This document shows positions 1 to 64,000 of a DNA stretch of 64,000 nt, piece by piece. This stretch comes from Corythucha ciliata. Its lineage: Eukaryota; Arthropoda; Insecta; Hemiptera; Tingidae. The position numbers and the translations under genes are program-made. The notes beneath the pieces are model-generated. The model did not search any database, was not told the origin of the DNA, and was given only the letters and a program-made list of their open reading frames with translations. Every line of letters begins with the position of its first letter. The stretch's first letter is position 1. The stretch is taken from assembly GCA_038030265.1 (NCBI GenBank), contig CM075942.1, forward strand, positions 71,242,926 to 71,306,925. Reading direction: 5' to 3'.

Positions 1-545
1 TACATATGTGACATGTCTGAGTATTTTTAAAATCATCTTTTTCTTGAGATGACACATCAACGACACTATCAGCATGTCGTTGCAAGGCATGCTTGCCTTT
101 TAGAGCTAGCTCCTTCAGAGTTCTCATGAGGTGAGACTCGGCTTCGGGTCCTCGATATAATAGAGGAACATTGAAAGACTCGTCAATGTCCTCTTCAACG
201 CACTCGACGTATAAACAGCAGCTCATCATGACATGCTTTTGATACTTTTCAACGTATGAGGAGCTGGGAGGCGGTTCTGCAGAATCAATAGACTGTAAAA
301 TTGCCTCCGTGTCGCAATATATTGCAAAAGGATGTTTGAGCTAGTTATAAAATAAAATCTATATCCGCATAGGTATACACTTTCCCTTCGAATGGTGGTG
401 TGCGGCCTGCTTCGATTGCACGGGCAAAGCAATCAACGCCCGAGTAGACACTATGGTCACAAGCATTCTTTTTTTTATCCAAGTTGGAAGGGGAACGTTA
501 CAACCGCCTCTAAGCGGCTTGTAGCGACTCATTTGTAAAAGGAGC
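1..545 (-). pseudogene. Polinton-type DNA polymerase B fragment (third Polinton remnant)
   Basis: Reading the minus strand in a frame without a long ORF gives a stretch matching the exonuclease region of the intact polymerase at 35540-39487. Positions 340-1 encode an exonuclease I motif (IYCDTEAIL, compare VYVDSESIL), then a YQKHV segment, a YRGPEAESHL segment and the start of a CHIC cysteine pair at the window edge. Positions 545-359 encode the upstream part, YKPLRGGCNVPLP (compare NPLKAGCHIPLP), followed by a one-base frame change near an A-run and then a DCFARAI-like segment. A stop lies between the two parts. The upstream side is cut by a fold-back element at 543. This is a decayed copy; the rest may continue left of the window. 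Confidence 0.7.
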
Positions 546-1353
546 TTCACACGTTGTCAAACGACGTAAAAACTTCTCCGTTTTCCCAGCTTTCCAACGG
601 TGTAATCGAAAGTGGAATTATCTCCCTCCTTTGACGAGAAAATTCGAAAAGAAGCGAAAGAGTCATACATTTTGGGATAAAAATGTGAATAATAACAGGT
701 GTGAAAATTCATTTGTTTGGCTCTCTTTCTTAACAAATCCAAGCGCTGGCACAGTAAAAATTAAAATGTATTGCATTTGGAGAATAATCAACAAACAAAC
801 AAATTAATAAAATGGATGAAGAGGTGTGCGAATTTAGGGTGCCTGCTGGACTTTTATGGGGGCTGGGCTGGGATCGTCGGCGAGACCGAACGGCCCACAT
901 TTCTTCGAAGGAACGGGGCAAGGCTACCTGCAGTTCCTGCTAGTCGAATTGCCACGTCTTCTTAACGGAATGGACCCAGAGCTGAGGGAACAAATTATTT
1001 TCCAGCAAGACGGTGATTTCGGTCTCCGACGATCCCAGCCCAGCAGACCAGCAGACGCCCTAAATTCGTTCACCTCTTCGTCCATTTTATTAATTTGTTT
1101 GTTTGTTGTTTATTCTTCAAATGCAATAAATTTTAATTTTTACTGTGCCAGAGCTTAGATTTCTCCAGAAAGAGAGCCAAACAAATGAATTTCGCACCTG
1201 TTATTATTCACATTTTTAGCCCAAAATGTATGACTTTTTCGCTTCTTTTCGAATTTTCTCGTCAAAGGAGGGAGATAATTCCACTTTCGAGTACACCGTT
1301 GGAAAGCTGGGAAAACGGAGAAGTTTTTATGTCGTTTGACAACGTGTGGAGCT
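543..1353. mobile_element. Fold-back transposon with mariner-type transposase scrap
   Basis: The two halves are inverted copies: roughly 543-780 pairs with the reverse complement of roughly 1080-1353 (ends CACACGTTGTCAAACGAC and its complement). The centre holds a short coding scrap of a DDE transposase. It lies inside, or at the edge of, the polymerase fragment to its left. No target-site duplication could be fixed with confidence. It is probably a non-autonomous derivative of a Tc1/mariner-like element. Confidence 0.6.
880..1014 (+). pseudogene. Tc1/mariner (IS630-type) transposase fragment
   Basis: The plus-strand frame encodes a segment ending LREQIIFQQDG. The FQQDG (FQQDGAPxH-like) motif around the second catalytic aspartate is characteristic of mariner/IS630 transposases, and the preceding LPRLLNGMDPEL spacing fits insect mariner-like copies. 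Only about 45 residues survive and there is no catalytic context. It sits at the centre of the fold-back element. Confidence 0.5.
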
Positions 1354-1717
1354 ATTTTTGGTGACACAGTAAATTGTTTTGTGAAGTCAAATTCTTGTTT
1401 TTTTTGTATTAACGCAACGAAAACGTTACGTTTTTAGGCGTTTTTGACAATTTAGAATATTGATTTTGCGTCCATCCCGTAGAAAATTTTCCGTAGATTA
1501 CGAAACTGCCATCACTTTTAAAAAAAAATGAAGTAGAAGCTGAGAAATAACAATTTTTCGGCGAAAAATACAGTTGCGCCTAAAAATCACTAAAAAAATT
1601 ATTACTCGAAAACAAAAAGAGATAGGCCACTATCCGAATAGGACTTTTTTATCCCATTTTCGGTGTACTATTACCCAATTTTTTTTTTGCTGCTCAAAAC
1701 CGACCACCCTGTACATA
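1354..1717. other. Intergenic, no gene seen
   Basis: AT-rich sequence between two transposons, with short A and T runs. I see no reading frame with recognisable content and no repeat structure. Confidence 0.5.
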
Positions 1718-2589
1718 CAGGGTGATTCAGGAGGAATGTGACAAACTTGCACAGGTGATAGTACGTTCCTGGACGCACAAAAAACGTCATAGGGACGCAT
1801 AGCTGAAAATGCTTTGGTTACGAGATATGAGCACTTTCCTGTTTTTTTCAGGTTGCATTACTTTTTACGGTAATTGTCGTGTTCACGGCTCACCGTAGGT
1901 GGTTAGACAAAAAATGACGGTGGATTCGGAAAGAGAACAAAATCCTGTTCCTGAAACCACCATGAAAATCATAAAATGTCGCTTGCGCGTGGCTATTTCA
2001 GCCATGTGAAAAGTTCAGAAAATAGATTTTTCAAATACCTGATAAATTTCACATGAGTATCATCAATCAGCTGCTACTGCACGCATCGACGGGTAAAGTT
2101 GTTGAAAACTACCCCGTTCTGTGTACTTTGAAACGTTGTCCTGACAGTTGAAGTTTGCAACCCTCCGACTTTAGCAATCAAGTTTAAATGCAAACAAATG
2201 TAAACTTGCTTCGTTAAAACAAGCCGAATATGTCAGGGTAAGTGTCCTTTCCTTGGGGTATTGCGTTACTACGAGCATGCTCCTCTCAATGCCTGAACTA
2301 AGGATTCAATTGACAGCGACGTTTTCCGTGTATGGAATGTGGGTTGAGGTGGTGGATGAACAGCGTTAGGGTGAAAATTATGGACTTGGACATTTCACCT
2401 TATCAGATTCAGCCGGTGCCCGTTGTACACTCATATCTCTCATTCACGGAGTTCATTGTACATCGTTTGTCCCTCCAACTTGTATGAGATCAATTTACAG
2501 TAGCAACCTCAAGTTGAAATAACAACGTAACATCATTTAAATAAGTATTCAAAAATTCTTCCGTCTTTGTGGACTCTCGGAAGCTCTTT

Positions 2590-3140
2590 TATGTAAAGCT
2601 CTGGTGGCTCGACGAATTTCGGCATGTCGTTGTCTGATCGATTCAGCACAGGCCATAACTTTGTTGATCAGCTCCTCGCGTTTGCTGGACTTGTGTTCGT
2701 ATACCATTGTCTTCATCCACCCCCCAGAGACAGTAATCGAGGGATTGTTTTTTGAGGGCGAGATAGTGGAGGTTGCAGATCTTCAGTGAAATGATCGAAA
2801 ATTATTGTTTGTCTCTCCACAGCTTTATTTTTAGGTGCAGGACCGGTTTCGGCCTCCCTGTATCAGGCCATTTTCAACAAGAAGTTATTTATAGACGCTT
2901 GACGAGTGATTAACGATTTAAACATTTATTAATATTGACGTGGCCCCCCCCCCTTAATGGAATTTGAGCAGTGTACAATTTGCAGTTGAAAATGGCCTGA
3001 TACAGGGAGGCCGAAACCGGTCCTGCACCTAAAAATAAAGCTGTGGAGAGACAAACAATTTTCGATCATTTCACTGAAGTAATCGAGGGACGTTAGGTCC
3101 GGAGACCTCGCAGACCAGTTAATTGGTCCTCCTCGCCCAC
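2590..3140 (-). pseudogene. Mariner-type transposase C-terminal remnant, split by insertion
   Basis: On the minus strand positions 3140-3090 encode WSARSPDLTSLDY, the SPDLxPLDxxLW hallmark of IS630/mariner transposases. After the nested insertion the frame resumes near 2741 with a GWMKTMVYEHKS-like segment. The two halves are separated by about 340 bp of inserted palindromic sequence. It lies within the TA-flanked element 1718-3805 and is probably its original transposase. Not functional. Confidence 0.55.
2742..3089. mobile_element. Nested palindromic insertion, possibly Penelope-type
   Basis: Positions 2785-2880 and 2985-3080 are near-perfect inverted copies containing an ACCGGTTTCGGCCTCCCTG block. 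A 12-13 bp copy of the target (CCTCGATTAC core) occurs at about 2731-2742 and again at 3078-3090, as expected for a target-site duplication. Penelope-like elements show inverted terminal repeats and duplications of this length, but no coding sequence supports the class. Confidence 0.4.
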
Positions 3141-3811
3141 CATCTGCTGAGCTGAACTGATTCTGATGAGATAGAACTGCGTCTCACATGGTGAGCCTCG
3201 CGTAGTGAATTGAATTCTTACTTTTACTTCAGGCATTGAGGGGAGCATGCTCGGAGGAACACAATAGCCAATAAAAGGACATTTAACCTCACCTATTCGG
3301 TTTGTTTTATCAAAGCAAGTCACATTTTTTTCCACTGAAACTTGATTGCTAAAGTCGGATGGTTGCAAACTTCAACTATCAGGACACCGTTCGAAAGTAC
3401 ACAGAACGGGGTAGTTTTAGACAACTTTACCCGTCGATGCGTGCACTAGCAGATGATTGATACTGATGTGAAATTTATCAGCTATTCGAAAAAACTACTT
3501 TTTTCACTTTTCACATGGCTGAAATAGCCAAGCGCAAGCGACATTTTTTGATTTTCATGGTGGTTTCAGGAACAGGATTTTGCCTTTTTTCCGAATCCTC
3601 CGTCATTTTTTGTCTAACCACCTACGGTGAGCCGTGAACACGACAATTACCGTAAAAAGTAATGCAACTAGAAAAAAAAAACAGGAAAATGATCATATCT
3701 CGTAACCAAAGCATTTTCGGCTATGTGTCTATATGACGTTTTTTGTCCGCCCAGGTACGCACTATCACCTGTGTAAGTTTGTCACATTCCTCCTGAATCA
3801 CCCTGTATATA

Positions 3812-5428
3812 TAGGGTGGAACAGGATAAGTGTGACAAAAAAAATTGGGTGAAAATAGGCCTCATTTGCGATCGAAACCACCCTATAAACCATGGTCCGA
3901 AAATCAAAATCCGATGAGATATGATTTTTCTAACGTTTTTTTAGGCTTGCATCACTTTTCTTAACTAAATGCAAGTAGATCGGTTTACAGCTGACATTTG
4001 CAACTTTTGGCGATGGATTTGGAAAGAGCACACTTTTTTCCGTCAAGAATAGCCATTTTCGATAAAATTCAACTATTTTCTGTGGGCTTGAGAGATGCTC
4101 AAAGTTTTGCAAATCGTGCACTGAGAGAAAAATAAGGGGTTTTTCGGACGCTGTTGGACTTCCTTCAGACCGACTCCCGCACGGGCGCTAAAATTATTTT
4201 TTAGGACGAAGTATTCAAGTGTCCGTAACATTGGGGAAATAAGTAATTTATTGTCCTAATGGTCTGAAGGCGATTGTCCGAAGTAAGGCATCAAACTATC
4301 CGAATACAGCATGAAATCGCACGACTGTAATCCGAAAAATATATTGTTTAACCCGCTTTGCGTCCTAAGAACATTCATCATAGAGCAGGAATTCATCTGA
4401 AGGAGGATTTTAATCGGCGTCACACTACCACGTGGGATACTTATGTAGGCCATAATTCGTCCGAAATGACTGTACCAAAAAGGCAATCCTTTATTTGTAA
4501 AATTGTTCTTATCTTCACAGCGGGCGACATGAGTAGCAAGCTCTTACAAAATGAATGAATAAATAAATTTAAAAAATCTAACAATGAGTAATAAGTACCT
4601 ATGTATAGCAACAATGTGAATTCCAGATTTTGCAAAGGGAGATGAATGTTTCACAACTCTGCAGTTGTTTTGCCTTTCTGTTTCCTGAAATGATAAGGGT
4701 CCTGCCGTAACCCAACAAGGCCATCACCAAGTTTTTCGAAGATGAGCTGTAGCAGCGTGAACGTATTTAGTGAGCACTGAAATAATATGAAGGTTTAGTA
4801 AAACTGAATAGAGAAATTTACCATGAGAGTATTACCGATTTTAGGTTGAGTGAGAATGTTAATTTTATGAGGTCATCGACAGCTGTCTGGCTGTGTAGAA
4901 CCGTCGTCGCTGCAAGACACGTTATAAATTACAAATTTGAATCAACATTTTCCATCCATTGCTTAACCCTAGAGCACTAACCCTCTTCTAACGTTTCGTA
5001 TTACTAACAGTGCATCATAATGATGCCTATTCGGGAAAATTGTTCTTCCCGCCGTGATTTTCATCTATTTTTGATTGCTAAGCTTTTGAATATTATTCTT
5101 TGAAGGCTAATTATTCTTGTTAGCATGTTTTTGTCAGTTATCGTACTGAATTTTCCTAGCACTTGAGAAAAAGAGTGAGAGAAAGATTTTCTTAGGGTTT
5201 AATGCAATTAAAACGAAAAACTGAGATTATATTTAAGTCTTACAAGTTAACTACGCTTTCTTATCTTTAATTCACAGCTTTGTTTACAGTCTTGTAGTAG
5301 TTGTAGTTCCTAAATATAATACAAAATTGAGAAAACAAAAAAATCAGCGAAATGGTATCATTATATCCAATTCAAAATATCAATTGAGACTTGGTTAGAA
5401 AATTTGGCAACACAGACTAGAATTTTTG
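3812..5428. other. Repeat-derived intergenic DNA, no gene seen
   Basis: A mariner-like end (TA|TAGGGTGGAACAGG) begins at 3812, directly against the previous element; I could not find its partner. The rest, including 4130-4640 and 4640-5428, is AT-rich with no recognisable coding content or clear repeats. Confidence 0.4.
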
Positions 5429-6024
5429 TCAACAGCTGGGACATTTTTTGTGAGTGTGCTCAACGCAGATCGGGTTTTGACATTTTTCGCATCTTGACTT
5501 CGTTAGCCTTCTTTTGTGGCTTCCGCATGGCTTGCAGTACTTTCTTTTGACCACTGCATCGGCAGGAGATCCCGTGCGGGCTTCGTCGACCTCAACATCT
5601 TCTTTTAAGAATCTTTTGATGATTCCGGAGAGATCATGACTTATCGGGTTCTGCAGTCTGCGTCGCACAAGTGGTTTGCACAAACTGGTCGCCACAGATA
5701 CCAAAAAATCAAACCTTGATAGGGGTTTACAACTTGGGTTTGATGAGTTCTTGAAAAAATTGTGCAAGTACACAACACAACATGACCGTTTGTTGCAGCG
5801 ACATTGACCATATCGTAAAAAACGGCGAGTGGCCACCGCTTTGTCTTTCTTCCGCAGCCATTTTTGGAACAAATTTGGTAGAAGGTATCAACAGCCCCTT
5901 TCGTGCTGTTGTAATTCAAGATGATTTCCGGTTTTCCTGACTTGTTTACAGAATCTTCATCGTGCATAGTTGACAACAGTGTGACGATTTTATTCTTTTT
6001 TGGTTTATAGGAGACAACAGTCAC
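5429..6024 (-). pseudogene. piggyBac-family transposase, C-terminal part, frameshifted
   Basis: Two overlapping minus-strand frames together give the end of a piggyBac transposase. The first (6024-5641) has SYKPKKNKIVTLLSTMH, then KPEIILNYNSTKGAVDTFYQ with the last conserved aspartate of the DDE_Tnp_1_7 fold, then RRWPLAVFYDMVN-like sequence. The second (to 5429) ends in the family's cysteine-rich tail: CKPCGSHKR, CEKCQNPICVEHTHKKC. The change of frame near 5790-5870 means the copy is broken. The N-terminal half is missing. No TTAA-flanked termini could be located around it. Confidence 0.75.
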
Positions 6025-6214
6025 AGTGGGAGAGAAAAGAAAAATAGACGATCAATAGAATTTTGGTTTAAGCCCTGTTCGTCCACTTAAGACAAGAAAT
6101 TGTTTGTTGAATTCAGCAATTAGGTATGCCAATTCTTTAGGAAGGTATTCATGGACGGCGTCAGTCATGATAAGATAAAGAATTCGTTTCAACCCTATAA
6201 GTAGTTGCCAATAT

Positions 6215-8024
6215 TTATGTTCTCGCGGCACTAAGGTGCCAACGTATAGACTTATACATATAACGAATTAAAGTTAGGGCCTCTGCGGAAGACGATTTAA
6301 TTATGACACTACGCTTTGTCTTTCTGGAAGGAGCTAAAGCCATAGGCTTAGAGCTTGAATCAGGTCCATAGTCCTCAAAATAGTTGATCCTATCGTTGAT
6401 ATAGTCTAATGAAAAAATTTCCTCTTCGAGTAATTTATCTATTACAAGTTTTAGGGTATCAGGTACTACCCCCTCTAGTAAGTCATGCATCATGTCAACG
6501 GCCACGTGCTCGAACGTATCGAAACCATCAACTTCCAACCAAGGGCACCGCTCTTTTAATCCAGTCTTGGAAGTATCATTCATTGCCAAATCTCTTTCGT
6601 AAGTTAATGAGTTCCGAAGAGACAAAGGGTACTCCACGAATTGAATAGCAATGACTGACTTTTCTGCGCTACAAATACGGCATGGGTGAGTCGCAGAGAA
6701 ACTTTCGACAAACCCAAGCATAGAATGGAGACCTAAATTGTCTCCAGTGATACACGACAACTTGAACTTGACCAATCCGTGGAATCGAGGCACATCAACT
6801 TCAACACCAACGTTCGACAAAAAATTGAATTTATCAATAACAGGTCTAAAAATGGAAAGAAGTCCTTTTGAAGCAACGTAACGATCTGAAGAATGATAAG
6901 GGAGAGCGATAAATATGTGTTTGAGTTAAAATGACAAACTCCGAGGTAAGAAAGGAAGAGAATAGAACATTCCCGATAATTTGTGAATGGAAGAATGACT
7001 GCCTAGAGGATTTTGTATTTCCAAATCATCGAGATTCAAAATTAACGGCAACGTCAAGGCGTCTCGAGTCTCTTGCTGTCCGGCAATCAATTTTGACCAT
7101 ACCGGGCTGTTCATTATATTTATGAGGAGAGGGGCATCTCTAACGGTAGCGATATGTTCAAAAATTACGTCCATTACGCCAGGCATGATCAGAAATTTTT
7201 GTAGAACAGAACGGATGGGAATAAAATGACTGTGACAAGCCAAGCGACAGACTCGTATCCTCCCCGTGGTTTGGAGGCGGTACGGTAAACAATATAAAGT
7301 TCTTATTACGTACCAGTTTCAGTAAAATGCTGGAGTCGCTTATAATGGTTTTTCATGCTACTGCTGGCATCAGTGATGCTTTGTACCAATATGTCATTTT
7401 GTTCTTTCACTTCAGGGATATTTCGAACCGTCATGAAGTGATCGGATGACGCATTGAGTGTTGAGCAAATTACCTCACTGAATTGGGCGAATTTAGAAGA
7501 AATCGATTGAATGCAACTAATTGGACTTTGGGGATTAGCATACATTGAACTGAAAATGTCGGCCAAAGAAGATTTATACAACTGTTTCACAGCCGGTGGA
7601 TTAGTTGAGTTGAAATCAGACGATGCTACGTTCGCTTCATGCTCGACAAGCTCATCAGGTTCTCTCTCATCATTGTGAAGAAGGGGAACCACTCTAACTT
7701 GGCTAGATTCAACCGCCATAGCTTCGTCCAGTTGATCATTACGGACCCCGATATTTTCATTGTTCCCGGTGCTGTGCTCTTTTAGGTGTTTGACAAACAC
7801 CTTAATACAACCAAAAACCTTCGTGCAACCAGGCTGGTCACGTAACCTAAACAACACACATAAACACAAACACACACACTATAACATAAACTGAACTTGG
7901 GGCGGGATGGGCACAACGATTTTCTTACATGATCAGTAATTTGCCGGATTTTAAATTTCTCCCGGCAATAGTAGCATGCGAACATGACTGACTCTGAAAT
8001 AATGTTTCGCTCTAGACACTTCAA
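6215..8024 (-). CDS. Unidentified multi-exon gene, probably transposon-derived
   Basis: Not assigned to a named family. Minus-strand pieces read in order: about 8024-7920 with one C2H2-like finger (CYYC...H); an exon ending near 7311 whose start has a second Cys/His cluster; an exon from about 7250 to 6926; and one at 6820-6215. A 62-nt intron (donor GTACGT near 7310, acceptor AG near 7249) keeps frame. Conserved-looking stretches are LPLILNLDDLEIQNPLGSHS, GDNLGLHSMLGFVESFS with CRIC, and VDMMHDLLEGV. From memory, proteins with this pattern are very multi-copy in cnidarian and arthropod genomes, which suggests a mobile element. The joining of the finger exon to the next is off by one base, so the copy may be decayed. 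Confidence 0.45.
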
Positions 8025-8221
8025 AGACCTCGAATTTGTAACTTAAAAGGGTTATGAAGAAGAAATAAATGATGACCAAGTTATTACTACATATCTCGAA
8101 ACTTTTGCATTATTGTGGATTTGAAAAAATCGACAACGACGAAATGAAAACTTGAAAAAGACGTGAAGCTCGAAATATTTTGTAAAAATAAAACTAGAAG
8201 TTAAATTGCGCCGCGAAAAAA

Positions 8222-8810
8222 CTAACTGAGTTCAACAATCGTACTTAAGACGACAGAATCAGTTAATTCATCAATGCAGCAGCCGACATTAAAAAATAAT
8301 TTCTGAATGAGTTGCCATACAAGTTTACACTCTTCTTGGTAACACAAATTAAAGACGTAGCACAAAGCAAAGTGTGACAGCTCCTGGCACGCTACTAACC
8401 TTGTACAATTTCTTCCCTTCAACGTATACAAAAGTTTGATGAACTTCTAAGGCACTGGGCCCAATACTCACAACTATCGGTTGGGACACCCGTTTTTTTT
8501 TTTTTGTTTTGAAAAATTCATTGACGTCTGCAATATGTGTGCAATGGAAAATAAATCTGGATAATGAGGTTGAACTATCTGTAGCTTTTCCGGGTTCAGC
8601 GTAACCTCCCCATCGTAGTGTAAATTGTAGCAGTCTCAAAAGCGCAGTAACCGTTGTGATGCTGTCGGTATCTGAAAGGAAAGCATCCAGAAAATGTATT
8701 TCTTGCGGCAATTGAACTGGATTGCAAGTGAACTCACCTGAATTATTTACAACGTCCAGCAGGGATGTTACAACCCTTCTCGCCTCTGCGTCCCGTGGTA
8801 GTTTTTGCAC
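8222..8810 (-). pseudogene. Fragment of a second gene of the same unidentified family
   Basis: The frame 8810-8400 encodes a helix-rich segment followed by FVYVEGKKLYKV, and an adjacent frame (8390-8222) continues with LCYVFNLCYQEECKLVWQLI. I associate this last pattern with the C-terminus of the multi-copy family represented at 6215-8024, but this is from memory. The two pieces are in different frames, with either an intron or a frameshift between them. It lies upstream of the preceding gene on the same strand, so may be the end of a tandem copy. Function unknown. Confidence 0.3.
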
Positions 8811-9003
8811 AATACGAACAATTTCTTTTTTTTTCTATAACCTTCTCAGAAAAATCAAGGCTGTCGATGTCGTTTCCTCCGACCGAAGCAATAATTTTTT
8901 TAAAAGTTTTCAAAGTCACCTTCGAAAAAGTAAAAGTACAAGGAAATCTACATTATTACAAGAATATCATATTTCATTAATGGTATTATATTAGTTTATA
9001 AGC

Positions 9004-9150
9004 CATACAACTTGAATAATATTTTATTTTTAGGGTTTTGGCTTTTTTCTTCTTCTACTAAGCTCAGGAAACGAATAAAGTAGAAGAAGAAAAATGCCAG
9101 AACCCCCAAAATAAAATATTAATCAAGTTGTATAGCTTAAAAACTAATAA
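9004..9150. repeat. Small palindromic element
   Basis: About 55-bp arms (ACAACTTGAATAATATTTTA at 9008 and its complement near 9145) flank a short loop. Imperfect palindrome, probably a miniature fold-back transposon. Confidence 0.45.
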
Positions 9151-9916
9151 TATTAATAGTAGTAGAAGACAAAAGACAAAACCCTAAAAATAAAATATTA
9201 ATCAAATAGCATAATCCCTAAGATACATCAAGTTGCCCCCCCCCCCCACATACACAAACATAAATGCTAGGTTAGTACTCCAATGTGGGAGTGCTTTTGC
9301 CAACTTGTTTGTTGACTGACAACTTGTGTTTTGTTGTTGTTGTTGTTGTTGTTGTTGTTTGTTTTAAATTAATTATTATTTGTTTATTATCTGCGTTGGT
9401 CGTAAACCGTACAGCCAGAGAACGTGGTTGGTCCTGCCTAAAGCATGATATACATTTTTTAGGCCACATTTGAGTGTAGAAAAAGGTTTTTTTTAGGTAT
9501 TTTCGTTCATAACTCAAGGAATATTGATCTCGGAGAATCGACCTACAGTGAATTTGATTCAGCAACAAAAACCACTTCACAAACGATACATGAAACGACT
9601 TCATCAGTAAATGTAGGGCATGAGGATTTTAATAAAATCCTCCTTATTCAAGCCAAAAACAACGTTTTTTCGTACAAATCATGCCATAACTCGAGAAGTA
9701 ATCAGTCTACAGACTTGAGGCTGATTTTTATCGACTCAGCACACACAACTGCATAGGATTAGGCTACGGGTACTATGCAAGCGAATTCTGACGAAAATGT
9801 GTTCTGACGAGTTCTCAGGAATTCGCTTAACCAAACAAACATCTGCTTATCAATGAGAGTGGTTACTATGGGAGACAAATCCTCGTCAGAATTCGTACGG
9901 GGGACAAACTCGTCAG
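9151..9916. other. Intergenic; C-run and (TTG)n microsatellite
   Basis: It contains a run of C at about 9237-9247 and a (TTG)n microsatellite at about 9330-9360. No gene content was recognised in the rest. Confidence 0.4.
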
Positions 9917-10076
9917 CAGGGGTGGGCAAGTTACAGCTTTTTTGGTAATTAATTACAAATTACTTCCAAAAAAAGAGGATTAATTACAAATTACCAATTA
10001 CTTTTCACTTCCACGAATAATTACAAATTACAATTACTGTAATTAAATTACTTTTTCAATTACCAATTACCCAAGA
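9917..10076. mobile_element. hAT-like terminus with AATTAC sub-terminal repeats
   Basis: It starts CAGGGGTGGGCAAG, nearly the same 14 bases as the ends of the hAT element at 14328-19142. It continues with many AATTAC/GTAATT words, the sort of sub-terminal repeats that hAT transposases bind. No matching right end was found, so this is a truncated copy or solo end. Confidence 0.45.
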
Positions 10077-10769
10077 GCTGGATTTGTGGAACACGCAAGC
10101 GTCTTGCTATTGTTCACTGTCATTTTTTTAGTGCGTCCAGCCAACAATCGAACGTCAGAACAGATCTTTGAGGTAGGAAGCAGGAACAGCATAGCCCCAA
10201 GATGCCAAGCGCGTCGCATAAGTAGGGTTGCGAAATGTCCCGGCCTGCGAACTCTCACGGGGAATCCCGGGTAGTCATAGTTTGCTAATTTGGCTAATAT
10301 TGTCCGGCGTCCCAGCCAAAGACGTCAGCTTTCTGTGGCTCGAGCTTTTTGTGTATGGGGCAAGGGTGTAGGTACGGGGGGGATATGAGGGATACATCCC
10401 CCCCCCCCCCCCTCAGAGCCATAAGTATACGAACGAAGGAGCACTAGTACCATAACGAAGAGCCCCATAAAATCTCCATGAGCGTTTCACGTTGAAGTTA
10501 GATTTAGCAGATTTTCTGGGCTTGAAGCAGCCCGAAAAGGTCCGGGTACGTCCAGCTTTATCCTTGGACTTCAGGGGGGTATGAGCACTCGCACCCACCG
10601 AGTCAAAACTGAACCCGGTCGAAGTGAAGGGGAGTGTTTCCATGTTAGGGCTCGCACCGGTAGGGCTCGCACCCGGAAAGAAATGGTGAGCGGTGCGAGT
10701 TATAAATATTTTTCGGCAACGGCGAGCTGAAGGCAATCAACTGTGTACCTTCAGTATTGTTCAGATCAT

Positions 10770-11062
10770 GAGCGCAATAGTGGTCGCGGGTAGTTCCCAA
10801 CGCGGAAATGATATTATTTTCCACGATAACTTTAAGTTCGTGTACCAAAAACCCCTTTCAGTTGGGAAGAGATACGTATGCTCGTGTGGAGAAAGAAAAA
10901 TGCAAAGCCTATCTCAAAACTGTTCAGGGCGAAATAACATTTGTGGGCGGTGAACATACTCATGAACCGATGGACAATGTTGAAAGTGTTGCAGCAAAAA
11001 TTGCTCTTCGTGCATCGGTTAAAAGGAAAGCTTCTGAGGATGTATCAACTCCGGTCAGCTGA
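10770..11062 (+). pseudogene. FLYWCH zinc-finger exon of a MULE-type transposon, frameshifted
   Basis: Two plus-strand frames joined near 10880 give GNDIIFHDNFKFVYQK, then R-x-KCKAYLKTV and a GGEHTHEP ending, i.e. the F...Y...C...H-x-H layout of a FLYWCH finger. In the current sequence the frame changes by one base in the middle, so the finger is broken. FLYWCH fingers are commonly found at the N-terminus of MULE transposases, and a MULE-like exon follows at 11252. Confidence 0.6.
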
Positions 11063-11251
11063 CTGCCTGCACGATGAAGCCGAAAAGGTGCGTGGTTGAC
11101 TTCGAGCAGGCCAGAAGGTGTGGCCAGAAACCCAATTGAGCGGCTGCCGTTTTCATCTAAGACAGTCATGGTAAATGCTATTTTATTGCTCATTTTAGCG
11201 CAATAAAACGCTTCCTTACGATCCTTATACTAACTTCATTAAATCACAACA

Positions 11252-11829
11252 GGTTCAGGAAAATTCAAGAACTCGGCCTTGTCAGTTGCTACAAAGAGAG
11301 GAAAAAAAGTGGAAAGTGGCTCCGATGGTCCTTCGGTTTCGCATATTGTGACCCCTCCGAAGTCGGCGATGTATTTTGCGATTGGCTGATGGACCAACCA
11401 TCTACTCCACCTGGTCTGATGCAGCAGTTCGCCGACTACCTCTACGACAACTACGTGTCCGAATGCGCTCGATACCCCCCCACCATGTGGGCTTGTAAAT
11501 CCGCGGACTTAACGTTAACCACAAACGCATGCGAAAACTTCCACTCTCACTATAACAAAGAATTTAACCACCCCCACCCCAACATTTACAACTCCCTCGA
11601 GGTACTGCTGGAAGTTCAGATGGACATTTATGCCAAAATTAATTCCGTCGACAAAAATGAATTTCACCTGCCAAGGCCACAAAGACTACAGGGACAAGAG
11701 TGGATCGTGAAGTACATGGAGAAATTGGAAGAAGGTCTTCCCATGTACAAGTTTGTGAAGAAAGTTTCTTCAAAACTGCGCCCACACTTTGAAGACGTCT
11801 CTCACGACGACCCTGTCTTCCCAGTTTAA
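11252..11829 (+). CDS. MULE-type transposase, C-terminal exon
   Basis: The open frame starts after a plausible splice acceptor (CACAACAG, about 11251) and runs to a stop at 11829, about 190 residues. It begins RFRKIQELGL...YK, has a GKWLRWSFGFAYCDPSEVGDVF segment, then a TTNACENFHSHYN motif. Together these match the region after the catalytic core in MULE transposases that carry FLYWCH fingers. The catalytic part between the finger exon and this exon is missing from 11062-11251, so the element is not functional. What remains is open. Confidence 0.6.
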
Positions 11830-11954
11830 TTTCTGAACATTTTTTATCTTCCCTCCTTGACGATTCCTTACTTAACGATGACTGTTTCATGGTTTTTTGT
11901 ATTTTGTGTGTTTTTTAACGATTTGACGAGGTGGATTTTCCCACCGATATGGGG

Positions 11955-12170
11955 GACAGCGTGAGCAACCTCCTCGTGGTGTCCCCTGGGTCACGCTAAT
12001 AGCTCACATCGGGTGTGAGTCCTACTGCTCACTTTTGACCATGGCGGGTGCGAGCGCTAAAACGGGTGCGAGTCCTACTGCTCACTTTTGAACGAGGGCG
12101 GGTGCGAGCTCCACACAGTCTGGTGCGAGTCCTAATGGTTAATCCGCCTCGGGTGCGAGCTGTAAGACCC
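11955..12170. repeat. Short imperfect repeats of a GGGTGCGAG word
   Basis: The words GGGTGCGAGTCCTACTGCTC and variants recur four or five times. Similar GTGCGAG/CTCGCAC words occur at about 10590-10700. No function apparent. Confidence 0.4.
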
Positions 12171-12339
12171 CCGACTTCAGACCCAACGCAGTAGTGTACC
12201 CAGGTACAGGGAAACCTTCTATCAGACAAAAATCGGTAATATTCGTGGCTACAGCTGCTAAAAAGCGCTGATTCGTGGTCTCGCGATGAAACTTCCAGAC
12301 TAAAATTAAGAAAAAAATCGCTGATTCGCGGTACATGAA

Positions 12340-13850
12340 GGTCATTCTACGAATAAATTGTGAAAATCAATGCAAAAGTGTTGTATTTGGGCAAACCCCG
12401 CGGTTAGAGTTGAGAAAACACGCTATAATATTGACAAATAAAAGACGCTTTCAGGTTAAAATTGGACAAAAATGGCAAATTCACAACTGAAATGGCGTAA
12501 ACTCGCCCATTCGCGTATGAAAAAGGGAATAGGATGCTGAATGGCCGCAAAGTTAGCACAAAACGCTATTTCACAGCTGAAATTGGGAAAAATCGCTAAT
12601 TTGCAATTTGCAGATATAAAGTTATGGAAAAACGTTAATTCGCGGATACAAAATGAAGAAAATCACTAATTCGCGGCAAAAATTGAAAAAATCAGCTAAA
12701 AAATTAAGAAAAACGTTAATTTTAGTTCAAATTGGCAAAAAGTGCTAATTCTCAGTTAAAAATGGAAAAAATTGCTAATTTACAGCTTAAATTGAGTCAA
12801 ACGCCAATTCTTGGCAAAAATTGACAAAACTCGGTAGGTAATGCACGGATTAGAGACGCTACCACGCTGCTAAAATTTAAAAAAAGCGAAAATTCGCAGT
12901 TAAAATTGGGAAACATCACTAATTCTCGAATTAAGTGTCGTGAAATATATAATTTAAAAATGATGATTTTTTGACAGAAATGGATGGATAGATGTAAATT
13001 TGGTTTAAAAAAAAAAAATTACATTTATAATTTAAATTCGCACCTTCTGAAGGCATTTTTGTGGCTAAAATTCAGAAAAATGGCAAATTCATGCATGGCT
13101 ATAGTACAATGTTAAAAAATACGCTAATTCACGGCTAGAACTGAAAAGAAGCAATAATTTATACCTATAAAAGTTATATAAAATTGCTAATGCGGTGGTA
13201 AAATGTGAAAAAACCGCTAATTTGCGGGTAATATTTAGAAAATAAAATAATCAGGCTGGTCAAAATTAAGAGAAAGGCTAATTTTAAGCCTAAAAATTAA
13301 GAAAATTTCTAATTCGAGCCTAACGATGGAAAAAATCGCCAATTTACAGCTAAAACTGCGCCAGATACCAATTTGTGACTGAAATTGAGAAAGTTCGCTA
13401 ATTCACAGGTTTCAAACGCTACGACGCGTCGCCGCTACAATTTTAAAAAAACGCTAATTCGCGGTTGAAATTGAGAAAAATTCTTATTTGCACCAAAAAC
13501 TGAATTCACGCCAATTTGCGGATTCTGAAGGCAACTTTTCAGGCTGAAATTGAAAAAAAAAAAAAAAACGCCAATTCGTGGCAATAGGCGAAGAAACCGC
13601 TAATTCGCGAGTAAACTGAGAAAAATCGCTCATGCATTGCGTGTGGTGAACCAAAAAAATCCTAATTCGTGAAAAGTCTCCCTAATTTGCGACTAATATT
13701 GAGGAAAACACTTAAGAAAAACGTTAATTTCCAGCTAAAACTGAGAAAAGTGCTAATCTCTTGGTAAAAAAAATTTTAAAAATCGGTAATATGCTGCTAA
13801 AATTGAGGAAAACGCAACCCTAAAGCTCGAGGATATCGCTCGTGTCCATA
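12340..13850. repeat. Degenerate tandem array, about 30-bp unit (GCTAATTCGCGG core)
   Basis: The stretch is made of dozens of diverged copies of a unit approximating AAAATCGCTAATTCGCGG followed by a TTAAAATTG-like word. Copies differ by many substitutions and small indels. The same unit appears at 55980-56960 in reverse orientation and at 57460-58270 in this orientation. No coding content was seen. Confidence 0.65.
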
Positions 13851-13969
13851 ATTGCTTTGAAACTCTTATTTTTCATAGAATTTCATGCAAAAACTCCTCC
13901 AAAAGCTCCAAGTAAGGCTGAGTTTTCGAAGAAATATTGACTCTGAAGGTGAAAATGTAATTGGTAATT

Positions 13970-14018
<49 letters not shown>
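13970..14018. repeat. Poly-T run of about 48
   Basis: An uninterrupted run of T. It could be the poly(A) tail of a minus-strand retroelement, since the LINE tail at 14231 reads toward it. Confidence 0.6.
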
Positions 14019-14019
<1 letters not shown>

Positions 14020-14230
14020 GGAGCAGGGAGGTGGAAATGCATTTACGCACAGAGTGCCGGACTCCTGCTAAATGGCAGACTACCGGCTAAAACCACCCCC
14101 CCCCCCTTTTAGGGCATCGACTACAGAGGCCATTAGCCCAATTGTGTTTATTCGATGGTTGATTGGAATATGTTGGCAATATAATTTTGAGGTTAGTTAG
14201 GCTGATCTAGTTGTCGTCTACTTGTCGGAA

Positions 14231-14327
14231 TTATAATTTACTGTAGTAGTTGGTGGTCTTCAGATATTGTATAATGTCAGGCAATTTTTGTGATGTGGGT
14301 TTTAACAGTTCATGGTAGGGTAGGTGG
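14231..14327 (-). pseudogene. C-terminal tail of the LINE ORF, separated by the hAT insertion
   Basis: On the minus strand the LINE frame stops at the hAT element and resumes at 14327 after the 8-bp duplication. It reads through about 30 codons to a TAA at 14233-14231. The join across the duplication keeps frame exactly, which shows that these bases belonged to the same ORF before insertion. Confidence 0.75.
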
Positions 14328-15769
14328 CAGGGGTGGGCAAAATACTTGAGTATTTAAAATACTTTGTATTTTAAATACAAAATACGTATTTTGTAATTGT
14401 ATTTAAATACTTTTGGAAAAGTATTTGTATTTCTGTATTTAAAATACATTTTTGAAAGTATTTTGGGCTTTGTATTTGAAATACATTTTCAAAAGTATTT
14501 TGTATTTCACACTCAACGAAAATACAAATACAAATACTTTTAATTTCAAAGTTTTTTAGTTTCCACTTCTTCGCCACCATTCACCAGTATAACCTAACCT
14601 AGTGAAACCATATTTGGCACAAAAACCCGGTGTATAATTACCGCCTTCGATTGACGTTTTCATTTTTCGAAAAAGTGGAGAGGGAAGGGTAGTCATGGAG
14701 GGAAGTGGAAGTTCCGAATTCCTTGTTAGCACAACTGCCGCAAAAATGATGCTGGCGGATGGAAACTTGGCACAAAAATGGATCTTACAGAGCCCTAGCC
14801 TAAGTTCGTTAATCAGCCATTCCAGCTCGAGGGAAGCGGGTGAAAATAAGGGTAAACAAATTTAAAAATTCACCATGATTCGCCAAGTAAACCTAGCGAC
14901 ACCGTATTTTAAACGAAACTATTAAGCAATAGTATCCTTCGATAAACGTTTTTATTTTTCGAAAAAGTGGAGGGGGAAGAGTAGTTCGGGGGAAGGAGGG
15001 AGATCCGAAACGCGTAAAATTCCTCGTTAGTGTGGAAATTATTGGGAAAATATGGGTTATTCAGCTGTAATGTAATTCAGCTAACTGGCCCAGAGCTATC
15101 CCTCCCCCCGACAACCCTTTTACAGTCGGCCTCACCTCCTTTTCAGCTCACGAGCCACCAGTGCTCGCCCAAGGTGGTAGAGCTATGTAGAGAGGTGGAG
15201 CAGCTCCCCTCTTGCTCTACTATGACAAGGTTGGGAATTGACGTCACCCATAGACCTATACAGGAAGAAAACGATCGACTGTTCCTTTGCGCTAGCCATT
15301 CCCCATTTTCCATTTAGCATTTCCACAATTTCTCGTTAAGAAGGAATACATGCGGGATTTCGAACAAAGCTCATTTCTATACCAACAATTTGCAATTTTT
15401 CGCTAACGCTAATTTTGTCAGGATGTATTCAACTTCGTCTAATTTTTCCTTTAAATGGGCCTAGTAAGCCCTGCGTGCTCGAAATTAAGATCAGGATACA
15501 AACTTATTTACCTCGATATTCGGGTCTTGTCGAGGATTACCATAAATAGAGTGAAAAATTAATTAATTATCTGACAACACCGACGGCCGTTTCTAGCCCT
15601 CGTGGAGCCCGTAGGCGACGAACTATCAGGGTCAGGGGGCCCCCTAACTGCCAGTGGATATTGTAAATGTATGCTAAACACAGACGCGGGTTCAGGTTTT
15701 GTTCAAAAAGGAGGGGCTTCATAGCCATCTGGCTTGGTAGCCACTCGCATCCTTCAAATCTAGGTATGA

Positions 15770-16100
15770 CTACAGTCGCAAAAATGTCAAAAACTGACGA
15801 TTTTTGTGCCTTAAAAATGACTAAACTTACTATTTACGACCTAAAAATAGCGAAACTGGCGATTGCAGCTCTAAAAAGAGCCAAACTGACTTCTCGCGCC
15901 CTATAAATTAATTGCTGGACGCACGATTGGCGCGCCATGAAAATGCCTTAAAAGTTTATGATTCCCGCCCTAAAAATGGCTAAATAGACGTGGCTTGACT
16001 TTCTAAAAACAGCTAAATTGGATCCAGGCACTCTAATGATGGCTAAAGATTGACGATTCGCGCCCTGAAAATGCAAATGACTAAAATAACGGATTCGTGC
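15770..16100. repeat. Degenerate tandem array with CTAAAAATGGCTAAA words
   Basis: About ten diverged copies of a roughly 33-bp unit (CTAAAAATAGC, AAACTGACGATT, CGCGCC words). The short open frame over part of it is a by-product of the repeat. Confidence 0.5.
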
Positions 16101-16739
16101 CTGGAAGTATCAATACAGGTAGTGTTTTATTCGAATTGTTTGAATTCGAATTGAGAGAGAACATTGTTTGAGAACAATGGCGTTGCCGAAACCACGGTCA
16201 TGATAGTTCAAATGAAACAAGTGGGAGAAGACCTTCCATTCTTTTCTTTGCCTTCATGATGAAAAAGCTGCAACCCTAAGACAGTCATAACCTACAAAAA
16301 GAGCCGAAAAGCCCCCAAAACAGACTATTTGTCAGTAAAATGGATAATATTTAAAAAATAGGCGATTCATTCATGAAACTACAGGGTTTTTGCAATTATT
16401 AGCAGATTAAATCGAAAAGTATTTTGCACTTCTATATGGACAGAATATTTTGCTAGTCCGGCCAATAAAATTACCTGTCTGGTCGGCTGTGTAGCCGTCA
16501 AAAGTGTCCCTAATAAGCGGCTTAAACGAAGGAGCTGGACGCGGAATGTTCACAAACTTGGCCGGGACACGATCAATTTAATCTAAAGTCTAAAGTAGAA
16601 AATTGTCGAACTGTGGAGGCAGACTGCAAGCACAGTAAGAGTGGCCTCCATTGAAACACGTCGTTCCTGGGGCCAAATAGTCGCTGTCTGGGGCCGAAGT
16701 TCAAGCACGCTCAAGTTTCGTAACTTCCTTCAAGAACCG

Positions 16740-17300
16740 AATTTATTGGACTTAGCTCTTAAAATAGCAATTTTGGGGATCCGTCTCAATTGAATAAACA
16801 AACTGCGTGGGTTAGGGTCTTTCAAATATCAATTTCGAAGGTTTGGATTAACCGATAAGCCAATTCGTCTTCTTCAAAAGGCAATTTCGCGAGGTTGCTC
16901 TCATTCGAAAATGCAATTTCGCGAGATCTTTAAAAATCGAATTTCCAGGATTTGGCCCTTTAAAGCCTCAATTTGCCAGATTTATTTTCTTTTAAAATCC
17001 ACGGTTTGGTCTACTTTGGCATCCAAATTTCGTTGATTTGGCTATTTCAAATAGACATTTCGGGTGTTTGGCTCAAATACGCCAATTTCACTTTCACATG
17101 TCTGGATATTTTAAGACCATTTTCTGTGGATCTGGCGCCTTCAAAGCCAATTTCACTGATTTTCGTGGTTTTTAGGGGGTAGGCAACCGCATAGGGGAAC
17201 CAAGTTACCGGGCTGAATTCTTCAAAAACCAAATTATTCGGATTTTAGCTCTGTAAAACACCAATTTCCAGAATTTTCTCTCGGTTGAGATTTTGTTGTA
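16740..17300. repeat. Degenerate tandem array with CAATTTCG...GGATTTGGCTCTT words
   Basis: About fifteen diverged copies of a roughly 33-38 bp unit combining CCAATTTCG and GATTTGGCTCTTCAAA. The same word pattern reappears at about 60990-61160. Confidence 0.5.
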
Positions 17301-17352
17301 ATTATTTTTATTCCAAGACGGGGCCTCTATGCGGTTGCCTACCCCCTAAAAA
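17168..17352. repeat. Small fold-back pair
   Basis: TTTTTAGGGGGTAGGCAACC at about 17168 is mirrored by GGTTGCCTACCCCCTAAAAA at about 17333, with unrelated sequence between. Confidence 0.5.
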
Positions 17353-17859
17353 CGGCCCTTTGCACCGTTTAAGAAAGAGTAAAGTAACTATAAAACCTAT
17401 CAGACGGTCAGGCAATCAGACTTTCTGGTCTATGAGCGACGTAGGCAGTCCTACTCAGTTCCAAGAAAATTGCTCTTGGTGCGCCACCCGTTATATCTAT
17501 CGCCTTGGTGCTCGCTGGTTCGGTCATGGGCGGAGATAGAGGGGGGCTTTGGTCCTATAACCCCCCAAAACTTTCTGTAGCCCCCCCCCCCCCATGCTCA
17601 CCTTCCTGAAGCCCCTCCCCCCAGACTCTTTAACCCCTACAGTTATAGGGTACGAACACACGGTGAGATTTTTCTCTACCGGCCAGCCGGAGCGTGTGCC
17701 CAGACTTCGACATCAGTTGAGGTGGACTGCGCGTTCTTCAACTGATGCGTGTTGACTTCAAGGTGACTTCAACTGAAGTCAAAGCCAGGTCCAGACGCTC
17801 CAGCCGGCCGGTGGGGTTGACCTAAACAGGAAATCCTCACCGTCTGTACATACTTTTAA

Positions 17860-18721
17860 AGCCCAGTACACACAAGGACATTTTTTAGGCACCGTTCACG
17901 AGCTGTATGTATGTGTTCTGTGGAGTCTAGGCCGGTCTAGGTAACCTTTTAAAATGCTTCATTTTTCGAAGGAAAGTAGTCCGGGAGCCCACCGTACGAA
18001 AAATCCGGGTCATTTGATCGTGTCTGGCACCTGCGCATGACGTTTTTTATGGTCTAGGAGATGACACTTCTGAGATCGCCAGACATTTTCCGTGGCATAG
18101 GGGCTCACAACAGAGCTAGCTTTGGCAAACACACCTTTGGGTGGTTTGAAAACGACTGGCGAAAGTAAAAAGTCGTTACCCTCGACCAATACGTTACGAA
18201 AACCAACGCCGCCATCCAATTTTATTGTAAATAGTGCCGTCAGCGAAAACGTGAAATTTCGAGGCTCACTAGTAGCCAGGGTTTCATTCGATATTGGAAG
18301 GCGATGGTGGTTTTCTAGCTTATTGTTTGCGAAGAATCAATTTTTACCCTAGCCAGCCGTTTTGAAGCAGGCCAATAAGGTGTGTTTGCCAATAGCTAGT
18401 TCTGTTGTGAGCACCTGTCCCACGAAAAATGTCTGGCAATCTCCGAAAAGTCATCTCCTATACCATAAAAAACGTCCTGCGCAGGTGCCAGACTCGATCA
18501 TATGACCCGGATTTTTCATATGGTACGGTGGGCTCCCGGACTAATAAAAATTTTGTTTGGTTGCATAATCTCCACTGAACGCATACGTAGAGCTTGTGAA
18601 CGGGCCTTTATTATTTCACAGCAAAACTTTGTGACACACGTGTTTCTTTGGTAGGGTTCACATGTTTTCCGAACTTGGGACGTGAAAAATTCTTGAAAAA
18701 TGCCTCCGTGTGTACTGGGCT
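17860..18721. mobile_element. Fold-back MITE with AGCCCAGTACACAC ends
   Basis: The ends AGCCCAGTACACAC and GTGTGTACTGGGCT are inverted. Inside, about 17985-18220 is mirrored by about 18350-18540 (CCACCGTACGAAAAATCCGGGTCAT and complement). A related inner segment occurs at about 26635-26680. The end sequence resembles that of the MITE at 56309-56450, so both may be PIF/Harbinger-type; the flanking triplets here (TAA and TGA) do not match exactly. Confidence 0.5.
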
Positions 18722-19142
18722 TGAAGGTGTGAATCGGTGGGCGGGGGGGGGGTCCCCCGTCCCACTATTGATTATTCCCAGTCATATTAGGACTGAAGCC
18801 ACCAAGGAATATCGGCTATCTCCGCCCATGGGTTCGGTCCTAAATACTTGGTGATAACTTGTCTACTTTTTTTTGCGCATCGACAGCAGGGCCGTTTCGC
18901 GCAGCTACATTTTGTCAGCTTGTCTATTGAAGGTCCTAATATTTTTGAATTATTTATTTTTCGTGTTTTTCGCACTATTTGCCATCGAAATCGAATTTTT
19001 GAAAAGTATTTTAAATTGTATTTGTATTTTGTTCAAAATACAATTCAAAAAGTATTTGTATTTTAGTATTTAAAATACATTTTTGAAAGTATTTTGGGCT
19101 TTGTATTTAAAATACATTTTCAAAGTATTTTGCCCACCCCTG

Positions 19143-22100
19143 GTAGGTGGCCGATATTCAATTGGTGTCTCAGGGTGTTCCAGTGGGGGCATTCTATGAG
19201 GATATGGGTTGTTGTTAAGGAAGCGCCACAGTGTTCACAGGACGGTCGTTCTTGTCGCACTAGGTGATGCCCGTGAGTAAGACGGGTATGCCCTATGCGG
19301 AGTCTATTAAGTACGATTTCATCTTTTCGGGTAAGTTCGGGGGCGGTCGATAGTTGAACTGAATCGATGTGGGGAATGATGGTGTGCATTGCTGATGGGC
19401 TACGATCCCATTCTAGTTGGGCTTGTTGGATAGTAACTGTATTAATGTAGGTTGCCACGTCGAGGGGTGGTATTGGTGGGAGCACGTCATCCTGGGTAAT
19501 AGGTGCGTTGGCAGTAGTTCTAGCGAGATCATCCACGCGTTCATTTCTTACTATACTTATCCTATTATATTAAAGTGACTGGGTATCCATAGAAATCTGA
19601 TGGTTTTTTGTAGGGAGTTAAGAGTGAGTAGTTGGTGATGAATTTGTTTGACGAGTGGGTTCTGTGAGAATTTGTTTTTTATGGTTTGGAGAGAGCTCAT
19701 TGAGTCGGAGATGATGAAGAATTTCTTGGAAGAGTTGTCACGACAGAAGGTAAGTGCGTGGGATATCGCCTCAAGCTCTGCTGTTAATATGCAGGCTACA
19801 TTGGGAAGGTGGAAGGAGTGACTGTTGAGGTCGTTTATGTAGTAGGCACATCCGACACCATTTGGTGTTTTAGAGGCATCGGTGTAGACGCATAGGTAGT
19901 CATGGTGGGTGTCTAGTAGTGCACGAAGAAGCTGTGAAGTTTCTGTGGGGTTCAGATGGCGTTTACTTGTGATTTGAAGAGAAAGGTCGATTATGAAGTT
20001 TGGAAGGAGCCAGGGGTAGATGGAGAAATCGTCCACTGGAAGAACGGGTGGAGGGTCAAAATTGATTTGTGTTGAGTATTCACGAAAACGGATTGGGAAT
20101 GGGCGTGTGCGTGTTAAAGAATAGAGAAAATTTCTAGTTGACTCGTTGGGCTCAAGGACTGTACGAAGGAAGTGTTGAGGTCTACTACGAATAACATTGG
20201 CGTATTTAAGCATGAGTTGGTTCCGTCTGTGTTTTAAGGGGAGTTGATTTGCTAGGACGTACAGTGAGTCGGTTGGGCTGGTGCGGAAAGCTCCAAGGGA
20301 AATACGAAGGGCTTGCGTATAGAGACGTTCTATCGGGAGCAGCCATGATTTTCTCGCCGAGGCATATATAATAGAAGCAAAATCAATTTTAGAACGAATG
20401 AGCGATTGAGCCACACGCAGTAGCATAGGCGTATCGCTCCCGAATTGATGATGTGCCAGCACCCGAAGGACACGAAGATCAGATTGGCATTTGGTGTGAA
20501 GATATTGAAGGTGGGGTTTCCAACTGAGGGAGGTATCGAAGACAAGTCCCAGGAATCTATGGCTTTCCACGTACTGAATGGGGGAGTTTCGAAGATGGAG
20601 CGGAGGAGGGGTATGTGGACGCCTTAGGCGGCAGAAATGGATTGCTACGGTTTTCTGGGGAGAAAATGTTAGACCAAGTTTGTCTGCTCGTTCTATAAGA
20701 GTGTTAATGGCCGTTTGAAAGCTTCTAATGTCATTTTCAGTGGGGTCTGCAGATTATGGTTTGTATATGGCAATATCATCGGCATAAAAGGAAATGTTGA
20801 AGTCAGGGGGAAGGTTCGCTGCTAGGGTGTTTATGGCAATAAGGAAAAGTAAGGTGCTCAAGACGGATCCCTGTGGGACGCCATTCTCGAGTGCTCGTGG
20901 GAGGGATAAGTGATTCCCGACTCGGACCCGAAAAAAACGGTTGGTTAGAAAGTCCTGCAGAACCATGGGGAGGTGGCCTCTCAGGCCCCATGCGTAAAGT
21001 TGCTTGAGGGCGCCATGTCGCCAGACGCGGTCAAAAGCGTTTTTTATATCAAAGAAGATAGCTGTGGTGTGTGAACGGTAGAGGAAAGATGATTGAATTA
21101 CATTTTCAAGTTTAATGAGATTGTCTAGAACGGAGTGTTTTATGCGGAACCCAGTTTGGTATGCGTTCAGTAGTTGGTATTTTTCTAGAAATAGCTGCAG
21201 GCGGTAATAGATTAAATTTTCATAAATCTTTCCCATACAAGACGTCAGGGATATGGGTCGGTAGTTGGATACTTCTTGGGGGTTTTTGTTATTTTTTGGA
21301 ACTGGTATGATTGTTGAAGTTTTCCACTGGGTAGAATAGGTATTATTTTGCCAAAGAGAGTTGAATAGGTTCAAGAGTTTTGTTTTGTGGGTTTCCGACA
21401 AGTTTTTATAGATTTCGTTAGGGAGGCAGTCAGGTCCAGGGGATTTGTGGTTTTTAATTTTGGTCAATACCCGGTCTAGTTCTGCAGAGGTAAACGGGAG
21501 GTTATAATCGAGGCATTCTGTGGCGGAAAAATTGAGTTGTTGGTTTGTTTCTTCAATATGTTTATAGTCTTGGAATTCCGGTGTATATTGTGAAGTGGCA
21601 GAAGTGTCATTATAGAATTTGGCGAAGTGTTCTGCCATGTTTTCTTGACCTTCCACTTTGGTGTTCCAGGATGTGATCAAAAATGGAGGAAGAGGGATGA
21701 ACGGTTTGCCTTTGATGGTTCGGATTTTATTCCAGACCTCTCTGGCATCTACAGACGATGAGATTGTGGAGACATACTGACTCCATGATTGTTTTTTGGC
21801 TTCTTGTTTCAATCGTCGTTCTTTGGCTCGGAGTTTTTTAAAGTGGATTACGTTGTCTTGGGTAGGATGTCGTTTTAGAAGGTTGAATGCTTTCTTTTTC
21901 TGGCGGTTAATGGATTGGATTTCGGCGTTCCACCATGGTACTAGAGCTCGACGATTGGTGGGGTGTGATTTTGGTATAACTGAGGAGGCCGCGGTGTGCA
22001 GGGATTCAGTGTAGTTGGTCACATCTTGCTGGGGATCGTTGGTAAGTTCGGGGAACGACAAGGTGTCATTAAAGGTTTGCCAGTCGACATTCTTGAATAA

Positions 22101-22856
22101 CCATTTTGAGGGTTGTGTAGCGATTTCGCGGAGACTTGTGTGTGCTATGGTAATCGGGAAGTGGTCAGAGTGATGAAGATCGTTCGCCACATGCCATGTA
22201 AAGGAAGTGGTCAAACGGGGTGTGGTAATAGAGATGTCGATCGAGGAGAATCTTCCTGAAGAAGAGGTAAAATGAGTTGGAGTGCCATCATTGAGTGGGA
22301 TAAGTGAGAAGGTCTGTAAGAGTTGGTTAAAAAGGTTGCCCTTAGGTGTTGTAAAAGTAGAACCCCAAGCAGGGTGGTGTACATTAATGTCACCTAGAAT
22401 GAGTACAGGTTGGGGTAGGGAACCTTTCGGCCAACCCTTCTTCTTCTTTTTCTTCTTGGTCACTGTCGTGAATGATGTATCATCGGAGCCACTAATGTAC
22501 GTTTGGTCGGTGTCCCCGGTTTCCGTTCCACCGGGCTGTTGTTCCTTTGCACAATCCATTGGTTTAGTAGGTAGGGGTTCCGATCGCGGGGTCAGCCTTA
22601 TCCGTTGGGGTTTTGGAAGTTCGTTTCTTGGTGGGTCAAATGAATTGGCAGTTGTTGGAATGTCTGACACCGGTGAGGGAGTAATCGCGGGTGGGGTAGG
22701 TTGCATTCTTTGTGTAGTAGAGGAGGCTGTGTGTTTTGTAATTGAAGCGTAGTCAACGCCTGGTATCCGTCTACTTTTGCTCTGAGCGATGGCTCTAGCT
22801 TCTTTAAAGGTTTTATTCTGTGTGATTTTGAGAGCAATTACGTCTTTTACCACCAC
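19143..22856 (-). pseudogene. LINE retrotransposon ORF: endonuclease, reverse transcriptase, RNase H
   Basis: Read on the minus strand: a gag-like C-terminal stretch with many prolines (22856-22450), a lysine run, then part of an apurinic endonuclease (ILGDINVHHPAWGS, SDHFPI). Next come reverse transcriptase motifs (SPGPDCLPNEIYK, YRPISLT, FFDIKNAFDRVW, QGSVLS, and FYADD near 20800), RNase H (VYTDASKTPNG, TAELEAISHAL, SDSMSSL, WIPSH), and a CxxC...H...C knuckle (CEHCGASLTTTHILIECP). RNase H places it in the I-like group. Defects: the endonuclease N-terminus is missing where it meets the gag-like part, an in-frame TAA at 20754-20756, a 14-bp insertion near 19545-19560 carrying stops, and the hAT insertion at 19142. 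The 5' end is truncated at 22856. Confidence 0.85.
20992..22050 (-). repeat. Left arm of a perfect 1,059-bp inverted repeat
   Basis: The LINE segment 20992-22050 is repeated in opposite orientation at 22866-23924 with the same length. The encoded proteins are identical throughout. Both ends of the match can be placed to the base: the next nucleotide differs at each edge. Confidence 0.9.
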
Positions 22857-22865
22857 TTACTTACA

Positions 22866-23924
22866 CGAACTTACCAACGATCCCCAGCAAGATGTGACCA
22901 ACTACACTGAATCCCTGCACACCGCGGCCTCCTCAGTTATACCAAAATCACACCCCACCAATCGTCGAGCTCTAGTACCATGGTGGAACGCCGAAATCCA
23001 ATCCATTAACCGCCAGAAAAAGAAAGCATTCAACCTTCTAAAACGACATCCTACCCAAGACAACGTAATCCACTTTAAAAAACTCCGAGCCAAAGAACGA
23101 CGATTGAAACAAGAAGCCAAAAAACAATCATGGAGTCAGTATGTCTCCACAATCTCATCGTCTGTAGATGCCAGAGAGGTCTGGAATAAAATCCGAACCA
23201 TCAAAGGCAAACCGTTCATCCCTCTTCCTCCATTTTTGATCACATCCTGGAACACCAAAGTGGAAGGTCAAGAAAACATGGCAGAACACTTCGCCAAATT
23301 CTATAATGACACTTCTGCCACTTCACAATATACACCGGAATTCCAAGACTATAAACATATTGAAGAAACAAACCAACAACTCAATTTTTCCGCCACAGAA
23401 TGCCTCGATTATAACCTCCCGTTTACCTCTGCAGAACTAGACCGGGTATTGACCAAAATTAAAAACCACAAATCCCCTGGACCTGACTGCCTCCCTAACG
23501 AAATCTATAAAAACTTGTCGGAAACCCACAAAACAAAACTCTTGAACCTATTCAACTCTCTTTGGCAAAATAATACCTATTCTACCCAGTGGAAAACTTC
23601 AACAATCATACCAGTTCCAAAAAATAACAAAAACCCCCAAGAAGTATCCAACTACCGACCCATATCCCTGACGTCTTGTATGGGAAAGATTTATGAAAAT
23701 TTAATCTATTACCGCCTGCAGCTATTTCTAGAAAAATACCAACTACTGAACGCATACCAAACTGGGTTCCGCATAAAACACTCCGTTCTAGACAATCTCA
23801 TTAAACTTGAAAATGTAATTCAATCATCTTTCCTCTACCGTTCACACACCACAGCTATCTTCTTTGATATAAAAAACGCTTTTGACCGCGTCTGGCGACA
23901 TGGCGCCCTCAAGCAACTTTACGC
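22866..23924 (+). pseudogene. Inverted copy of LINE endonuclease/RT segment
   Basis: This plus-strand copy runs from the end of the endonuclease region through the first RT motifs and stops at AFDRVWRHGALKQLYA, before the YADD box. It cannot encode a working reverse transcriptase. The 815-bp spacer between the arms (22051-22865) is the remaining 5' part of the same LINE. The identity suggests either a very recent inverted duplication or an assembly fold-back. Confidence 0.85.
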
Positions 23925-24412
23925 TCAATTGAGTCCACGGGCGTATCGGAAGCAATGAATGAAACTGATTGCTCAGAGATCACATCAGCCTGCTGCGATG
24001 ATAACTCGAGATCTACTGTCTGTGAGCACCCCGGCGCCTGAATCACTTCCGACGAATCAGAGTAAACGCTCAAAGAAGACCCAGGAGCAATAAAGCAAGC
24101 GGTTTGTATATCTTCGTGTTCCTATTGAGAGAAAAAACCACCAATTATTGTCAGTTATCAATTTATTCGTAGACCAGGAGGTATGTACTTTTTTTTCAGC
24201 ACGCCAACGCGTCAAGCCCTTTTTAAATTTCAGGAAATCTACTTTCCTCGAAAAAATTGATGATATTACTTGAGACCCAAAATCCTCTTCTTCAAAAAGT
24301 TCCAAAGATTCTTCCGTAGAGAAGCCTTCGTCTAAAAAATTATTTTGCAGCAATGTCATAACTTCATAAGATATATTCTTCCTGCCCCCAACATCTGGCG
24401 AACAATGGAGCC
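23925..24412 (-). CDS. Unidentified gene fragment, two exons, truncated
   Basis: Minus-strand reading gives an exon from about 24398 (acceptor GGGGGCAG) to 24189. This contains VMTLLQNNFLDEGFSTEESLELF and is acidic, then KVDFLKFKKGLTRW. A donor GTACATAC follows at 24188 and a 67-nt intron ends CTCAATAG at 24122. The next exon, 24121-23925, is phase-matched, starts EHEDIQTACF, is rich in Ser/Gln/Asp and stays open to the edge of the inverted repeat at 23924. The protein is not recognised. The gene is cut off where the LINE copy begins. Confidence 0.45.
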
Positions 24413-24439
24413 CGAACTCTGCAGTGCGCCCATGCTCGT

Positions 24440-24525
24440 TCATGCAATGCCGCGGTGGCCCTGAAATTTGGGCGCCGGACCGGAAATTCAGCGTTGTGGG
24501 TTCGATTCCCGCTCCGCCTCTGATC
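24440..24525 (+). repeat. tRNA-derived SINE-like sequence
   Basis: It contains a good pol III B-box (GGGTTCGATTCCC, about 24508-24520) followed by GCTCCGCC, and upstream a GCGGTGGCCC A-box-like word about 50 bases before. The whole is tRNA-sized. No intact cloverleaf was derived, so this is more likely a SINE head or tRNA relic than a working tRNA. Confidence 0.4.
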
Positions 24526-24623
24526 ATTCTACGCCATACCAGTCTTCATAACCTCCACCCATGCGCCCTATATGATATAGGCCAGTCAATTTAAATAAGG
24601 GGGCACTTCCGCTTATAGCTATA

Positions 24624-26537
24624 CAGGGTGTAACGGAAAAGTCTGGCATAAATGAAATGGGTGATTCTTGGTCACATTTGGAACCAAAATGACCCTGTAC
24701 ACCATGGTCCAATTACTTATGGTCTTGGAGATAATCGGGGTTTTCCTAATTTTTAATGTACCCGCGGTTTTCCTTAGTAAATCGTCTGTACCTGATGAAA
24801 AAATGGTATCATTGAAATTTAAAAGAAGCCATTGGAAAGAGCACTAAATTCTCTGTAGGATTGAATATTTTCATCTCTAAATCGATCAATATTTAAGTGC
24901 TTAAATTGCTGCTGAACAGTCAACTTCTTAGATTTCCAGAAAACTCCTTGTCTTTCAGCCAGCTGTCAATTTCTTTACGGCCCTCGTAGGAAGTGTAAAA
25001 AATTATTAAACACTTCTACTGTTTGTCACCTTTCGAATGGCCTGCCCAGTTCTGGATTATTCGTTTTTTCTTCCGAGATAGAAGCCAAAACGCACAAAAA
25101 AAGTCCCCAAAAGTATCCGTTTTTAAGCCCGCCTTCAGGAAAGGCAATTGCTTCCACGAGTGCGCCCTCGGCCTCTTCAGTTAGTTACAAGTTACAAATT
25201 CCCGTTATGAGCTTGGATGGGGCTTTGGGTTGGATTCCGCTATTATTGAAATAATAAAACAATGAAATAAATAATTCTTGTTTGTTAAGAAATGTGATTG
25301 TGCAAATAAATAAATAAAAAATAAATAACACCCACCAAGTTACCAACCGCATTACAATCACCATGAACTGGAGAGGCCGAGGGCGCGCTCGCGGAAGCAA
25401 TTGCCTTACCTGAAGGCATGCTTAAAAACGGATTGCCTTACCTGAAGGCATGCTTAAAAACGGATACTTTTAGTGGTTTTTGCTTCTATCTCAGAAGAAA
25501 AAAAGAATAATCCAGAACTGAGCAGGCCATTCGAAAGCTGACAAACAGTAGAAGTTTTTAATAATTTTTTACACTTCCTACGAGGGCCATAAAAGAATTG
25601 ACAGCTGGCTGAAAGACTAGGAGTTTTCTGGAAATCTAAGAAGTTGTTTGTTCAGCAGCAATTTAAGCACTTAACCCTGCTGTACTGTTCGGGTCAATAT
25701 GACCCAAAACGCGATTGGAATGCCGATATCTTGACAAATGCCCCACTCTGGTTAATAACTTTTCTTGACATTGTATGACTATAGAAAGGACATTATGCGA
25801 TTTGCCATTTTTTTTAGCCTTCTCCTTCCCCCTGTAATAAAAAAAGGTTACACTCAGTACGTTGGGGTCATAGTGACCCGGGCCATTATAACACGGAGCA
25901 TTTTTTAATTGTTTTATTACATAATGCACTTTTCCTGGATTCTACACATTATTTCATGGTTATTACAACGCTCTTTGAGTGTTTTTGCGGATTTATTTTC
26001 GTGTTCTGGCTCGAAATGAAACCCCATGTAAACTGCCTGAACGTATTCTACAGCATGCTCAACCCTGACTTCCCATGGCGTTTTTCGTTTTCAATTTGCA
26101 TTCAAAATTAAACATGGTGAAATCTGACACCTCAGTTTAATATAAATATGCCTGAAAATATCATTTCGACGGAAATGCATCACTTTCATCCACCCTACTG
26201 CTCGGTCGGGTCACTATGACCCGAACGGTACAAGTGTAACACCAAAACGAACAGTACAGCAGGGTTAAATATTGATCGATTTAGAGATGAAAATATTCAA
26301 TACTACAGAGAATTTAGTGCTCTTTCCAATGGCTTCTTTTAAATTTCAATGATACCATTTTTTCATCAGGTACAGACGATTTACTATGGAAAACCGTGGG
26401 TACATTAAAAATTAGGAAAACCCCGATTATCTCCAAAACCATAAGTAATCGGACCATGGTGTACAGGGTCATTTTGGTTCCAAATGTGACCAAGAATCAC
26501 CCATTTCATTTATGCCAGACTTTTCCGTTACACCCTG
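24624..26537. mobile_element. Mariner-like fold-back element, TA target duplication
   Basis: The ends are TA|CAGGGTGTAACGG and CCGTTACACCCTG|TA. The arms (about 24624-25190 and 25375-26537, the latter interrupted by a nested insertion) are long inverted copies. The centre (25200-25370) is AT-rich with no transposase. The end sequence CAGGGTG resembles that of the element at 1718-3805, so both probably belong to related mariner lineages. Confidence 0.7.
25675..26264. mobile_element. piggyBac-type MITE nested in a mariner-like element
   Basis: The 590-bp insertion is flanked by TTAA on both sides (25671-25674, 26265-26268). It has a perfect 17-bp terminal inverted repeat CCCTGCTGTACTGTTCG. Next to each end sits a GGGTCAnTATGACCC palindrome; a third related word lies near 25866. 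TTAA targeting and CCCT ends are piggyBac hallmarks. The small frame inside (25663-25929) is not a transposase. Confidence 0.85.
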
Positions 26538-26680
26538 TAGAGAACGATTATAGACCAATAAAAGAGGAAACTGGATGCTCCAAAATAGGCTCTGGGCCGT
26601 ACGATCGGATACTTTTTTGTTAATCTTTTAGTCCAGGAGCCCACCGTATGAAAAATATGGATCATATGACTGTGTGGGAC

Positions 26681-26814
26681 CAGGGGCCTATTTTTTGAAA
26701 GTACTTTTCAACTATTCTCTTTTCACTTTGCACTTTTTTAAAGTCTTTCCATGTGACAAATTTGAAGAGTGCAAAGTGTAGAGTTGAAAAGTACTTTCAA
26801 AAAATAGGCCCCTG
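26681..26814. mobile_element. 134-bp palindromic MITE, hAT-like ends
   Basis: The terminal inverted repeat is about 32 bp and perfect, beginning CAGGGGCCTATTTTTTGAAA. The flanks (GTGGGAC and CTTTGGAC) are only partly similar, so the target duplication is imperfect. It has split a relic of the element family seen at 17860-18721. Confidence 0.55.
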
Positions 26815-26829
26815 CTTTGGACATTTTTT

Positions 26830-27338
26830 ATAGTCTGAGGATATTCAGAAACCCATCTTTATGAAGCCTTAACTAAAGGAGTAGAAAAATTACATAGATG
26901 GTTTTGAAAAATGTGTCATCTGTTTCGAAGCGCTAAGGAGATCTAAAGGTTAAAGTTTGGTTTTTGAATGCGGGCCTGAGATAACACAGAGTGGATTTAC
27001 GCGTGTAAAGACTGCAGACTAGGCCGGTTTTACACGTTACATTTTTTGTTCATCATCAGATGCTTAATTTTAAAAAAATCTCCGGCAGTTAGATGGCCGG
27101 AAAGAGTGCATTTTATTTATGTGAACCTTATGCCCCCCCCCCCTGACATGCAATTCAGTTAATCAAGAGGACGATAAGGGCTCTCTAATACCGATAAGGG
27201 CTCAGAGATACCGATATACCGATTGATCCTCCGATATACAATAATAAACCTCAATTTGTTACTACATCATCAACCCCCCCCCCCCCATTGAATGAACCCC
27301 ATAACAGTTAATTGGTGGGAAGGTTTGAATGGCGTTAT
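26830..27338. other. Intergenic; 5' scrap of the Helentron-like element
   Basis: Positions 27079-27130 match the 5' end of the 296-bp-repeat element (TCTCCGGC...GGAAAGAGTGCATTT). The rest has C-runs (27132, 27283) and no recognised gene. It adjoins the truncated edge of Polinton 1. Confidence 0.45.
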
Positions 27339-27866
27339 CTATAGTTTCCCAGTGGAGTTATGAAACGATTTAGGCAAATTTACAAAACTTCCCGTTGCCA
27401 AGTTGCAGAGGACGTTGATCGTTGAGACGGGGTTAATGTCAATGTTGTGTTTAGCCATAAATAGAGTATTGCTTGGAATTTCCACTCTCTCCATTATTCC
27501 TAGCATTTTTCCAATGTCGTCAGACAGCCCAAGGAGCAGTTTTAATGATGAGATTATTGAAACTTTGCTCAAGTGACGATTTATTATTAATCGAAAATAA
27601 TTGTTCGGTGGAATCTGTTTTCGAACTTCTTGTTCAATATCTTCCAATTCGTACGAGCCGACAGGTAGGCTAATCGTTCGTAAGTGTTTACCTTCAGCCC
27701 AGTAGTAAATTCGTCCATTTGCCTCAGTGATGTTTGGAATTGTATGATATGTATCCAGACTAAGAAGAGCCAAGCTGTAGTTAGTGTCTTTTTCAAGTTC
27801 AATTGGTGGGTAAATGTTCGAGCTCAATAGCGAAGTGCGACCCGTCAAAGTAAAATTGTAGGCCAT
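27339..27866 (-). pseudogene. Polinton 1 penton-like minor capsid protein, truncated
   Basis: The start ATG (27866) overlaps the end of the protease gene, as in Polinton 2. The N-terminal 60 residues (LTGRTSLLSSNIYPPIEL, then LALLSLDTYHTIPN) align with the Polinton 2 protein at 41519-42559. After about residue 140 only VSTINVLCNLATGSFVN remains, equivalent to the later IECSLIDSSYRNGQ region, and then the frame ends. About half the protein is therefore missing. The assignment to penton-like capsid proteins is by position and by similarity to a protein I recall from other Polintons. Confidence 0.6.
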
Positions 27867-28264
27867 GTTTGTTGATTTTGCAAAAACTGCAAGCTTAGAT
27901 GTCCACAATTGTAAGAGTTTATTTTTTGATCTCCATGCCGGTTATATACGATTCGAGACCCCTTTAAGTAGTTCAAAACTTCTATAGGTGGACGCAAATT
28001 GCCAAAGGGGTCGTAATAATGCACAATTGAGCCCTTCTTTTTGTAAGCTGTCCAATGAGTTCCTGGATTAGTTGATAAATCATGGTTTATGATGGCGCAT
28101 TCAACGGTTCTCGGCGTTAATCTTTTGAGTTGGTCACGCATAAACACTCCTCGGAAGTGCGGAATGCGCATTTCTTTGACTGCAAGCTTCAAGTCGTCAT
28201 CCGTTAGAGCTCGATCAGGCAAAGTAACTAATAGTTTTTTGATCCGAGGTCGAGACCCCAGCAT
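27845..28264 (-). CDS. Polinton 1 adenain-like cysteine protease
   Basis: A maturation protease of the adenovirus/Ulp1 fold, which in related viruses cleaves capsid precursors. Visible catalytic elements: THWTAY with the histidine, HYYDPFGNLRPP with the acidic residue, and SYNCGHLSLQFL with the nucleophilic cysteine. The frame is open from the heptamer at 28240 to the stop at 27845. In this copy an in-frame ATG exists at 28264, upstream of the heptamer, so separate initiation is possible. The alternative is a -1 frameshift from the PLA2 frame at A_AAA_AAC; downstream residues KKLLVTLP match KKLITYLP in Polinton 2. Confidence 0.8.
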   Translation of the reverse strand: MLGSRPRIKKLLVTLPDRALTDDDLKLAVKEMRIPHFRGVFMRDQLKRLTPRTVECAIINHDLSTNPGTHWTAYKKKGSIVHYYDPFGNLRPPIEVLNYLKGSRIVYNRHGDQKINSYNCGHLSLQFLQNQQTWPTILL

Positions 28265-29019
28265 TGTTTGTACGGCCGGAGATACATACCGGAGCCACTG
28301 ATTTCCACTCCCTCCATAGCGCGATTGTGACGTTTTTGCTCCTCTAGTTGCTCCTTTGCATTTTTAATGTCGTTGACAGTCTTTACTACTGAAGCTACAC
28401 TGCCACCCAAACCTCCCAAAGCTCCCAAGACTGAGAGGGCAGGAATTAAAAATGGTAAAAATCCACCCTGCTTCGGGATTGGAATAATGCGTTTAGCGAT
28501 TGTCACGTTTTGTTTTCCCCCCGCACGTTTAACGTCACGTTTGGCTGCTATAAGTGAGCGCTGGACTATACGTCGGAGCGGAGTAGTATTGTGATTGACT
28601 TTGGATAATGATTTTTTGACCCGTCTAATTAAAGTTGGTAGTGAAACTTTTTTGCCAATGGCAAGTCCCATTCCTAGTTTTCGTTTGAGTTTCATTGCAC
28701 CTGTTACTCCTAGAGCAGATAGTTTTTCACCTATTGATGAATCTTTTGCTTTGACTCTTTCAAGCTTTTTGTCTGCTATGTGACGTGCTTTCAAATCTGC
28801 GTTGCGGTGATAGCTAAGGTCGTGAGCCAGGCAAGCTGCGTCAAGTTTGTTTGATGGTTTATCACCTCGTGCAAGTCGCTTTTCAATTTGAGTGTTCGGC
28901 CCGCAGAAATTATAACCGGGTATGTGTACTTCGTGTTTCACTAAACCAAACGCTTTTGCAATATCAAAGCCCCGTCCACTGCGCTTTTTTCTACTGTTCA
29001 CTGGTGCGCCTTTTTTCAT
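28228..29019 (-). CDS. Polinton 1 PLA2-domain minor capsid protein
   Basis: Start chosen at ATG 29019, giving 263 residues, close to the 258 of the Polinton 2 homologue; the frame runs open further upstream, but that part overlaps the divergent ATPase gene. A basic N-terminus is followed by a phospholipase A2 core: YNFCGPNT calcium loop and CLAHDLSYH catalytic His-Asp. A Lys-rich middle comes next, then a hydrophobic glycine-rich segment GGFLPFLIPALSVLGALGG, a short coiled stretch (LEEQKRHNRAME) and a GSGMYLRPYK tail. PLA2 domains in parvovirus capsids help membrane passage; a similar role here is inference. It ends at the frameshift heptamer. Confidence 0.8.
   Translation of the reverse strand: MKKGAPVNSRKKRSGRGFDIAKAFGLVKHEVHIPGYNFCGPNTQIEKRLARGDKPSNKLDAACLAHDLSYHRNADLKARHIADKKLERVKAKDSSIGEKLSALGVTGAMKLKRKLGMGLAIGKKVSLPTLIRRVKKSLSKVNHNTTPLRRIVQRSLIAAKRDVKRAGGKQNVTIAKRIIPIPKQGGFLPFLIPALSVLGALGGLGGSVASVVKTVNDIKNAKEQLEEQKRHNRAMEGVEISGSGMYLRPYKQCWGLDLGSKNY
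28234..28240 (-). promoter_or_regulatory. Candidate -1 ribosomal frameshift heptamer A_AAA_AAC (Polinton 1)
   Basis: In the PLA2 frame the codons read TCA AAA AAC TAT TAG, giving the X_XXY_YYZ heptamer A_AAA_AAC in the correct phase just before the stop. A shift of -1 leads directly into the protease frame (AAA AAA CTA TTA). The same arrangement is at 41121-41127. I did not compute a downstream stimulatory structure. Confidence 0.65.
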
Positions 29020-29045
29020 TATGATGAAGATACCGAGGTCTACTC

Positions 29046-29057
29046 TTTTATATAAAA
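29046..29057. promoter_or_regulatory. Palindromic TATA box shared by divergent genes
   Basis: TTTTATATAAAA is its own reverse complement and lies between the minus-strand PLA2 start (29019) and the plus-strand ATPase start (29090). It could serve both directions. Distances to the two ATGs are about 27 and 33 bases, so leaders would be very short. Confidence 0.45.
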
Positions 29058-29089
29058 CGGGGGGTGAGACGTTTACGTCGCTCATTACT

Positions 29090-29785
29090 ATGCACTTCAA
29101 ACTGCAGGCAACTAAATTGCCGGTCAAGACATTTGCAACATCCCTCTTTGCCGGCGGGGGGTCTTTCCGGAAAAATGGTCCCCTCCTGCCTAGTAATATT
29201 AGAGCGCTAATTGTGGGCCCCTCCTCCTGTGGAAAAACGCAAATCCTGTTAAGTTTAGTAACAGCACCTAACGGACCAAAATTTGAAAACATTTACATAT
29301 ACGCGAAAACATTGTTTCAAGAAAAGTATCAGCTACTATTGCAAATATTGAAATTAGTCCCGCAGATTAAAGTGTTTACCTTCCCCAACGCAGAAAATGT
29401 TATGCCAATTAATGACGTCTTGTCAAATTCTCTAATCATTTTTGACGACGTTGTTACCGACAGAGCCGAATCGGTTAAAGAATACTTTGCATTCGGTCGA
29501 CACCGGGGTTGTGACGTTTTCTTCATCTCCCAATCGTTCAGTCAGATACCAAAATCACTTGTAAGGGACAATGGAAACCTAATTTGCTCATTCAAGTGCG
29601 ATATGACTACTACAAAACACGTTTATGATGAGTTTGTTGCATCGGACATGAGTTTCAACGATTTCAAACAGTTGTGCAGCGAGTGTTGGGCAGATAAACA
29701 TGGCCTACTCGTAATTGTCACAGATTTTGATTTTAACAAGGGACGCTACAGAAAGGGGTTTGATAAGTTTTTAACGGGACAGTAA
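29090..29785 (+). CDS. Polinton 1 packaging ATPase
   Basis: FtsK/HerA (A32-like) genome-packaging ATPase, expected to pump DNA into the capsid. Start chosen at ATG 29090; the longer frame from 28922 would overlap the divergent PLA2 gene. Walker A is IVGPSSCGKTQI (about residue 43-54) and Walker B is LIIFDDVV. Further on come a sensor-type FGRHRGCDVFFISQSF and a C-terminal KGRYRKGFDKF. The frame is intact, 231 residues, similar in length to the 237-residue homologue at 44750-45463. It reads away from the capsid genes, unlike in Polinton 2. Confidence 0.85.
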   Translation: MHFKLQATKLPVKTFATSLFAGGGSFRKNGPLLPSNIRALIVGPSSCGKTQILLSLVTAPNGPKFENIYIYAKTLFQEKYQLLLQILKLVPQIKVFTFPNAENVMPINDVLSNSLIIFDDVVTDRAESVKEYFAFGRHRGCDVFFISQSFSQIPKSLVRDNGNLICSFKCDMTTTKHVYDEFVASDMSFNDFKQLCSECWADKHGLLVIVTDFDFNKGRYRKGFDKFLTGQ

Positions 29786-29820
29786 AAGCATGACGTAAAC
29801 AACGTTTCATTTCATTTATA

Positions 29821-30830
29821 ATGGAGACGCTCAAGACAAAACAGGAGCTTGTTAGACTGGCTAGTGTTGTCAAGACAAATACAAAGCTCTCAAACGTAAC
29901 GCGGTGGAATCAGAGGCGTTCTCGAAAAAACGTCTGCAGCCTATAACGCAACCTCTAAAGGAAATTAAAGAATCATTGCAAGAAGCAAGTCTCCTTTTTC
30001 CACCCCCACCACAACCAGTATCAATCTATGATGGGACTACTCTTCCTGCGGCTGCGTCGACGCCTGCGGAACACAAATTAACGAAACGAAGCAAACTATT
30101 TTCAGTGCGTAAATCTCTCAGCCAGAGGCCGCCGTCACCAACAAGTGATATAGAAGATGCAGAGGGGGCAGAGGAGGAATATTTCCACGATCCCGACGTG
30201 AGCAACATCAGCGAACACATGAAGTCATTTACTTCAACTCCAGAGGGGGAAACCTCCATGTTCCGCTACCTTGGGACATTAAATTATTACATACGACCAT
30301 TTGTGGAAAAGTTGATGAAGGGAACTGCGGTGGGACTCGATAATCGGTTTGGAGTGCGAATTAACCCTTCGGGTGGTTTGATAATGGGCTCTGAACCCGT
30401 GACAATGGATAAAGACAACATTTACGTTAATGATCAATCATTTAAAGTAACAAAGGGTCTAGCCGGTTTAATTTTCCTCGAGCGTCCCATCAATTACACG
30501 CCACAGGATTTGAACAATTACAAGCAAATGTTAATTTTAACCAGTGCGCATAAACAACAATATAGTAGGGAAAAAAGATTGGCGAGCAGTTCTGGCTATA
30601 AGTACACTAACATAATCGGACCACTATTCAAGAAAAAATCAGGCGAAGGCATGGTTGAAAATCAAGTTCGTGTGGAATATTTTGACGATCCGAATGAACT
30701 AGTTGATAGATTAAGAATTCTACTAGCGTCGAAGGCTGCGGGCAATAACTCACACCAAAATGAGATTGAGTCCATACTAGAAGAACTTGAGGAATTGGAC
30801 ATTATCCATCAGTACAGAAATGGCTATTGA
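29821..30830 (+). pseudogene. Polinton 1 capsid-associated protein (DUF8207-like), frameshifted near N-terminus
   Basis: An ATG at 29821 opens about 25 codons, then the frame must change near 29900 to continue into the 308-codon frame ending at 30830. After a low-complexity middle, the C-terminal half (LNYYIRPFVEKLMKG, GVRINPSGGLIMGSEPV, LAGLIFLERPINYTPQDLN, GYKYTNIIGPLF) aligns with the Polinton 2 protein at 45486-46625. From memory, this conserved half is like a domain of unknown function, DUF8207, frequent in Polintons. The role is unknown; the gene always sits between ATPase and integrase here. Confidence 0.6.
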
Positions 30831-31215
30831 CAAGTTTGGACGTCACGTGTCGAGAAAACACAATTATCTTGAACGATTAAACAGTGAAGTAGATTTGAAC
30901 AAGGCAAGGATCGTTAATTTGGAGGAGCCTACTCATGACTCTGACGCAAGTTCGAAAAAGTACGTTGACACTATGGTTGCGAGCGTGAAACCTCCAGACA
31001 GCAAAAAGATTACAACCATAGCCGTTGCGCAACCGCGTAGCAATAATGACGCAGTGAACTTGGGCTATTTCCGGGTAAACACTTTAACGGTCAAAGAGAA
31101 AAATACGTATGATGCAGGAAAAAGGAGGATTGGAAACGTGTCGGATCCTGTGCATGATGATGAAGTTGTAACTCTTTCCTATTTACGGAAAGTCTTGAAA
31201 GATATAAAACCTTAA
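30820..31215 (+). CDS. Small fibre-like protein with two phage-tail-type repeats (Polinton 1)
   Basis: 131 residues, overlapping the preceding gene by 11 bases. Two copies of a motif are visible: ARIVNLEEPTHDSDASSKKYVD and, about 80 residues on, RRIGNVSDPVHDDEVVTLSYL. The pattern R-I-x-N-L-x-x-P-x-x-x-x-D-A-x-x-K-x-Y-V is typical of trimeric phage tail and collar fibres. An intermediate segment (RSNNDAVNLGYF) fits as a third copy. This suggests a trimeric spike or fibre, which would act in host attachment. No counterpart was found in Polinton 2. The gene is intact. Confidence 0.5.
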   Translation: MAIDKFGRHVSRKHNYLERLNSEVDLNKARIVNLEEPTHDSDASSKKYVDTMVASVKPPDSKKITTIAVAQPRSNNDAVNLGYFRVNTLTVKEKNTYDAGKRRIGNVSDPVHDDEVVTLSYLRKVLKDIKP

Positions 31216-31245
31216 GCCCGTGCAGAAAACCCTACTTAACAAACA

Positions 31246-32135
31246 ATGGATCGAGCGAAAGAGGGTATAATCAATGAGCTTTTTAAGCCAGCGCGAGTGA
31301 ACTTTGTGCGGAGAAAAGTTGTCATGAAAGGACTAAACAATACCTGGGAAATGGATCTAATGGACATGCAGCGGCTCGCCAAGGACAACAGTGGATTTCG
31401 CTACATCCTGTTGGTGATTGATACGTTCTCAAAGTTTATATGGGTCAGACCACTAAAAACTAAACGAGGTAGCGAAGTAGCGGCGCAATTGAAAAACTTG
31501 TTTGAGATAAAAAGACCCAAGCTAGTGCAGACCGACCAGGGAAAAGAGTTTTTCTGTAAACCAGTCAAGGCGGTCATGGATCAGTTCGGCGTAAAACACT
31601 ACAATACCTGGTCTTCAGTTAAGGCAAGCATGGCGGAGAGAGCAATTCGGACAATCAAGAAGCTTTTGTACAAACAATTTTCACTTCAAAACTCAAACCG
31701 TTACATCGATGGCACCCTGCAAAAGGTCATTGATACGTACAACTACACGATGAAACATCGAACAATTGGAATGTATCCAGCTGAGGTTAAGAAGAGCGAT
31801 GAGCATATAAGCTTATGTCAACAGTTTATTCTTATAAAACGCGCAACTGTAGTAAACACAATTTGAGTGAAGGAGATGTTGTTCGGATCAGTAAGGCTCG
31901 TTCACAATTTTACAAGGGAACAAAGTTCATGATACTTGCCCTGTGACTTACTCGTTAAAGGATGAAAATGGAGAGTAGATTTACGGCGCATTCTATCGCG
32001 AGGAACTGCAGAAAACGGCATACCCCAAGATCTATTTAGTGGAAAAAGTGTTGAAAACGAGGGGGGATAAAGCCTATGTCAAATGGCTTGGCATGAATTC
32101 CACAAGTTGGATAGGGAGGGGGAATTTACTATGAA
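31246..32135 (+). pseudogene. Polinton 1 integrase with chromodomain, decayed 3' end
   Basis: A retrovirus-like DDE integrase: LMDMQRL with the first Asp, VQTDQGKEF with the second, MAERAIRTIKK with the catalytic Glu. The open frame ends at 31866. Beyond it, in shifted frames, SH3-like and chromodomain pieces remain (an EKVLKT...YVKWLGMN-like segment near 32045-32100). Compared with the intact gene at 46626-47561, at least two small indels have broken the second half. Confidence 0.75.
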
Positions 32136-32172
32136 TGTGAGAATGCATTGACGTGGAGCATCAGTTCAAACA

Positions 32173-32215
32173 TGGCTCTCGTTGCGGTAATTGACTTCCA
32201 CAGTTATGTCAGTAG
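32173..32215 (+). pseudogene. Start of a homologue of the 44051-44650 gene, truncated
   Basis: An ATG at about 32173 opens a few codons (ALVAVIDFHSYV) resembling the AAIVDFVAFQS start of the Polinton 2 gene. The similarity ends at about 32212, marking the right edge of recognisable Polinton 1 sequence. Confidence 0.35.
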
Positions 32216-33173
32216 GTAAAAGAGGCGGCTATGAGGCGTACAGGACAATAAGACAATAACTCCTCTCTCCCAAATGACCTTCAACGCCGGACACAGCCCC
32301 TGCCCAACAGCCTCCTCGCCTGCCCTCGTCCAAGGGGCAGCCCCTGTCCAACAGCCCTCCCAAACCGCCCCCCCCCTTGGTCGACCGAACGCCCGACCCC
32401 GTGATAACTTAGTCAGTGCTCCTCGCACGGCTTAGTCCCCCCCCCCTCCTACTGTGTCTAGAAGATGAACCGTCGCGGTGTACCCCCGCAAAGGCCATTG
32501 TCCCGAATGGAAGAAGACCTGTGCGGGCCTCGAAGATTGCGTTGCGGGTGCCACGCGAAAAAAAAAAGTTAAAATAAAATGACTAGGCGTACAAGCTTAC
32601 GTCACGAGCGGTCACGCCGTCAAGGACTCCTCCTCCTATCTAAAGTTGTCATGTCATATATACTTATTAATTTCTTTCTTATATACTTACTAAAGCGTCC
32701 TATACTTACTATCTTACTTATTAAAGCGTGAGTTCCCCTTTAGGGGATTTATCTTATATACTTACTAAAATCCAACTTCCCCATGTCTTATATACTTACT
32801 AAAGCGTAAATTCCCTTTAGAGGACCGTCCACTGCCGTTCTCCGGTTTTTCTCGCTTTTCGGTTGTTTCTCTTATTCCCACCTTCAATCACCCCGAAAGA
32901 GCCACCGTCCAACTTTTAATTTTTGATATTTCTCTTGCCCGGCTCCTTGGCCCTCCGGTCAAAACTTGTATTAATAAATAAAATGAAAAAAATCAAGCTT
33001 AGGTTACTTAAGTGGCTGAACTTGAGCAACCGTCTGTCTATGCGACTTCTTCGTACTCAAATAACCAGAGCAGGAAATAAAAAAGTGCATCATTCAAGTG
33101 GCACACCACGAAGCATCCTTTCTTCGCTTTTTCGTTTCTGATTTATATGAACCGGGCGATAGTGAAAAAAATT
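32216..33173. other. Non-coding mosaic with short tandem repeats
   Basis: No gene seen. Positions 32440-32655 are nearly identical to 51085-51365 apart from a roughly 75-bp deletion. Positions 32640-32825 carry several copies of a CTTATATACTTACTAAAGCGT word. The short frames here have no recognisable content. Confidence 0.5.
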
Positions 33174-34976
33174 TCGCTCCGGCAGCTGGCGGTCGGAAAG
33201 AGTGCATTTCATTTTGTATACGGATACCCTAAGCCGTCCCAGAAGTAGTAATGTTGAGACCATGATTTGTTTCGTTTATGTTTGACCCTCCCTCGTACTG
33301 TTTGCTGCCGGGTTTGCTTAAGCTGAACTTAAAGGAATCAAAGGCTATTTCAAAATGGAATCATCATACCGAATATAATGCTTCTGGAATCAACTGGTGA
33401 TTTGTTGTGATTTTTTTACCATTTCTACCCCTATTTTCCCCCCTCCACCTTGACCGATTTGGCCCAAATGCAATACCGACCGGGGCCTTATGACTACTGA
33501 TTCTTGTGCCAAAGCGCGTTCCGCTAAATTAATTTCTACGAGAGTTATCGTGCTAACAAGGCCTCACACTTACTTCCACCCCGGGGACATCGCCCCCTCC
33601 CCCTCGACTTTTTCAAAAAATTAAAATTGGAATCAAAGGCTACTTTAACATGGAGTATACGTACTGAATATGATGCTTCTAGAATCAACTGGTGATTTTT
33701 AGTGATTTTTTGATCATTTCAAGCCGTATTTTCCCCCCCACCTCCTTCACCGATTTGGCCCAAATGCAATACCGACCGGTGTCCTATGCCTACTGATTTT
33801 TTTAGATAAAGCGTGTTCCGCTAAATTAATTTCTACGAGAGTTATCGTGCTAACAAGACCACACACTTACTTCCACCCTGGGGGCACCACCCCCTCCCCC
33901 TCGACTTTTTCAAAAAATTAAAATGGGAATCAAAGGCTAGTCTAACATGGAGTATACGTACCGAATATGATGCTTCTAGAATCAACTGGTGATTTTTAGT
34001 GATTTTTTTACCATTTCAACCCCTATTTTCCCCCCTCCACTTTGACCGATTTGGCCCAAATGCAATACCGACCGGTGTCTTATGACTACTGATTTTTTTA
34101 GATAAAGCGTGTTCCGCTAAATTAATTTCTACGAGAGTTATCGTGCTAACAAGACCACACACTTACTTCCACCCTGGGGGCACCACCCCCTCCCCCTCGA
34201 CTTTTTCAAAAAATTAAAATGTGAATCAAAGGCTAGTCTAACATGGAGTATACGTACCGAATATGATGCTTCTAGAATCAACTGGTGATTTTTAGTGATT
34301 TTTTTACCATTTCAAGCCCTATTTTCCCCCCTCCTACTTTGACCGATTTGGCCCAAATGCAATACCGACCGGTGTCTTATGACTACTGATTTTTTTAGAT
34401 AAAGCGTGTTCCGCTAAATTAATTTCTACGAGAGTTATCGTGCTAACAAGACCACACACTTACTTCCACCCTGGGGGCACCACCCCCTCCCCCTCGACTT
34501 TTTCAAAAAATTAAAATGTGAATCAAAGGCTAGTCTAACATGGAGTATACGTACCGAATATGATGCTTCTAGAATCAACTGGTGATTTTTAGTGATTTTT
34601 TTACCATTTCAACCCCGATTTTCCCCCCCTCCACTTTGACCGATTTGGCCCAAATGCAATACCGACCGGTGTCTTATGACTACTGATTTTTTAGATAAAG
34701 CGCGTTCTGCTAAATTAATTTCTACGAGAGTTATCGTGCTAACAAGACCACACACTTACTTCCACCCCGGGAGCACCACCCCCTCCCCCTAGAATTTTTC
34801 AAAAAATTAAAATGGGAATCAAAGGCTAGTCTAACATGAAGTATACGTGCCGAATATGATGCTTCTAGAATCAACTGGTGATTTTTAGTGATTTTTTGAC
34901 GACTTCAAGCCCGATTTTTCCCCCCTCCACCTTGACCGATTTGGCCCAAATGCAATACCGACCGGTGTCTTATGAC
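33174..34976. mobile_element. Helentron-like element with 296-bp tandem repeats, copy 1 (left part)
   Basis: It begins TCGCTCCGGCAGCTGGCGG, then GGAAAGAGTGCATTTCATT, followed by six copies of a 295-297 bp unit (GAATCAAAGGCT at 33335, 33630, 33927, 34223, 34520, 34816). It is interrupted in the last unit by Polinton 2 and continues at 50771. The right end has a hairpin whose AATGAAATGCACT mirrors the AGTGCATTTCATT near the left end. The TC start, sub-terminal inverted repeat, 3' hairpin and central tandem repeats fit non-autonomous Helentrons (HINE/DINE-1 type). Confidence 0.5.
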
Positions 34977-35498
34977 AGTAGGTAAATTTGGATAACTCCA
35001 GGGTGAGGGATAATAAGCTACATGGGATAATAAGCTACCCAGCCTCCGACTCCAGGGAGAGGGATAATAAGCTACATGCGACTCCACCCAGCCTCCGGGG
35101 AGCTGGGACAGCTACACCGCCTCCGGGTGTTACCTGGGAAGCGACGCCGCCTCCGGGTGCTCCTGTACCATCCGAGGGTGGCGACTCTGGGGATGACTGG
35201 GAGAGGGATAATAAGCTACATGGGAAGCGACGCCGCCACCGGGTGCTCCTGTACCTTCCGAGGGTGGTGACTCTGGGGATGACTGGGAGAGGGATAATAA
35301 GCTACATGGGAAGCGACCACACTCTGGGGATGACTGGGTCAGAGGGATGCTACATGGGAAGCGACCCAGCCTCTGGGAGGCACGACTCCGGGTGCTCCTG
35401 TACCTTCCGAGGGCTGCACGTGGGGGAACACACGACTCTGGGGATGACTGGGTGAGGTTAAAATAAAAAACCAAAGTTGGCGACATAGTGTATTATTA
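34977..35498. repeat. Polinton 2 left terminal inverted repeat (522 bp)
   Basis: It matches the reverse complement of 50249-50770 with only a few mismatches and a small indel. Its interior is made of repeated words (GATAATAAGCTACATGGGAAG, CTCTGGGGATGACTGGG, CTCCGGGTGCTCCTGTACC) recurring with about 60-90 bp spacing. The frames through it are shadows of these repeats. Confidence 0.9.
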
Positions 35499-35539
35499 TA
35501 ACATCAGCATAAAAAAACAATAAAAATCGTCGTGGAAGT

Positions 35540-38500
35540 CTATGGTGGAGGGTCTGTATGATGTTCTGTGGGTTGCAGTTGATCATCGTCCTCCTCGTCA
35601 ATACGGCAGGAGTTGTGGGAAGACGAGGTTAAATTGGCAATGCCCACATGTCCATGCGCTAAAGTCGTGATTTTGTCCTCTAAGATGTGGCGTTTGTCGT
35701 CGTAGGGTGACAGAGACTGCTTGTTAATACTAACTGTAAACAATTCATGGCGAAAGGACCGAATAGAATTGAAGGTGGCGTACAGAACCTTATCGCCAGC
35801 AAACAGAATGTCCTTATAATCGTCAAAGATGATACGGTTCTGTACAGCATTTTTCCCAGTCCCCTTGGCCTTTTTTATATCACCGCCCCCTTCGACCCGC
35901 AAGGCGTACACCTTGGCACGGAGAGCTACAATCTCTAATAGCCTTTTTCCCATAAGCTCATCTTTAAATTTGCCCAGCACCTTTTTATTTTCTACACTAT
36001 GACAGGGGTGACTGGGTGGCAGATCTGAAAAATCGAACCATTCTCGCAGATGTTCAAAGACCTCCTCTCTCCAGTCACGTCCGTCAGTTTTAATGCTGTA
36101 AATGAAGCTGTCAGTATCGGTGTATGTCAGTCTAAGTCGCTCAGGACCAAAATGCCGCAGCATAACGTCATAATGGAACCGGTACATGTGAAGTTTGGAG
36201 AGTTCGAGAATAGTGAATCCCACATATATCGGCTTGTCGAGCACCACGCACTCACTAGCCATGTGAAATGCAACAACTTCCGAGTTGATAATGGTTCGAC
36301 GCTGGAAAGACGGCTTAGCTAGCAATCTTTCCGCCACCTTCTCCGACTTTACCACGGTTAGGTTGGTTCTTGCACGAACATTTTCTATCGTTTTGCCAAA
36401 GCTTGAGTTGTTAAGGTTCTTGTACTGGTCCTTAGCAGCTAGTGACGTCGCCAGTTTACGTTTTTCCGTGTTAAACTCAATAAACGGTGCCAGCCATTTG
36501 CGCTGCGAAAACTGGATCATGCGATGCACCTTTGTGAGAACTAGGCCGTGAGCGCATGCAAACTTTAGCGTGCGATAGTGCAGAATGTAGTGATGTTTAG
36601 GTGCCAAAGATCCGACCAGTTTGATATATTTTGACCCTGGAGGTGCCATCTTTTCGGGTAGAAGGGGGTATTCATTGAAATAATCATGAAGGTGGTCTGG
36701 AACGTCAATGTCTACTTCAGCAAAGTAACCCACCGGGTTATCATCTGGTACGGCGAGCAGGTCGACGTTGCTTGGGTCTTCAACAAACTTAAAGTCGCCG
36801 TAGGGCAGCATTTCGCAAGAACTTTTTCCATATAAATTGTTACTATCTGAAAAAGAAAGCTCCCACCCATCACCGGACTTTGCATGCCTCAAAATAGATT
36901 GAACAAAGCCGCCCCTAATTCCTGATTCTACCATTTGAAACATATCGTAGTCGGTCATGAGTTCCAGGGTGACCCCTGTTAAGCGGAGAGCACCGTCCCA
37001 GCTTATTCCCGGTAGGCTGTAGTAGTGCGCAGGGTCGAGGCGGTACTCAGACTCTAGGAACTCTCGACGGAAGTTTTCAAAAACCTCGCGAAGAAGAAGA
37101 GTGTCGAGTGTCAGATAAAAGTCAGAGTACTGGCCGAGGGTTGTAAAGTTGAATGTCGTCCAGATCTTTTGGGCATGCGCATAGTCTTCGTCCGAAATAT
37201 GTGAGTCATGTAGTTTGTTGTAAAATTCGTCCTGTGACGGAAGTGATGTTCTATCGTAGCTCGCCCAGTCAGTCACTGCATCATAGGGAAACATCTGTTT
37301 ACGGAGCAGGAGATCTAAATGTTCTTTTTGGTAAAATTGTGGAATTTTGGTGAATTGATCACGGTCCATCGCCTTCACAAGTTTGTCCAGGCTAGCGGGA
37401 AGAAAGCGAATGGAGTCTAAAAATCGGAGTTCGATGGTAGGTTGATCATGATCGCAGTCATCAGTCACCATTACACTGAACGAAATGAAATTTTCGCCGG
37501 AATGTGGGATGACTTTAACATCGCCTTCGACTGTGTTCAATTCACGTACTAGGAACTTAAAGTCGTAATGCGACCCACCGTGAAAGATAACGGGTAGAAA
37601 GGAAGGTCTCCTAGCGGCTAGATTACACTTATTGTGTGCAGCACCTCGAAACTTGCCCGTTATATGGCAGTGGTCGTAGACACGATCGTCATCTTCAAGT
37701 TCGGAGTGGCAAAGGTGGCAGTGAGTTGCATTAGCTAGTGCGGCAATGTCGTTGGCGGTCCTGGGAGGATTACGGTTTGTCTTGTAGATCCTCAGCACCT
37801 TAATGGCAATCATCTCTAAAACCTTGAGGAGCTCAGCTGCTGCATAGTTGCCCCTATACACGTACGGAAGCTGATCCATCATAAGTTCAGGATGATCCGT
37901 TTCCACGTAAACACAAAAACTGGACATGAGATGGCGCTGGTATCGCGATGTAAATGCCGAAGAAGACGATGGCTGGCACGTATCGATCGGTTCGAGTATA
38001 GATTCCGAGTCCACGTATACGACAAAGGGTAGACGAACCCCTTTGTGTATACTGGTGAACGCCAGTAAATTGTCCCCCTCTAACGGCATTACAATGCGTG
38101 TCGGGGCTCCAGTAGCATTGCAGAGGCGACGGTGCTCATCAAAGTGTTCCCCATTGAACGAGCGATATTCAAATCGTGTAAAGCAGCGTTTGCAAATTTT
38201 AAACGTATGATTTTCTCCAACCTGTACTTTAATCAGCCGTTCCAAGTTGCGAATGTTGACATAGTGTCCGACGGGATTTTCCAGAGTGGTAAGGAGGAGA
38301 AGGTCGCGGTGATCATCTTTCTCTTTGTCCACCACCTTCAACGGATAAACCATCTTATTATCGTCAACTGCAAAAACATTCACACTGATGTCGGGGTTGA
38401 CTCTCTCAAATTTGGCGATATCCTTTAACGGTGTGGGAAATGTGACCACATCAAAGTTATACTGGGCACCACTCACCGCGCCATCTAAAATTGACTGCTT

Positions 38501-39487
38501 AAAGCAGTCGGGCCCTTCATGGAGTGTTGAATCACATGCTTTTCGTTTGGCCAGAAAGTCCGGGAGGGGAATGTGGCATCCTGCTTTTAACGGATTGTGT
38601 TTGTTTATGTTGATAAGAAGACCGTCAATTTTTAGGAGACTATAGCCACTTCCATGCCCTTCGTAGTTTAACATTGCACCAATCATATTGTCAATGGCAT
38701 TGGTTAGAAGGTCGTCCAGATTAGTGTCATGATGGATAGGGACGCTGGGGCTGAGGAACGCGCGATCGACATCTTCCCGCTCACCGTCTGCTAGTGGTAA
38801 AGGTTTTGTGTAGGTCATTTCGAGAACAAAGTTGACCCACAGGCCAGGCCATTTGAGCAGGTACTCCTCGAGCTTTCTCTTAACTACGTCCCGTACTTGT
38901 GAAAAAAAGTTGTCAGTCTGAGTCGTCTTGTATGTGTTTGGTGCAAAAAAGGTTGCTAGCTTGCCCTGAAATGCAGATTCGATTTCAATCAGTCCAATGT
39001 CGGCAACAGTTTTGTTCATACGGTGCTCCTTGCGCCTGAGTGACCGTTTGTCAACTAGCGGATCGGAACCGCATGCTTTGAGCCTAAGATGCCGTCTTTT
39101 ACTATAAATGTTTTTAAATGTGCGGCCACACTGTTTGCAGTTGAGAGAACAAGTCTGGGCGCGTTGATGCGCCGCCCAATGGTACTTTGACATAAAAATG
39201 CGATTACAGGTGGTACATGTTAACGAAGTTGAAGGCTGGGGGGCTGGTTGAGTAGCAGACGCTGTCCCGGGCGTGCTACAAGTTTTGCGACGCTGATGTC
39301 TCAGCCTGTTTGTCACTGAAGTAAACTTCTGGCAACACTTGACACACTCAAGGGAGCAGGCATTGGTTCTTTTGTGACGTCGCAGAGATGTGTTACTTGA
39401 GAACAGGCGATAGCACAGTGGACATTGGTGGCGTGCGGGTCCAATAACGCCATCGGCGACAAATTTAATGACGGATGGCCGTTCCAT
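35540..39487 (-). CDS. Protein-primed family B DNA polymerase with N-terminal zinc fingers
   Basis: Start taken at ATG 39487 (1,315 residues); the frame extends to 39547 only through a GTG. It replicates the element. Four Cys/His fingers occupy about residues 20-150 (CPLCYRLF..., CVKCCQKF..., CTTCNRIF..., CKQCGRTF...). Exonuclease motifs are YVDSESIL (about 490), FHGGSHYDFKFL (about 636) and YSDFYLTLD (about 790). An endonuclease VII-like zinc motif, CHLC...DHCHITGKFRGAAHNKCN (about 590-620), sits between the first two. Polymerase motifs are DSNNLYG (about 880), KNLNNSSFGK (about 1028) and YTDTDS (about 1124). All key residues are present. It is divergent from the capsid gene cluster. Confidence 0.95.
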   Translation of the reverse strand: MERPSVIKFVADGVIGPARHQCPLCYRLFSSNTSLRRHKRTNACSLECVKCCQKFTSVTNRLRHQRRKTCSTPGTASATQPAPQPSTSLTCTTCNRIFMSKYHWAAHQRAQTCSLNCKQCGRTFKNIYSKRRHLRLKACGSDPLVDKRSLRRKEHRMNKTVADIGLIEIESAFQGKLATFFAPNTYKTTQTDNFFSQVRDVVKRKLEEYLLKWPGLWVNFVLEMTYTKPLPLADGEREDVDRAFLSPSVPIHHDTNLDDLLTNAIDNMIGAMLNYEGHGSGYSLLKIDGLLININKHNPLKAGCHIPLPDFLAKRKACDSTLHEGPDCFKQSILDGAVSGAQYNFDVVTFPTPLKDIAKFERVNPDISVNVFAVDDNKMVYPLKVVDKEKDDHRDLLLLTTLENPVGHYVNIRNLERLIKVQVGENHTFKICKRCFTRFEYRSFNGEHFDEHRRLCNATGAPTRIVMPLEGDNLLAFTSIHKGVRLPFVVYVDSESILEPIDTCQPSSSSAFTSRYQRHLMSSFCVYVETDHPELMMDQLPYVYRGNYAAAELLKVLEMIAIKVLRIYKTNRNPPRTANDIAALANATHCHLCHSELEDDDRVYDHCHITGKFRGAAHNKCNLAARRPSFLPVIFHGGSHYDFKFLVRELNTVEGDVKVIPHSGENFISFSVMVTDDCDHDQPTIELRFLDSIRFLPASLDKLVKAMDRDQFTKIPQFYQKEHLDLLLRKQMFPYDAVTDWASYDRTSLPSQDEFYNKLHDSHISDEDYAHAQKIWTTFNFTTLGQYSDFYLTLDTLLLREVFENFRREFLESEYRLDPAHYYSLPGISWDGALRLTGVTLELMTDYDMFQMVESGIRGGFVQSILRHAKSGDGWELSFSDSNNLYGKSSCEMLPYGDFKFVEDPSNVDLLAVPDDNPVGYFAEVDIDVPDHLHDYFNEYPLLPEKMAPPGSKYIKLVGSLAPKHHYILHYRTLKFACAHGLVLTKVHRMIQFSQRKWLAPFIEFNTEKRKLATSLAAKDQYKNLNNSSFGKTIENVRARTNLTVVKSEKVAERLLAKPSFQRRTIINSEVVAFHMASECVVLDKPIYVGFTILELSKLHMYRFHYDVMLRHFGPERLRLTYTDTDSFIYSIKTDGRDWREEVFEHLREWFDFSDLPPSHPCHSVENKKVLGKFKDELMGKRLLEIVALRAKVYALRVEGGGDIKKAKGTGKNAVQNRIIFDDYKDILFAGDKVLYATFNSIRSFRHELFTVSINKQSLSPYDDKRHILEDKITTLAHGHVGIANLTSSSHNSCRIDEEDDDQLQPTEHHTDPPP

Positions 39488-39729
39488 AGTGTTACTGAAA
39501 CAGTAGTATAGGCGATGAGAAACTGCGCCTGTATAAGTATCCGCCACCCCCTCCCCACTTCAACTATAGTTGGAAATAAATCAATCGGTGAAGTACAATG
39601 GCCAATCCCATGACCTCGGAACTGAGCATCCTGTTACCCACCCTCTAACCCACCCCCCACGCAATCGGTGTACAATAAAAAGCGCCGGGACGTCCCTACT
39701 GAGTTATATTCTGAGGTTTGCATTCAACC
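39488..39729. promoter_or_regulatory. Divergent promoter region between polymerase and first rightward gene
   Basis: Rightward: an ACAATAAAAAG TATA-like word at about 39669 lies about 60 bases before the ATG at 39730. Leftward: TATAC-like words near 39535 and 39515 and a TTTCAGTA initiator-like word near 39495 precede the polymerase ATG. Assignments are by eye only. Confidence 0.35.
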
Positions 39730-40014
39730 ATGGACCTTAGCAACGTGACCGAAATGGACAGCTACAAGATGTATTTAGCAGAGAGGGACAACCTTTGGCA
39801 CTACAAAACATTCATTGCAATACACGAGGCGGCCATGCGACTGGAAGAACTCGGCAAGACATTAAGTGGCACAATCGGAGAAGATGGGCACACCGACGTT
39901 TGCCGAGAACAGCAGTGCCTACCTGGCGACAAAATCGACGGTCCCTGCCGATGCTGGCTTTTTAAGAAAAACGAAAAAATATTGGTGGAGTTGCTAAGGA
40001 AAATGTACGAATAA
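39730..40014 (+). CDS. Small hypothetical protein, 94 residues
   Basis: Start at ATG 39730 (the frame extends upstream only through a TTG). First gene of the rightward cluster. The N-terminal two thirds look helical (KMYLAERDNLWHYKTFIAIHEAAMRLEEL); near the end is a four-cysteine cluster (DVCREQQCLPGDKIDGPCRCW) that could bind a metal. Not recognised. No signal peptide or membrane segment. Confidence 0.55.
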   Translation: MDLSNVTEMDSYKMYLAERDNLWHYKTFIAIHEAAMRLEELGKTLSGTIGEDGHTDVCREQQCLPGDKIDGPCRCWLFKKNEKILVELLRKMYE

Positions 40015-40103
40015 ACATAACTGACAAACCGAGTAGTTCACACTCCCTACCACCCATTTGGTCATAAGTATACACTGACGTGATAGTACGTATTTATTTT
40101 GCT

Positions 40104-40409
40104 ATGAGCCATCCACTGGAGTACTTGGCGGAAGGATTTGGGGCATTACCTTCGGGAATGCCATGCAGTGTTGCCAGTGCACTCCAGCCAAACTGTACAC
40201 CCCTATGCCAAAAGGTGTTGGACACATACAGAAATTGTACGGTAGTGTCAACATCCCCACCCTCAATAATATTGCACGTCATCATTTTATTTATTATGAT
40301 CATCAACGGCTGTGGACTATATATGATGTGGAGGTGCCGCAAGGTGAGCCATAATGTTGGTGCAAGGGAGAGGAATCATCGATTCGATTGTAGACAGACT
40401 CCCTGTTGA
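40104..40409 (+). CDS. Small single-pass membrane protein
   Basis: 101 residues from ATG 40104. The N-terminal half carries several cysteines (MPCSVASALQPNCTPLCQ) and would be outside or lumenal. A clear membrane segment follows (IILHVIILFIMIINGCGLYMM), then a basic tail (WRCRKVSH...RERNHRFDCRQ). The last 56 bases overlap the PLA2 gene in another frame. Function unknown; a viral membrane or viroporin-like protein is possible but unsupported beyond the topology. Confidence 0.55.
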   Translation: MSHPLEYLAEGFGALPSGMPCSVASALQPNCTPLCQKVLDTYRNCTVVSTSPPSIILHVIILFIMIINGCGLYMMWRCRKVSHNVGARERNHRFDCRQTPC

Positions 40410-41130
40410 AGTACATTTACCAGGAGGATACCAGTGGTGTGGGCCGGGGACAAAGGTTGAAAAGCGGTTAGCACGGGGCGACAAGGGAATCAACAAGCTA
40501 GACGAGGCGTGCAAAGAGCACGATTTATTTTACCACAACGAGAAGGATTCGGTTAAGCGCGCAGACGCCGACGCTATATTAGCAAAGGCTGCTAGAGACC
40601 GTACAAGGGCGAAAGACGCATCGTGGAAGGAAAAGCTGGCTGCTTGGTCAGTGTACGGCGCTATGAAATTAAAAAGTGGACGTGGGACGGGGGGCGGTCG
40701 AAAAAAGCAAAGCCCGTCCACCATATTTCGAAAAGGGCTGCTAGCTGCAAAAAAGGTATTGAAAAACCTACCACAATCGACCAGCCTTCAGGAAAGAATG
40801 AAAATTGCGAGGCGTGCGGCGAAAAAGGCACTGCCCCCAGGGTACAGAAAAATCACACCCCCACGTGTTATCCCACTCCCTCAGCAACAAACGGGAGGAT
40901 TTCTCCCACTGTTGATGGCTGCCATCCCAGCACTTTCGGCATTGGGGAGCCTTGCTGGAGGAGCTGCAAGCATTGTTCGCCTCTACAATGAGGCAAAGAC
41001 CGCCGCGGCAAAGAGCAACACCTCAGGCGACTCCGTTTCAGTTGGACAAGGCCTGTTTCTCCGTCCATACAGACGTGGACTTGGGCTATACATCACCGGC
41101 GGCGGAAAGCGACGTCGTTCAAAAAACTAA
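40354..41130 (+). CDS. PLA2-domain minor capsid protein
   Basis: 258 residues from ATG 40354. It carries the PLA2 core at about residues 20-65: YQWCGPGT calcium loop, ARGDKGINKLDEACKEHDLFYH with the catalytic His-Asp. A Lys/Arg-rich centre, a proline stretch, a hydrophobic GGFLPLLMAAIPALSALGSL segment and a C-terminal GLFLRPYRRGLGLY motif follow. The layout matches the Polinton 1 protein. The domain is like that of parvovirus capsid proteins; the hydrophobic and C-terminal parts recall adenovirus core/pVI-type proteins (inference). The last codons (TCA AAA AAC TAA) contain the frameshift heptamer that leads into the protease. Confidence 0.85.
   Translation: MLVQGRGIIDSIVDRLPVEVHLPGGYQWCGPGTKVEKRLARGDKGINKLDEACKEHDLFYHNEKDSVKRADADAILAKAARDRTRAKDASWKEKLAAWSVYGAMKLKSGRGTGGGRKKQSPSTIFRKGLLAAKKVLKNLPQSTSLQERMKIARRAAKKALPPGYRKITPPRVIPLPQQQTGGFLPLLMAAIPALSALGSLAGGAASIVRLYNEAKTAAAKSNTSGDSVSVGQGLFLRPYRRGLGLYITGGGKRRRSKN
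41121..41127 (+). promoter_or_regulatory. Candidate -1 ribosomal frameshift heptamer A_AAA_AAC (Polinton 2)
   Basis: The heptamer is in the correct phase and followed at once by the PLA2 stop codon TAA. A -1 shift yields AAA AAA CTA ATC, the protease frame. No ATG exists in the protease frame between about 41040 and the catalytic histidine, so ordinary initiation cannot explain protease expression. A perfect 12-bp palindrome AATGTCGACATT lies about 30 bases downstream; whether it forms a stimulatory stem was not computed. Confidence 0.75.
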
Positions 41131-41522
41131 TCACGTATCTGCCGCTTAAAGCTCTCACTAATGTCGACATTACGAGGATTATTTCACGGCTGGAGATTCC
41201 ACATTTTCGGGGTGTGTTTAATGTAGACATTTTACCTAGAAAGCAATGGGCGGCAGAGTGTGCAGTTGTAAATCTGGACAGTATTGATGGCCCCGGGAGT
41301 CATTGGGTCGCCTACTGGACATCACCGCACCATCCAATCATCATCTACTTTGACAGCTTTGGTGACCTACGTCCCCCTCCACAACTTATAAGGTATTGGG
41401 GAGACAGCGGGCGGCGTGTATTCCACAATCGTGAACAGATTCAGCCGTTCAACACTGAAATTTGTGGCCATCTCTGTATACTATTTCTAGCACTGATGTC
41501 GCGAACAGGCATTCAGTCATGA
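41127..41522 (+). CDS. Adenain-like cysteine protease, made as -1 frameshift extension
   Basis: The coding extent is given from the shift site. Residues KLITYLPLKALTNVDITRII and IPHFRGVF align with Polinton 1's KLLVTLPDRAL...IPHFRGVF, all upstream of the first GTG. Catalytic elements are GSHWVAYW (His), IIYFDSFGDLRPP (acid) and TEICGHLCILFL (Cys). In adenovirus the homologous protease matures capsid proteins and is stimulated by a peptide of a minor capsid protein; here the enzyme would be tethered to one. The stop overlaps the next start as ATGA (41519-41522). Confidence 0.85.
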   Translation, partial: LITYLPLKALTNVDITRIISRLEIPHFRGVFNVDILPRKQWAAECAVVNLDSIDGPGSHWVAYWTSPHHPIIIYFDSFGDLRPPPQLIRYWGDSGRRVFHNREQIQPFNTEICGHLCILFLALMSRTGIQS

Positions 41523-42559
41523 TCATCTCTTTGGTAGGCAAGAGTTCAAGCCTAACATCAACGTTCTTCCCGCCAGTCCCTCTTGACATGGACAGCGGAG
41601 GACAGTGGGTTATGGGTCTGCTATCTTTTGAAACGTACCATAGTTTGCCAAATGTGAGATCGGGCAAGAATAATTTGCTATACTACAGTGATCCTCCTAT
41701 ACCTGTGATTGTTGGAGATGACAAGGCGGACATTGCAAAAGAGGTGCACAATCACGGGGAGATTAAAAAGCATTTACAAATAACATTTGACGATGCGAAA
41801 AAGAGATGCATCGTGGCCGTTAAAAACAAGGACATTTACAATTTCTACCCAGACTCCATTTTAATTAAACTCGGTTTCAATTTTGGACGTGTACTGTTCG
41901 CCGGAGGCACGTACGTGGCGGACAGGCCACCGCATTCACTGACAGAGATCGGGAGTGGTGTTGTTGACGCAAGGGTGAGAGGTGTACCAGCGACCGGGCC
42001 GGAAGGTGATCTTCCCACATCAATGCACCTGTATTTGGGTTCGAGAATCGCCGTGGAAGAGGGAGCTTATGAGTTTGACCAGCTAGTCAAGGCCCTGCAG
42101 GACAAGCTGACTCTTCAAGGCGTCACACTAAACCTGACAGTTAATCGCAACACATTAAAGTGCCAGCTGGAGTGTTCGCGAGACATATACTTTCCGGCAA
42201 ACGGACTCGGGCGTCTGTTTGGGTTTCATGATGAAGTTGTCCTACTTTCGGGGACAAAGCACGTTGCTACGCATGTTGTAGATATACTTAAATCAGGCGC
42301 CATAGGGATCGAATGTAGTCTTATAGACAGCTCCTACCGAAACGGTCAAAACTCTCACATCATCTACGAATTTTACCCCGACGTTGAACCAGGATTCAAG
42401 ATTGTTGAGACACCTAAAAACATAATATTTTTACCCGTGCTTGCGAGACATCAATTAACGTCAATTACCGTTAGAGTGGTAGACGAGACCGGAGAAGAAT
42501 TGGATTTTCGCGGCGAACAAATTGCAGTGAGATTATACTTGAAACTCGAACATGCTTGA
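41519..42559 (+). CDS. Penton-like minor capsid protein
   Basis: 346 residues from ATG 41519. The N-terminal third (LVGKSSSLTSTFFPPVPLDM, LLSFETYHSLPN) matches the truncated Polinton 1 protein. The C-terminus (IYEFYPDVEPGFKIVETPKN, ITVRVVDETGEELDFRGEQI, RLYLKLEH) is a pattern I recall from a capsid protein conserved across Polintons and assigned as penton, a single jelly-roll vertex protein. Mostly beta-strand-like sequence with no membrane segment fits this. It lies between protease and major capsid genes. The function is inferred from family and context. Confidence 0.65.
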   Translation: MIISLVGKSSSLTSTFFPPVPLDMDSGGQWVMGLLSFETYHSLPNVRSGKNNLLYYSDPPIPVIVGDDKADIAKEVHNHGEIKKHLQITFDDAKKRCIVAVKNKDIYNFYPDSILIKLGFNFGRVLFAGGTYVADRPPHSLTEIGSGVVDARVRGVPATGPEGDLPTSMHLYLGSRIAVEEGAYEFDQLVKALQDKLTLQGVTLNLTVNRNTLKCQLECSRDIYFPANGLGRLFGFHDEVVLLSGTKHVATHVVDILKSGAIGIECSLIDSSYRNGQNSHIIYEFYPDVEPGFKIVETPKNIIFLPVLARHQLTSITVRVVDETGEELDFRGEQIAVRLYLKLEHA

Positions 42560-42785
42560 TTTGAGCCGTGGAGCCCAAAGGGGTTACAGCCTCTACCACC
42601 ACCATAGTGGGGAAGAAGAAGGTAAAATGCTTGACGAAGCGGGTGTTGAGATCATTAGACGCAGGACAGCCCACGAGTTAACACCTGAAAACCGGGCTTT
42701 TCTTCGCAGTTTAGGCTTTCACGTAACAGTTCCACCGCTAGCAGCGATCAATCAAGCGAACAATGGCGGATATTTTAGACGTTAA
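42552..42785 (+). CDS. Small hypothetical protein overlapping both neighbours
   Basis: 77 residues. Its ATG overlaps the penton stop and its end overlaps the capsid ATG by 23 bases, so the three are tightly packed. The sequence has a HHH stretch and then TAHELTPENRAFLRSLGF. The latter looks conserved in kind with short Polinton proteins that I cannot name. Possibly a capsid-associated peptide. Confidence 0.5.
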   Translation: MLDLSRGAQRGYSLYHHHSGEEEGKMLDEAGVEIIRRRTAHELTPENRAFLRSLGFHVTVPPLAAINQANNGGYFRR

Positions 42786-44019
42786 AGCCCCGGCCGTTTT
42801 TGACCACAGCATCACATCAAATGCTATCCACGGCCATCAGCCATACATCAGTTCAACTTTCAAAACTGGCGATGAAATCAGAATCCCCATTCTGAGTACA
42901 TCCATTATGCCGCTGATCTCGGACAGTTACCTTATGATTGAAGGGAAAGTAAACGATCTGGACACTAATTTTACCATAGCAACAAATGGACTTGCATTTG
43001 CATTTGACGAACTTTGGTTGGAGCTCAACGGCATTGTGATTGACTATGTTAAGCTGCCAGGATACACGAGCACAATGAAAGGCTACTGTAGCTACACCAA
43101 AGACCAGCAGGCACATTTGGAGGCTGGCGGGTGGACACTACCATTTGATAACACAGGAAATCCGATAGTGCAGGAGGGCGAATTCAATGCGTGCATCCCG
43201 CTGAAAACATTAATGGGATTTGCCGAGGACTACAGAAGGGTTTTGATTAACGCCCGTCTGGAATTGGTTCTGATTCGTGCCAACAGCGATAAGGCAGTGT
43301 TTAAACGACTATTGACGGATGCAACCGTCACCGAAGCCAGCGCGACTGCAAAAGAGCCAAGCCTAACAATAACTAAAATCTCCTGGAAGGTGCCGTACAT
43401 CGAGGTCAATGACTCTCTCAAACTACAACTTCTAAATACAACAGAAAAGGATACACCGATTCAAGTCCCGTTCCGTTCATGGAGTCTGCATAGCTACCCT
43501 GCCCTGCCAAAAACCCGACAACACTCGTGGACGATCAAAACGGCCACCCAGTTGGAAAAGCCCCGGTTTGTAATACTGGGATTTCAGACGGGCCGAAGCA
43601 AAGCTTTGAAAGTGCTCGCCAAACAGGCTGCAGTATTTGACAAGTGCCAACTGTCTTCATTAAAACTCCATATTGGGGGAGTGACAGTACCGTACGAAAA
43701 TTTCCAGCTGGACGTTAATAAGAATCGGGTGAGTGAGGCGTATCACTTTTACTCATGCTTCAAATCAAGTTATTATCGCAACAGTGATACAATCGGTGAA
43801 TCGATGCTATCTCTTGAGGAGTTTTCGGCGTATGCGCCCTTGGCGGTTATCGACTGTAGCAGACAGGTAGACGGTGCATTCTCATCGCCCGTGGACATAA
43901 GACTGGAATTTGAGAGTAGTGACAACTTTCCCGATGACACCACACTCTACTGTTTAATTTTACACGATCGCCTTTTCGTCTATTACCCACTGAGCGGGAT
44001 TGTCAGAAAACAAGTTTAA
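42763..44019 (+). CDS. Major capsid protein (double jelly-roll type)
   Basis: 418 residues from ATG 42763. It starts VFDHSITSNAIHGHQPYISSTF, GDEIRIPI, a pattern I recall from the Polinton capsid protein related to C. elegans F54H12.2. The sequence is rich in predicted strands without membrane segments, has a WSLHSYPALPKTRQHSW stretch in the middle, and YYRNSDTIGESMLSLEEF late. It is the largest gene of the rightward cluster after the polymerase and sits where Polintons carry the hexon-like protein. It is expected to form the pseudo-hexameric capsomers. No homologue remains in Polinton 1. Confidence 0.7.
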   Translation: MADILDVKAPAVFDHSITSNAIHGHQPYISSTFKTGDEIRIPILSTSIMPLISDSYLMIEGKVNDLDTNFTIATNGLAFAFDELWLELNGIVIDYVKLPGYTSTMKGYCSYTKDQQAHLEAGGWTLPFDNTGNPIVQEGEFNACIPLKTLMGFAEDYRRVLINARLELVLIRANSDKAVFKRLLTDATVTEASATAKEPSLTITKISWKVPYIEVNDSLKLQLLNTTEKDTPIQVPFRSWSLHSYPALPKTRQHSWTIKTATQLEKPRFVILGFQTGRSKALKVLAKQAAVFDKCQLSSLKLHIGGVTVPYENFQLDVNKNRVSEAYHFYSCFKSSYYRNSDTIGESMLSLEEFSAYAPLAVIDCSRQVDGAFSSPVDIRLEFESSDNFPDDTTLYCLILHDRLFVYYPLSGIVRKQV

Positions 44020-44050
44020 ACCATCCCCCACTACCGGGGGTGGTGTATAT

Positions 44051-44650
44051 ATGGAAGCAAGTGGCTTCAGGATCACACAGTCCATCATGAGATCATCGTC
44101 CGCTGCAATTGTTGACTTTGTGGCCTTTCAAAGTGATCGTTGCGGGCGCTGCAACCCCAAGACATCGGGATTCATTGTGAAGGAGTTGGCAATTGTACTT
44201 TTGGGCAACACCCGCGCTGTAGGGCATTGGATTTTCAAATCACCGGATCCAAAACACTATTCGGACACATCATCGAGCCCTCAAAACGAATGGCTGACTC
44301 GTGAATTTCACAACTTGACATGGGGAGAAGGATTTGTGGCCTACAAGGAGCTCGATCTTATCCTACGGGAATATCTACAGTCTGTGGATGTCGTTTATGT
44401 CAAGGGGCTCGAGAAGGTACGGTTTTTGTCAGGACGGCTTGCCGAATGCCCTAATGCGCCTGAAGTTATCGATTTGGCAACACTCAATTGCCCATCACTG
44501 CGTGACATGGCGGCATGGAGTCAATTCCACGCAGCGCCTTGCCTTCGCCACGCCGGATGTGACATCAAGTACCGATGCGCCTCGAGTCAGGCGATCAAAT
44601 TAGCACAATGGTTTGAATTGTACCAAGTTTTATTCTGTAATAACCAATAA
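44051..44650 (+). CDS. Conserved Polinton protein of unknown function
   Basis: 199 residues from ATG 44051; the frame extends upstream only through a TTG. Features: AAIVDFVAFQ near the start, FIVKELAIVLL, a HNLTWGEGFVAYKELDLIL segment, DVVYVKGLEKVRFL, then a PEVIDLATLNCPSLRDM and CLRHAGC...RCASSQAIKLAQWF end. The alternating DF and VYVKG strands and the late Cys/His residues could suggest an exonuclease-like RNase H fold with a zinc site, but I do not claim it. Polinton 1 keeps only its first codons (32173). A TATATAT word lies just before the ATG. Confidence 0.55.
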   Translation: MEASGFRITQSIMRSSSAAIVDFVAFQSDRCGRCNPKTSGFIVKELAIVLLGNTRAVGHWIFKSPDPKHYSDTSSSPQNEWLTREFHNLTWGEGFVAYKELDLILREYLQSVDVVYVKGLEKVRFLSGRLAECPNAPEVIDLATLNCPSLRDMAAWSQFHAAPCLRHAGCDIKYRCASSQAIKLAQWFELYQVLFCNNQ

Positions 44651-44749
44651 AGTTTTTGACGAAAGTTGAACGTGTATCAACCCCCCCCCCCCTTTACCAT
44701 TGATCAGATTGTACATAAACCCTAGGTGGGTAGGTACGGCGCATTAGTC

Positions 44750-45463
44750 ATGCGCTTCATTCCACAGAAGGTGCGACTTGACGTGGGGCCGCACGCATCA
44801 GTTGAGGAGGGGGGCAAGGAAGGTGGAAAACATCGTCACAGCGCTCTATTCGGCCCTGGCCCCCTGTTAATCCTCGGAACGGGGCCCTCGGGATGTGGCA
44901 AAACGAGCGCCATAGTCGCATTGTTATTGGACGAAAACGGACTACGATATGATAACGTTTATGTCTTTTGCAAAACATTGAATCAGCCCAAATATCAGTT
45001 TCTTGCGCGTGTGTTTGAGGGCCTCAATGGTTTGGGGTACTACCCATCGGACGACATTGAGAATATTCCATCACCAAGCGAGCTGAAACCTAATTCGATC
45101 GCGGTTTTTGATGATATGATATTAGCACCGCAAAACAAGGTACGTGAATATTTCACGATGGGAAGGCATTCAGGAATCGATGTAATATACCTGGCACAGT
45201 CCTATACTCACGTTCAAAAACATCTTATTCGCGAAAATGCAAATTTCCTCATTGTGTTTCCCCAGGATCTTTTAAATTTAAAACATATCCACACGGATCA
45301 CATAGGGCCCGACATGCAGTGGTCGGATTTTCAAAACATCGCCGTGGAATGCTGGAAACGCGGCCGGTTTTTTGTTATCGACAAACAAATGCCGGTAACT
45401 AATGTCGAAGGAGGCAGCGGTGGACGGTACCGCAGTGGCTTTCACGTCTATTTAGTACCTTGA
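44750..45463 (+). CDS. Packaging ATPase (FtsK/HerA, A32-like)
   Basis: 237 residues from ATG 44750. Walker A is GTGPSGCGKTSA (about 44-55), Walker B is SIAVFDDMIL, and FTMGRHSGIDVIYLAQSYTH follows as the sensor/arginine-finger region. The C-terminus is GGRYRSGFHVYL, matching Polinton 1's KGRYRKGFDKF. Drives DNA packaging in the family. A near-identical but frameshifted copy lies at 51454-52168. A poly-C tract at about 44683-44693 precedes the gene and marks the point where similarity with that copy begins. Confidence 0.92.
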   Translation: MRFIPQKVRLDVGPHASVEEGGKEGGKHRHSALFGPGPLLILGTGPSGCGKTSAIVALLLDENGLRYDNVYVFCKTLNQPKYQFLARVFEGLNGLGYYPSDDIENIPSPSELKPNSIAVFDDMILAPQNKVREYFTMGRHSGIDVIYLAQSYTHVQKHLIRENANFLIVFPQDLLNLKHIHTDHIGPDMQWSDFQNIAVECWKRGRFFVIDKQMPVTNVEGGSGGRYRSGFHVYLVP

Positions 45464-45485
45464 AAGGGTGAGAAACACGACAGTC

Positions 45486-46625
45486 ATGGATACTAACGCG
45501 TCAAAGAAGCGTCTGACCCGACGCATAATTCGAGCACGAGAAAGTATTCGTCGCAAACATCGATTAATGAAGGGTATACGTGAAGAGGCGGGAGAAGCGT
45601 CACGAAAATCGCTCGAGCCAATAAGCAAACCTTTGCAAATGATTAGCAGTTTAATTGAGGACAGTCGCCGTGAGCCTGACGACAGCGGTGTGGAAAAACA
45701 GTCTAGCACGGCGGCAGGCAAGCCTAAGTTTTCCACCAAACGCAAGCCTCCCCGCATCAGCTTTTCTTCCAAACGACGTTTGATTCAACCACCTCTCCCA
45801 TCACCACTGCCCGATGCTGAAATCTGGGAAGCTCTACCAGCTGCTACGTCAACTCCCTTTAAGAGAAAACCACCGCCAGCTGCTTTTTATTCAAGACCAT
45901 ACAAGATGGGGCAAGCGTCAGCTCTGCCCACCAAAGTGACAATTGATGATGAAGGGCCTTTGGAAGACACCGCCGCCGCCGCCGCAACCACCGGCTCAGA
46001 GGATGAATCGATAAACGAAAAAAGTTTCGTCGATCAGCTTCGTGATGAGTCTTTTTCCGCACCGGAAGTGGTGGACCAAGAGTTAAGGCAGCTCTACCCG
46101 GCACTGCGGCCTTATATTCACGCTTTGATGATTGGGGGTGCTGCAACGCAGGAGCTGGATAAGATCTACGGTCCGAGGGTGAGTCCTGAGGGCGGAATCT
46201 TTTTGGGGAGCATGCCCCTCAAATTTAGCAGGTATGGTATCCACCTTCCTGGGGCAGATTATGAAGCAACTGAAGGTCTCGCAAACCTTCTTTTTCAGCA
46301 ACGTCCGGAAAACTATACTCCATCAGACTTGGTTGTATACAGGGACATGATTGAGAGGAGTAATGCTTCTAGAAGGGGCTATAGCAAAACCCGTGCTTAT
46401 AACTCTTCTGGATTCAAGTATCGAGCGTTGCTAACGCGCAATATGAAAACTGGAAAGGGTATTGTTGACGCTAAAGCTCCAAGGGTTGACCTGTATAAAT
46501 CAGTAAACGAGTTGTGCGAGAGGTTAAAGTTACTTCTGGCGTCGACGAGGGCCGGAAACGCCTCACACACGGGTGAGATTCACAATATAATTACAGAGCT
46601 GTTAAACGAGGGGGTAATTGCTTAG
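45486..46625 (+). CDS. Capsid-associated protein, DUF8207-like
   Basis: 379 residues from ATG 45486. The N-terminus is highly basic (KKRLTRRIIRARESIRRKHR), which could bind DNA. A low-complexity middle with short alanine run (CCG repeats at 45970-45985) and acidic stretch follows. The C-terminal half is the conserved part (LRQLYPALRPYIHALMIGG, GPRVSPEGGIFLGSMPLKF, LANLLFQQRPENYTPSDLV, GFKYRALLTRNMKTGKG). The stop is directly followed by the integrase ATG (TAG ATG). Similar to the Polinton 1 protein at 29821-30830. Role unknown; a core or scaffold protein is inference. Confidence 0.6.
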   Translation: MDTNASKKRLTRRIIRARESIRRKHRLMKGIREEAGEASRKSLEPISKPLQMISSLIEDSRREPDDSGVEKQSSTAAGKPKFSTKRKPPRISFSSKRRLIQPPLPSPLPDAEIWEALPAATSTPFKRKPPPAAFYSRPYKMGQASALPTKVTIDDEGPLEDTAAAAATTGSEDESINEKSFVDQLRDESFSAPEVVDQELRQLYPALRPYIHALMIGGAATQELDKIYGPRVSPEGGIFLGSMPLKFSRYGIHLPGADYEATEGLANLLFQQRPENYTPSDLVVYRDMIERSNASRRGYSKTRAYNSSGFKYRALLTRNMKTGKGIVDAKAPRVDLYKSVNELCERLKLLLASTRAGNASHTGEIHNIITELLNEGVIA

Positions 46626-47561
46626 ATGGGTGTAAAAAAACGCCTTGTTGATGAGCTCTTTTCGCCCGCACGAATTAAATACCCTAGAAGCCGCGTAATT
46701 ATAAAGGATGTCTTCACGGATTTGGTGGAAGCAGATTTACTGATAATGACTTCGCACGCTGAAAGGGGGTTTCGCTACATTCTGACAGCCATTGACGCCG
46801 GTTCAAAATATGGTTTTGCCGTGCCCCTCAAGACCAAGACAGGGCGTGAAGTGACAAACGCCTTTGAAAAAATCCTAAAGGATCATCCATTTTTAAGGCC
46901 GCGACTTTTGAACACTGACCGCGGCCGGGAATTCCTCAACACACAGTTTCAGGATATGCTTAAACGATATAAAATAAAGCATTATTGGACATTTAGCGGT
47001 GTAAAGGCATCTATGGTTGAACGTTTTAACCGCACACTTCGACATCTCATTTGGAAATCAATGGCAGTCAGGGGCTCACGAACCTGGGTCAAAGAATTGC
47101 CGAATATTCTCAATACGTACAATACCAACGTTCACGGTGCACATGGCATGAAACCGGCGGAAATTAAAAAGACTGATGCAAAAGTTATCTTGAAGAGGCT
47201 TTTTCCGCATCGGCCAACATCGCGTCAAAAGCCAGGTTACCAGGTCAATGACCTTGTACGTATTTCAAAGACGCGTTCCATATTTTCAAAGGCGTCAAAC
47301 GGGAACTGGACGAATGAGGTTTTCCGGGTTTTCAAAGCCAATAACAGTGCGGACCCACCTTTTTATCATATTAAAGACATGAACGGCCAGGAAATACAGG
47401 GACGTTTCTACGCTGAGGAACTAAAACGCACTAAATTTCCCAACGAGTTTCTAGTGGAGAGGGTACTGAAACGTAACAAAAACCGATACCTCGTACGATT
47501 TCTTGGTATGGACTCCAGCCACGACTCATGGATATCTAAACAAAACCTATTTAGCACATAG
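46626..47561 (+). CDS. Retrovirus-like DDE integrase with C-terminal chromodomain
   Basis: 311 residues, ATG immediately after the preceding stop. Inserts the element into the host genome, producing the 6-bp duplication seen at the ends. Catalytic residues: LVEADLLI (Asp), LNTDRGREF (Asp), SMVERFNRTL (Glu). A KTRSIFSKASNGNWTNEVFRV segment suggests the SH3-like fold, and FLVERVLKRNKNRYLVRFLGMDSSHDSW is a chromodomain that may bias target choice toward marked chromatin. That fits insertion in a satellite array. Complete and open. Confidence 0.92.
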   Translation: MGVKKRLVDELFSPARIKYPRSRVIIKDVFTDLVEADLLIMTSHAERGFRYILTAIDAGSKYGFAVPLKTKTGREVTNAFEKILKDHPFLRPRLLNTDRGREFLNTQFQDMLKRYKIKHYWTFSGVKASMVERFNRTLRHLIWKSMAVRGSRTWVKELPNILNTYNTNVHGAHGMKPAEIKKTDAKVILKRLFPHRPTSRQKPGYQVNDLVRISKTRSIFSKASNGNWTNEVFRVFKANNSADPPFYHIKDMNGQEIQGRFYAEELKRTKFPNEFLVERVLKRNKNRYLVRFLGMDSSHDSWISKQNLFST

Positions 47562-47632
47562 TTACCACCTCCACAATCCAGTGGTAGTGGGAGGTACATA
47601 AAACGACGTGAATCATCACACAATGTCACACA

Positions 47633-48136
47633 ATGCTTGAAGATCAGTTAAGTTTTGAGCGTAAACGCCTGCAGACATTCAAAGACTGGCCTGTGACCTG
47701 GATTTTCCCATTGTCTTTGACGTCATCAGGCTTCTTCTACTGCGGTTTTCGGGATTTCGTGCAGTGTTACTTTTGTGGAATTGTACTGGGCGAGTGGAAA
47801 AAGGACGACATTCCATCTGTGGAACACTACAATCACAGTAAAGGCCGGTGCCCGTTCGTCAAAAACCCGAATACCACCTCAAATGTGCCCCTCACGCTAG
47901 CAGAGAACAAAAGGGCTATAATTTCTCTCTCAGAACGGCTGTCGCTGCAACAGGAAATCCTTAGTACTATAGCAGAGCTCAAAACGTTATTGACGCGACC
48001 ACAACCAACTTCATGGAGCCTCATCAGGTGGTTAAAAAACCTTCTCGCAAAATTTCTCTCGCCTGGCTGCTCGATTCGGAACCTCTTCTCCACATCTACG
48101 CACCCTGGGACAAAAGCAGCAACGGGGTCATCCTGA
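47633..48136 (+). CDS. BIR-domain (IAP-like) protein
   Basis: 167 residues from ATG 47633. Residues about 7-78 form one BIR domain: RLQTFKDWP at its start, GFFYCG, then QCYFCG...WKKDDIPSVEHYNHSKGRCPF with the Cys-Cys-His-Cys zinc ligands in the usual order. No RING domain follows; the remaining 90 residues contain a helical leucine-rich stretch. BIR proteins in large insect DNA viruses restrain apoptosis, so the same is likely here, but BIR domains also serve other roles. Its 3' part overlaps the next gene by 124 bases. Confidence 0.85.
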   Translation: MLEDQLSFERKRLQTFKDWPVTWIFPLSLTSSGFFYCGFRDFVQCYFCGIVLGEWKKDDIPSVEHYNHSKGRCPFVKNPNTTSNVPLTLAENKRAIISLSERLSLQQEILSTIAELKTLLTRPQPTSWSLIRWLKNLLAKFLSPGCSIRNLFSTSTHPGTKAATGSS

Positions 48137-48441
48137 ATCGCAAACAGTGGGCGTTGCTTGAAACAAACTTTGATGCGATTCTATCCCAACTTTGCAAAGG
48201 GACTCCGGAGTTGCTGAAAATTGACTCATCACTAAGTTTTGACACGGGCAAGTGGAAGCCAACGAGACGTAGGGTGATCCTAAACAATTCTCTCAGCCTA
48301 TCCAAGACCGATGTGATGTTTCTACACCGTGCCTCAAACCTCATACGATCGGGGTTTTGCCTGCTCTACCCCAGCATTGATGACTTAAGGCGTGACATCG
48401 CATTTAATAATACTCATGCAAGTTATAAACCATCCATGTAA
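48013..48441 (+). CDS. Small protein, possibly PC4-like single-strand DNA binder
   Basis: 142 residues from ATG 48013, overlapping the BIR gene in another frame. The stretch RKISLAWLLDSEPLLHIYAPWDKSSNGVILNRKQWALL resembles, in order and spacing, the PC4/p15 fold (KGIxLxxEQWxxL end). That fold binds single-stranded DNA. The C-terminal half is not recognised. An AATAAA-like word (AAATAAAC, about 48455) follows the stop. Assignment is tentative; simple hypothetical protein otherwise. Confidence 0.45.
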   Translation: MEPHQVVKKPSRKISLAWLLDSEPLLHIYAPWDKSSNGVILNRKQWALLETNFDAILSQLCKGTPELLKIDSSLSFDTGKWKPTRRRVILNNSLSLSKTDVMFLHRASNLIRSGFCLLYPSIDDLRRDIAFNNTHASYKPSM

Positions 48442-48702
48442 ACATTATTGCTTAAAATAAACAAATTTTCACAAGACAAGTATATGTTTTTTACTCACAT
48501 GTCGAAGTTCCTTTGATTTGAGTACTCTGCAGAGAATGCGATTTTCGGCGGTCGGAATCTGGCTATTTATTGCACACTCGTGGCAGTGGGGATTGAAATT
48601 TCTGCAAATAGGTCTAATTACGTAATCCAACACAAGAGTGTGCGTTGACCTTGCTGTTTTTTTTGTTTTTTTTTGTTTTTTTTTTTTTTTGACGACTTTT
48701 CG

Positions 48703-48739
48703 TATAAATAAGGGCACTGATGCATTGAACAAGTCAGTT
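48703..48739 (+). promoter_or_regulatory. TATA box plus TCAGTT initiator before the 48788 gene
   Basis: TATAAATA at 48703-48710 and TCAGTT at 48734-48739 are separated by about 31 bases, the canonical arthropod core promoter spacing. Transcription would begin near 48736, giving a leader of about 50 bases. Confidence 0.65.
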
Positions 48740-48787
48740 ATTCGGCGAATCTCTTGGTAAATACTGGTTATTATTTATCAAACGATA

Positions 48788-49090
48788 ATGTTTCACAAAT
48801 TGGAAAGTGCGGCTACCCTGGTCCCATCGGTCAGTCTTGAAACATTGCAAGCTGGAGTACCATATATAATTAAAAAATTAGAGAAGCGCGTGCACCAAAC
48901 TTATGGGGAAAGTCTGTGTTGCATGATTTCTAATAATTTAATGGATACCTGGGTATATCTCCCTAAAAGAATGAACAACGCCTTATCTGATGAAGAAATA
49001 CAAAAGTACAACTCGGGAACGCCAGACGTTCAGCTGATCTACAGAGGAAAAATGAAGAAAGCACATATCGTCGAATTTTTGAAACTGTAA
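48788..49090 (+). CDS. Small conserved Polinton accessory protein
   Basis: 100 residues from ATG 48788, with its own TATA-Inr promoter. The pattern WVYLPKRMNNALSDEEIQKYNSG...VQLIYRGKMKKAHIVEF is one I recall from many short proteins in animal genomes associated with mobile elements; no function is known to me. No membrane segment. It is the last recognisable gene before the right inverted repeat. Confidence 0.55.
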   Translation: MFHKLESAATLVPSVSLETLQAGVPYIIKKLEKRVHQTYGESLCCMISNNLMDTWVYLPKRMNNALSDEEIQKYNSGTPDVQLIYRGKMKKAHIVEFLKL

Positions 49091-50248
49091 CGCAGGACGG
49101 ACTGAACGACGCCGGGAATAACTGCGGTCAGTCGTGTTTTTACGTTATAGGTGAGGATTGAATTAAAACATAATAATACTTTTAATGTGTGTATTTCTTA
49201 AATGGTGGACAGTGTGCAGGGCGATGTGTGCGTACCTACATAAGGGAATTTAAGTTTAAGATTTCCATATATCACAAAACGCACATTACTCACTTTTACA
49301 ACATATTATTCGTCCTCCATTGTTGGAGGTGCGGGTGGCGGCGGGGGTGGTGGTGGCGGCGGTTGTGCCGGTGGGTTGGAAATCTAGAACGTACCTCTAC
49401 ATAAGCATTTGGGATATTACTTTTAAGAAATGGTTACTTACGAATATTTTGATTCTTTTCACGTTTATCGTGTTCACACAGACGCAAGGTGGTTCTCCGT
49501 ACATGATTGGTGACTCCCCAAATTTCAACCTTTATATACGAATTTACAGTGGGATTGTTAGCCCACTTCTCTTCAATAAAGAATAATATAATAAATAACC
49601 CTTATTGAATTATTTTTTGACAGGATTTATTGCCTATTAAAGTGCATTCTCGTTTGCATAAAACCGAAATCGTAACATAAAGGTCAAATTTTTGATTGTG
49701 TCAAAGGAACTACACGCTTTAAGAAATTGAATTTTTTTTCCCACCGGTATTGAGAGATGATTTAATTGTAAGAAATTGTTTCGCACCAGTATTGATAGAT
49801 GCAAGATAGGCTTGTTTTTTATTTTTGTATCAATTAAACTACACGCTTTAAAAGAATTTGCATATTGTTTTTTCACTTTGTAAAGCAATCCAGGAAAGGT
49901 CACATCCTTTTTTTTATCACGCTTTTGTTTTTTCCCAACCTTCAACTTGCTACTATTTGTGCAGGGAAGGTCGCATCATTTTTTTTAAGATTCTTTTTTT
50001 TCCCCTCCTACAACTTACTAATTTTCGTGTCCATAGATGGTGTAATCGAAATATGTGTTACCCTACAAAGACGGGCAATCGCACGCAGTGATCCCATCTT
50101 CACGCTCACCGGGGAATTTCAACTGTGCGGCCAAAATATGTGTTACCCTACAAAGACGGGCAATCGCACGCCGTGATCACATCTTCACGCTCACCGTCGG
50201 CGAAGTTTTACACTGTTTTATTGTCACGTGAGCGCAAGGTCTTTTTAT
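49091..50248. other. Non-coding right end of Polinton 2 with direct repeats
   Basis: No gene seen. Direct repeats are present: ACTACACGCTTTA words near 49708 and 49843; a roughly 75-bp repeat with CAGGAAAGGTC/CAGGGAAGGTC words near 49890 and 49965; and an 84-bp tandem pair around ATATGTGTTACCCTACAAAG at about 50050 and 50134. They sit just inside the inverted repeat and could be replication or regulatory sites. Confidence 0.5.
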
Positions 50249-50770
50249 TAATAATACACTATGTCGCCAACTTTGGTTTTTTATTTTAACCTCACCCAGT
50301 CATCCCCAAAGTCGTGTGTTCCCCCACGTGCAGCCCTCGGAAGGTACAGGAGCACCCGGAGTCGTGCCTCCCAGAGGCTGGGTCGCTTCCCATGTAGCAT
50401 CCCTGGAGACCCAGTCATCCCCAGAGTGTGGTCGCTTCCCATGTAGCTTATTATCCCTCTCCCAGTCATCCCCAGAGTCACCACCCTCGGAAGGTACAGG
50501 AGCACCCGGAGGCGGCGTCGCTTCCCATGTAGCTTATTATCCCTCTCCCAGTCATCCCCAGAGTCGCCACCCTCGGATGGTACAGGAGCACCCGGAGGCG
50601 GCGTCGCTTCCCAGGTAACACCTGGAGGCGGTGTAGCTGTCCCAGCTCCCCGGAGGCTGGGTGGAGTCGCATGTAGCTTATTATCCCTCTCCCTGGAGTC
50701 GGAGGCTGGGTAGCTTATTATCCCATGTAGCTTATTATCCCTCACCCTGGAGTTATCCAAATTTACCTAC
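50249..50770. repeat. Polinton 2 right terminal inverted repeat (522 bp)
   Basis: Reverse complement of 34977-35498 with few differences. The frames through it are shadows of its internal tandem words. It ends exactly at the TATGAC duplication. Confidence 0.9.
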
Positions 50771-51000
50771 TATGACTACTGATTTTTGTGCCAAAGCGCG
50801 TTCCGCTAAACTAATTTCTTCGAGAGTTATCGTGCTAACAAGAAAACGGCCATAATATTATATATATATATATATATGAATTCCTGAGACCACTGAATTC
50901 GTGTTCTAGAGGTTCTGAAACGTGAAAAAAACATGACATGACCCATGTTTGCCACCATCACGACGAGACCAATAGTGCATTTTTCAGAATGAAATGCACT
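50771..51000. mobile_element. Helentron-like element copy 1, right part
   Basis: It continues the 296-bp unit cut by Polinton 2 (TATGACTACTGATTTTTGTG...), then a TA microsatellite (about 50859-50876), a GAATTC...GAATTC palindromic stretch and a terminal hairpin: AGTGCATTT, loop, AAATGCACT at 50974-51000. The same order ends copy 2 at 63195. Confidence 0.55.
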
Positions 51001-51453
51001 AAAAACTACAATACATTCAATTCAAGATTGATACCAGATAGGTCATTATTTTTTCCCTTTTAAACGAGGGGGGACGGGGCTTAGTCCCCCCTCCTCCTAC
51101 TGTGTCTAGAAGATGACATCAGCATCCTGTCAGCGGTCCCGCCCGCGCTCTCCTCACGCCTATGTCCGAGGACTCGCCTCCGCTAACCGTCGCGGTGTAC
51201 CCCCGCAAAGGCCATTGTCCCGAATGGAAGAAGACCTGTGCGGGCCTCGAAGATTGCGTTGCGGGTGCCACGCGAAAAAAAAAAGTTAAAATAAAATGAC
51301 TAGGCGTACAAGCTTACGTCACGAGCGGTCACGCCGTCAAGGACTCCTCCTCCTATCTAAAGTTGGCATGACCAAAGGACAATACCCCCCCCCCCCTTCA
51401 CCATTGATCAGATTGTACATAAACCCTAGGTGGGTAGGTACGGCGCCTTAGTC
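51001..51453. other. Mosaic spacer, no gene
   Basis: Positions 51085-51365 are nearly identical to 32440-32655 but longer by about 75 bp. A poly-C tract at about 51387-51397 marks the start of close identity with the region upstream of the Polinton 2 ATPase. Confidence 0.55.
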
Positions 51454-52168
51454 ATGCGCTTCATTCCACAGAAGGTGCGACTTGACGTGGGGCCGCACGC
51501 ATCAGTTGAGGAGGAGGGCAAGGAAGGTGGAAAACATCGTCACAGCGCTCTATTCGGCCCTGGCCCCCTGTTAATCCTCGGAACGGGGCCCTCGGGATGT
51601 GGCAAAACGAGCGCCATAGTCGCATTGTTACTGGACGAAAACGGACTACGATATGATAACGTTTATGTCTTTTGCAAAACATTGAATCAGCCCAAATATC
51701 AGTTTCTTGCGCGTGTGTTTGAGGGCCTCAATGGTTTGGGGTACTACCCATCGGACGACATTGAGAATATTCCATCACCAAGCGAGCTGAAACCTAATTC
51801 GATCGCGGTTTTTGATGATATGATATTAGCACCGCAAAACAAGGTACGTGAATATTTCACGATGGGGAAGGCATTCAGGAATCGATGTAATATACCTGGC
51901 CCAGTCCTATACTCACGTTCAAAAACATCTTATTCGCGAAAATGCAAATTTCCTCATTGTGTTTCCCCAGGACCTTTTAAATTTAAAACATATCCACACG
52001 GATCACATAGGGCCCGACATGCCGTGGTCTGATTTTCAAAACATCACCGTGGAATGCTGGAAACGCGGCCGGTTTTTTGTTATCGACAAACAAATGCCGG
52101 TAACTAATGTCGAAGGAGGCAGCGGTGGACGGTACCGCAGTGGCTTTCACGTCTATTTAGTACCTTGA
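51454..52168 (+). pseudogene. Copy of the Polinton packaging ATPase, one-base frameshift
   Basis: Nearly identical to 44750-45463, with only a handful of substitutions. One extra G near 51865 (FTMG region) shifts the frame, so the sensor region and C-terminus are read out of frame; the correct frame resumes as a separate ORF to 52168. Not functional as it stands. It is a fragment: no other Polinton genes are nearby on the left. Confidence 0.85.
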
Positions 52169-52190
52169 AAGGGTGAGAAACACGACAGTC

Positions 52191-52988
<798 letters not shown>

Positions 52989-53512
52989 GCACGATGAGCG
53001 CCCTAGAAGGTTTCGCCATTCATGAGGAGATTTTGAAGAATAGTTCGTGCCTAAATGAAAGGGCGGAGATTCCGGCTTCCTCCTTCCTATCTCTCCTCCC
53101 CTCTTTGCCACCCTCCATCAAAAGGAAGAAAACGATCCCTCTTAATTGACCTTGGCTGTAGAATTGGTTTATTACTTGACAACGTGCTGTGCACGCGAAT
53201 ACACAGATGGATAGGTAAGGGTGAATTTTATTTTGTTGTGTGTGAAATTATTCGTTTGTTTATTTATTTAATTTATTCTTAATTATTATTTATTTGACTA
53301 ATTACTCTTAATAATTATTCTTTTGTTAGTAACTGCCAGTCCGGTGTGTGTTTGTTATTCATGTCCCTTCTTGTTATTGTTTGTCAAATAGATCCCCGAT
53401 GATGGCTTCATAGAAGCAGAAAACCGGTTCGGAAAAATAAAGAATTTGAGTGGGCAGACAAGAGTTTCATTTTGTAAATTGAGACTGAAACCCACAATTT
53501 CCCCCGCCAGGA
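52989..53512. other. Repeat-derived DNA, possible retroelement 3' end
   Basis: A short frame at 52993-53148 ends in KRKKTIPLN. Further on, a CCCCGATGATGGCTTCATAG...AACCGGTTCGG segment (about 53394-53440) resembles the closing part of Penelope-like elements. No retroelement protein supports it. The polycystin-like gene ends at 53513 on the other strand. Confidence 0.3.
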
Positions 53513-54605
53513 TCATAATGCACGACGATAGTAGTAAATTTGAGACGCTTTGTTGAATAGAGTCAAAATGAAAATGACGAGTCCAACGTACAGGATGATT
53601 TGATTGACTCTAGCAATAAAATGAGGAAAAAATGAATTCGTCCTGTTTTGATCTATTAACGCCATTTTGACCTATACCTAATAGTGTACATTTCTTCGAT
53701 CAAGTACAGAGGCATAGCTTTCAAGATGAATAATATGGCGAGGCGTTCTATGTATAGCGTTCCAAAGAAGAAACAAAGGGCCGATATCAAATACGAGAAC
53801 AGTATGATAATAAGAAAGAGAACTATGAGAGTGTATTTCGCCATGTATATAGCTTTTCTGAACTTGACATAACCGATGAGGCCGTGGATTCGCGTTACAG
53901 CAATGGACGTGATGACGATAACGAAGCATCTGCGGAACGAACCAAAAATTAAAACGTCACCACCAACGCAGAATCCGTTAATTTACCCAGTCACGCAGTG
54001 CGCAAAAAAGTTATAATTAAAAGCCGGATACAAACTGGTGTACACGTCTCTTGGCGCCGCGGCTAATTTGTCGGAGAATAGGACAAAGTACAGAAAACGA
54101 GTGAAAAACACGGAAATGAACCACAGTCCGACTACGATGAGAGCCAGATTATTGAGTCCACTCCAATTGGCGATATAATCAGAAAATCCTTTTCTCGACA
54201 GATAATAAATGGTGTTGATGACGTTAATCAGAAGAATTAAAACGACGACAACAGTCAAAACAAGGATTCCCAGTTCACTAGGGCTAGATGAAAATTGAAT
54301 CGACGCTGTTTCAATCTGGGGGAAAAAGTGACAACATTCATCATTTGCACACTGTAGACAGTGCGAAATTCATACGGAAAGTTTGGCGGTAAAAAGTCCG
54401 CTAGGAAGTGTCTCAACGACAACGCTCATGGACGTGAACAGATTAGAATTTACGTTGTAGAGATTGATTTCGAAAAAGACGGATCGAGTACGATTGTCGA
54501 TCCAAACGTCGGCCACTAGGTCAGTGACTTTCCACGTTGCATTGGCAAATGACCAGTACAGATCGACTGGATAGCCAGTTCATTTGTAAAGATTTCCAGA
54601 TTTTC
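53513..54605 (-). CDS. Polycystin-family (PKD channel) gene, 3' exons
   Basis: The last four exons, joined by short phase-consistent introns. Exon 54605-54376 encodes GKSGNLYK-stop-TGYPVDLYW, then WIDNRTRSVFFEINLYNVNSNLF, the end of the polycystin (TOP) domain. Exon 54315-53997 holds a membrane segment and the GFSDYIANWSGLNNLALIVVG loop. Exon 53929-about 53687 has further membrane segments (YTLIVLFLIIILFSYLISALCFFFG). Exon 53642-53513 has a last membrane segment and the stop. An in-frame TGA at 54582-54580 interrupts the first of these exons, where the family has a residue before (G)GYxVDL. The preceding exon is 6.6 kb away at 61201. Likely a membrane channel or receptor subunit; possibly decayed. 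Confidence 0.65.
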
Positions 54606-55979
54606 CTGCGCATTGAAAAAAAAAAAAAATCATTAGTTTGTCAGGATACTCTGTAATGGCGAAAAGGCTAGGGTTGAAAAAAGTATGCTGAGGTGTTTCG
54701 ACGTCGAGACTCAGGGGGGAAACATTTCCCAAGGCGTATTGTACCCAGGACACAACCGCACACACCGCAGGACAGCCGCACTTGTTAGTAACGGCTCTAT
54801 CAAAAAGCAAAATGTTGCAGGTATTATCTTTTGAGACCTTTTGTGGATTTCAATTCAATCCTTTAAATACTATTTTATTGATTGGGGGGGGGGGGCGAGC
54901 TCCTCTTAAATGTAAAATTTTGGCGGCTTCATATCACTGAGTAACTGATGGGCTTGGTGATCGGCCCGGGTATCGATGCCCGGTGCATGGGAGGAGGATG
55001 CATTGCAACATCCAAAACCTACCTACTTATCGTGATCCAAAACAGTGTTTTTTTCTCTTCCATTGTGAGGCGGTGATGGAAATTACCAGCTGCGCAGGTT
55101 CAGTCGGAGAACAATACAGGGAATTCCCCAACAGATTCACTCTCACTCCCATACGCAAAAATCTGGGAATTCGGCACCGAAATCCAGAACATTCGACGAA
55201 AAAATCAAAATGTTGCCTCACGGTCTTATCAGAGTTATGCGCGCCTGGTCCCTGGTAAAACGTAATTTCAGAGCTTCTTCTTTGTCGAGAACCAAATTGT
55301 ATGGCTCTACCTCTTTCTAAATCCCAATTTCACATTATTATCAATTTTTCTTAAACCGAATTTCGTTCCTTTAGTTCTTTATAAAATTGGTGCCACAGGT
55401 TAGCCTGATGTCACGCAGTTTTATTCTTCGAAAACAAAATTTTATGGGTAAATACGAGGGACAATTCTGTCGCCGGTATTTCAATTAAAAGGGATTAATT
55501 AAGCTGATGTTACCCGGAAGACTCGGAAAGGCAAAGCCTATTGGGAATTCAAGCTATCACTTGGAGCGCTGCCGTCTGATAATGAAAAGAGTACTCCTTG
55601 GTAGAATTCCTACTGATTTCAATGACAGTGCCGGGTTTCTTAATTACATTCGTGGTTTTAAATGTTGATTGAGAGCTCGAAATGAATGAATTTATGTTTC
55701 CTGGTTGGAATACTGTATTGCGGGCCAACACAAGTCAATTTTGCGAGTGGCCATTATGATGGAAAAATCCAAGCTTCCAAAAAGAAATGCCTCGGAGGGA
55801 ATTCCCTCTCTTGAAAAACACCGGCAACACCAACAAAACAGTATCTGTGTTTTACTCAAATGTGTCGAACTTCCTTACCCAATGGACTTCAAAGGCGGCT
55901 TCGATAGCCAATGAATGATGGAAAGAGGAGTCTCCTTTATTCTGACAAAAGGGGTGTAAATAATGAACCTCACCTGGGG

Positions 55980-56960
55980 GTCTCAATTTTTGCCATGAAT
56001 TGAAGATCTCCTCCATTTTTGTAGCAAATTAGCGATTTTTTACCTTTTCAGCAGTGAATTAGCTTTTTTTCTCACTTTAAGCTGCAAGTATAGCGTTTTT
56101 CATTAATCTCAGCTGCGGTGAAGTGATTTTTGTCAACATTGGCCGCAAATTAGTGATGCATGAAATATTTTTGTCACGCATTAACAATTTTTTTCCAACT
56201 TTCAGCTATGGACTAGCGCTTTTTCCCAGTTTTCGGCCCGATGTTGCCTTCAGAAGCCATGGATTTGTTTTTTCCTAAATTTTAACCTCGAGTCAGCGTT
56301 ATTACTAAAGCTCGGTGCACACGATGCATTTTTTTTGAAGCATGATGGCCTGCCTGTTCTAAAAAACGTCCGGTCACTGCTGGGGATCATATGTTTTTTT
56401 TCACCATGCAAGTAAACATGCTTCGAAAAATGCATCGTGTGCACCGAGCTTAAATTTTAGTCGTGAATTAGCGTTTTTTTCCACTTTTTAGAAGTGAATT
56501 AGTTGATTTTTTTCATTTGAATCAGCGAATTAGCGTTTTTCCTATACTTTATCCGCAAATTAACAGATCCTTCACTACTTTAGCCGCGAATTAATTAGGG
56601 ATTCTTTTCAGTTGAGTGCGCGAAATGGAATTGTTCGAAGTTTAGCCGCTAAGTAGAGCTTTAGGTCAATTTCATTAGCGAATTAGCAATGTTTCTAAAT
56701 TTTTGACGTGGATTACCGTTCGTCCCAATTTTAGCAGCTAGTTATTAGCCATTTTTCTGAATGTCAGTCATGAATTAAGCATTTATCGAAATTTCAGCAA
56801 TTTCAGTTACGCGAATTCGTCATTTTTTTTTTCAATTTTAGCCCCGAATTAGCGTGTTTTTTCTATTGCACAGCGCTTTTGCTTCATTTTAGTCATAAAA
56901 TGGCATTTACACACCGCGAATCAGAGATTTTTTGTCAATTTCGATCTCGATGTTTCATCA
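55980..56960. repeat. Degenerate 30-bp array, reverse orientation
   Basis: Diverged copies of the complement of the 12340-13850 unit (CCGCGAATTAGCGTTTTT words). A 142-bp MITE interrupts it at 56309-56450. Confidence 0.65.
56309..56450. mobile_element. 142-bp MITE with TAA duplication, PIF/Harbinger-like
   Basis: About 26-bp inverted ends starting AGCTCGGTGCACACGATGCA; TAA on both sides (56306-56308, 56451-56453). The three-base AT-rich duplication fits PIF/Harbinger. It resembles the ends of the element at 17860-18721. Confidence 0.6.
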
Positions 56961-57459
56961 AGCTAACGCGAATAAACGGTTTTCAACTGTTTTAGTCACG
57001 AATATTAGCGCTTTTCCCCAACTTTTTGCTGCGTTAGTACTTGGCCGCAAGAACTGCATATTAGTGCGCCTTCTCATCTTTATCCGCTAAAGGACTTAAA
57101 AAAAAACTGGGGAGCAGAGTACTTTCTCTATTTTAGCCACGAATGTTACCCCCAGAAGGCCGCGTTTTTTGTCAATTTGAGCCTTCAGAATAGCGCTTTT
57201 GTGGGCTAAATACTTAAATAGAATATTCAGCTACACTCCTCGCAGATCACCTGCTTTGTCCCATTCCGCTCTGGGTCGGATGAATTGGAAATCGTCGAAA
57301 GGTGCCAATAGCGCTGTCCAACCGCATGCCAAAAACTCGTTTTCACGTACCTATACATACAAGAACATGGATCCTTAAGGGGAAGTTGCACGGGTGATTC
57401 CTCGAGGGTAGAAGTTAGCGGAAACGACAATTTTCGGCTTCTAAATTCAAATTCGTGGC

Positions 57460-58270
57460 TCAAGCTGAGAAAACGCGTTAATTCATAGCTGAAAGCGAAA
57501 AAATTGGCTAAATTTGAAGCTATAATTAAGAAAAAATGCTAATTCACGGGTGAAATTAAGAAAAATGGCTCTTTAGCGGTTAAACTCAGACAAAACACAA
57601 GTTCATTGCAAAAATTCAGAAAAAACGGCTAAAATGGTGATAAATCGCCAATCTGTGGGTGTGGCTAACCGCTAAAATTGAAAAAGAAACGCTGAAGTGA
57701 GGAAAAAACGATGATTCGTGGTTCAAATGGGGAAAACGTCAAATTCGCTGCTTGTGAAGGTAACTTTGTGGCAAAAAGCAAAAAAAATCGCGAATTCACT
57801 GCCCAATTCAGAAAAAACCTTTAGGTAATTCGTGACGAAAATTTGGGAAAACTCTAATTCGTGGCCGAAATGTAGAAAAATCAATAATTTCAGCGGCTAA
57901 AATGAGAGAACACGCTAATGTGTGGTTAAAATCAAGTTGCATTGCTATTTAATTTGCGGGGGGATTGGGGCTAATTTGAGACAATTTGCTAATTCACAGA
58001 AAATTGAGAAAATGGCAAGCCGTGGTCTCCGGAGGCAACTTCATGGCCAATTAGCAAAACGTGATAATGCTCGGCACAAATTGAGAAAGAACGCTAACTT
58101 GCGGAAAAAGGTGAAAAAAAAATCGCAAATTCGCGGTTAAAATGGAAATAAATCGCTTATTCACGTTTAAAATGGGTAAAAATATCCAATTCACCGACGA
58201 AATTGAGAAGAAGCGCTGAAGTGTTGAAAAAACATTAATTCGCGGTTAACGTGGAGAAATCACCAAACCG
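57460..58270. repeat. Degenerate 30-bp array, forward orientation
   Basis: The same unit as 12340-13850 in the same orientation (AAAACGCTAATTCGCGG words), so the array flips direction between 56960 and 57460. Confidence 0.65.
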
Positions 58271-58483
58271 CTGCTTAATCTAACAGTGAATTCATGGGGC
58301 GCTGTTGAAAGATTCGCCCGAGGCCGCATAATTGTCCAGTGTTGAACTGTGCAGACAAAATGTTATGAAAAAAGTAGCGTGTGGACCGGCCTTTACACAT
58401 GTCCGCGTGTTCTTTCAAAAGTCCGCTAGTGGTGTAATAAAAGTCCTTTCACATGTGACAATTATTGCTGGGAAATTGTGTTA

Positions 58484-60216
58484 GGCCCCTTTCAAGGTGC
58501 GTTTACACCGAAGTGTCTGACATTTATGTATCTACCAGTAGCGTAGCGTGGGTCCAATTGTTGGTTTACCGCAACCGCACCCCCCCCCCCTCACCCCCAC
58601 CAACGGTGATTTTTGCTTTCAAGTACAACTTCGAAGAATGTGAATGGGAAAGCTCCAAATTTAGTAGTAAGCAAATAGTTGTTGAAACTGTTTAACGTGG
58701 ACAAGTTGTTGACTGATCATAAATCTCCCAGCGGATAACTTTCCAGTTAAAATATTTTGAAACTTCAAAAATCTGGCTTGCATGCTCAACACGTTTTGAG
58801 GGCAATTCCTGTTCCTGTTTGGCCAAGAGCCGAACGATCACTTCCCTATTTTTTTAAAGTTTTTCATTATGTAATGAAATCGAGTGGGCTTTTTGTTGGT
58901 CCAGCAACAGATTTATTCTGGGCGTTTTGCCGAATTGGAAGAGGTCAAATGACGCCTTAACGTGGGCCTGACAAAAGTTTGGTGGTTTTGGGCAGAGTGG
59001 GTGAGAGTGAGGGCTAATGAATTTGAAAACTCAAGGGACGGGGAAAACGGTGAAAAGGAGGCACGAAAAACAAAATAGTTTCCCCTTGGAACGGCACCTA
59101 GACAACCATTTGTAACGGTCGTAATTGTCCCTTTTAAAATGCCTAGGGTACTCACGGTTTAGCGAGTTCCGGACATCGGGGCCAACTTTTTTTATGTAGG
59201 TATAGGTTACACAAGGGTTACCCTATCACGATTTGCATTGGATGGGGGGTAGATAACAGTCCACCTGAATATAACCTCTTTGGCCCCGTTGTCGGCCTCC
59301 CGGTTTCGCTCTTACATGGATGTAGTCAGAGTCGGAAGCTCAGATTCGGAACGACCGCTGGACTCAACTACCCATTTTCTTCGAAAGTACGCGTGAAAAA
59401 ACTTTTGCGATAAATACAAAAAGTGACACAATGGCACTCCATTGCCTTTAAAAATAGATGACACGAACACAAAAATAGTTTTAAATACACAAATATTAAT
59501 TTATTTATACTAATGTAAACTACAGGCCGGCTGAATCAGACGGATAAACTGACAAACGGGAAGGTATTGGGGATCACGTGGTTTGGAGCGAAGCTGAGAA
59601 GGGGACAGCCCAACGAAAGGCAAGCAAGGGAATTTGCAAGTTGACCGCAGAAATCCAGCGCTATCCTTTTACATAAACCAACGCGCCACCCCGCCTTCCC
59701 CAAGCATCAACCCCTCGACCCTCCAGCCATTATGAAAAAACCGGCAATTCCCCTGCGCTCAGCCCCCTCAATCTGCTCCACCAAAGTTCCCCGCCCGCTA
59801 CAGCCTCAAGCCCATCATTGGGGTACATTATGTAACTAAGTTGAGAGAAAAAAAAAATAGTAAAACATCGTTTCTACAGGCAATTTCAGCTCAAAAACGA
59901 AAGAATTTCAAAAACCGTTCTCATTTAAAAATTTTATGAAAGATAAAACACAATTCTCCGACTATGAAATAAAAATTAAAATTCTTCAAAATCGTTGGTA
60001 TAGCGGCGCTTAACCCACTATACCAGAGAACACGCCCCTGGTATCTACACTTATGTCTCGACATAAATGTAAAGTGTCAGACACTTCTATATTGACCGTA
60101 CAAATTCTGATAAAAATATCTGGAAGTTTGTGTTTACACCAAGGAAATTTGTGTCTGACCCTAAATTTCAAGTAATAAGCGTAGCTCGGCAATGTAAACG
60201 CACCTTGAAACCCCAA

Positions 60217-60280
<64 letters not shown>

Positions 60281-60388
60281 AAGTAGCCCTTTTTAAAAAA
60301 ATTAACAGATGCTCCAAGCCCGAAATTGTCTGTTTGCAGTGATTGAACATATTGTTGAACAAAAAAAAATACTCGTATAAAAGGGGCC
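58484..60388. mobile_element. Possible PIF/Harbinger-type element, TTA duplication
   Basis: The left end TTA|GGCCCCTTTCAAGG and right end AAAGGGGCC|TTA are inverted and flanked by TTA (58481-58483, 60389-60391). Inside the right part, a mirrored GTAAACGCACCTTGAAA (about 60190) and AAGTGTCTGACA words match the left end, suggesting the poly-T segment 60220-60375 was inserted later. No transposase seen. Confidence 0.4.
60220..60274. repeat. Poly-T run of about 54
   Basis: Uninterrupted T-run, longer than the one at 13970. It may be the tail of a retroposed sequence on the minus strand. Confidence 0.6.
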
Positions 60389-60983
60389 TTAATAAGTTTT
60401 TATCGCATATTCTTTTGGGAAAAGTATGTATCGCTTCGCTCAATTTTAGCGATGGACACGACACGAATTTTGTGATGTTGCTTCAATTTGGCAAATTTCT
60501 TAGGCCGGGATCGACCACATCACTTTAAAGTTCTGTTTAGGTTTAGCCTTGCCTTAAGATGAGCTTATGAGCTTAAAATCCAATCAGAATTGAGTATTGC
60601 AGGCCTAGAGTGACACCCGAAGACGGAACAATTTGTTCGGGATGGACGATTCACACGTGTACTGACAGAGGAAAAAATTGAAAAGAAAATGGATGTAATT
60701 GTGTATCATTACATACTTGGCAATGGAAAAAGTCTAGTAGCTCCAACAAAAATTAAAATTGTTGAAGCAACATTAAAACAATAAAAAATAGTCACTCAAA
60801 CCGGCACTTTTGTGGGCGATATTGATAAAAGAGTACTTTTTCTAGTAGTTCACCCGAAAATCCGCCAGACCTCGTATCCGATAGCATGAATTCCCAATAG
60901 CCCGTCAAGTTAAACGTGACCCTCGCCCTCCTGTGATCAGCCCTTCTAGCTATTTTTCCTTACAACCAATTCGGTAACAGTGA

Positions 60984-61160
60984 ACCTGGCCTGGACACTT
61001 TTTGTGGGTTTGGCTGTTTCAAACATACACGGATTTGCCACTTTAAAACCTTCAATTTCATCAATTTCGCTCTGCCACCGCCCGAATTTCACGGCTCGGC
61101 CCCTTCAAAAGATTAATTGCTTGGATTTGAATCTTTCAAAATCTAGGGTTATCTTTTTTG
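60984..61160. repeat. Short degenerate array like 16740-17300
   Basis: Contains GGGTTTGGCTGTTTCAAA, ATTTGCCACTTTAAAA and CAATTTCG words in a 33-38 bp rhythm, matching the array inside the hAT element. Confidence 0.45.
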
Positions 61161-61200
61161 CCCTAGGATCATCTAGCCTTATTCGACGTCAAGCGCTTAC

Positions 61201-61987
61201 CGAGAAATTCTCCAGTTTCCAATTCATATTTGTTCATGTACCACCACAGATCTTTTCTGCTGAACTTTCGAAATTTAGGGTCGTACGGCTCCCAGCCGGG
61301 TCGGTAATCCTTTTGGTCCTCCCTGTAAGCCAATGCTCCGTGCATGTCTTTTGGATACCACCGATGAAATGCCTCAGGAATGTTCACTTTGTCTGCAGAA
61401 GAAACAGAAAAGCAACAGAGTGTAGGAATGATAACCATCTTCCGGAAGACGCTGCTGTCTCAATCTCGGCACTCCTAACAGTTTGCTCGAGTAATCGACG
61501 ACAAATCCTTTAACGCTCGTAGCACCGTGTAAGTCGGAATTATTAAAGACGCTCTCGGGATTCTCATTTGCTGCAGAAATTTGTGTGAGAAAAGTTGCAC
61601 GTTCAGTGTTGCTGTGGGGAGGGGGTTACCTTCTGTTTCGAGGGTTTCATTGTTGTACCATCTGATACGATGTAGCAAAGGAATGCTCGAGTATTGAAGA
61701 TAATTATAAAAACTGTAAATTATTAATTGACGTTAGACAAGTCCCCTAGCATGGACGGGGAGTGATGAACGTTACTCCAGTAAACAATGAACATCGTCAA
61801 CATCTACACCAAGGGGCGACGTATTTTCGGAAAATTGAGTCGCGAGCTGTAGATTGTTATAATAGATACCCGTGATGCCAAAGTAGTACATAATGAACGA
61901 GACTGACGCGCAGAGAAGAAGAAGAATTGTGGACGCGAAAAATATTTCGTTTCGAGTTCGCTGCACCGTCCTTTTCCATCCGAATTT
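61201..61987 (-). CDS. Polycystin-family gene, middle exons (polycystin domain)
   Basis: Four exons. 61987-61810: basic lead, TEIFFASTILLLLCASVSFIMYY-type membrane segment, YYNNLQLATQF. 61712-61630: FYNYLQYSSIPLLHRIRWYNNET, like the family's FWxWLExxLLPxLxxxxWYN. 61570-61436 (in a frame not obvious from long ORFs): GFVVDYSSKLLGVPRLRQQR, the hallmark LLGVPRLRQLRV of polycystins. 61392-61201: an aromatic-rich stretch YRPGWEPYDPKF...LWWYMNKYELETGEF. The 43-nt intron between the last two is very short. The junction 61810/61712 is off by one base with the splice sites I can see, so an indel or another exon boundary is needed there. Confidence 0.7.
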
Positions 61988-62056
61988 CTGGAGTTTTTTT
62001 AATTTTATAGGAAATTCCATTTAAAAACGATATTTTCCAGTTTAAAAAAAAAAAAA

Positions 62057-63195
62057 TCGCTCCGGCAGCTGGCGGTGGGAAAGAGTGCATTTCATTATGT
62101 ATACGGATACCCTAAGCTGTCCCAGAAGTAATAATTTTGATACCATTATTTGTTTCATTAAGCCGAACTTCTTTTTCTATTTTCACCGCCCTCTCTTCAA
62201 AATGTCGAAAAGTTTCGGTAGTTTTCCAAGGGCTTTGTTATATTAAATTTTATAATACCCGTATTTTATAATACCTAAAAGTGTGAATTTAAGCGATTTT
62301 TTTGAAATTTCATCCCCCACTTCACTCTCCCCCATCAAAGTTTTCGATAAATCTCAATGGAACCCAGGGCTTTCGTTACATTAAACTATTGAGTCGAATT
62401 TTAGAGCGCTAAGATGAACTAGTGAAGTTCAACGCTATTTTTACACTTCCACACCGGAAGGACCACCCCCACCACCTTGACTTTTTCGAAAAATTAAAAT
62501 GGGAATCAAAGGCTACTCTAGCATGGAGTATACGTACCGAATATGATGCTTCTAGAATCAACTGGTGATTTATAGTGATTTTTTGACCATTTAACCCCTA
62601 TTTTCCCCCCCTCCACCTTGACCGATTTGGCCCAAATGCAATAACGACCTGGGTCTTATGACTACTGATTTTTGTGCCAAAGCGCGTTCCGCTAAATTGA
62701 TTTATTCGAGAGTTATCGTGCTAACAAGACCACACACTTACTTCCACTCCGGGGGCAACACCCCCTCCCCTTCGACTTTTTCAAAAAATTAAAATGGGAA
62801 TCAAAGGCTACTCTAACATGGAGTATACGTACCGAATATGATGCTTCTAGAATCAACTGGTGATTTATAGTGATTTTTTTACCATTTCAACCCCTAATTT
62901 CCCCCCCTCCACCTCGACCGATTTGGCCCAAATGCAATAACGACCGGTGTCTTATGACTACTGATTTTTGTGCCAAAGCGCGTTCCGCTAAATTAATTTC
63001 TTCGAGAGTTATCGTGCTAACAAGGAAACAGCCATAAAGATATATATATATATAGAAATATAGAGATATATATGAATTCCGGAGACCACTGAATTCGTGT
63101 TCTAGAGGTTCTGAAACGTGAAAAAAACATGACATGACCCATGTTTGCCACCATCACGACGAGACCAATAGTGCATTTTCAGAATGAAATGCACT
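62057..63195. mobile_element. Helentron-like element with 296-bp repeats, copy 2
   Basis: Same start (TCGCTCCGGCAGCTGGCGG), same CTAAGCTGTCCCAGAAGTA leader, then about two and a half units of the 296-bp repeat (GAATCAAAGGCT at 62502 and 62799), a TA microsatellite, GAATTCCGGAGACCACTGAATTC-like stretch and the terminal hairpin (63170-63195). It lies in an intron of the polycystin-like gene, on both sides of which only about 70 bases of intron remain. Confidence 0.6.
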
Positions 63196-63202
63196 AAAAA
63201 AC

Positions 63203-63842
63203 CTGAATGTTTTTTAAAAGCATCGGTTTATATTCAGGGCGAGTTCGAGTCTGCAAGGCTTGATTAAGACGCTCTTGAACATTTTGATAGGGTGCTTTTG
63301 AATCGTAATCCACGTCTAATGTAAAAGCTTCGAGGGTTGAGGTCTGTATAGACGTGAATTGGTGAATAGCGGGATTGAGGGGACGGTGGTAGAGAAAGTC
63401 AAGGAGAAACCACCAAAACACCGAAGTATCGATCTTTTTCACGTGAATTGAAACCATTTTATTTTTTCACCATACCTTGAACAAGTAAGCGATCAGAACC
63501 GCTGCTACCAACAAATGAAAAGGGTTAGACACCAGAAGGTCGCTGAAGACGCTCAGCATAAACGTCGCCATCCAAATCAAGCTCTTTTTGACGCCGAATT
63601 TGAGCCCGTACAGAATGACGAAAAATGAACACACTAGAATGGTTATTACTGACGAAAACCTGCTCGAGTGTTGAGTTTATTAATGAGAAAGAGGAAAATC
63701 GAGAGGGACGAGTACCAAGCGAAAACTAGCCAGACGTTGAAAGGCTCTTTGAGCTTCGCAGGATCCCTTACGACGGGTTTGTACGGGACGGGCTCGACAA
63801 ACTTATTCTTTGCCATGTTGGACAAAAATGTCTTTGCTTTAG
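63203..63842 (-). CDS. Polycystin-1-like gene, upstream membrane exons
   Basis: Three exons. 63842-63716 carries a basic/proline lead and the start of a membrane segment (FNVWLVFA). After a 53-nt intron (63715-63663), 63662-63476 has another membrane segment, then YGLKFGVKKSLIWMATFM and SDLLVSNPFHLLVAAVLIAYLFK. This is the PKD1-type pattern (YGxxFGxxxSxxWLxSxxxSxxQxxxxxxPLKVLxxAxxxAxxxK). Exon 63343-63203 is a hydrophilic loop (DYDSKAPYQNVQERL, TRPEYKPM). The gene continues beyond the right edge; a short further exon near 63945-63905 (EHVPKKKEETHV) is likely. PKD1 type rather than PKD2 is inferred from the FG..KS..W segment. Confidence 0.6.
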
Positions 63843-64000
63843 CTATTTGAAAAATTAATCAAATTCTACAGAGCCACGCTGCAGCAAAAATGAAAATTAC
63901 CAACGTGCGTTTCCTCTTCTTTTTTCTTTGGGACATGTTCACCTAAAACCAAATAAAAATGACGCCCGCGATCCTATTTGATGACCCCAAAAGTGTTCCT

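Follow-up and report, generated by a model that had tools for sequence, protein, structure and literature searches.

In the gag-pro region of beta- and deltaretroviruses, according to the available parts of PMC3835772 and PMC5009743, a slippery heptamer at the end of a structural open reading frame (ORF) drives a -1 shift into a protease frame, and the protease is made as a minority fusion with the structural protein. The heptamer A_AAA_AAC is listed, in the available part of PMC5009743, among the shiftiest for mammalian ribosomes, in agreement with the high slippage efficiency that an earlier sequence-only reading of the locus described here had ascribed to it. In adintoviruses, a preprint (PMC11071296) suggests, on the basis of KnotInFrame, slippery sites near the end of Penton ORFs and a similar relation between Hexon and Adenain ('Hexain'); its frameshift section names no PLA2-protease junction and contains no conservation analysis. 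The Sf Maverick 1 and 2 elements (PMC5803895) carry a CAP protein of 258 aa with a PLA2 domain and a PRO protein of 133 aa, which are given as separate ORFs, and in the available text of that paper the word 'frameshift' occurs twice, both times in the section on errantiviruses. We found no description of a PLA2-protease frameshift in the accessible parts of the open-licence literature on Polintons, adintoviruses and related DNA viruses, which does not by itself establish its absence from print; the sequence-only reading had likewise known of none for Polintons, and the closest precedent is the Penton/Hexon-Adenain suggestion for adintoviruses.

The window analysed here, a stretch of 64,000 nucleotides of the Corythucha ciliata genome, contains a Polinton/Maverick element that appears intact (Table 1). 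Its inverted arms (34977-35498 and 50249-50771) are 99% complementary and form terminal inverted repeats of about 520 nt, and a 6-bp target duplication, TATGAC, stands on both flanks; both features are those by which Polinton/Maverick elements are recognised. The element encodes a B-type DNA polymerase (PF03175), an rve integrase, a DJR capsid protein, an A32-like ATPase and a PLA2-like protein, the last being a putative capsid component on account of its parvovirus-type domain. Two profile scores were just under the cut-off, that of the ATPase (22.6 vs 22.8 bits) and that of the protease (20.6 vs 21.3 bits), so the identity of the protease was settled by a fold match instead: its modelled structure matches the adenain fold, as in adenain-like C5 peptidases, and H59, D76, Q106 and C113 are invariant in the 10 sequences aligned, with His, Asp and Cys presumably in their catalytic roles. 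The integrase is followed by an ORF with a BIR (inhibitor of apoptosis) domain (PF00653, E 5.2e-17), overlapped by a 158-aa ORF in the -1 frame with its own ATG, the pair lying at 47633-48136 and 47965-48441 (plus strand); an in-phase A_AAA_AAC at 48034-48040 lies within this overlap, possibly by chance. Elsewhere in the window we noted a second, truncated copy of the ATPase (98%) and of the next ORF (94%) just past the right terminus (51454-52988, plus strand), pieces related to a Polinton DNA polymerase at the left end (2-544, minus strand), and reverse-transcriptase ORFs on both strands within 19557-23958 (20754-22706 minus, 22789-23958 plus), perhaps inverted LINE copies.

Table 1. Coordinates of the two Polinton junctions and associated features in the window.
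Feature	Position	Strand	Remarks
Polinton/Maverick element containing the junction	34977..50771		about 15.8 kb; end uncertain by one base
PLA2-like protein ORF, 0 frame, 258 aa	40354..41130	+	PF08398, E 7.9e-11; 476 homologues
Slippery heptamer A_AAA_AAC, in phase	41121..41127	+	its final six bases supply the two sense codons that close the PLA2 ORF
0-frame stop codon TAA touching the heptamer	41128..41130	+	
Adenain-like cysteine protease, -1 frame	41127..41522	+	frame open from 40992
Weak predicted stem-loop	41138..41194	+	10 nt after the heptamer; -10.2 kcal/mol; not significant
Second Polinton: PLA2-like ORF, 0 frame	28228..29292	-	PF08398, E 1.6e-15; 43% identity to the PLA2 of the first element
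Second Polinton: slippery heptamer A_AAA_AAC, then TAT TAG	28234..28240	-	read in the 0 frame as part of TCA AAA AAC
Second Polinton: adenain-like protease, -1 frame	27845..28234	-	42% identity to the protease of the first element
Second Polinton: predicted stem-loop from 9 nt past the heptamer	28174..28224	-	common to a 79% related family

The sequence-only reading had placed an in-phase A_AAA_AAC directly against the PLA2 stop codon, and this was confirmed: the PLA2 ORF ends CGT TCA AAA AAC TAA, in which the heptamer has the in-phase X_XXY_YYZ form of a canonical programmed -1 ribosomal frameshift signal and is the only canonical in-phase heptamer of that ORF. The protease frame is exactly -1, as had been proposed, and is open up to 41522. 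The early protease residues, described in the same reading as conserved with the other Polinton of the window, do align with it, right from the residue that follows the heptamer (42% identity over 122 columns, E 2e-31). The further claim that no ATG precedes the catalytic His was strictly true of the window element, in which the single Met of the protease frame is the eighth residue from its end, downstream of the conserved His and Cys, but it did not extend to the second element, where an in-frame AUG lies 31 nt before the end of the heptamer. As a bare 7-mer, A_AAA_AAC is common (70 in the window vs 45 expected); the 11-mer TCAAAAAACTA is found twice in the window, exactly at the two Polinton junctions, where shuffles predict 0.12. 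Adenain of adenoviruses and adintoviruses (peptidase C5) has its own start codon, whereas here the first residue of the domain would lie about 8 codons after the frameshift site, with no conserved start codon: the modelled fold places adenain residue 1 at position 7 or 8 of the -1 frame reading, and the adenain-fold helix 12-22 precedes the AUGs that are present in some relatives. In the second Polinton, an ATPase ORF (28922-29785, plus strand) overlaps the 5' extension of the opposite-strand PLA2 ORF, and PLA2 translation probably begins at a point well within the latter.

To place these two junctions, we searched the host assembly (400.9 Mb, 57 contigs), and the DNA-level evidence on junctions comes from this one genome only. 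The PLA2 protein query gave at least 31 matches, read as at least 24 places (a second PLA2 query added none), and the protease query at least 24 matches, read as at least 22 places; each of the 22 protease places found was directly downstream of a PLA2 place. We grouped the 22 junctions by identity into seven families, F1-F7, leaving out L004-L006, L014, L028-L031, L036 and L037-L060 as second views by coordinates; L021 and L032, where PLA2 ends before the junction, stand outside the 22. The in-phase TCA_AAA_AAC, lying within TCAAAAAACTA and with the protease starting at the last base of the heptamer, was present at 17 of the 22 junctions and in six of the seven families, at PLA2 identities down to about 40%: three junctions in F1 (including the window element), four in F2, two in F4 (including the second window element), two in F5, five in F6 (including L027) and one in F7. 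Some of these 17 are damaged, the protease being broken in L009 and L023 and PLA2 broken or split in L013, L027 and L033, and L034 retains the PLA2 C-terminal part only; a degraded copy, L035, has A_AAA_AAG instead of A_AAA_AAC. In an alignment of the seven family representatives, TCAAAAAACTA was identical in six with diverged flanks, and the A run in the six heptamer families was exactly six A between C bases. A heptamer scan of the overlap covered 20 junctions, all but L016 and L017 of F3, and at each of the 17 heptamer junctions no canonical heptamer other than A_AAA_AAC was present where the two open frames overlap. In F2, this overlap amounts to just 18 nt ahead of the last base of the heptamer, so that the change of frame is confined to that stretch.

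The expectation that relatives with the same overlap would share the heptamer was thus borne out except in F3 (L015-L018; 4 of the 22 junctions, near-identical, PLA2 frame open). In this family the overlap is kept, there is no A_AAA_AAC, and the PLA2 ORF ends TAC GGA AAA TCT TAA. The 276-nt overlap of F3 has a single canonical in-phase heptamer, U_UUA_AAA, 48 nt before the stop (L015, L018), which chance could yield. Either the site has moved in F3 or another route is used, and the F3 copies (L015, about 2270-2340) offer a natural contrast case.

The synonymous sites of the junction, which the sequence-only reading had singled out as a check, proved to be conserved: TCA, AAA and AAC were chosen in 6 of 6 heptamer families, with phase and next base kept. 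The naive chance of this codon choice, from each family's own codon usage, is 3.2e-7, to be taken as a guide and not as a probability, since the families are interrelated and the counts in part small; when F1/F2 and F4/F5 count once each (product over F1, F5, F6 and F7), it is about 2e-5. Taken together, the codon choice, phase and next base point to a constraint on the nucleotides themselves. The overlapping frame also bears the mark of coding constraint between F1 and F2, where -1 frame residues 1-24 gave dN 0.43 and dS 1.69 and the other two frames showed no such contrast. Between F4 and F5 the same residues gave pS 0.29 and pN 0.20, a contrast that is weak because the synonymous sites are themselves conserved: none of the other overlapping windows across PLA2 and protease, 38 in all, has so low a pS. 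The first protease window of F1/F2 (pS 0.67) is the lowest of 13 protease windows but falls within the PLA2 range of 0.43-0.98. Copies within families differed too little over residues 1-24 to show selection, with 0 synonymous and 0-3 nonsynonymous changes in five pairs (3 in the F4 pair).

Wider relatives were examined at the protein level, in the C-terminal tails of the best 120 of the 476 PLA2 homologues, i.e. those closest to the query. In 101 of these 120 the C-terminus is the one that the heptamer would encode. Lys-Asn (KN) occurs within the last 12 residues in 101 of the 120 tails (52 directly before the stop, 36 one residue away, 10 two residues away and 3 further), at a rate per position of 0.080, compared with 0.0067 elsewhere; with weighting by 60%-identity clusters, KN is present in 11.8 of 14 clusters of this set. 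The residue preceding KN in these best-matching tails (S 62, P 11, T 10, Q 8, K 7, A 3) has an NNA codon in every one of the 101 tails, vs 80% of 191 KN elsewhere. The phase NNA_AAA_AAY is found in 101 of the 120, and either of the remaining phases in 9, of which five overlap. In 49 tails of this set KN is followed by a further residue, which in 42 of them is C, Y, F, L, W or S, vs 19% elsewhere; these residues have little in common except codons able to begin with T, so it is the next base that is kept and not the amino acid. AAC followed by T gives the -1 frame codon CUN for Leu, the residue found at that place in 6 of 6 heptamer families. The 19 of these best 120 tails without KN include KKKT or KKI tails and some without a lysine run.

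Immediately ahead of the heptamer, F1 and F2 have basic tails, GKRRRSKN and GKKRRSKN (window 41100-41127; L010), and F1 has an ITGG stretch. We take these to resemble the adenovirus cofactor peptide and adenain cleavage sites; neither is general among the best 120 of the 476 PLA2 homologues.

Searches of predicted proteins returned 476 PLA2 relatives vs 9 protease relatives. The only single-frame PLA2-protease fusion, P0093, reads into the protease frame after an apparent upstream indel and was set aside; with its protease part as query, it found itself alone at E <= 0.001 among 8 candidates. Among the viral contigs scanned, two had a stretch distantly similar to PLA2 (38 and 43% identity; E 1e-5 to 2e-5), with no protease junction in the parts read. 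A distant Polinton-like contig, L003 (WPAE01000141.1), has a protease with its own ATG after the capsid gene and was not counted as a junction; these capsid and protease genes (431-2168; the capsid label follows from position and length) are filed under an Ignavibacteria MAG and are probably misbinned. Phage protein records gave no match, nor did plasmid protein records searched with the capsid protein.

Downstream of the window heptamer, where the sequence-only reading had suggested folding for a stem or pseudoknot, no significant structure was found: the predicted stem-loop was equalled or beaten by 6 of 40 shuffles and at 243 of 871 native positions, and a home-made scan for H-type pseudoknots found none in either window element (shuffles averaged -2.6 kcal/mol for the window element and -2.2 kcal/mol for the second). 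An alignment fold of six families gave no common structure, and the z-scores of single folds were -0.57, 0.15, -1.64, -2.13, -1.93 and -0.16. The stem-loop of the second Polinton (-13.1 kcal/mol) was equalled or beaten by 3 of 40 shuffles and at 19 of 391 native positions. F4 and F5 share an interrupted 14-pair stem, 9 nt after the heptamer, with one compensatory pair; 94.6% of its cells are paired, a value reached by 11 of 500 shuffles, and its covariation score was reached by 91 of 500. This suggests a possible stimulatory stem, supported in the F4/F5 lineage only and not in the window element.

The arrangement at the junction is very probably explained best by programmed -1 ribosomal frameshifting that would yield a minority PLA2-protease fusion, and the mechanism put forward in the sequence-only reading is, from comparison of sequences, well supported. 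Most ribosomes would complete the PLA2-like protein and terminate at the codon touching A_AAA_AAC. In a minority, the tRNAs on AAA and AAC would slip back by one base to AAA AAA, and the slipped ribosomes would read on in the -1 frame (CUA...), adding the adenain-like protease as a C-terminal extension. Such a fusion could set a low dose of protease and carry it into assembling particles together with the PLA2 protein, by analogy with Gag-Pro, and the protease may then free itself from the fusion. The element would in this way meter its protease through fusion to a minor capsid protein.

Several other routes to a protease product have to be weighed against this one. Ribosomes could terminate at the end of the PLA2 ORF and begin again on or close to its stop codon, giving a free protease. 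F6, with UAAUG at the stop and L-M-I-G-L-P... in the -1 frame, suits such a scheme, so reinitiation could contribute in that family, and the homologues P0093, P0121 and P0124 have a Met near the protease start. The first 12 post-junction codons of the -1 frame, however, contain no AUG in F1, F2, F3, F4, F5 and F7, and 49 of the 101 KN tails in the best 120 of 476 homologues have codons between KN and the stop, so that it is the heptamer and not the stop-start overlap that is conserved. A long upstream ORF, here about 250 codons of PLA2, also disfavours reinitiation, and we regard this as a very improbable general explanation. Initiation of a separate protease at a non-AUG codon (e.g. CUG, ACG or AUC) or by leaky scanning could draw on the ATC, ACG and CTG present in the -1 frame at 41130-41141 and on the upstream in-frame AUG of the second element. 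These codons are not common to the families, though, five AUGs (start included) precede the heptamer in the window PLA2 ORF, and the conservation of TCA AAA AAC would be left unexplained; this route seems to us still less probable than reinitiation.

The fusion protein itself would be identical if the polymerase slipped on the A6 run at the junction and a minority of mRNAs gained one extra A that joined the frames. Polymerase slippage is indifferent to codon phase, yet one phase dominates among the tails of the best 120 homologues (101 vs 9 in the other two, with five overlapping), and the run is held at exactly six A between C bases; six is short for slippage by RNA polymerase II, and we give this explanation the same slight credence as non-AUG or leaky initiation. 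Lys-Asn might, finally, be merely a conserved C-terminal peptide, with the protease frame open by accident or decay. KN is indeed conserved at the protein level, and within families, where changes are few, the -1 frame has no excess of synonymous change. Against this stand the codon choice, the conserved next base and the coding conservation of the -1 frame (the dN and dS of F1 vs F2 over residues 1-24), as well as the position of every one of the 22 protease places found directly downstream of a PLA2 place, and we consider it the least probable of these alternatives.

Programmed frameshifting, which we prefer, is itself a known mechanism; the lineage would be an unexpected one for it, and the pairing of partners would be new. 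The retroviral gag-pro case differs in that the present element is a DNA element with a B-type DNA polymerase and an integrase, its upstream protein is PLA2-like, its protease is of the adenain-like cysteine type and not aspartic, and no general pseudoknot was found. The adintovirus proposal (PMC11071296, in the part available) shares with ours the -1 frameshift, the virus group and, in one case, adenain; its partner is Hexon or Penton and its basis KnotInFrame prediction, whereas our proposal has PLA2 as partner and a comparative basis. Like the present element, the Sf Mavericks, as far as the available text of PMC5803895 describes them, combine a PLA2-domain protein and a protease in insect elements.

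It is quite likely, judging from the comparisons above, that PLA2-encoding animal Polintons have an ancient, conserved -1 frameshift cassette, in which A_AAA_AAC touches or nearly touches the stop codon and the protease is made only as a minor extension of PLA2, a Gag-Pro strategy of the retroviral type fixed in a lineage of eukaryotic dsDNA viruses, where one family or more would have exchanged the site for another. If true, comparison would here have revealed programmed frameshifting that is conserved within a dsDNA virus or transposon lineage of eukaryotes, and annotations that give PLA2 and protease as independent genes would need correcting. Frameshifting could also explain why the protease has no conserved start codon and why its relatives are so few next to those of PLA2, to which short contigs and the length of the protease may contribute. 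The finding bears, moreover, on whether Polintons make virions, since tuning a protease by fusing it to a membrane-active protein would be sensible mainly if particles assemble.
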